A stretch of DNA of 33,311 nucleotides from Podochytrium sp. JEL0797 (lineage: Eukaryota; Chytridiomycota; Chytridiomycetes; Chytridiales; Chytriomycetaceae), in assembly GCA_027596195.1 (NCBI GenBank), contig JADGJG010000185.1, forward strand, positions 1-33,311, given 5' to 3'. Positions 1 through 33,311 of this stretch are shown here, piece after piece. A program made the position numbers and the translations under genes. The notes under the pieces were generated by a model. That model was not told the origin of the DNA. It ran no database searches and saw only the letters and a list, made by a program, of their open reading frames with translations. How positions within the stretch are numbered: the stretch's first letter is position 1; each line of letters opens with the position of its first letter.

Positions 1-1
1 C

Positions 2-334
2 ATGGGCCGGAACAACACTACCTCTTCCTTCCTTGCTGGTATCGCTGTCAAGAGACTGGTTGCCAGGGACAAGCGGCTGATCCTGCATCGTCTTGATGGC
101 ACACCTCTTGGTTACGTGCCGTTCTCCAAGAAGGCGAAGACATACCGGGGTCATGCCTTGACCAAAGATATTCGCGATTGGAGGAGACCAGATCCCGCTC
201 TTGTGTTGAATACGGCTAGAAGGAGCGGCAAAGCTGGGTCAAGCAACTTTCTGCTTGGTAAAGTGAAGTCATACCAACCCATTTCCCATTCAAAGTCCAT
301 CCGCACGTTCCATGCGACAGGAAGGCAGGCATAG
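2..334 (+). CDS. C-terminal part of an unknown basic protein (partial at left edge)
   Basis: Open frame of 110 residues ending in TAG, followed about 30 bp later by an AATAAA-like polyadenylation signal, which supports a real 3' end. An ATG lies at position 2, but the window begins one base before it, so this may equally be the last exon of a longer gene. The product is basic, with a short stretch (LDGTPLGYVPFSKKAK) resembling a strand-turn-strand element. I do not recognise a family, and no introns are needed in the visible part. Function unknown. Confidence 0.5.
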   Translation: MGRNNTTSSFLAGIAVKRLVARDKRLILHRLDGTPLGYVPFSKKAKTYRGHALTKDIRDWRRPDPALVLNTARRSGKAGSSNFLLGKVKSYQPISHSKSIRTFHATGRQA

Positions 335-409
335 AACTCCTATATTTTCAGTTAAAAGGAATGAAATAAAGGGGACATTTATTGTTTATTTTCAATCGTT
401 CGAATAGAA

Positions 410-904
410 TCAACGGATCAAAGAAATCATTGCAGTCCCTCTCTCGCAATGGGAGCCGTGGCGAACGGAAGTATGCACTGAATCACCCCTGAGTTGCCCA
501 ACGACACCACGGCCTTTGTCGAGCTCATCCCAGTAGTGCCGGTTCTTGCGAGCAATAAAGCCAACATGGCATCCATCCAATACGTCAATGAACACTTTGC
601 AGGCCTGTTGTCCGCTGGAACTATCACCGCTCAATCCTTTTTCAAACCGAACTTGCGTGCCCACAAGCACAGCAGAGCCGCAAACGGCATGCAAATTGCA
701 CTGCCTGCCCCAGTCGGATTCGAGAAGTCCATTCATTTCGATCTCATGTATCGCCTTGTTCGCGCTGCGAGTCTCTTGGTGATGGGGAGGACTGCTTTGG
801 CAAGGAGGAGTGGTCACTTTGCGAGTGCCGAAGAAAGGGTGATTGGGGGGTGTATAGAACGTCTTTTTGCTGCTCCTCTTGGGGTTGCTGAGCGTCACCA
901 TCAT
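410..904 (-). CDS. Small protein, possibly HIRAN-like
   Basis: Single-exon frame of 164 residues starting at the ATG pair near 904; the frame stays open further upstream to 1042, and a later ATG at 736 is another possible start. The N-terminal 50 residues are basic and Pro/Ser-rich. The second half (LVGTQVRFEKG, then KVFIDVLDGCHVGFIARK and VVGQLRGD) is loosely arranged like a HIRAN domain: a leading Val-Gly pair, a strand before an Asp-Gly turn, a Val-Gly-Phe-Ile strand followed by a basic residue, and a last strand. HIRAN domains bind 3' DNA ends in helicases and also occur alone. This is a weak, by-eye resemblance; a plain hypothetical protein is the safe reading. Confidence 0.45.
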   Translation of the reverse strand: MMVTLSNPKRSSKKTFYTPPNHPFFGTRKVTTPPCQSSPPHHQETRSANKAIHEIEMNGLLESDWGRQCNLHAVCGSAVLVGTQVRFEKGLSGDSSSGQQACKVFIDVLDGCHVGFIARKNRHYWDELDKGRGVVGQLRGDSVHTSVRHGSHCERGTAMISLIR

Positions 905-1304
905 TTGTTTGCAACAGAAGGGAGCTGGTTTGCGATTTTCGTGTTGTTTGTACGAAATAAGAAAATGAAATTTTTTTTGTCCTTTTTGCCTCTTGCGTGT
1001 TTTTTGGGGGGATCGCCACCCCTCTGCTTTTTTTCTGTGCATGTCCGATTCATTACCGATTCATGGCTCGCGCTCTCCCACAAAGGACGTGTAGTTTTTT
1101 TGAAGACCCCGTGTTCATCCATTTCGCTGTCGAGCTTTTTGCTTTGGAAAATGAAGCAATCTGGGACCAACGTCCAAATTCCCCGACCCTCATTGGACAT
1201 AATAAAAACTTAGTTGAAGATCCAGAGAGAAGAGTAATCTTTTGAGGAAATCGCGTCTTTTCAAGTTTTCCTCTTGTTTCTGGAAGCTTTTTCACGCTAT
1301 TCGA

Positions 1305-2877
1305 ATGAACACCCACACTGTCCGTGTCACTTTTGCCACACACTCTGCCAAACCAAAGACCTACAAGAATGAGCACCGGATTGCTTTGAATACACAGGAG
1401 GATGCAAAATCGGTTCGACCTCCTTCTAAAAAGCCTCGCGACTCGAGGCATAACGACGCGCAAAAGGTGCTGCAGAAGCTGGCACTTTCCGCAGCAGCAA
1501 ATGCCAAAAAACACTCCTTGCAGTTGCAACCAAAGCAAATTCCCTCCCATCCAAACCAAGCACGCGTTCATTATGTCTCCAGCTCAGAGGACGGTTCGGA
1601 TGTCGACGAGAGCGCTGAGCTTTATACCATTTCCGACACGAGAGAGTGAGTCTAAAGAACTTAATCATTATGAGAAATCGCTTATTTTTCAAATCTCAAG
1701 GTTGAATCGAAATGCCGAATCGAACGAACCCGTGTTTGCTCGCGCGTTCCCAAAAGAAAGACCGTATCTCCAAACCGACAGCAAGTTTGAAAATGAAAGG
1801 AATATTGCTACAAATAACCTGAAGTCCCAACGACCGCCACCCAATATCGTGGATATCAGCCCAGCCAACGATCAGCGATTCGGACCGTTGGATGAATATC
1901 CAAAACCCACTCTGTATGGGGGATATTTGCATTTCGAAGACTGGTCCATGTCAGCCAAAACCTTGCAAGAAGTAGCATCGGATCGTTTATCGGAAAGCGC
2001 GATTCGAAAGTTGTGCAAACAGAAACTGGCAAAACAACCCGATCAGCAGCCGGAAGAGTTTATCGAATCTGCGGCAGTCATTCTTCATGATCTCATCAAG
2101 CCACTCATGAATTCCATTACGATGCCCTCCTCTGTCCGAAGTATTGTCCAGCAAAAAAACTCCAGAGCTCCAGAGCCACCACATCCTCCTCGACAGCAGC
2201 AGTATTCAGGTCCAACCCCAGACTTTGATATATCTCTGTGCCCTGAAAGTCAACCTCCAACGGTCACTTCCGGAACCGAAATTCCACCTCTCTCCCGCTC
2301 CCACTCCACGTTTTCGACCCACTCGCCAGCACCGCCCCCACCGCATCGCGTGATTGCCCATTCCTCAATTCACTCACCCGCGTTCAAACAATTTCGTGTG
2401 GGAAACACATGTCCTCAGCAACAAGTGTTCAAGCGGCAACCCCCGGCCCAAGAAAAACCGCCAGCCGCTCCGATCGAAATACTACTTCAAGTCAAGAAGG
2501 GAACCATTGGCCGCGGGGCAAGTTGGAAAGAGGGCAAAATGCGCATGAATGACGTGGGTCATTGGTTGGTTCTGGCATCCAAAAACTCGAAGCCGGATCT
2601 TCGAAGGGAGGGAAGAGAAGACAGTTCAAGCGTACTTGAGCATCCAGGCTGTACCGGTGGTAGCGGTGTCAATTTGATGGAGTCGCATGATTCTGTCAAA
2701 TATTCTTCAGCCCTGAATGTCAGTGATCATGAGGGTGGTGAAGGTTCCTTTCGGAAATCGACTCGAAGATTTTCAGCGAGCACATCTGGGCTCGCAGGGC
2801 TGATAGAAAGAGCGCAGAACTCGACAACCTTCTCAGACAGAAGCTCAGTCCATTCAAAAAATCAAAAAATTCATTGA
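1305..2877 (+). CDS. 505-aa low-complexity protein of unknown function, two exons
   Basis: Exon 1 is 1305-1645 from an ATG (MNTHTVRVTF). Intron 1646-1700 (55 nt, GTGAGT...CAAG) interrupts a codon in phase 2, and exon 2 (1701-2877) restores the frame exactly. The product is hydrophilic: a basic start, an acidic Ser patch (SSSEDGSDVDES) near residue 90, a more ordered stretch around residues 180-260 (WSMSAKTLQEVASDRL, then ESAAVILHDLIKPL), then Pro/Ser/His-rich sequence. A segment near residue 370 (KKGTIGRGASWKEGK) looks structured. No catalytic motif or membrane segment is visible. Its stop lies only 7 bp from the stop of the converging oxidase gene, so the 3' UTRs must overlap. Function unknown. 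Confidence 0.7.
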
Positions 2878-2884
2878 AAATAAA

Positions 2885-5149
2885 CTAAAAATGTATTTCC
2901 GTGGCAATCGGGATGGTTTCTGAAGTTCCCTGCGTCTCTGTTGCTGACCAATCGGCTGTTTTCTCCGGAGTGTTCGATACAAAATCAGTCAGTTCCCGTC
3001 CAGAAATTGGAATTGTCGAATCCTTCATGGAATCTGTCATGTGCAGCCCTGAAGTTATAACTTGCGACATCGCGTCTGTCTGCGTCGCCGAATCGGTCGT
3101 TTGCGTGACTGAATCTGTCGTTTCCGTTATGGAGTCTGTCATCGGGACCACCGAGCTCATAATTTGCGACACGACGTCTGTCTGTACCGCTGAACCAGTC
3201 GCTTGCATCACAGATTCTGTCGTCTGCGATAAAGTATCTGTCGCCTGCATCCCCGCATTTCCCCCCAACGCAGTCGTTGTTGCCGCCACATTCGCAGCGC
3301 AGGAATCAAACCAATCGTGCGGTATCCTCTCCTGCACGCTCTCGATTCCATCCAAATTGACAAATGTCATTGCCAACCCCGTTGCCATGTGCCAATCGAC
3401 GTGGCAGTGGAAAAGCCAAACACCCGGGTGGTTGAAGTTGACGAGAATATTGACGTATCCCATTGTACAGCCGGCTTCTCCCGTTCCACCGACGCCTCCC
3501 GAACATTGAGGCACCTGAATGGCGTCGCGTCGTGGATATGTGGATGTTGTGGTGTCTCGGTGCAAGAGCTTTCCCGTTCTTAGAACATAAAACGTGTGTC
3601 CATGGAGGTGGAATGTGTGTTCGACGTTGTCCGAGTTTCGGATTTGAATCATGGCCTGGAAAAGGGGGGAGAGAATTTAGCAAAAATATATGAGAAGGAA
3701 AAAACACTGATCCGGACACTTACCCAGCCACTTGCAACAACGATATTGGAAGAAGATGGAATCATGGCAATATTTCCCTCCAACACTGTCTGCAGCGTTG
3801 GCTGAGAAGGCATCAAATATTGCGAGGCATAAAAGTTTGTGCTATCGCTGTGAATCGTGACGGTTGACACAGTCTCCGTTGTGTTTGTTGGAATATCGAC
3901 GCGTGGATCTGGCAAAACGTTGAATGAAAAGTAAAAAATTGGATAGGACGACGACGGTGGAATGGTGGCTGCTGTCAATCCGTTCAATTCTCCCAATTTA
4001 TACACATTGAGTGTATTTGTCCGCGTAGCTTGCGTCGTGGGATGTTCGCATGAAGCCCCAAGATATCTCCAAATCGCCAGCGGCTCCATGATAAGACCAG
4101 TATCGATAACACTGCCTGTGGGAGTGTACATGTCCATGATAAGGGCTCTGAACCAGAAATTTCCGACGGGCTGCGTCGCGTTGATGATGACCGAGTATCG
4201 CTGGGATGTGGAAATGGGCAGGTTGTTGACGACGGTTGGGTTCGTGTAGACTCCATCAGATTCAATTACAGTCATGTTATGACCGTCGAGACTGACTTGA
4301 AATGCGGCGTGGGCGCTCATGTTGATGATTCGGAGGCGATCTGGGAAACCCATCAGCGATTCTTCAAGCGGAAAATACCAACCCACATCGTTTTCCTTGT
4401 ACCACGTTGTAGATCTTATGAGGATCGTTGGGCGTGATGCAAACTCCTGTTGCGAAACTGCAGTTGAACTGCCCAATCGAGTTGATTAAACCCGAATCGG
4501 GAACCGGGTCGAACGCGTCTGTTTCGGTCGAATCAGCAACACACTCAGAGTCCAAAACTAAGTTATATCACATACTGTAATATGTCCTCAGCACTTCATC
4601 TGCTCCGCGATGAAAGTTGTCCGCCAGGGTCACCACAATCTCTTCGTCATAAATTCCAGCATAAGGATCTTGTGGATCGTGAATTATGAAAGGTCCTCTC
4701 AATCCATCAGTATACTGTGACGCGTAATGCGCATGCCACCAATACGTCCCCGTTTGATTTGCGACGGTGAAGTTGTACGTTTTCGACGATCCACTTGGAA
4801 TCAGGCATTGCGTGACCATTCCAGGTCCGTCCATCCACGGTGTATCCTCCTGAAAGAGTCCATGCCAATGAATCGACGTGCTCTCGTTCATGCCGTTATT
4901 CACTTGAATCGACACGAAATCCCCTTTGTTCACGTGAATCGCGTAGTCCAGTACATTGTTGGCTATCATCATGAGTTTTGGGACGCCATCGGGTGCGAGG
5001 ATGCGTTGGCTGAGGTTGAGGGTGAAGTGCTTTGTGGAGGGGGTGCTTGCGGTGGGTGGAGCATCCCGCCTCCGGGAAAAGTGGAGGGGGAGAGGGAGCG
5101 TTGATATTGATGGAAGAAAGAAGATCCAATAGAGAAGGAAGAGTTGCAT
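2885..5149 (-). CDS. Secreted multicopper oxidase (laccase/ferroxidase-like) with repetitive C-terminal tail
   Basis: Four exons: 5149-4576, 4518-4387, 4340-3724, 3655-2885; introns of 57, 46 and 68 nt in phases 1, 1 and 0; product 697 aa. A signal peptide (MQLFLLYWIFFLPSI) precedes three cupredoxin domains. All copper ligand clusters are present: HWHG (94-97), WHAH (138-141), HLHGH (457-461) and HCHVDWH (524-530). Leu is at the T1 axial position, as in Fet3-type and many high-potential enzymes. Such enzymes couple four one-electron oxidations (phenols, Fe(II) or other donors) to reduction of O2 to water outside the cell; the substrate cannot be told from sequence. After about residue 560 comes a Thr/Ser/Met-rich tail built on a 34-residue repeat, absent from the neighbour. 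It is the downstream member of a tandem pair. Confidence 0.92.
3025..3228 (-). repeat. Two 102-bp tandem units encoding the oxidase tail
   Basis: Units 3025-3126 and 3127-3228 align end to end without gaps and encode two diverged 34-residue blocks rich in Thr, Ser, Met, Gln and Asp (for example MTDSITETTDSVTQTTDS). Within each block are shorter 6-8 residue echoes of the type TDSVTQT. Such tails in secreted fungal proteins are usually flexible and O-glycosylated; that role is inferred. Confidence 0.7.
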
Positions 5150-5280
5150 GTGATGTTCGACTGATTGGAATTTTGATGGATTTTCTGAAAATCTTTCCTT
5201 TTCAATCACTTTATTACGCATGCAAACAAAAAATACACATAAATACACACATATACACACACAAACACAAACAAGAATAA
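5149..5280. promoter_or_regulatory. Short intergenic region between the tandem oxidases, with CA-rich tract
   Basis: Only 131 bp separate the stop of the upstream oxidase (5281) from the start codon of the downstream one (5149). The 3' end of the first and the promoter of the second must fit here. It carries a CA-rich tract (about 5234-5272, degenerate ACAC/ATAC units) and an AT-rich stretch. No TATA box can be named with confidence. Confidence 0.4.
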
Positions 5281-7411
5281 TCATGCATGACACGACCCCC
5301 ACCAATCTTTCGGAATCTTTTTTTCCACGCTCGCGATCCCATCATAATTCGCAAACGTGAGCACCAACCCCGTCATCATATGCCATTCTATATGACAATG
5401 AAAAATCCAAGCTCCCGGGTGATCAAAGTTGATGAGAATGTCCACGTATCCCGGAACGCACCCCGTTTCCCCCGTTCCTCCTTGTCCGCCCGAACACTTG
5501 GGGACCTGCACAGCGTCGCGACGCGGGTACGTGGATAGGGTCGAGGAGGAGTCTCTGTGTAAAAGTTTTCCTACTCCAATCACGTAAAACGCGTGGCTGG
5601 AGGGTGTGTCCTAATCAGCAAAACGCAAATGTTGAGCAGAGTGGGCTATCGTACCCGTGCAAATGAAACGTGTGTTCGATATTGTCTGTATTTCGAATTT
5701 GCAGGAACGTCCAGCCGTTCTTGACAGGGACCACATTGAGGGAAGACGGAAGCGTGTGGTTCAGCAACATGCTCTGCAATGTCGGCACTTTTGGAATCAG
5801 ATACTGGCTCCCCAGAAAGTTGGTCTCGTCACTCAAGACGGTGACAGTGGAGATGGACATGTTCGTGATTGGGTCGTAAATGATTGTGAACGAGCTGATT
5901 GTGATGATCAGCAAACCCTACCACAAGAGGAAAAACTTTGAATTGAGGGTCCACTCACAAATAAATATACACATCGTAGTTCGGGAGAGTACTGGCAGTC
6001 AATCCATTCAGTTCTCCAAGCGTGTAAACATTCAGCGGCATCTTGGGGTTCCAAGACACTGCCAGAGGGTCCCCCGATTTGGCGCCGTTGTATCTCAAAA
6101 CGGCCGTGACATTGAAGTTGACTCCGTTCGTGATTTCGGTTCCGGTTGGAGTGTACATGTCCATGATGGTGGCCCGAATCCAGTAGTTGTCGATTGGGGC
6201 AGTTGCGTGAAGAATTACGGAATCTTTACAAAATTTGCGCTTTAGAATCCGAGTCACCCATTAGAATATATAAGCTCTTACATCTCTGTGAGCTTCCAAT
6301 TGGAAACGAGTCCGTAACTGTTGGGTTCGTATATTGGCCGTCCTGTTCAATTACAGTCATGTTGTGGCCGTCGATGCTGAAGGTAAACGCGGCTTCAGCA
6401 CTCATGTTGATGATGCGAAGGCGATAGCGTTTTCCTTTGGAAACGGTGATGTTGGCTAGTGGATGGTCGGGTGTGCACTTCAGAGACGTTGCCGAGCAAT
6501 TGAATCTCCCGGCACCATTGATCAAGCCAGATTCAGGTACAGGGTCAAACGCGTCTGAGTGGAAAACGGGAGGGAAATGAAGTCAGAAAACTCAAAATTC
6601 ATGAATGCGTGTCAGCCATGATATTCCTCACACAAATATTCGGAAAGAACAGTCAATGCGCTCTTGTGGTGATGATCCGAGAGAGTGACAATGATTTCTT
6701 CGTCGTATTCTTTTGCATAGGGGTCTTTCGGGTCGTGAACAATGAAGGGTCCGCGCATTCCGTCCACTGCAAAATCGGGTATATTCAGCTGCCGCAAAAA
6801 CGTAGGTACGCAATCTTACCATACTGTGAAGCATAATGCGCGTGCCACCAAAACGTCCCAGCCTGGTTTCCAGTGCTAAATCGATATGTCAAAGACTTGC
6901 CCTTTGGAATCGGACACTGGGTGACCATGGCCGGCCCATCCATCCACGGAGTTTCCTCCTGAAACAGCCCATGCCAATGAAGCGACGAGGACACGTTCAT
7001 GTGATTGTTGACTGTGACAACCACGAAATCACCCTTGTTCACGTGAATCGCGTAATCCAGCACGTTGTTGGCGACCATCATCAGTTTCGGGACTCCATCG
7101 AGATTCAATACTTTTTGAGTCAGATTGAGGGTGAAAGTTTTGGTGGGGGTGGCCGCACAAGCCGTCTTTGTGGGTGAAGCTTTGTGTTTGGTTTGGAGGC
7201 TGACTTTTGAGGTGGGACTTGTGAAAGACTGTCGGGTTGCCAATTCCATGTTGTGGCCAAAAATCGCGTGTCTGGTTTCTGTTGTCGTTGTAGTTGCAGA
7301 GTATGGGATGGGAAGTGGGGTGGTGGCAGAATTCTTGGCAATTGCGGTAGTGGAAGTAGAAATGGAGGCGGAGGCGACAGCCAACAGGAAGAATACAGAG
7401 CAGCAGCGCAT
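5281..7411 (-). CDS. Secreted multicopper oxidase (laccase/ferroxidase-like), upstream copy
   Basis: Six exons: 7411-6820, 6766-6632, 6554-6282, 6223-5959, 5894-5655, 5596-5281; introns of 53, 77, 58, 64 and 58 nt; product 606 aa. A signal peptide (MRCCSVFFLLAVASASIS) and a Ser/Thr linker of about 65 residues precede the first cupredoxin domain. All copper motifs are intact: HWHG, WWHAHYASQY, HLHGHAFYV (rebuilt across the last intron) and HCHIEWHMMTGL, with Leu at the T1 axial site. Junctions were fixed by matching the neighbour: GKRYRLRIINMSA is shared word for word. It ends soon after the last domain (KDWWGSCHA) and lacks the neighbour's tail. The pair clearly arose by tandem duplication, but only the intron before AFDPVP is common to both. 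Confidence 0.92.
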
Positions 7412-7585
7412 GATGATTTGGTTTGTTGCGATGTGTGTGGGGTGTTTTTGTATTCATGGATTCACCGCTGCTTGGACCAGGGGGCCATGTAAAGGAAAGT
7501 GAAATTCGGTCAAAATCAGTCACCCAAAACGATTCTACAATCGCGGCCATTATTCGCATTCGTAATAAAGTTTATTGGACTTTCA

Positions 7586-8188
<603 letters not shown>

Positions 8189-8238
8189 GTTGTTTTTCGA
8201 AAAAAGAAAAATCAAAAAAAAAATCCAGGGAAACGGAA
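8189..8238. promoter_or_regulatory. 50-bp divergent promoter between TMA7 and DnaJ
   Basis: Only 50 bp separate the two start codons, so transcription start sites and 5' UTRs of both genes must lie in this AT-rich stretch or overlap the opposite gene. It is made of A and T runs around a short palindrome, TTTTTCGAAAAA (about 8194-8205). A near copy of that palindrome lies in the other 50-bp divergent promoter of this window. Confidence 0.55.
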
Positions 8239-9733
8239 ATGGCATCCGGAGCATTGGGAATCGCCGACGCGAGCAGCGCCCTCATCATTGATTTGTACAG
8301 AAATCTCAACTTGGAGAGATCTGCGGACTCGGAGTCTGTGCGGCGGGCGTACAGAAAGATGGCGTTGAAGGTATATTCCTCAAAAACGCGTTCGAAAATC
8401 TCGAAACAACCTAAAGATTACTAATGTGCTCGGGCAGTATCATCCTGACAAAAACAATGCTGCTGATGCGTTCGATCACTTCAAAATGGTATCCGAGGCG
8501 TACGACGTGTTGAGCAATCGTGAGTGTGTGGCTTCCTTTTTGGGGATTTGTCAGTTTTAATAGTCCAACACCCCAATCGCGTTATTCTTTTAGAAAAACT
8601 TCGCGCCATTTACGATCAATATGGAACCGATGGATTGAGAAAGGGGGTTCCCGCGAGAGACGGTATGCAAAAAGATTGCACCCCCTCTTCCCAGTTCACT
8701 CAACCTTCCCCACCTGATTCCAATCCAAAAACAAAAAAAGGATTCGACGGCTACAGCGGCGGCTACTCCTACCACGGCCAGCCCCACGAAACCTTTTCCG
8801 AATTTTTTGGCGGCAAAAACCCGTTCGCCGATTTCTTTGCCGTTCACAACGAAGAAGCGTGTAGCGTTGGCAATCGCCCCTCGAGCGGAACATCTTCCAA
8901 CAAATCCGCGTTCCCTCAAAAGTTTGGCAACAAGTTTGGCGGGATGCACGGCATGAATCACACGAACGCGGCCTTGAGCCCACCCGCGCAGGATGCGGTT
9001 GTGGAGATGCAGTTGGAGGCGACGTTGGAGGAGCTTTATATGGGGAGTGTGAAGAAGGTCAAGGTGTCTAGAAAGGTGCGCGTTTTTTACATCACGTTCC
9101 GACTGCAATGCCGAATCTGTGGAATAATTTCTGAAAACTCCTCAGGTGTTGTCCGAAGACGGAGTCACCACCACCGACGCCGAAAAAGTGCTCACAATCG
9201 AAATTCAAAGGGGTTGGAAAAACGGAACTCGCGTCACGTTCCCGAGAGAAGGGGACCAAGGACCCAACAAAATTCCTGGTACACCGTACTTTCCATTTCC
9301 CAAATATCAATGCATTTCAACTCATCACGCCCGATTTCCATTTTTCTAGCGGACCTCGTTTTCATCATCAAAGAACTCCCACATGCGCGATTCAAGCGTC
9401 AAGGAAACGACCTCGTTGTTTCCACCACCGTGACGCTGGGACAGGCGCTCATTGGATCCATCATCACGGTTCAAACACTAGACGACAGAACGCTTCAAAT
9501 TCCCGTCAATGACGTCGTTCAGTTAAGCAAACTCCACCAAAAAAATCATGCCGTTTTGATAACTCATGCCCTGCCAAAATAGCCCAAACTACGTCAAAGA
9601 AGTGAGCAAAGAAGGCATGCCGATTTCCAAAACGAAGGAGAAGGGAAAGCTGTTGTTGAAATTCGAAATCACGTATCCTACATTCTTGAGCTTGGATCAG
9701 AAGAAGGCAATCAAAGGCGCGTTGCCTTGCTGA
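8239..9733 (+). CDS. Type II DnaJ/Hsp40 co-chaperone (Sis1/DNAJB1/DNAJB13 class)
   Basis: Exons 8239-8370, 8438-8519, 8594-8662, 8741-9075, 9146-9278, 9350-9521 and 9583-9733 give 357 aa. The intron at 8663-8740 is 78 nt and stop-free; if kept, the protein is 383 aa. The J domain holds the HPD motif at residues 46-48 (YHPDKNNAADAF), which stimulates Hsp70 ATPase. A Gly/Phe/Tyr region follows (GGYSYHG, then FSEFFGGKNPF, typical of DNAJB). Then come the two C-terminal beta domains with LEEAL-type start, KVSRK, GTRVTFPREGDQ, ADLVFIIKELPHARFKR and IPVNDVV. The zinc-finger region of type I DnaJ is absent. Sequence signatures resemble DNAJB13-like proteins of flagellated cells as well as general cytosolic Sis1, so the exact subgroup is open. 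Confidence 0.9.
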
Positions 9734-9927
9734 TCTTTTTTTTGACGTTACTGCTTTTTTTGTATTCTTTTTCCTCTATTAAGATAAAGTGCCCCCTTTT
9801 GCTGGTTTTGACACCTTCTCCATCCCCCATACACAAATCACTTTCATTTTTTTATTCTCAACAATTTATTCCTTCGACCCGCACTCCCATCCCTTCACCC
9901 CAACTCCACGACCCCCCTTCCTTCACC
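9734..9927. other. Convergent intergenic region, DnaJ/MSH4
   Basis: A 194-bp gap between two converging genes. It is pyrimidine-rich on the plus strand (T and C runs) and contains no gene or structured element that I can support; it holds the two 3' UTRs. Confidence 0.4.
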
Positions 9928-12900
9928 TCATTCCATCCCCTCCCCAACCCCCTCCCGTCCCATCGTTTCAAGCCGGTCAGAAACAATCGTCGCATACTCA
10001 ATCGCCTCATCCGGGAACCGCGCAATCTTGGCGATCGTGATGCCATAGTGCGGAAGATTTGGGACACCATCTTGGATTTGATACTTGTATTGAATCGTGA
10101 CGGAATTGTTGCGTTCGGTGCTCTTGTTTTTTATTGGCGTGCGTGTGTGGGTTGGAGAAAACGCGCGGGACCAACACACACACACACTCACCTCGACTTG
10201 CAAATGCAACTTGACGACATTCGAAAACGCGGCCGATACCACGGCTCCGAGTTCCGTGAAATGCGTCGCGAGGAAACTGAAGGCGTTGGTTCGCGCGAGT
10301 TGTTCGGTGATGGCGATTGACATGGCGACTCCGTCTACGTGAGAGGTTCCTGATTTGTTGGAGCGGGAGGGGTGGGGGGGGTTCGGTCTCTCGTTTCCCC
10401 ACGCGACGCCGTAACACTTGAATTTTTTTTAGTCACCTCGCCCGAGTTCGTCAATCACAACGAGACTCGTGTCGCACACGTTCTGAAGAATAAAAGCGGC
10501 TGTTTTTTCGGTATTTGTGTGTTTGTGGATTGGGCGTATGAAATCATTTGATCAAAAAAATTCTCCCGCAAACCCCCTCCCTCACCTTCGCGCATCTCCG
10601 ACATGAACGAAGAAGCCGACGCGTCCACAACCGAGTCACACCCAATTCTCGAAAACACTTGCTTATGAAGCCGGAATGAAGCGTATTCTGTGTATGTGTG
10701 CGTGCCCAACGAATTAGATCTTTTACAAAAAAAACCACACAGACTGACGCACCTGCAGGAACAAAAGACCCCATCTGCGCCATAATATTCAACAACACAA
10801 CCATCTTCAAATACGTCGTCTTGCCGCTCATATTGGGACCGCTGATGATTTGCAGGTTCCCTTCGTCCGAGCAGTAAATGTCGTTGGGTATGCATTCGTT
10901 GCCGGTCGAGGCGCTGATGTGGTCTTTAATGGGGTGGCGTCCAGATTTGACGGCGTACTATGGAGATGGAGAAAATGAGTGGGGGTTGAGTGAGGGAGGC
11001 ATCAGGAAAATTGGGAACAAACCGTTTCAGTAAACTCGGGTCTGACGTAATCGCTTGATTGTGCGTCCATCGCAAAAGCACCCAGCATATCCACCAACGC
11101 GATATTTTCTATAGAAATCAGCACAGTGGTGTGAGAAGAGCCAAAAAAAAACCGCGCACACACACACACACACACACACCAGAAATCTTGTACAAAGCGC
11201 TCGCAAACTTGGTAATCTCATACACGAGCTCCTGAATAATCCGATCGCTCATCAAGTACACTTCCGCCAAACTCTCATTAATGCGTTCGTTGAGACCACA
11301 CAGCGCGAGGGTCGTGAACGTGGCCATCTTTTTGGACTTGACCACGTTGATGAATTCGCGGGGAAGAGGGCCACCGCCGTTCAAGTTGTCGAGGTCCGCG
11401 GTGGAGGCTTTGAGGGTGTATCCTTGGGTGGTTGTGAAGTTGGTTTTGAGGGTGATGCCGTATGTGGCTGGTGCGGGGGGGAGCGGTCGTTCAGAACTCG
11501 AAAATCGGACACGAAAAGGAAAGGAAAATACCAGAATACTGCGTCACCAAGTCATACACGTCGTTCGTGGACTCGCGATACGTCTGTCTCGCCACGTCGA
11601 GCAACCCATTCCACCCAGCCTTGATGGCGTAGCAGCGCTGGTTGCGCATCCCTTGCACACTCTTTTGGAGAGAAATGTCCTCGTTGATGCGGTTGTCAAT
11701 GATTTCGAGGAGACGCGTTAGGGCTTCGTTGTTTAAGTTCTGGGGCAATTTCGGAGGCGATGAGCACGATTCAAAATACCGCGATTTACTCCGGGAGAGG
11801 GGTTACCTTCATGATGTAAGACAAGATGCTCGATTGGCAATCGGCGAGACTGTTGTAAATGTCCGTGACCCATTTGGACAGAACGTGCTTGAGCGAGATG
11901 ATGGCGGTAATGTAGTTCTCGGTGATTTTGATGGTGTGCACCTTGGGACGGTAGAGAATCTGTTGCGCGCACGGGTGTGCCAAAACACGAGATGAGGACG
12001 TCACAGAATGAATACGCGGAAACAAATTCGAACGCGCAATAAGTGCTACACAAACCGTCGTAATAACTGATTCCAAATCCACAGACGCCTTCAACGCGGT
12101 TCTCAAATCGTCCAACACGTGTCCACCCGACAGTTCCTTGAGCTCTTGAACGGCTTCGAGTCGCTGTTCAATTACTTCCAACGTGCTCGAAGGCTGCAAC
12201 ACGTTCATGCGGAGGATCCGGTTGCCCATGCTCGTGAGACAAGATTTGCTGAGGATTCCGTATAGCGAGTTGATGGTTTTGTTGGTTTGGAGGTTGATGA
12301 CCAACTCGAGGTTTCGCGCCGTGATATGATCTGATGATTGTTTTTAGGAGGGTGGGTTGGTTTCGGTTTGGTTCGCGGTTCTGGGGGTCGCTGTTCTGTT
12401 TTTTCGCAATTCGCGGGTTCGCAACTCACCGATGGACATTGTGCCGTCGGCTGAAAAGTACTTGAATTTCAGACTCCGTCTGTAAAAGGTGATGTCGTCG
12501 CGTTCTTCGATAAAGGACAGAATGGCCGCGACGCAGGCCGTGGCAAAGTACCTTTTTGAGTGGGTTGAAAACGGAGTCAAACACAAACGCGCCTCAAAAG
12601 CAAACAAGAAGACGAAGAAACGCGCTTACAGCTTCGTCGAGAGACCAGGAATAATGTTTTCGTGAAAGGAGTACGCTTGGATGTTCTGGAGACCTCTGGG
12701 CTGGTTGAACAGGCTTCGGTTGACGGGAACGAGGATTTCGGCGCCAAAGTTGTCCTCCACTATTAATATCGAGCAGTGTTTAAGGGGTGTATTCGGATAA
12801 CGAAGATACAAATCCCGGGATCATACGGATTTCAACGAGACGCGACTTTGTGGGTTCGACGACCGTGTTTGGGACGAGGATCTGGTTTGATCGGAATGAG

Positions 12901-13412
12901 ATCATTCGCCCAAGCACAGAAGATAAGGCCAGATACCTCTGTGGGCGGCACCAAGTACAGCTGCTGCAGTGTCTTTGGATACAGGTGACTGTCAGCGAAC
13001 TGACTCAGCGAAAGCTCGCCCGTGCTCTTGGAGAAGCAGACTACAGCAACCTCGGATGCTGTGCCTGGTGGAATGCGATGAGATGGTGGGTGTTTTGTTT
13101 CGGCGCGTCGTCGACTTCCATAGCACGCGGCACTCGGCTGGATCCACTCGCAACACATCGCCAGGCATCTCCAGGTATCGCCACGCTAGACATTGCTAGA
13201 GATCTCTAGACTTCTCTAGACATTGCTAGGCATGTTAGAAACCGCCCTAGAAACTCACCGCGCCCCTCGCTGATGGCAACCACAACATCGCGTCGCTCGC
13301 CCGCCGTCGTGGCCAGCGATGCTGCTGTTGAGGGTCGTATACCCGTAGAAGGTCGGAACGACGAGGATACCGAAGTCGAGGGGAGCAGGGACGACGAAGG
13401 GCGAGGCGGCAT
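9928..13412 (-). CDS. MSH4: MSH4, meiotic MutS homolog
   Basis: Fifteen exons: 13412-13259, 13064-12937, 12881-12827, 12759-12630, 12551-12430, 12330-12056, 11959-11807, 11739-11532, 11467-11180, 11108-11023, 10957-10753, 10687-10586, 10499-10437, 10349-10192, 10122-9928; 773 aa. Every junction is in phase and restores alignable sequence. Features in order: start of the core (VVVAISEGRG, then LSQFADS), the lever and clamp helices, Walker A GPNMSGKTTYLK (near residue 573), SFMSEMRE, Walker B VVIDELGRG (near 650), and FLATHFTELG. MSH4 pairs with MSH5 to stabilise Holliday junctions and promote crossovers; it lacks the mismatch-reading N-terminal domain, as here. The C-terminus stops about 30 residues after PHYGITIAKIARFP, much earlier than in animals or yeast, so the dimerisation end may be shortened or an exon missed. 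Confidence 0.93.
11157..11179. repeat. (CA)11 microsatellite at an MSH4 splice donor
   Basis: Eleven CA units on the plus strand, read as GT units in MSH4, form the first bases of intron 9 (11109-11179). The 5' splice site GTGTGT is therefore the edge of the microsatellite itself. Confidence 0.75.
13186..13229. repeat. Direct repeat flanking a 14-bp palindrome inside MSH4 intron 1
   Basis: CTAGACATTGCTAG occurs at 13186-13199 and again at 13216-13229. Between them, and overlapping the first copy by four bases, is the perfect palindrome CTAGAGATCTCTAG (13196-13209). Further CTAG and CTCTAGA words surround it. The whole lies in the unusually long (194 nt) first intron of MSH4. Confidence 0.65.
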
Positions 13413-13585
13413 TTTTTGAATTTTTTTTCTTGTCAGCCAAGCATTCGCACATGAAGTCGACAAATTGGGAATTGAACCGGCTTGTGGGATCAAAGGCGCT
13501 TCGCATTTGATTTTCAAATGTATTTCACTTATGTATTTAAAAGAGGGAAGAACGCGTTTAGACCACACAAAACAGGCTAATCATC

Positions 13586-14485
13586 TCATACAGTTTGTTT
13601 TTGCCCCAAATTGCTCCACTGGGTGTTGAGGTGGCCTGACCATGGACTCACGCCCTTGCAACTGCCTCGGTCTGAGAACTTGACCGCATCGATCCAGGTA
13701 TTGCAGTTCTGGCAAAATATTTGAACTCTCTGTACTCTCTGGATCGGCCGGGTGAGGAAATGACGGTGTACCTTTGGCGTGCAGCAGAACTCAACGCCGC
13801 GTTCGTACTTTGCCGAAAAGTCGACCCAATCCTTGGACGCGACTTGGCTGAAGTCCACATGGGCCTCCATAAACGCACGCAGCGAGGCAAAATTATCATC
13901 CTCATCCCATTCATTGGCCCACTTGAGAATCACTTGGAGTTTGACGGTCGAATCCGATGCGGCCCCGAATTCTGACAACAACTTGCCAAGAATGACTTCA
14001 TCCATAAAGCGGCAGCTGAACTCCTCGGATTCAATTGCGGTCAGTCAGTTCTTCTTGAACCAAGCCGTGCAAGCCGAGAGGAGGTTTTCGTCCTGCAAGA
14101 ATTGCGCGTTGACTGCGAGGGGAACGAATGAGTTTTGAACAATCGTGCCGTGGGCAAACTCTGGTATGTTGGCGTAAATGCATTCAAGGTTGAAGCGGAA
14201 GTGGGCTGGATGTGGCGCGTTGACTCTTATGGGCATATCAAGTGGCCTGTCCTGGACCTCGACAAAGCTCAGATGAGCGGCAAAGTACGGGTTCCTGAGG
14301 AGGTAAGCGCTGTGGGCGGCGATAATCTCGCCAGAGCTCGGTTGTAGAAGGATATCAGCGTTTCCAGCGTCTCCGATCAATTCGGCGGCTTCCGGACCAG
14401 TGAGCAAGGGTTCCAAAGGTGGGCTCATGCAGAGTGAAAATTGAATGGTGACTTGACGAATGTTGGATGTGGCGTTGGAACGCAT
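13586..14485 (-). pseudogene. BTB-BACK protein gene, copy A, interrupted by an in-frame TGA
   Basis: Reading minus from 14485, the frame aligns with the intact copy at 19800-20702 over the whole length. It has a BTB/POZ half (DILLQPSSGEIIAAHSAYLL, then NPYFAAHLSF), a BACK-like helical half (KLQVILKWANEWDEDDN) and the Cys module (IFCQNCNTW...C). A TGA at 14045-14047 replaces Trp144 of the intact copy; the frame continues without shift for 153 more codons to a normal stop at 13586. TGA is a genuine stop in neighbours such as DnaJ and the second oxidase, so this is a nonsense mutation, a read-through site, or a stop removed by splicing: a 45-nt in-frame GT...AG segment with a CTGAC branch-like site spans it. 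Similarity extends upstream of the ATG (SSAPTATSQPS), so the true start may be earlier. Confidence 0.72.
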
Positions 14486-14652
14486 TGATGGCTGACTGGT
14501 GGCGGTGGGGGCCGATGAACGATTCTTAAGTGTCGTCTTCGGACGAAACTCTGACTCACCGATGAATGTTGAATAAGTTGTTCATTTTTTTCCATTTGTT
14601 CTTATTGATCTCAAAACGAAGGAAGGTTGTATCAATTAATCAATCAATACAT

Positions 14653-15105
14653 TTACATCTGGCAAAAATGCGCGATGACGGCCAGGGGAACGAATGAGTT
14701 TTGCGCAATCTTGTCGACGGCGAACTCTGGCGTGTTGGCGTAAATGCATTCGAGGTTGACGCGGAAGTGGGCGGGGTATGGCCGGTTGATTTTCATGGGC
14801 ATTTCGAGAGACTTGTGTTGACCCTCGGCAAAGCTCAGGTGAGCAGTAAAGTAGGGGTTTCTGAGGAGGTAGGAGCTGTGGACGGCGATGATCTCTCCAG
14901 GGCTCGGTTGCAGAAGAATGTCAGTGTTGGAGGTGTCTCCGATCAATTCGGCAGCCTCAGGACCAGTGAGAAAGGGCTCCAATGATGGTTTCATGCAGAG
15001 TGAAAATTGCATGGAGGCGACGTTGGAGCCCGTGGCTGGTTGGCTGGTGGCGGTGGGGAGTTCGGTTTTTGTTTTGATTTCTGCGCCACCCACCTGCCTC
15101 CTCAT
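14653..15105 (-). pseudogene. BTB protein gene, copy B, truncated after the BTB domain
   Basis: Starts at the ATG at 15105 (MRRQVGGAEIKTKTELPTAT) and gives 150 aa. It is very close to copy A through the BTB/POZ region (FLTGPEAAELIGD, DILLQPSPGEIIAVHSSYLL, NLECIYANTPEF). Similarity stops abruptly at AVIAHFCQM, where copy A goes on as AVNAQFLQDENLL; a TAA follows at once and the BACK half and Cys module are missing. It could act as a BTB-only protein, but the sharp break inside a conserved helix looks like a 3' truncation, perhaps from the event that created the A/B tandem. The downstream 150 bp are AT-rich and show no missing exon. Confidence 0.68.
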
Positions 15106-15415
15106 CGCGGTTTTCTTTGGATAATTAAAATACTGAACAGATAGCCTTCGTGAAGAGGAACGTGTTTCTTTCAAACCCTCTTTACAACGCTTTGTGATGG
15201 ATTGCCAAATTCCAAAACCTCTAACGCCTGCTCGCCGCCTCCGATAACAGCGACTCCTATCATCCCCCCTTGGGCAAGTGCGTTGGTTTTTTTTTTGCCA
15301 GCGTGGATGAACTGTGGTCTGTGTGGATGATACACGGCATGTGTTGTTCGCGCGTGAGGAATGGTTTGTTTTGATTTCAAATTCTCTTCTGTCGGATTCG
15401 AAAAATATGTTAAAA
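15106..15415. other. Intergenic stretch with a doubtful short open frame
   Basis: The 310 bp between copy B and the TMEM17 gene hold no clear gene. On the minus strand a frame ending at 15171 reads ALAQGGMIGVAVIGGGEQAL, which has protein-like composition, but it has no ATG except an internal one and no convincing upstream exon. I do not call it as a gene. Confidence 0.25.
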
Positions 15416-16311
15416 TTATGCAGCCCGACTGACAACCTCATTCCACTCCCTATCCGCCTGCTCCGCCTCCAATATCCCTTCATCACTGCTCTCACTGCCC
15501 AAAGTGAGAAAGAACGAAGCAGCCTGGCTCTTGATGATGGTTTGCGCACTCACATAGCCAAAATATACTTCAGGAATCAACAAAATGCAATATGCGCTGT
15601 TGAGGGCGACTTCGAATGGGACAATGAATCCCCATCCCAGTTTGTTTTGCCAGCCCATATAATAGAAGCAGGTAAACATTTGAGGAAAGATGGTGAAGAG
15701 AAAACTTCCCGCGAGATCGGGAACCTGGTTTGTTGGGTGTTTGGCAATTTCGAATTTCGCGTTTCGACAAGATAACTCACGCGTTCTTTGAGATTGCCGC
15801 AATAGCCCAGCCACAATCGCAGTGGCTCTATAATGATGAAGAATATGTAAAAGATGGTCATCAGGAGCGTGTGGAAAGTTGTCGGACTGAAGTACAAAAG
15901 CTGTCAAAATTGAAAACAGCGATCAGAGCGAGCGAGCTTCGAAGAGGGGATCGAAGAAGTGGCCCACCTTCCATCGAATTATTATAAACTGTCCAATCGC
16001 CCAGATAGGAAACAACAGGATGTTGAAGAAAAGGAGCAGCTGAAAATGATGGTTCGACGAAATCTCGTATCCTGAATTCGTTGTCTGTCAATAACAAGCT
16101 TGCTGAATTCATTCGCGTTTTGCATCATACCAATCGCGCCTCGGTTGTTGATGGTGGCCAGGTGATACGGCACTATCATTTTTTTGGGGTTCTTGTACCC
16201 GGGGAAGACGCGTTCCGCGACTGATGAGTTGAAAGCTTCCAATTGACTCATGGACTGGAGATGCGGTTGCTGCTTCGGAGTCTGTAAGAGATTGGCGGCG
16301 TTCCTTTCCAT
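15416..16311 (-). CDS. TMEM17-family ciliary transition-zone membrane protein
   Basis: Four exons: 16311-16131, 16071-15968, 15900-15781, 15724-15416; introns of 59, 67 and 56 nt; product 237 aa. After a soluble N-terminus of about 60 residues there are four predicted membrane helices: QLLLFFNILLFPIWAIGQFI, TLLMTIFYIFFIIIEPLRLW, SFLFTIFPQMFTCFYYMGW and FEVALNSAYCILLIPEVYFG. The signature after helix 2 (EPLRLWLGYCGNLKERVPDLAGSF) matches TMEM17/TMEM216-type proteins. In animals and protists these sit in the MKS complex of the transition zone and gate entry to the cilium. Non-flagellated fungi lack a cilium, so its presence points to a zoospore. The C-terminal 35 residues are acidic (ESSDEGILEAEQADREW). 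It shares a 50-bp promoter with BCP1. Confidence 0.85.
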
Positions 16312-16361
16312 TTTTTGACAGGTCTTTTTTTTTTTTTTTTGCAAAATCGATTTCGAAAAAC
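16312..16361. promoter_or_regulatory. 50-bp divergent promoter between TMEM17-like gene and BCP1
   Basis: The two start codons are again exactly 50 bp apart. The stretch contains a long T run and TTTCGAAAAA (16351-16360), the same short palindromic core as in the TMA7/DnaJ promoter. Confidence 0.55.
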
Positions 16362-17449
16362 ATGTCCAGCAAACGCGCCGAGACCAAAGCAGAGGCCATC
16401 GCCCGCAAAGACGAGGAAGACCAGGAAGATGAAATGGACCACGATGACGACAATGAAGACGACAAGGAGGACGGCGAAGAGGTACAAAAACCCATGTCGT
16501 GTTTCACCCCACCTTGCCCACTCACGCAATTCAATACAACCCCAAAGGAATTAATCGACGTTGACTTTGACTTCTTTGACCCCAAAGAAATCGACTTCCA
16601 CGGCCTCAAGTCGCTCATCAAGCAAACCGTGGCCAACGACGCGGAGCAGTTCGACATCTCGGGACTCGCGGATCTGATCATTGCGCGTCCGCATTTGGGA
16701 AGCGTCGTCAAAGTCGATGATTCGACGGACCCTTACGCTGTCATGACGGTGTTGAGTCTTATTCCGGATTCCAAAACGGTGCGTTCGTATTCTTTTCACG
16801 ATGAAAAAACACGTGCTAACGTTTTCGTCCCGGGCCATCAGAAAAAGCTTCCTGCTCCCATTACCACCATCAAGGAATACATTCTCGCCAAGTCGGCCAA
16901 ATCCAACAAGGAGCACCACACGGGTTTCCAAATCTTGTTGAACACGAAAGCGTGTGGCCTTCTGGTGAATGAACGTCTCATCAACATGCCCCCGCAAATT
17001 GTCGTACCGATGCTCAAGATGTTGGATGAAGAGCTGGACTGGAGTGTGGAGGAGAAAAAGGAGAAGGAATTCGAGTACCTCTGCTACATTTCCAAAACGT
17101 ACCAGGAAGTGGAGCCGCTGACGGAGGAGGACGCAGACAATGAAGGACCCAGCAGAAAGAAGAAGAAGAAGGGAGCCAATAGCAAGATTGTGTTGAATTT
17201 CCAGGTCGAGGACGAGGTGTTCGAGAAGGTGGGTCAAATCGCATTGTTGATTGTCAACCCGGCTTCTCATCACACCATACGACACACAAACAGCATGCGG
17301 AATATCACTTTGACTTTCAATTCACGAACCAAACAGACCATTCGGAGCTGCAACAAACGGCAGGAATCAAAACAAGCCGTCGTCTGTACTTGATCAAGCG
17401 AAGCAATCTGAAGGCTGTTCACAACGATATGAAGGAGCTTTTGAATTGA
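16362..17449 (+). CDS. BCP1: BCP1/BCCIP family nuclear protein
   Basis: Exons 16362-16481, 16548-16778, 16842-17228 and 17294-17449 give 297 aa, close to yeast Bcp1. The first two introns (66 and 63 nt) are stop-free and in frame; the second carries a clear CTAAC branch site. The protein has an acidic Asp/Glu-rich start, then [18 protein letters not shown], the hallmark of the family, followed by the conserved fold ([21 protein letters not shown]) and a basic KKKKKG insert. The final exon adds [19 protein letters not shown]. Yeast Bcp1 is a chaperone for ribosomal protein Rpl23 and aids nuclear export; animal BCCIP binds BRCA2 and p21. Ribosome-assembly work is the likelier role here. Divergent partner of the TMEM17 gene. 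Confidence 0.9.
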
Positions 17450-18677
17450 TTCTTTCCTTGTTCCCAAAGTGAAGTAAATAGTTTTTTCCTGCTGTTCGTT
17501 TCAAAAGCCCTCGGTGGGTGTCGCGAAAAGTCAAAACAAAACCCGAAGCTCCCAGCAATAGATTCCAATTCCCCTCTCTATCAATGCACAATTTTTGTAA
17601 GACGAAATCGCTTTCAAGTCGTCTCTCTGGGAGAATTTTACTTGCAACTCGCGCTCTCACACATAAAAATAGTTTAAAAATTCTTTTTCCTCTACGCAGA
17701 TGCAGCATGAGGTGGAGAGTAGATTCCTTTAGAGTGTTGTAGTCAGACAGCCTGCGGCCATCCTCGAGCTGCTTTCCAGCAAAAATGAGATGCTGCTGGT
17801 CCGGTGGGATGCATCAACGTAGTATGTGAGAAATGAAAGTGAGGAGGAGAGACAGGAGTCTCGGATGCACGGTGGAAGAGCTGGGTGCTCGAAAACTTTT
17901 CATTTCTTTTTATTCTTTCTTTTGTTCACCACTTGCGCTTACTCGCTCATCCCTCAAGATTCCCTCGTACCCTTAATCTTGGCGTTCACATTATTAATGG
18001 TATCGGATCGGGACTCCTGTGCCAAGCAACGCCTTCTCTCCACCGCAATCGTCTGCACCCCCCGAACCGCTTCTCTTTGGTCGAATTGCCAAGGAATTAG
18101 AAAGCACTATAATAAGTTGGCAGTTCACCCCGTCTCCGCAATTTGTTCCACCAGCACAGCTCTCGACCCAGAATATGCGTGATTGCGTTTATCGGACGCG
18201 TCAGCCCCCCCCCCCCCCCTCCGCCCGCCTCGCCCCTTGAAACGAAAAACGCTTTTCTAGCACTTTTCAACAACTTCTCCTTCTCAAATCAATATCTAAA
18301 TTCTTAATGAAACCCCTTGATGGTGATCGACAGCTGGACGCAGACGATATGATGTGCCGAGTGCACTGACCACGAGCACATCCTCATGAGAGCCAAGCCA
18401 TTCCCGAAAGCTGACGAAAACCGTCTGCATTTTTCAATATAAATTCCAAAATTCCTGCAGTTGCATATACTATTCATCAACTTTTGGGAGGGAAAAATCA
18501 TTAGTAGCAAACCCCGGGAGCACATTGTGAACGCCCACAGTATCGCCACTGAGCCTTGCGCATGTCTGGAGATTGCCATGCAATGCATGATCACAATCGT
18601 GAACCGGGAAAAAATTCTCGTTACTTGCATTTCTTCGCGTCATAAAAATGAGTTACGCTTATATTTTAGGGGTTCAT
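17450..18677. other. 1.2-kb region without a supported gene
   Basis: Between two converging genes. Several short frames exist but none has a convincing start, family match or splice pattern. The most protein-like is a plus-strand stretch ending near 18180 (EPLLFGRIAKELESTIISW), which could be an exon of something unrecognised. A C15 homopolymer lies at 18205-18219. I see no tRNA-like fold or T-loop consensus. Confidence 0.4.
18205..18219. repeat. C15 homopolymer
   Basis: An uninterrupted run of 15 C within otherwise mixed intergenic sequence. Length may be uncertain for technical reasons. Confidence 0.7.
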
Positions 18678-19562
18678 TCATTCCTCAACCTCCGCCAAAA
18701 ACGCGCTCGAACTCAGTGCAATCCAAGCAGTCCCCGACTGCCCACCCAGCTCCACCAACCCTGCCTCCTTCGCCATCCGCGTCAAATCCTTGAACCCAGC
18801 ACACCCCCCACGTTTGTAAATCAACGGGTTGCGCTCGAGCACCTTGCTTCCAACGTCACTGCGACGCGGTTGCTCATTCCCCAAGCGATAGAGCTCCTTC
18901 AACGTGTCAATCAAAGGCTCAAAAAACTCGAGTTCATTGGTCGATTGAGAAACGAGATGCATGGCCTCGAGATTCGATGCGAGACCTGCAGCCATATCGA
19001 CCGGAACCAAAGGCGGACTCATTGCAGGACTTACTGCGTCCACCCCGGCTTTCGCGTTTCCGTCTACTCCTTTCGAACCACCCTCCAACACATCAAGCTT
19101 CCAGTCCAACACGACACTCGCTTGCGCACGCATCACAGACGTGGCTTTTTGCATGGGTTCGATCAAAACAATGAAATAATTCCTGTTGCGCAGCACGCTT
19201 AATGCACTGCAGAAGTCCTTATCTCCAGAGATGAGGACGATCGTAGCAGGGGCTGGATTGTCGATGGCAAAGGTGAGCATGTCGACCATGAGTTTGGCAT
19301 CTGCCATGTCTTTGCGGTTGTCGTGCGGACAGTGGATCAGCGAGACGCCCGAGCGGCTCAGATGGATGCGCTTCTCCTCGGCACAGGTCATGATGTCGAG
19401 GTAAGCATTGAAGCAAATCATTGCGCCGAAGGACGAGAGGACCACGTTGCGGATACGGTCCACGACGTCGTATCCTTTGGCGAGACGTGGCACTTGGCAG
19501 TTTTCGTAGTCCCAGAAGACGCCGACTTTGGTAGCGTGGGGAAGCGGTTTGGGGGTGTCCAT
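18678..19562 (-). CDS. NYN-domain putative RNase with C-terminal LOTUS/OST-HTH-like domain
   Basis: Single exon, 294 aa from the ATG at 19562 (MDTPKPLPHATKVGVFWDYE); an upstream in-frame ATG at 19679 would add 39 residues of poor quality. The NYN domain (PIN-like fold, residues about 10-165) has the expected acidic cluster: WDYEN (Asp18), ADAKLMVD (Asp88, Asp94) and ISGDKDF (Asp113, Asp116), which in this family hold Mg2+ for RNA cleavage. After a Pro/Ala/Val linker, residues about 220-290 (EPLIDTLKEL, GSKVLERNPLIYKRGG, FKDLTRMAKEAGLVEL) look like a LOTUS/OST-HTH winged helix that binds RNA. The pairing resembles animal MARF1/limkain b1 in miniature. Role in RNA decay or silencing is inferred. 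Confidence 0.82.
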   Translation of the reverse strand: MDTPKPLPHATKVGVFWDYENCQVPRLAKGYDVVDRIRNVVLSSFGAMICFNAYLDIMTCAEEKRIHLSRSGVSLIHCPHDNRKDMADAKLMVDMLTFAIDNPAPATIVLISGDKDFCSALSVLRNRNYFIVLIEPMQKATSVMRAQASVVLDWKLDVLEGGSKGVDGNAKAGVDAVSPAMSPPLVPVDMAAGLASNLEAMHLVSQSTNELEFFEPLIDTLKELYRLGNEQPRRSDVGSKVLERNPLIYKRGGCAGFKDLTRMAKEAGLVELGGQSGTAWIALSSSAFLAEVEE

Positions 19563-19799
19563 TCGTGGTGGTTGATGGGCGAGTGTGGGAAAAATCTTTT
19601 TTTGGAATCCATCACGTGTGAGATCCCTGGGGGAGGGGTGAGAGGAGATTGAAGGAGATTTCCTTGTTCGGAGAATCATTAATGAAACGCGCAATGAGCT
19701 TTTCTTTTTTGAGAAGCCATAGAGAAAAAGAGAAAAGGGGGGTGATCAACACATCCAACAAGCAAAACTGCACCACCAGAAGCTCACAACGTTTCCAAC

Positions 19800-20702
19800 T
19801 CATTCAACCTTCTTTTTCTGCGCATACACGGTATAATGCTGGCCCATTGGTTCGTAAGTGCGATTCTTTGGACACGAATTCGCCACCCAAAACTTGTCAC
19901 AATCAATGAACTGATGGCAAAAGTGGCACTTGATTTGAACCATCTGGTTCCCAATTGGAGGCGAGACAGGATTCTTTGCAAAATACACATGCGTTCTGGG
20001 CGCCACGCAGAAATCCACACCATGATCAAACTGCTGGCTCAACTCGACCCAATCCTGCGACGCCACGTTCTTGAAATCCACCAGCGACTCCACAAACTGA
20101 CGCAACTGCGCGCAATCGTCATCCTCTCTCCACTCGTTCGCCCACTTGAGAATCACATGGAGTTTCGTTTTGGCGTCCAACACGGGGTCTTTGAATTCCG
20201 CCAACAGCTTCGCGAGCGTCGGTTGGTCAATGTGGCGGCAATTAAATTCAGGGTGTTGGATCGCCGTGGTCCAGTTTTGGGAGAACCACGCAGCGCAAGA
20301 GGTCATGAGGTTTTTTTCTTGGAAAAACTGCGCGTTCGCGAGCAAAGGCATGAAACTCTGGCCAAAGACTCTTCCCTCGCAATATTCAGGAGTGTTGGCG
20401 TAGATGCAGTTGAGGACGAAACGGAATTCGGAAGGGTGAGGTGGATCGATTTTGAATGGGTTCGAGAGGGAGTTGTTTTGGCCCGTCAAGAGTTCGCGGT
20501 GGGATGCAAAGTAGGGGTTTCTGAAGAGGTATGGGCTGTGGGCGTACACGAACTCGCCGGTTTTGACCTGCAGGACCACGTCGGAGGATTCGGCGTCACC
20601 GATCAAGTCAACAGCCGCTTGACCCGAAAGCAGGGGCTCAGTGGGAGGGTTTTTGGAGGATTGGCATTCTTGAGAGGCGGTCTGTTTGGTGTCGGTTCCC
20701 AT
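19800..20702 (-). CDS. BTB-BACK protein with C-terminal Cys module, intact copy C
   Basis: Single exon, 300 aa. Residues about 22-140 form a BTB/POZ domain (DVVLQVKTGEFVYAHSPYLF, then RNPYFASH, FVLNCIYANTPEY). Residues 140-235 are BACK-like helices with KLHVILKWANEW. The end carries Cys259-x2-Cys262-x14-Cys277 (KCHFCHQF...FWVANSC), which could bind a metal with one further ligand, followed by a basic tail. BTB-BACK proteins often bridge substrates to CUL3 ubiquitin ligases; no Kelch or MATH substrate domain is seen, so that role is only a possibility. It is the full-length paralog of the damaged copies 5-6 kb away, and differs from them more than they differ from each other. Confidence 0.82.
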   Translation of the reverse strand: MGTDTKQTASQECQSSKNPPTEPLLSGQAAVDLIGDAESSDVVLQVKTGEFVYAHSPYLFRNPYFASHRELLTGQNNSLSNPFKIDPPHPSEFRFVLNCIYANTPEYCEGRVFGQSFMPLLANAQFFQEKNLMTSCAAWFSQNWTTAIQHPEFNCRHIDQPTLAKLLAEFKDPVLDAKTKLHVILKWANEWREDDDCAQLRQFVESLVDFKNVASQDWVELSQQFDHGVDFCVAPRTHVYFAKNPVSPPIGNQMVQIKCHFCHQFIDCDKFWVANSCPKNRTYEPMGQHYTVYAQKKKVE

Positions 20703-21098
20703 GGTGTCGGTGGTGTTTGGTGTGGGTGGAGTGTAGGTGGCTTTGATTGTTTTGATGGTGAAAAAAATGGCTGCGCGAAAACAAAATCTTTTCTTCTCCT
20801 TTTCGAGACAATTAATTTTTGGGATGTAAAGATCGAGTTGCTCAACTGATGCATTTCACAAATTGGCCATCGAATGCATTTTAACACCTGAACACAGTCA
20901 ATATCGAAAGTCTTCTTGCAATCGAGTCTCAGCTCTCAAATCAAATTAATGAAGGATCAAGGAAGGGGGCAAAGGGTGCGTCACCCTTTCTGATTGGACG
21001 CCCAGTGAGACACCCTTATTTTCAAATTTTTCCATTTCAATGAATTGATTAAATCTCCCACGCGGAATTGACGAAATTGAAAAAAAAGGTTTCGCCGA
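20703..21098. promoter_or_regulatory. Divergent intergenic region, BTB copy C and chitinase
   Basis: 396 bp between two divergent start codons. It is AT-rich near both genes, with an A run just before the chitinase ATG. It must contain both promoters, but I recognise no specific element, RNA gene or repeat. Confidence 0.4.
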
Positions 21099-22852
21099 AT
21101 GACCACTTCCCCAGCAACGGAAGCGCCCCTTGTTGCCGACTCCAAGGCCGCCGACACCGCCGCCGCCTGGCCCGCCAAGCGCAACAAGCTCGTGGCCATT
21201 GGCGCCGCCGCCGTCGTGCTCATCGTGGCCGCTTCCCTCGTGGGATACTTTGTGGCCAAGAACCACACGTCCACGGGCGGTTCTGCGAGTCCCATGGCAA
21301 CCAACGCAGTCGCGGCGAACGGGACTGGCAGTCTGGATCCCGGGGCTGGCAATGCATCCGTTGTTGCGACCCACAAGCTTTGGGGTTATTATGGGGCGGA
21401 CGCGACAGGTATGCTGTGCTCTCTCGCAGTGCTTGTCATTCCCAGTGATCTAATCCACCGCGTGTATTGCAGACAACGGCGTCGACATTGTCAAAGGCAC
21501 CTTGCCCCCCGTCAACAACCCTCTGCTGTTCCAAAAGGAGCTGCGCTACTACTGCGACACGAAAAACTTTGACTCCATCAACCTCGCCTTCTTGAACCTG
21601 TTTGGACCGAATTCGGGTCCCGGGGGGTTCACCATCACGTTTGGGGGGTTCTCGAACGGTAGTTATGGCGGCACGTACACGTACAAGGGCGGTAAAGTTG
21701 AAACGAATGATCCTTACACTGTGAGTGCTGCCTTTTTCATTACCGAGTGTTCGTCAATGACCTGATTGCGAATCTCCCTTCACCCGAAACACAGGTGTCT
21801 GGACTCAAACTCATGGGCCAAGACATTCAATACTGTCAAAAGACGTATGGCATCAAAGTCATCATGTCTCTCGGCGGAGACAAGGTGTCCGATTACTCTT
21901 TCGGAGTCGGCGATGGTGCCCGATACGCTCAAATCTTCTACGACATGTTCCTCGAAGGGAATGGACCCGTGCGTCCGTTTGGTCCCGGCGTGATTCTCGA
22001 TGGCATTGAGCTTGACATTGAGAAAAACCCGGCCTACCCTGCTCCGAGTCCTTGGACGGGTGAGATGGTGACGCTCGTCAAGACGTTGAGACAGTTGAGC
22101 CCCAAAACGACGCTCGCGATGGTTCCGCAGTGTTACATCAATGATTTGAATTTCAAGGGCAAGGACCAGAATATTGGGGACGTGCTTCCGCAGGTTTCTG
22201 GCATTTTGGATTATCTGATTGTTCAGTATTACAACAACCGCAAGTGTCTCTTTATATTTATTTCATTTCGACGCGTGTGTCTGACCGACGTCTCTTTTTT
22301 TGACAACAGCAACGTGCTCGTACCCTTTTGCTTTCAATTTCAAAGATTGGACAAAAATCTTTCCCGGAACGATTGTCGTTGGGTTGGCTGGAGACTGGAC
22401 CTCGGCCATTTCAGGAGGATTCTTGGAAGCCGGACCCCTGCAGGCCGTGTACGACATGGTCAAAACCGACAAGCAGTTTGGTGGATTCTCAGTCTACGAT
22501 GTGTCTTCTTCCACAGCACCGTCGCACTATCACAACGCTGCGATCGTAGACAATTCGGGCCCTTTGACGGATTATTCCACCACGTTGCGAAACGTTTTGA
22601 ATGGTCAGGTCGTCGGGTCTGGATACCCTTCGCAGGATCAGTTGGGATCCACGACCGATAAGCAGTATGCTCAACGGTGTGGGGGCACTTGGGTGTACGC
22701 GAATGCGACGTGTTCTTTGAAGGTATGTTTGCGCGTGTCCAACAGCGCCACATTCTGAAACGAAATTTCCTTTTTCCAAACAGTCTTGCACGTCCAACTC
22801 TGATTGTGGTATCCATGAGCAATGCTTCATGTATTTGGCCACCAAGTGTTGA
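21099..22852 (+). CDS. Membrane-anchored GH18 chitinase, hevamine type
   Basis: Exons 21099-21408, 21473-21720, 21795-22239, 22310-22722 and 22784-22852 give 494 aa. A short cytosolic start is followed by one membrane helix (residues about 30-55, KLVAIGAAAVVLIVAASLVG), making a type II anchor. Then the GH18 barrel: WGYYGAD, VIMSLGGD and the catalytic DGIELDIE (about 255-262). This differs from the usual DGxDxDxE by Glu in place of the second acidic residue; the proton-donor Glu and its Asp partner are kept. VQYYNNPTCSY matches the substrate-site strand of class III enzymes. The last exon adds a Cys-rich end (SCTSNSDCGIHEQC). The third intron begins GC rather than GT. Likely acts on chitin at the cell surface or wall; target inferred. 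Confidence 0.9.
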
Positions 22853-23182
22853 GAACCCGCAAAGGACGCTTGTGAAACCCCCCACCCAACCTCATAAATT
22901 AGTTAGACAAAAATAAACGATTTGTATGAAGACTTTTGCGATTGATGGCCTCTAAGGAGAAGGACGGAAGGGTCCGCTTTGGAAAATGTGGATTCTGTGC
23001 CCAGTGACGTGATGGGTGAAAGCAACCGATACGCGGGCCCCGGCGGATCAGCCACTTGGTTGCGAGAACCTCCTCTTGCTAACCCCCCCAAGTCTCTGCC
23101 AAGTCCCTTGCATTACCAATTTGGCAGCCAGTCCACTTTTCTCCCATCGCGTTTCAATTAATCACGGAAATATGAGATTCTT
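22853..23182. other. Convergent intergenic region, chitinase/DUF202
   Basis: 330 bp holding the two 3' ends. An AATAAA-like signal lies about 60 bp after the chitinase stop (near 22913). No gene, repeat or RNA structure is evident; open frames here are too short and lack starts. Confidence 0.4.
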
Positions 23183-23731
23183 CTATTGGTTTGCATTCAC
23201 ATTAATGGTAGTATTCGCATTCTGCGCAATCCCAGCCTTGAACCAAGTTCCTTGCGGAACCAACACGACTGCCAATCCCGACACGGTGATCACAGAACTG
23301 CTCGCAACCATCAACGCAATCCCTTTCGTGTTGGGCTGGAACTTTCCCTGCGTCAAATGCTTCAGAGTCGAGAAATACCGCACGGTTCCGAACCCCAAGA
23401 ATAGGGCGCCAATGCCAATCAGAGTCGCGGAAGCAAGACGATCAGGAGATGAGACGGCATGGGCGGCGATTACGCCGAGGGAGGGGATGCGGTGTGGTTT
23501 TGTTTCAGTGGGTTGAGCGGCAACGGGTTGGGGAGCTGGGGGGAGTTGATGCAGGGACTGTGCTGTCTGTGCGGATCGCTGATATCCGAAAGTTTCGAGA
23601 GCGATCCCGAGGCCAACGAATCCGAGACCCGTGCGGGCCCAGGCGAGGAAGGTGCGCTCATTGGCGAGGTGGTCTCGTGCCGTGGAGCCTGTATTGGCGA
23701 GGATTTGAGTGCCAAAGAAGCGGGATCCCAT
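23183..23731 (-). CDS. DUF202 (YidH-like) membrane protein
   Basis: Single exon, 182 aa. The first third has the family signature: DHLANERTFLAWARTGLGFVGLGIALETFG, that is, an Asn-Glu-Arg-Thr-Phe-Leu-Ala-Trp motif leading into the first membrane helix. A Pro/Gln-rich loop follows, then helix 2 (LASATLIGIGALFLGFGTVRYF) and helix 3 (IALMVASSSVITVSGLAVVL). DUF202 proteins are found from bacteria to fungi; in fungi the domain occurs alone, as here, or in vacuolar transporter chaperone proteins, where it forms the membrane part. Function of the stand-alone form is not known. The loop between helices 1 and 2 is longer than in bacterial YidH. Confidence 0.85.
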   Translation of the reverse strand: MGSRFFGTQILANTGSTARDHLANERTFLAWARTGLGFVGLGIALETFGYQRSAQTAQSLHQLPPAPQPVAAQPTETKPHRIPSLGVIAAHAVSSPDRLASATLIGIGALFLGFGTVRYFSTLKHLTQGKFQPNTKGIALMVASSSVITVSGLAVVLVPQGTWFKAGIAQNANTTINVNANQ

Positions 23732-23915
23732 GGGTGCAGGATTGTTGTGGGATTATTGATGATTTTTTTCCTCGTGCGTCGATTCGCCCTGATTTCGCTG
23801 ATTCGCTGATAATATTTCAGGGCGATTTAACACCAACTCCAAGGAACGGTTATGGTTTATTTCAAGTCAGATCCTCGTATTCCCATGCAATGGAGCCAAC
23901 GAATCGAACCCTTTT

Positions 23916-24506
23916 CTACGACCTGATTTTGAGCAACACAGCAGCCAGCCGAGACTTTGCAACGGCCATATTCGCAGCCCCTGTTGCCATATGCCTTGCC
24001 AGCACTGCGTCTAGATACGACCCTCTCAATCTTCGGGCCACATAAGGGGTGAGGGCAGCTGTCACTCCGATACGCGCAGGCCATGTGACGTTGTGTGCCA
24101 GCCATGCGAGTGCGACAATCGTGTCCGTGCGTGGGTGGGTGGGACCCCGTTGTTGATCCAAATCAAGAAGCCTATTGATTGGTCAGCGACGACGAAAAAG
24201 CGATCATCCCACTCACTCGACAGCCCGCTTCACATCCCGCAACGCCTCCTCAGACCGGTCCAGGTGCTCCTGCACCCGTACTCGCCCCTTCACAATCGCT
24301 CCCTCCACGTCCCGCACAACGTCCTTGGCAATCCGCACAAACTCGGCAATGCCGTCCGTCTCGGGAGGTGTTGCCGTGGTGCTCAAGGTGCCGTACACTC
24401 CCGCACAGCACAGTGAGAACGAGGTTGCTGATACTGCAGAGTATGTGAGCAGGGCTGCGGGGCCCTGCTGCTTGATGCTGAAGGTGGGCCGCAGGCGGGC
24501 AAACAT
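23916..24506 (-). CDS. DUF1279/FAM210-like protein, probably mitochondrial
   Basis: Two exons, 24506-24217 and 24171-23916, with a 45-nt intron in phase 2; 181 aa. A basic start (MFARLRPTFSIKQQGPAALL) suits a mitochondrial presequence. The first hydrophobic stretch is YSAVSATSFSLCCAGVYGTL. After a charged helix of about 55 residues comes LAWLAHNVTWPARIGVTAAL followed by TPYVARRLRG, which fits the DUF1279 pattern of an alanine-rich helix, Pro-x-Arg, then a Thr-Pro pair before the end of the membrane segment. FAM210 proteins are inner-membrane factors linked to mitochondrial protein synthesis in animals; that role is not shown here. The inserted helix is longer than usual. Confidence 0.72.
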
Positions 24507-24542
24507 GGTCCGTTTTTGGAAATACAACAAAAATGAGATTAT

Positions 24543-24691
24543 ATTTCCATCTCCACGGTTCTTTGATCAGGGGTTTTTAAGGGAGGGAGGATGTGATGAA
24601 TAGCAAGTAAGCGGATCTCGCCGGTGCATCCCACAATAGCAGAAAATAAAAGAGAAAATCTCCGAGCCAGCTTCCATACCAAGAGACGGAT
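24543..24691. repeat. 149-bp direct repeat, copy 1
   Basis: Matches 26559-26707 in the same orientation over 149 bp with seven substitutions and no gaps that I can find (about 95% identity). It begins ATTTCCATCTCCACGGTTCT and ends at GAGACGGAT. Copy 1 lies in the divergent interval between the FAM210-like gene and the methyltransferase. No coding frame runs through both copies and I see no terminal inverted repeats, so its origin (segmental duplication, solo LTR or other element) is open. Confidence 0.85.
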
Positions 24692-24810
24692 CCGACGACA
24701 GAGCATCTACACACCCAAAAAATGTATAATTATTAGATAGGACAACGAGAAGAAGTCGAAAATTGATGGTTTCTTTTTTCTTTTGACGGCAGCTGCGACT
24801 TGAAAAAAAA

Positions 24811-25401
24811 ATGTTCGAAACCGACCAGGGACTCACCCCTGACACTGACCACCTCTTGGCGCTCTTCCCAAACGATGAACTCCCCGAGGACAACAACTTC
24901 CCCCGCTGGATGCCCGATGATGGTATATATGGACCTTCCATTCCCACATCACTCGAACGTGTGCAGATGGCTCTCAAAATGGCTGACTGCAAACCCGGTG
25001 ACCATGTCCTCGATTTGGGATGCGGCGATGGTCGCTTCTGCGTGGCCGCTTTGACGCTGTTTGGCGCCACATCCGCTGCTGGAATCGATTGCGACGAAGG
25101 GATGGTTTTGAAAGCCAACGAGCTCGCAAAAGGAATGTTGTTACGGGAGAAAATTTCGTATCACCACGGGGACATTCGAGACGAAGCGGTGCAAGCGGTT
25201 GTAAGGGATCTCAAGGTTTCTGTGCTGGTAGCGTTTTTGACGCCCGAGTTTTCTTGCGATTTCAAGGACATGTTGGTGGATGCTTTTCAGAGGGGTGTGC
25301 GGATAGTGGCTGTTTCGTTTGATTTGGCTAATATCAAGGAGTTGACTTTGTCAAAAGGGTCGAGTAAGGATGGGATTTGGGTTTATCAGAAAAAATGCTA
25401 A
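24811..25401 (+). CDS. Class I SAM-dependent methyltransferase
   Basis: Single exon, 196 aa, ATG at 24811. Before the catalytic domain is PSIPTSLERVQMALKMADCK, a helix that in this family leads into motif I. Motif I is HVLDLGCGDGRF (residues about 68-79), the glycine-rich SAM-binding loop. Motif II ends with the acidic ribose ligand in AAGIDCDEGMV. A GDIRDE stretch corresponds to the adenine-contacting region, and VLVAFLTPEFS takes the place of motif IV. The layout, Asp/Pro-rich start and lack of extra domains recall small protein-lysine methyltransferases of the FAM173/ATPSCKMT type, but the acceptor cannot be fixed. It lies between the first 149-bp repeat and the first cassette protein gene. 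Confidence 0.85.
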   Translation: MFETDQGLTPDTDHLLALFPNDELPEDNNFPRWMPDDGIYGPSIPTSLERVQMALKMADCKPGDHVLDLGCGDGRFCVAALTLFGATSAAGIDCDEGMVLKANELAKGMLLREKISYHHGDIRDEAVQAVVRDLKVSVLVAFLTPEFSCDFKDMLVDAFQRGVRIVAVSFDLANIKELTLSKGSSKDGIWVYQKKC

Positions 25402-25477
25402 AATATAACTCCGACTTCGAAGACTTTGATCTGAAGCTGCAATCTGATTGGCACGAATGTTTCAAGAGATAATCTCT

Positions 25478-25528
25478 TTGTTCGACTGTCGCTGACTTTG
25501 CGGCCGTCTTTGTTCCTCAAAACCAAAC
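25478..25528 (+). repeat. Duplicated leader of the first cassette gene
   Basis: The bases before the ATG (GTTCGACTGTCG, then GACTTTGCGGCCGTC, then TTTGTTCCTCAAAAC) recur before the paralog at 27354-27413, where about 10 bp are inserted. Similarity continues into the first 25 codons. This is probably a shared promoter and 5' UTR. Confidence 0.7.
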
Positions 25529-26488
25529 ATGGATAAACCTACTTCGAGTGATTCCAAGGGAGCTTCTTCCACAGCTGTCACTGCCGGCACACCCTCGGCG
25601 ACCAGCGCGCCCTTTCCAGCTCAACACACTTCTTTTACTGCCGCCGCTCCCACGGAGACCAAAAGCGCGAGTCTCACCCCAGAGGCCACATCTTTAACTC
25701 CGGCCAGAAACAAGAAAGAGTTTGTCGAGGAGGAAGATTCCTCCTTTAATATGGCGTCCATTTTCGCCGCGATCTCAGCTGAACAAGGCAAACGTTCCAG
25801 AAAGCCCTCCTCCTCTCCTAAAGAAGAGACTGTCGCGAACACGCCCACCACCTCCAAAAACACGCCTGCAAAGAAGGATGAACCAAAAATCCCATCGCCC
25901 CCTTCAACCGGTTCGAACCCACCGCCAACACCAGAGAAGATGGCTCAACAGATAAAAGACACGGAAGAGCATCGCAGGACCCAGTTTGAGGCACTACGTC
26001 GCATTCAGATGGCTCGGTTTGAAGCAGAGCGGGAGCGTGAGGCTAGCAGGGGAGCCCAGGCCAACCTTTCCACCTCCTCTATGTCCCAAGAACAGACATT
26101 ACGAAGAAATTTGGCAGTTGCCCAGCGAGACCATCGCGCGGAGGTGCGCGAATTGCGAGAGAATTTGGAAGTCGCCCAGCGAGACCATCGCGCAGAGGTG
26201 CGCCAATTGCGAGAGAATTTGGAAGTCGCCCAGCGAGACCATCGCGCGGAAGTCCGCCAGTTCAACCAAGAGCATCTGACGGAGGTGGGGCAGTTGCGCC
26301 AGCAGATGATTAAGTTCAGGTGTAAATTTTGCAAGGTGTTTTTATTTCCACTTGAATTTCAACTTGAGTGTGACTTCAACCGCACGCCTGCGCAGAACGA
26401 AAGGGAGTGGAGACAAGGCAAGCATGACACTGATTTTTTTTCAAGCGAGGATATCCTATTTCCGGATGGGCTCACAGGAAATCATTGA
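25529..26488 (+). CDS. Cassette protein 1: Ser/Thr-rich, coiled coil, C-terminal Cys module
   Basis: Single exon, 319 aa. Residues 1-165 are disordered, rich in Ser, Thr, Pro and Ala (SSDSKGASSTAVTAGTPSAT). Residues about 130-260 are a charged coiled coil containing three perfect-length 18-residue repeats around AQRDHRAEVRQLRENLEV. The end holds Cys265-x2-Cys268-x12-Cys281 (FRCKFCKVFL...FQLEC) and then DILFPDGL. It is paralogous to the 27414-28196 product: the start (SSDSK...SSTA.TA), ARNKKE, the Cys module and the ILFP/ITFP end all correspond. I know no named family for it. The Cys pattern matches the one at the end of the BTB-BACK proteins, suggesting a common partner or metal; this is inference. 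Confidence 0.7.
   Translation: MDKPTSSDSKGASSTAVTAGTPSATSAPFPAQHTSFTAAAPTETKSASLTPEATSLTPARNKKEFVEEEDSSFNMASIFAAISAEQGKRSRKPSSSPKEETVANTPTTSKNTPAKKDEPKIPSPPSTGSNPPPTPEKMAQQIKDTEEHRRTQFEALRRIQMARFEAEREREASRGAQANLSTSSMSQEQTLRRNLAVAQRDHRAEVRELRENLEVAQRDHRAEVRQLRENLEVAQRDHRAEVRQFNQEHLTEVGQLRQQMIKFRCKFCKVFLFPLEFQLECDFNRTPAQNEREWRQGKHDTDFFSSEDILFPDGLTGNH
26099..26260 (+). repeat. Three 54-bp tandem units in the coiled coil
   Basis: Units 26099-26152, 26153-26206 and 26207-26260 encode 18-residue blocks of the form LRENLEVAQRDHRAEVRQ. Units 2 and 3 differ at only a few bases, so the expansion is recent; unit 1 is a little more diverged. Confidence 0.88.
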
Positions 26489-26558
26489 TGTTCCCTTTTC
26501 CTCTACTGTAAAAAAATGTGTGTGAATGCGCGAAAGGCCATCACCACAATGTATGAGG

Positions 26559-26707
26559 ATTTCCATCTCCACGGTTCTTTGATCAAGGGTTTTTAAGGGA
26601 GGGAGTATGTGATGAATAGCAAGCAAGCGGATCTCGCCGGTGCATCCTACAATAGCAGAAAATAAAAGAGAAAATCTCCGATCCATATTCCATACCAAGA
26701 GACGGAT
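26559..26707. repeat. 149-bp direct repeat, copy 2
   Basis: Second copy of the repeat at 24543-24691, 2.0 kb away in the same orientation, starting 70 bp after the stop of cassette protein 1. Its right end abuts the start of the orphan ORF at 26711, so the repeat boundary coincides with a gene boundary. Confidence 0.85.
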
Positions 26708-26710
26708 GCC

Positions 26711-27352
26711 GTGTTTCGCGTGTTAGTCGAGGATGCGAGAGTTTGGCCCGATTTGAAAGAGTATTTGGCGCATTCGGACAAGAGACTGGCGTTTGCGATG
26801 TGGGCGGTCGATCAGAACCTTGCGACAGTAGTGCGTGAGTTGAGATATGCACTGGGTGACGCGCCTCAGGCAGTCTTGTCGAGTCATCTGAACAAAAAGT
26901 TGGAGGAGGTCATTGACGATGACGAGGCTGTCAAGAAGCTCCTGCCTCTGCTCTCCACTCCTGAATTCAAGCAGGCGGGGAAGAACTTCTCGAAGAAAAG
27001 GAGAAGTTGTATTGTGGAGTTTGCCTTCGAGTACGAGCTAAATCGTGTGAAGGAGATGCAAGAATGGTGTGCCTCCTCGGGAGGGGTGCTGGGAGACGAA
27101 TTTGCGACGCTGTTTGAAGACAAAGGTGTGAAAGTTGTGCAACTTCAGAAGCAGTTCTCGGTTTTGGAAGTGGGGGACCTGTTGATTTGGGCATTGGATG
27201 AGGAGCTGACGACCGTGGTCAAGTTTTTGCAAAGCTGGAGAGATAAATTTTTAAAGAGAATTTATCAATCCCTCCAAAAGCCTCCAGTTGGTCAGTTTAT
27301 TTATAAAGATAATCCGATAGGCTCATCACTAGGAGAGAGATTATTTTTTTGA
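26711..27352 (+). CDS. Orphan ORF of about 213 residues, probably 5'-truncated
   Basis: The frame is open from the edge of the 149-bp repeat to a TGA at 27350 but begins with a GTG; the first ATG is codon 30 (26798). Sequence of coding quality is present from the first codon (RVLVEDARVWPDLKEYLAHS), so the real start was probably lost at the repeat junction or lies in an unseen exon. It is helical and charged. Two segments echo each other: MWAVDQNLATVVRELRYAL near the start and IWALDEELTTVVKFLQSW near residue 180, suggesting an internally duplicated helical unit. I recognise no family, signal or membrane segment. It occupies the same slot, between repeat and leader, that the methyltransferase fills in the first cassette, but the two are unrelated. 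Confidence 0.5.
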   Translation: MFRVLVEDARVWPDLKEYLAHSDKRLAFAMWAVDQNLATVVRELRYALGDAPQAVLSSHLNKKLEEVIDDDEAVKKLLPLLSTPEFKQAGKNFSKKRRSCIVEFAFEYELNRVKEMQEWCASSGGVLGDEFATLFEDKGVKVVQLQKQFSVLEVGDLLIWALDEELTTVVKFLQSWRDKFLKRIYQSLQKPPVGQFIYKDNPIGSSLGERLFF

Positions 27353-27353
27353 T

Positions 27354-27413
27354 TGTTCGACTGTCGCCGACTTTGCGGCCGTCCGCAACCCCTTTGTTCC
27401 TCAAAACAAAAGA
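27354..27413 (+). repeat. Duplicated leader of the second cassette gene
   Basis: Counterpart of 25478-25528, with an insertion (CGCAACCCC) between GCGGCCGTC and TTTGTTCCTC. It directly precedes the ATG at 27414. Confidence 0.68.
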
Positions 27414-28196
27414 ATGAAGAAATCGCGCTCGAGTGATTCCAAGGAAACTTCATCCACAGCCGCTACTGCCGCTGCACCCACGGCAACCAGTGCGCCCTCT
27501 CCAGCTGAAAGCGCGGCGTCTTCTTCCACGTCTGCCACTGCCACCGCGCGCGCGGCGAATGACTCCCCGTCAAAAAACACGCGTTCGCAAAAGCCGATGG
27601 TGCCTCCCACTCCCCCAGAGAGCCCTTCCATTGCGGAAGACAAGAGGACCAGAGCGAGCTCTTCCACTTCCCAACAGAAAGATGCGACCGCGCCTCGCAC
27701 CCCAACGCCCACCCTACAAAAGAAAGCTGCAAAAAACTCTGATAAATCCTACGCCGCAAGAAACAAGAAGGAGCTTATCGCGAACAAGTCTTCCTCATCC
27801 TCAAGTCTGGCGTCCAGTTCCCCTGCGGTGATCGACGCTTCCTCCTCAGCTGAAAAAGGCAAGCATTCCAAGACGTCCTCTTCCACTCCTAATGAAGAGT
27901 ATGACGTGACCGGTTCTACAAGCAGTAGTGGGGATTCAAAAGACGTGAATGAGTTGTCGAATGACCTCCGAAACATGAAATTGCGTTTGGAAGAAGCCGA
28001 GAAAAAGAATGCTGAGTACGAAGCGAAGATTATTCTGTTCCTGTGTGACTTCTGCAAACAGAATGTGCGCCAAGATGATTTTGACAAAAATCATCTGTGC
28101 GGTAGAGGAACGAAAAAACACGACGTGCCAATTCGTTTCGTCGACATCCCTGAAATCACATTTCCGAGCTGGTTGAATAAAAAAGAAAATGAATAA
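27414..28196 (+). CDS. Cassette protein 2: Ser/Thr-rich with C-terminal Cys module
   Basis: Single exon, 260 aa. Residues 1-175 are very Ser/Thr/Ala/Pro-rich (SSDSKETSSTAATAAAPTAT) with basic patches. A short coiled coil (LSNDLRNMKLRLEEAEKKN, about 180-205) leads into Cys211-x2-Cys214-x14-Cys229 (FLCDFCKQN...FDKNHLC) and the end PEITFPSWL. It is paralogous to cassette protein 1 but lacks the 18-residue repeats and has a longer disordered part. The stop is only 20 bp from the start codon of the CD225 gene on the same strand. Unknown function; nuclear or signalling scaffold roles would fit the composition but nothing in the sequence proves them. Confidence 0.68.
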   Translation: MKKSRSSDSKETSSTAATAAAPTATSAPSPAESAASSSTSATATARAANDSPSKNTRSQKPMVPPTPPESPSIAEDKRTRASSSTSQQKDATAPRTPTPTLQKKAAKNSDKSYAARNKKELIANKSSSSSSLASSSPAVIDASSSAEKGKHSKTSSSTPNEEYDVTGSTSSSGDSKDVNELSNDLRNMKLRLEEAEKKNAEYEAKIILFLCDFCKQNVRQDDFDKNHLCGRGTKKHDVPIRFVDIPEITFPSWLNKKENE

Positions 28197-28216
28197 TTTA
28201 AAGTTGAGTTTGAAAA

Positions 28217-28685
28217 ATGGCGTCAACGCTCGTAACCGAGCCGCCGGAAATCCGAGAACGATTGCTCGTCATTGACGACGAGGAACGGCCCCAGAAGCCA
28301 TACACCTGGCTTGGCGAATCACTGATCATCTCGGTGCTTGGGCTCTGCTGTTGTGTAAGTTTAAATAATTGTTGACAGCCATGTTCCCATCACTTTCTCG
28401 ACCCCCTCGCAGTGCACGCTCCCCACCAGTCTTACAGCCGTGTGGTTTGCTTCCAAGGTATGAGCGCAGATAAAAACAACGTGAACGCGGGTGTGCGTTG
28501 CGTGTCGCCAAAATAACAAATTATATTCCAAGATTGACGGACTCTCTGCAAGCGATTCTGAGGCCCAGGCAACGGCACATTCGTATTCACGCACGGCTCG
28601 AATTCTTGTCACTGTGTCTGCTGTGGGATTGGTTGTCTTGTGGGTGCTGTTTGGCGTCGTTGTGTTGCAATTGTTGAGACCGTGA
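28217..28685 (+). CDS. CD225/dispanin (IFITM-superfamily) membrane protein
   Basis: Three exons, 28217-28354, 28413-28457 and 28533-28685; introns of 58 and 75 nt, both phase 0; 111 aa. After an acidic cytosolic start comes the CD225 core: SLIISVLGLCCC, then CTLPTSLTAVWFASK across the first junction, corresponding to the partly membrane-embedded helix with its Cys cluster, and a conserved loop (IDGLSASDSEAQATAHS). The second membrane helix is ILVTVSAVGLVVLWVLFGVV. The family is widespread in eukaryotes and bacteria; animal members curve membranes and regulate fusion, and the Cys residues are palmitoylated. The fungal role is unknown. Its start lies 20 bp after the preceding gene, which leaves almost no promoter of its own. 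Confidence 0.8.
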
Positions 28686-28799
28686 GCCGTGACCTCGAAT
28701 TCGAGCAACAGCTTACGAACGGCCATACGATCCTTCAATCTCTCGTTTTCCGTCGAATTATGGAGAATATCTATTATTTGCAAAAAATCAATGAACCTT

Positions 28800-31700
28800 T
28801 TATGATGATTCTTCGGATTCTTCTCGAACTTCCCCAAGAAACACATCCCCAATCCCAAACAGTTTGTCAAAATCCACCAGACTCTGCCGGGGCGGTTCCT
28901 CCCACCCGCCAAACTCGAGTAATCGCTCCGCGTCCCACAAGGACGTGTTGTCCATATCCATCAAGGCGTCAAAATCAACAAACTCCTTCTCCTCTTGCCC
29001 TTCCTGGTCGGAGAGTTCTTGCATTCTTTCGTTAAAGAACGTGACGAGTTTTTGGGCCACGTCGGGAAACTCTGCGACAACTTTCACGAGGTTGTCTCGA
29101 TGCAGAACGCGGCATTGACAGTCGGAAACGGCAGTGACGGTGGCTCCCCGTTCCATGTCTGCAAACATGGACATTTCTAATTCACAGGCACAATAATTAG
29201 TGAAGGACAAAACAGGTTGACACACCTCACGTACCTCCAAAAAAAGTCCCCGCACTCAAGTATCCCACCACCTCATCCTTCACTTCGATTTGCATCGTGC
29301 CTTCAATCAAAAAATACATTTCGTCCCCTCGTTCGCCTTCCTTCATGACGCATTCGCGGCGAAGAAACGATTTTCGCTCCAACACGTCCGCGAGACTCCG
29401 CAAAAACAGTTCGTTGCGACCATCGTCCAAATCTCGTTGGAAAAACGGCACTTTCATCAAAATGTGTTCGACACCAAATAAGAGGATTTCCTAAAACAGC
29501 GAAATTGGTGAAACCCAGAAGAAGTAAGGAAACAAAGAAAAGGAATAACCTGTCTCAACCACGGATTCAATTCACACAAAATATTGTCCTCATCAAACAC
29601 CTTCCCCTGATACTTCAGCTGAAACGAATTCCTCACCCTCTGCCCTATCCGATTATTATCCAACTCATGCGCCCTCAAGTACTCCCCAAGCCCATCCAAC
29701 GCGACAATAAATTTCCCAGCAGGTCCTTGCCCGCCCACACTCAACGCGCTAATCATCCCCGTGATGGCGGCACTCAAAATCGCACCAGCCATGCACAACA
29801 CGACTTCACTCCACTGCGCGAGGGCCGTGTCTGGGCGCCATGCTTTGAACGTTACGGGAAACGTGTTGGCCATGGACATCCATACACCTTGCACGTATTT
29901 CTGGGTGAAACTCATGGAGGTTGGGTGGATGGGGAGCCATGGGCGGTCTGAGAAGTGGGCGTTGCGGGCAAAGAGGAAAATGAAGCAGCCGCGAAAGTGG
30001 AGGAATACGAGCATGGCGAAGGAGATTGTGAAGAAGGCCATGAAGTTAACTCCGACGCCTAATAATATTTTTTTGACGCTTGAGAAAAAAATAGAAAGAG
30101 GCGGGGGGGGGGGGGGTGTATTTTGTACCAAGAATATCACGCGTTGTATGTGCAATGCGTTTATACAAGGCCGTATTCAAACTCGCCGAAAGTCTCGTGA
30201 GTTTCAATAACCGTATCAAATCAAAGTTGATGAGAGGAATCCCGAAATCCGCGTGAAACTGATTCAACACAATACTCCAAGGAACCGTCGAAACGACATC
30301 AAACAAAAAAGTGGTCGAGACGAGGTTGAGCTCCAACGAAGTCCACTCGTCAAACTCGAATCCTTCATCATCGATCCGCAGCGTGACGAGATTGATGAGC
30401 GCGTCCAAAAAATAAACTCCTGTGAGGACGTAATTCTCTGTGGCACTGATGCCGTCCATGAAGCAGATTTTGGCCGTCATGACGGACAACACGTAAAAGT
30501 AGAAGATGGACATGAGATTGGTCCAGATATTCCTGAATGGGCCGCCGGGGTGCAGTGAGATTCTCGTTGTTTCGATTTCGGTTTGTACCGTCTTGGCGAC
30601 AGACGCGCGAATCTCTCTGACAGGATCGGGAACAGGAAGTTCTGCCTTCACGGGTTCAAAGTGAATCGAGCCCACGGGACTCCTCAGATTCGACAGCCTC
30701 GTTTTCGTATTTTTGCGATCCAAGCTGTTGTTCCTTCCAAGCTGATTATTCTCAGACCGTGTCGAAAATGTGCGGGGCAGAGATTCAAAAGCAGACAAGT
30801 ATTCCGGGGTCTGGAACTGAAGCGAAATCAAACTCTCGTCTGCATCGGAAGCATTGGCCGACATATCCGGACCCGATCTTGACGCGATGGATTTCGTTTT
30901 GCGTCTTAAGGTGGATTTTCGGACTGTGAAGTTGAAATCGGGGAGGAGTCCCTTCTCGTGTCCTTCAAACGAGGACAATAGGTTGGGAGCCGAAGGAAGC
31001 CTTGCGTTGGGCATGGATTGTCTCATGATAATTTCTTTGTAGCTATCGTTTGGATCCATAGGGGGTTCTGATTCATCATGGGAGACACTGATTTCCTTGG
31101 ATTTTACCATGTTCAATGTGATTCTTCGAATTATTCCGCCACCCGTATTCCCAGGTTGATCCCTTCCCTTTTCCGCATCGTCCACAATATGAAGCGATTT
31201 TGTGGATTCTGCACCAGGTACCCGAATCATGCTGCTTTTTCGCCCGAGTTGCTCCTTCTGCGCAAAATCACTTCCAACAACAGGGAGCAAGTTGAAACTG
31301 TTTCGTCTCGACGCAAAGATCCAAGCGGATTTCGGGGCCAAACTTGGGGAGAAAACGGAAACCTGAGAATGACTCGGACGAACGGTTCCTTTCTCATGGT
31401 CTTCAACAATATAGAGGGAGGCGGTCGAAGTGGCGTAGGTGCTACCACCAACGCCGTGCCCCTTCACGACAGGCGCCGTCAACATGGCACTCCGTGGTAG
31501 ATGTGATGGATGGTTCATGGCTGTGTTGGACTTGCTCTCTTCCGATTGTATGCCACTCAACAACGACGACACGTGAACGGAATTGGATTTTGGAAACCCA
31601 TTGCTGCTGCTGCTGCTGCTGCTGGCCACCACCACCGGCGCCCCCGCCACCGCCGCAGATTCATTGAAATTAACGCTCCTCCGTTTCCCAAACCGAAAAT

Positions 31701-32692
31701 CAGGAGACTGCGGCGGTTGAAGGGCACCTGGAACCGTGAGGTGCATTTCGTCCGCGCTCGTGGTGTTGAAGGTGGGTTTTCGGGACGCACTCATTCTCGG
31801 GTCACTGCCTCCTCCACTTCCTCCACCCCCACCTCCATTCGATTTCGCGTTGGTGGTAGTTTCAGTGGTGGAAGGGAAATTCATGGATCCACGTGGGGAT
31901 GCGGACGAGTCGCGTTTTTGTGGTTGTCGAGTCAACATCATGGATTTTGAAATATTCGCCGATTTGGATTCGGAGAACCGAGACGGTGGTAACGCCAGGA
32001 CCGACGTTCTCACTGGTGTGCTCGATTCTTCTGAGACTGCTGAGGCGGCACTGTTGTGAGGAGGGAAGGGTAACTTGCGGAAAGATTCGTCGCTGGTGCC
32101 GCCGCCGTCGGCTGGGGATTGTTCGATTGGATCCAATTTTCGCGATTCTTCGGTTGGGAAAAGTAATAAAGACGCGTCCATGAGGATGGATTCGTTGGCT
32201 GAGGCGGTTTCGGTGTGGGATCGCAGTTCGGCTTCGGCGAGGACGGCCTTTTCCATTTCTTCGGTATAAAAATCAATCAAGAAGCGAACCTGTTGTTTGA
32301 TTTCGAAAGGGGGGAGGGGTGTCAATTTCGTTTGCTCAGAATCACGCGACTTCATTTCTGGGGGGGGGGGCACAAAAAAAGCGCGTAAATGAAAGAAAGG
32401 CCCGCCGAACCTGCGCCTGAATCGTCGCCACAATTACCCGCTGGTCATACACCTGTCCCACCAAACTTTCCATCTCCTGAATCACGATATGCTTCTTGTC
32501 GTTTTCAGACAATTCCGGGTCGTTCAGATCCAATGTTTTCAAGTCAAACACGCGTTGAAGAACGGGGGGAGGGAAATCCGAGTCGGAATGCGTGGTTTGG
32601 AACGTGAAGGAGGTTGCTTCAGTGCCTCGTCTCCGCCGTTTGACATTCGGAGAACAATCTTTACTCAGAATCGAGGAGCCGGATTGATTCAT
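28800..32692 (-). CDS. Six-TM ion channel with cyclic-nucleotide-binding domain and atypical pore
   Basis: Five exons: 32692-32411, 32349-30129, 30058-29550, 29490-29235, 29176-28800; 1214 aa. Residues 1-690 are mostly disordered (Ser, Asn, Pro; a Ser7 run). S1 starts near 702 (NLMSIFYFYVLSVMTAKICF), S2 YVLTGVYFLDALINLVTLRI, S3 around FLFDVVSTVPW, S4 RLLKLTRLSASLNTALYKR with few charges, S5 FMAFFTISFAMLVFLHF. The pore loop reads WMSMANTFPVTFKAWRPD and lacks the GYG or GFG filter of K+ channels. A C-linker and CNBD follow (near 1005-1120): GDEMYFLIEG and the phosphate cassette FFGEMSMF...RGATV with its Glu and Arg, so nucleotide binding looks possible. Related to CNG/HCN/EAG channels in layout. 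The first splice junction, beside a G11 run (plus strand), is the least certain. Confidence 0.86.
31603..31623 (-). repeat. Seven-unit AGC repeat encoding Ser7 in the channel
   Basis: GCT repeated seven times on the plus strand, AGC in the gene, gives seven serines within the disordered N-terminal region. A length-variable coding microsatellite is likely. Confidence 0.8.
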
Positions 32693-32947
32693 TTTTGAAA
32701 TGTAAATCTTTTTTTTTGGGAGGGGCCTAACCCCCTATTAAATGTGCCTTGGCAAAACTTCAATTTTAAAAATTCCAAACACACAGATTAGTAAGTACAG
32801 AAAAAAAAAGAAATATTTTCACTTCGAGAAGAAAACCGTATTTGAGTGTGGATCGTGATAACCACCCGAGGGACCCTGATGTATTGTTGGATCATCCCCT
32901 CTGAGTTGGCCTAATTTTCCAAACTGTTCAAGCGTTTTTTTTCCGCA
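32693..32947. promoter_or_regulatory. Upstream region of the channel gene
   Basis: 255 bp between the channel start codon and the stop of the next minus-strand frame. It is AT-rich with A and T runs. No specific element is recognised. Confidence 0.3.
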
Positions 32948-33311
32948 TTAAACTGGTGAACGGTTTTCCTGAGGCCAGTGGATAATAACTGTTTGGCTGG
33001 CATTCGCAGCAGTTTTTAATCTCCCTGCTGTGGGGCTGGGGACCCGGGTTCGGTCGAAATGCGTGCGTGCGTGTGTGTGTGTGTGTGTGTGTATGTGCCG
33101 TGTCAAAACCATGAAAACGGGGAAGATTTCTCCCTTTTGAACCGCGTATGCAAATAGGAAAAAGAAAAAAGAAGTGGAAAAGAAAGGAGTGAAGATTCCA
33201 GGTGCGGTTCCTCCAAGTGCAATGAGATTGGCGTTTGGATCGCCAATTTTTATCAATCCGTCAAAGTTACAAATATCATAGCCCAGTGAATTCTCATTCG
33301 ATTGGTATCCT
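32948..33311 (-). CDS. Partial open frame at right edge, unidentified
   Basis: On the minus strand a frame is open from the window edge to a stop at 32948 (about 120 codons). The first 45 or so codons read like protein (SLGYDICNFDGLIKIGDPNA, then LIALGG). Further on, the sequence turns into Phe-rich and then HTHTHT repeats produced by the (GT)11 microsatellite, so the true coding end or a splice donor probably lies earlier, around 33180-33130. No family recognised; may be the terminal exon of a gene beyond the window. Confidence 0.3.
   Translation of the reverse strand, partial: GYQSNENSLGYDICNFDGLIKIGDPNANLIALGGTAPGIFTPFFSTSFFFFLFAYAVQKGEIFPVFMVLTRHIHTHTHTHARTHFDRTRVPSPTAGRLKTAANASQTVIIHWPQENRSPV
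33071..33092. repeat. (GT)11 microsatellite
   Basis: Eleven uninterrupted GT units, preceded by GCGT units and followed by ATGTG. Confidence 0.85.

Follow-up and report, generated by a model that had tools for sequence, protein, structure and literature searches.

BTB-BACK adaptors usually bear large target-binding parts (e.g., Kelch or MATH domains), and the fingers of BTB-zinc-finger transcription factors are of the C2H2 type. Among small zinc fingers, the second finger of the SBP box has a His zinc ligand at +7 (positions are counted from the first Cys), and UBZ4 fingers follow the pattern C-x2-C-x11-H-x3-C. Here we describe a chytrid BTB family that resembles the BTB-BACK Cullin-3 adaptors SPOP, KLHL11 and KEAP1, in fold only and with the BACK part partly covered by matches, but has no Kelch or MATH domain and carries a Cys tail of ~45 residues in their place. 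It also differs from the BTB-zinc-finger transcription factors (BCL6, Kaiso, HKR3, PLZF) by a helical BACK-like part between the BTB domain and the tail.

A C-terminal Cys pattern in four genes

The analysed window, 33,311 nucleotides in length, corresponds to a contig from Podochytrium sp. JEL0797. In four genes of this window (BTB copies A and C, cassette proteins 1 and 2), the encoded C-terminus carries C-x2-C, a Phe at +12 (in all four tails) and a third Cys at +16 (cassette 1) or +18 (copy A, copy C and cassette 2), the codons of the first Cys starting at 13714 (−), 19928 (−), 26321 (+) and 28044 (+) for copies A and C and cassettes 1 and 2, respectively. The letters are exactly those quoted in a sequence-only reading of this DNA, which had presented the tail as common to two gene families; the pattern itself stands in all four genes, while the four tails amount to at most two independent cases because the cassette proteins are tandem duplicates. 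The motif C..C.{8}F.{3,5}C, sought in the C-terminal 65 residues of stop-to-stop ORFs with a length of 100 residues or more (n = 585), occurred in nine ORFs vs. 0.23 on average and never more than 2 in shuffles (n = 300), values that apply to a DNA set enriched in BTB genes and to a motif picked after the tails were known. These nine ORF rows represent four BTB genes (five rows), two cassette genes (three rows) and one unrelated ORF. An N-terminal PTATS word, also put forward as a shared trait, has no weight as evidence since it lies before the first ATG of the copy A frame and within a Ser/Thr/Ala-rich stretch of cassette 2.

The tail within the BTB family

Copy C (19800..20702, − strand) is intact and encodes a 300-aa protein with a BTB domain (PF00651, residues 39-140, 33.1 bits vs. 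the Pfam cut-off of 20.5 bits), BACK-like helices and the Cys tail (19800..19940, −; C259, C262, C277 and H289). Copy A (13586..14485, −) has a BTB-BACK-tail organization, with the tail at 13586..13726 (−) and a His nine residues after the third Cys; rather than forming a single ORF, as previously assumed, it is divided by one in-frame TGA (14045-14047) into 14045-14485 and 13586-14005 and is probably a pseudogene. The NCBI model of this copy (P0008) omits the TGA, apparently via predicted introns. Copy B (14653..15057, −), which aligns with copy A across 426 nt at 77.7% DNA identity, is truncated and retains only its BTB half; a tail was not observed.

Beyond the window, the tail is present at 10 of the 17 BTB family places counted in the JEL0797 genome, was not seen at the remaining seven, and recurs in a Siphonaria relative (protein P0009, PF00651 at 21.4 bits, above the 20.5 cut-off). 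The tail is firmly established as a regular constituent of a single BTB family, and its conservation bears out the idea of a real module. The further idea that this module is mobile is not borne out: the tail is terminal in the BTB genes, was not seen at seven of 17 places, and outside this family was found in a single tandem pair only. One more copy (C101), comprising a BTB domain, a helix-like stretch and a divergent Cys tail, was considered as a bridge between the BTB and cassette families. It is clearly related to the other BTB copies (60.8 bits), but the matches of its tail are weak (P 0.02 against the BTB tails and 0.004 against those of the cassettes; rank 9 among 258 C-x2-C segments), so that it provides only a lead.

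In the structural model of copy C the BTB fold is confident, and SPOP, KLHL11 and KEAP1 are among the best structural matches; the BTB transcription factors BCL6, Kaiso, HKR3 and PLZF are included as well and match about as well as the Cullin-3 adaptors. The rows of this list (VIA) cover mainly residues 21-182, so the list is no test of the tail, and the TM-scores obtained with Foldseek were low, at 0.22-0.36 by query for the best 50 rows. The modelled helices continue up to residue 243, with an alignment over the BTB-BACK part of KLHL11. A Pfam scan of copy C gave no BACK match, and neither a sequence search of the PDB nor tblastn against plasmids yielded a match to this protein. Cullin genes, taken as a group, are present in the JEL0797 genome. 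By analogy, members of the BTB family are probably protein-degradation adaptors.

A likely zinc site and its comparison with known fingers

All 10 BTB tails examined (nine from JEL0797, without the divergent C101, plus Siphonaria) contain a His 6-12 residues past the third Cys. This conservation makes a C3H zinc site likely, as judged from the sequence, so that the earlier suggestion of zinc binding gains support as probable, with the His as a plausible fourth ligand. The BTB tail may be described as a small putative C3H zinc module of the form C-x2-C-x14/15-C-x5-11-H, in which positions +7 and +12 are hydrophobic. Cassette 2 agrees with the entire BTB-tail pattern (C-x2-C, hydrophobic residues at −2, +7 and +12, third Cys at +18/19 and a His 6-12 residues later, in this case 7). 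Cassette 1 departs from it in the spacing of both the third Cys and the His, the next His being 18 residues after the third Cys, outside the 6-12 range.

Pfam gave no tail match above cut-off with whole proteins, weak matches only with 12 tails (the best being DZR, E 0.0038 in one of the 12), and one weak match with four tails submitted on their own. A BTB-tail profile compared with 177,635 PDB sequences matched SPL4 at E 0.0075, with SBP proteins accounting for four of the seven matches; a single 68-residue tail ORF matched an SBP protein in PDB at E 0.016, and the cassette tails had one PDB match (E 1.1). The second finger of the SBP box (plant SQUAMOSA promoter-binding proteins) is like the BTB tail in having C-x2-C, Phe at +12 and a comparable spacing of the third Cys and of His-Asn, but +7 is I, V or Y in all 10 BTB tails and not the SBP His. 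A search of the JEL0797 genome for the SBP box (PF03110) returned 0 matches at E up to 10. The UBZ4-type C2HC finger is like the tail in its hydrophobic +7 and +12 (zf_UBZ is a weak match in one of 12 tails, E 0.032), but none of 13 tails has a His at +15, and the last presumed ligands come as Cys then His, the BTB tails having a Cys at +18/+19 and the His afterwards.

Cassette genes and the possible kinship of their tails with the BTB tails

Cassette protein 1 (25529..26488, +; 319 aa) combines a Ser/Thr-rich part, three repeats with a 54-nt (18-residue) spacing (26098-26262, +) and the Cys tail (26309..26488, +). Cassette protein 2 (27414..28196, +; 260 aa) has a Ser/Thr-rich part, a predicted long helix and the Cys tail (28032..28196, +), predicted as strand-strand-helix. 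The two are tandem duplicates and count as one case: a 149-nt repeat (95%) starts the duplicated unit at 24543..24691 (+) and returns at 26559..26707 (+), its only two places in the genome, and an element upstream of cassette 1 (25478..25508, +) has a 97% identical counterpart ahead of cassette 2 (27353-27383). The pair lies ~5 to 7.5 kb from copy C, the nearest BTB family gene. Selection on the cassette ORFs is weakly supported because their N-terminal blocks have no third-position excess (28/94, 21/93 and 26/93) and a dN/dS of ~0.8. The cassette 1 tail, searched against the protein database, gave five candidates, none at E ≤10 and not even cassette 1 itself, and Foldseek with the cassette model gave 18 weak matches, all with E of at least 1.8.

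The cassette tail resembles the BTB tail beyond C-x2-C. Nine BTB tails aligned by hhalign with the two cassette tails at P 5.6e-5 (prob 66%), and 0 of 300 column shuffles keeping C-x2-C reached 1e-3. When 195 C-x2-C segments outside BTB-tail ORFs were ranked against the BTB tails, cassette 2 came first and cassette 1 fourth, with a Cys-rich unrelated protein equal to cassette 1 in score. In the reciprocal test of the cassette tails against 258 C-x2-C segments, the copy C tail came first (P 3.3e-6, prob 88%), followed by one BTB tail fragment and two BTB tails (ranks 2-4), chance ORFs got to P 2e-4, and three of 11 tail rows stood at ranks 95, 124 and 127. Between the whole BTB and cassette families, the top local alignment was tail-to-tail, at a whole-family hhalign prob of 10%. 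Tail scores were 37 for cassette vs. cassette and up to 39 and 47 for the cassettes vs. BTB tails; thus, the cassette tails are no closer mutually than to BTB tails.

The profile check proposed in the sequence-only reading did not find the cassettes significantly: HMMER with 10 BTB tails against 3219 ORFs scored cassette 2 at 6.7 bits (E 1.3), and cassette 1 was not among the best 46 matches listed, down to E 13. The companion fold check, like the profile-profile comparisons above, favoured kinship, since two separate, low-confidence models, of copy C (pLDDT 46-68 per block of ten in the tail) and of cassette 2 (40-64), agree over strand-strand-helix with equal offsets (in copy C, strands 255-259 and 265-267 and helix 268-274); the cassette model shows nothing equivalent to the final strand of copy C (290-294). 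Genome searches with a single tail did not find the other family, and self-BLASTN at E 1e-6 gave no cassette-BTB DNA match. On balance, we lean slightly towards a shared origin of the cassette and BTB tails.

Discussion

The best explanation overall, which we hold at just short of an even chance, is that a C3H module closing the BTB-BACK family was passed to the cassettes. The tail would close a fast-diverging BTB-BACK family of Chytriomycetaceae, and the ancestor of the cassette pair, presumably a Ser/Thr-rich coiled-coil protein without a BTB domain, would have gained a BTB tail, probably from an adjacent BTB copy. It is also quite possible, if not favoured, that the C3H module is genuine for the BTB tail and that the cassette tail converged on it as an independent small zinc knuckle of the widespread beta-beta-alpha type. 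C-x2-C combined with a hydrophobic +12 residue in the helix is a common solution, and convergence would fit the E value of 1.3 for cassette 2, the deviating spacing of cassette 1, the unrelated Cys-rich protein that scores like it, and the 18 weak Foldseek matches of the cassette model (E 1.8 at best), 10 of which are labelled zinc finger, RING, PHD or UBZ; it is harder to reconcile with a BTB copy on the same contig being the cassettes' reciprocal best match and with none of the 300 C-x2-C-keeping shuffles getting to 1e-3.

We consider it improbable that the cassette ORFs are non-functional and that the likeness of their tails stems from a duplicated BTB remnant or chance. The empty protein database search with the cassette 1 tail, the near-neutral codon pattern of the N-terminal blocks and the broken BTB copies A and B in the same locality would agree with such an origin, but the two ORFs are uninterrupted over 319 and 260 codons with aligned blocks in the same frame, C, C, F and KHD are among the conserved C-terminal residues, and the self-BLASTN result speaks against a BTB remnant. 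With respect to function only, the BTB proteins might act like BTB-zinc-finger transcription factors, with the tail on DNA and not on a ligase target. This appears unlikely: even though BCL6, Kaiso, HKR3 and PLZF are among the BTB matches and the solved sequence closest to the tail comes from a finger of a plant SBP DNA-binding domain, the long helical region after the BTB domain is as in BTB-BACK adaptors, a single small finger is little for DNA reading, and the SBP match comes without the SBP His ligand.

In the best explanation, the proteins of the BTB family would function much as SPOP and KLHL proteins do, dimerising and binding Cullin-3 through their BTB-BACK part, and the tail would take the place of the target-holding Kelch or MATH domains. 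A cassette protein could bind the adaptor's target without bringing the ligase, as a competitor, or carry a partner of the adaptors. In its complete form, the proposal is tentative and rather doubtful: an as yet undescribed C3H zinc module that has so far been seen in Chytriomycetaceae alone would serve as the recognition tail of Cullin-3-type BTB-BACK adaptors, encoded in fast birth-and-death arrays, and of BTB-less coiled-coil proteins that obtained it from a neighbouring adaptor and act as competitors or partners on the same targets.

The BTB expansion with its many broken copies looks similar to adaptor families under fast turnover; among open-licence full texts, no literature on BTB expansion in chytrids was found. 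If true, a tail of ~45 residues as the sole extra part would make a minimal BTB-BACK adaptor, and its move to an adjacent gene would illustrate a way in which antagonists of ligases can arise.

Results

Four tails at one locus

The window is one entire contig (C96, 33,311 bases) of an assembly of 24.4 Mb in 995 contigs. The four C-terminal tails proposed by the sequence-only reading (C-x2-C, a Phe at +12 counted from the first Cys, a third Cys at +16 or +18) are all present as quoted, in BTB copies A and C and in the Ser/Thr-rich cassette proteins 1 and 2 (plus-strand ORFs 25529..26488 and 27414..28196). The weight of this observation is changed by the status of the two cassettes as tandem duplicates, as well as by a TGA that interrupts copy A and by copy B, in which no tail is seen. 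The cassette units share 149 nt at 95% and 219 nt at 72% identity (the latter including 31 nt at 97%), in the same order and 1.9-2.0 kb apart, and a genome-wide search located the 149-nt repeat at no other site. Both cassette ORFs are open and keep one frame across the aligned blocks; their differences show no third-position preference, with dN/dS of ~0.78 over 92 codons, a few counted twice. No cassette relatives were found in the protein database or elsewhere in the genome, where the one other row for cassette 1 scored 14.7 bits and that for cassette 2 was cassette 1 itself.

An ORF between the cassettes (26711-27352) occupies the place of the methyltransferase-like ORF (by eye) of unit 1 (24811-25401); comparison of the two proteins revealed no relation, although the flanking repeats match. 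Elsewhere in the window, positions 3310-7152 hold two duplicated minus-strand genes, multicopper oxidase-like by eye, with 70-77% DNA identity in three pieces.

Scanning the final 65 residues of 585 ORFs (at least 100 residues each) yielded the strict motif in nine rows, representing four BTB genes (five rows), the two cassette genes (three rows) and one unrelated ORF. In 300 shuffles the motif turned up 0.23 times on average and never more than twice, a comparison that overstates the case because the motif was picked after seeing the data and the scanned DNA is rich in BTB genes.

The BTB family and its tail

With the intact copy C as query, 23 matches were obtained in its own genome, from which 17 family places remain after removal of two weak ones taken as other BTB genes (C567, 21.3 bits; C612, 17.1 bits) and merging of four rows with neighbours of the same copy. 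Six lie on contig C195, three on C96, two each on C332 and C131, and one each on C26, C541, C285 and C101. The three-Cys tail is carried by ten of them (copies A and C, three on C195, and one each on C332, C131, C541, C285 and C101); the sequence read for the other seven holds no tail. An extra tail fragment adjoins the C541 copy, and stops are present in several copies. In a tree built from the first 250 residues, two tail-less copies (C332 at 837, C195 at 3369) are nested within the tail bearers, suggesting that they lost the tail; support is good for two of the 11 inner branches, including that of the group to which both copies belong. Among 5.77 billion proteins, a profile search found nine relatives: eight from Podochytrium, including copy C, and one from Siphonaria sp. 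JEL0065, in which the tail is followed by a hydrophobic C-terminus. One more BTB relative, the database protein P0004 (contig of 4,139 bases), is without the Cys tail; it falls close to the C26 copy in the tree and has a C-terminus of another kind.

Two NCBI gene models combine a family copy with another protein. P0006, at the C285 copy (contig of 22,843 bases), fuses the BTB half of that copy with an RNA-recognition (PF00076) protein, probably through model error or read-through, and P0007, at the C541 copy (contig of 16,109 bases), fuses the BTB copy with a seemingly multi-pass membrane protein (by eye). The C101 copy (L048 / G000:C101:60975-61751(-)) is a divergent member, in which the BTB part is followed by a helix-like stretch and a Cys tail ending directly after the third Cys; it is possibly a bridge to the cassette layout. 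Adjoining it is a Cys-rich, zinc-ribbon-like ORF (by eye; stretch L025, from base 238, plus strand).

All ten tails compared (nine from this genome, leaving out the divergent C101, plus Siphonaria) have a hydrophobic residue at -2, Cys at 0 and +3, I/V/Y at +7, F/L at +12 and Cys at +18 or +19. Each also has a His 6-12 residues past the third Cys, for which the chance at these tails' His frequency is 0.305 per tail, the tails being related and thus not independent. Pairwise identity among six tail-bearing copies is 56.5% for the BTB and 44.6% for the BACK part, against 9.4% for the short linker, 27.9% for the tail core and 20.3% for the tail's last part. The fast-changing region of these proteins is thus the C-terminus, built around Cys residues that stay fixed.

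Among solved sequences, the closest match to the tail (E 0.0075) is the second finger of plant SBP proteins. That finger carries a His at +7, which the tail lacks, and no SBP match was found in the genome; we have not filed the tail there, nor as a UBZ or C2H2 finger.

Discussion

Whether BTB and cassette tails are one module, as the sequence-only reading had it, receives a divided answer, with the balance tipping slightly towards common origin. Profile-profile comparison gives P 5.6e-5, a value that none of 300 shuffles keeping C-x2-C comes near (best 0.0011), and cassettes 2 and 1 come 1st and 4th, respectively, among 195 other C-x2-C segments. When the comparison is turned round, the best of 258 segments is the copy C tail (P 3.3e-6), and the next three places go to a tail fragment and two further BTB tails; however, chance ORFs reach 2e-4 in this ranking, and three of the 11 tail rows (one gene twice) stand at rank 95 or worse. 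Pairwise scores are 37 between the cassettes, 39 (p 0.0075) for cassette 1 with copy C and 47 (p 0.001) for cassette 2 with the C285 copy, the latter two being the best of 22 pairs, with remaining p values from 0.0075 to 0.95. Against kinship, HMMER places cassette 2 at only E 1.3, cassette 1 is not among the 46 matches listed, and the third Cys and the His of cassette 1 are shifted relative to those of the BTB tails.

Structure models bear on the same question. The AlphaFold2 model of copy C (mean pLDDT 77.5) has ten-residue blocks of at least 83 over residues 21-240, bar three (62, 75, 78), while its tail, at 46-68 per block, comprises strands 255-259 and 265-267, a helix at 268-274 and a strand at 290-294. 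For the C-terminus of cassette 2, a two-row alignment of its own served as input; the model (tail blocks 40-64, low confidence) runs from a long helix through a strand, the C-x2-C and a strand at +6 to +8 to a helix from +9. Strand and helix offsets are equal in these two low-confidence tail models; the last strand of copy C has no counterpart in cassette 2.

The order of parts, a BTB domain and then a helical region, is suggestive of a Cullin-3 adaptor role, and structural matches of copy C, most of them spanning residues 21-182, include the Cullin-3 adaptors SPOP, KLHL11 and KEAP1. They also include the BTB transcription factors BCL6, Kaiso, HKR3 and PLZF, consistent with the main functional rival, a transcription-factor-like role in which the tail would bind DNA. 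Cullin genes are present in the genome; a review assigns Cul1, Cul3 and Cul4 groups to the fungi that it treats, and its passages on these groups do not mention chytrids (PMC2785787). In a Cullin-3 adaptor, the Cys tail would stand in for the target-binding part, and coiled-coil proteins that carry this tail but lack a BTB domain, such as the cassettes may encode, could compete for the target or bring in a partner.
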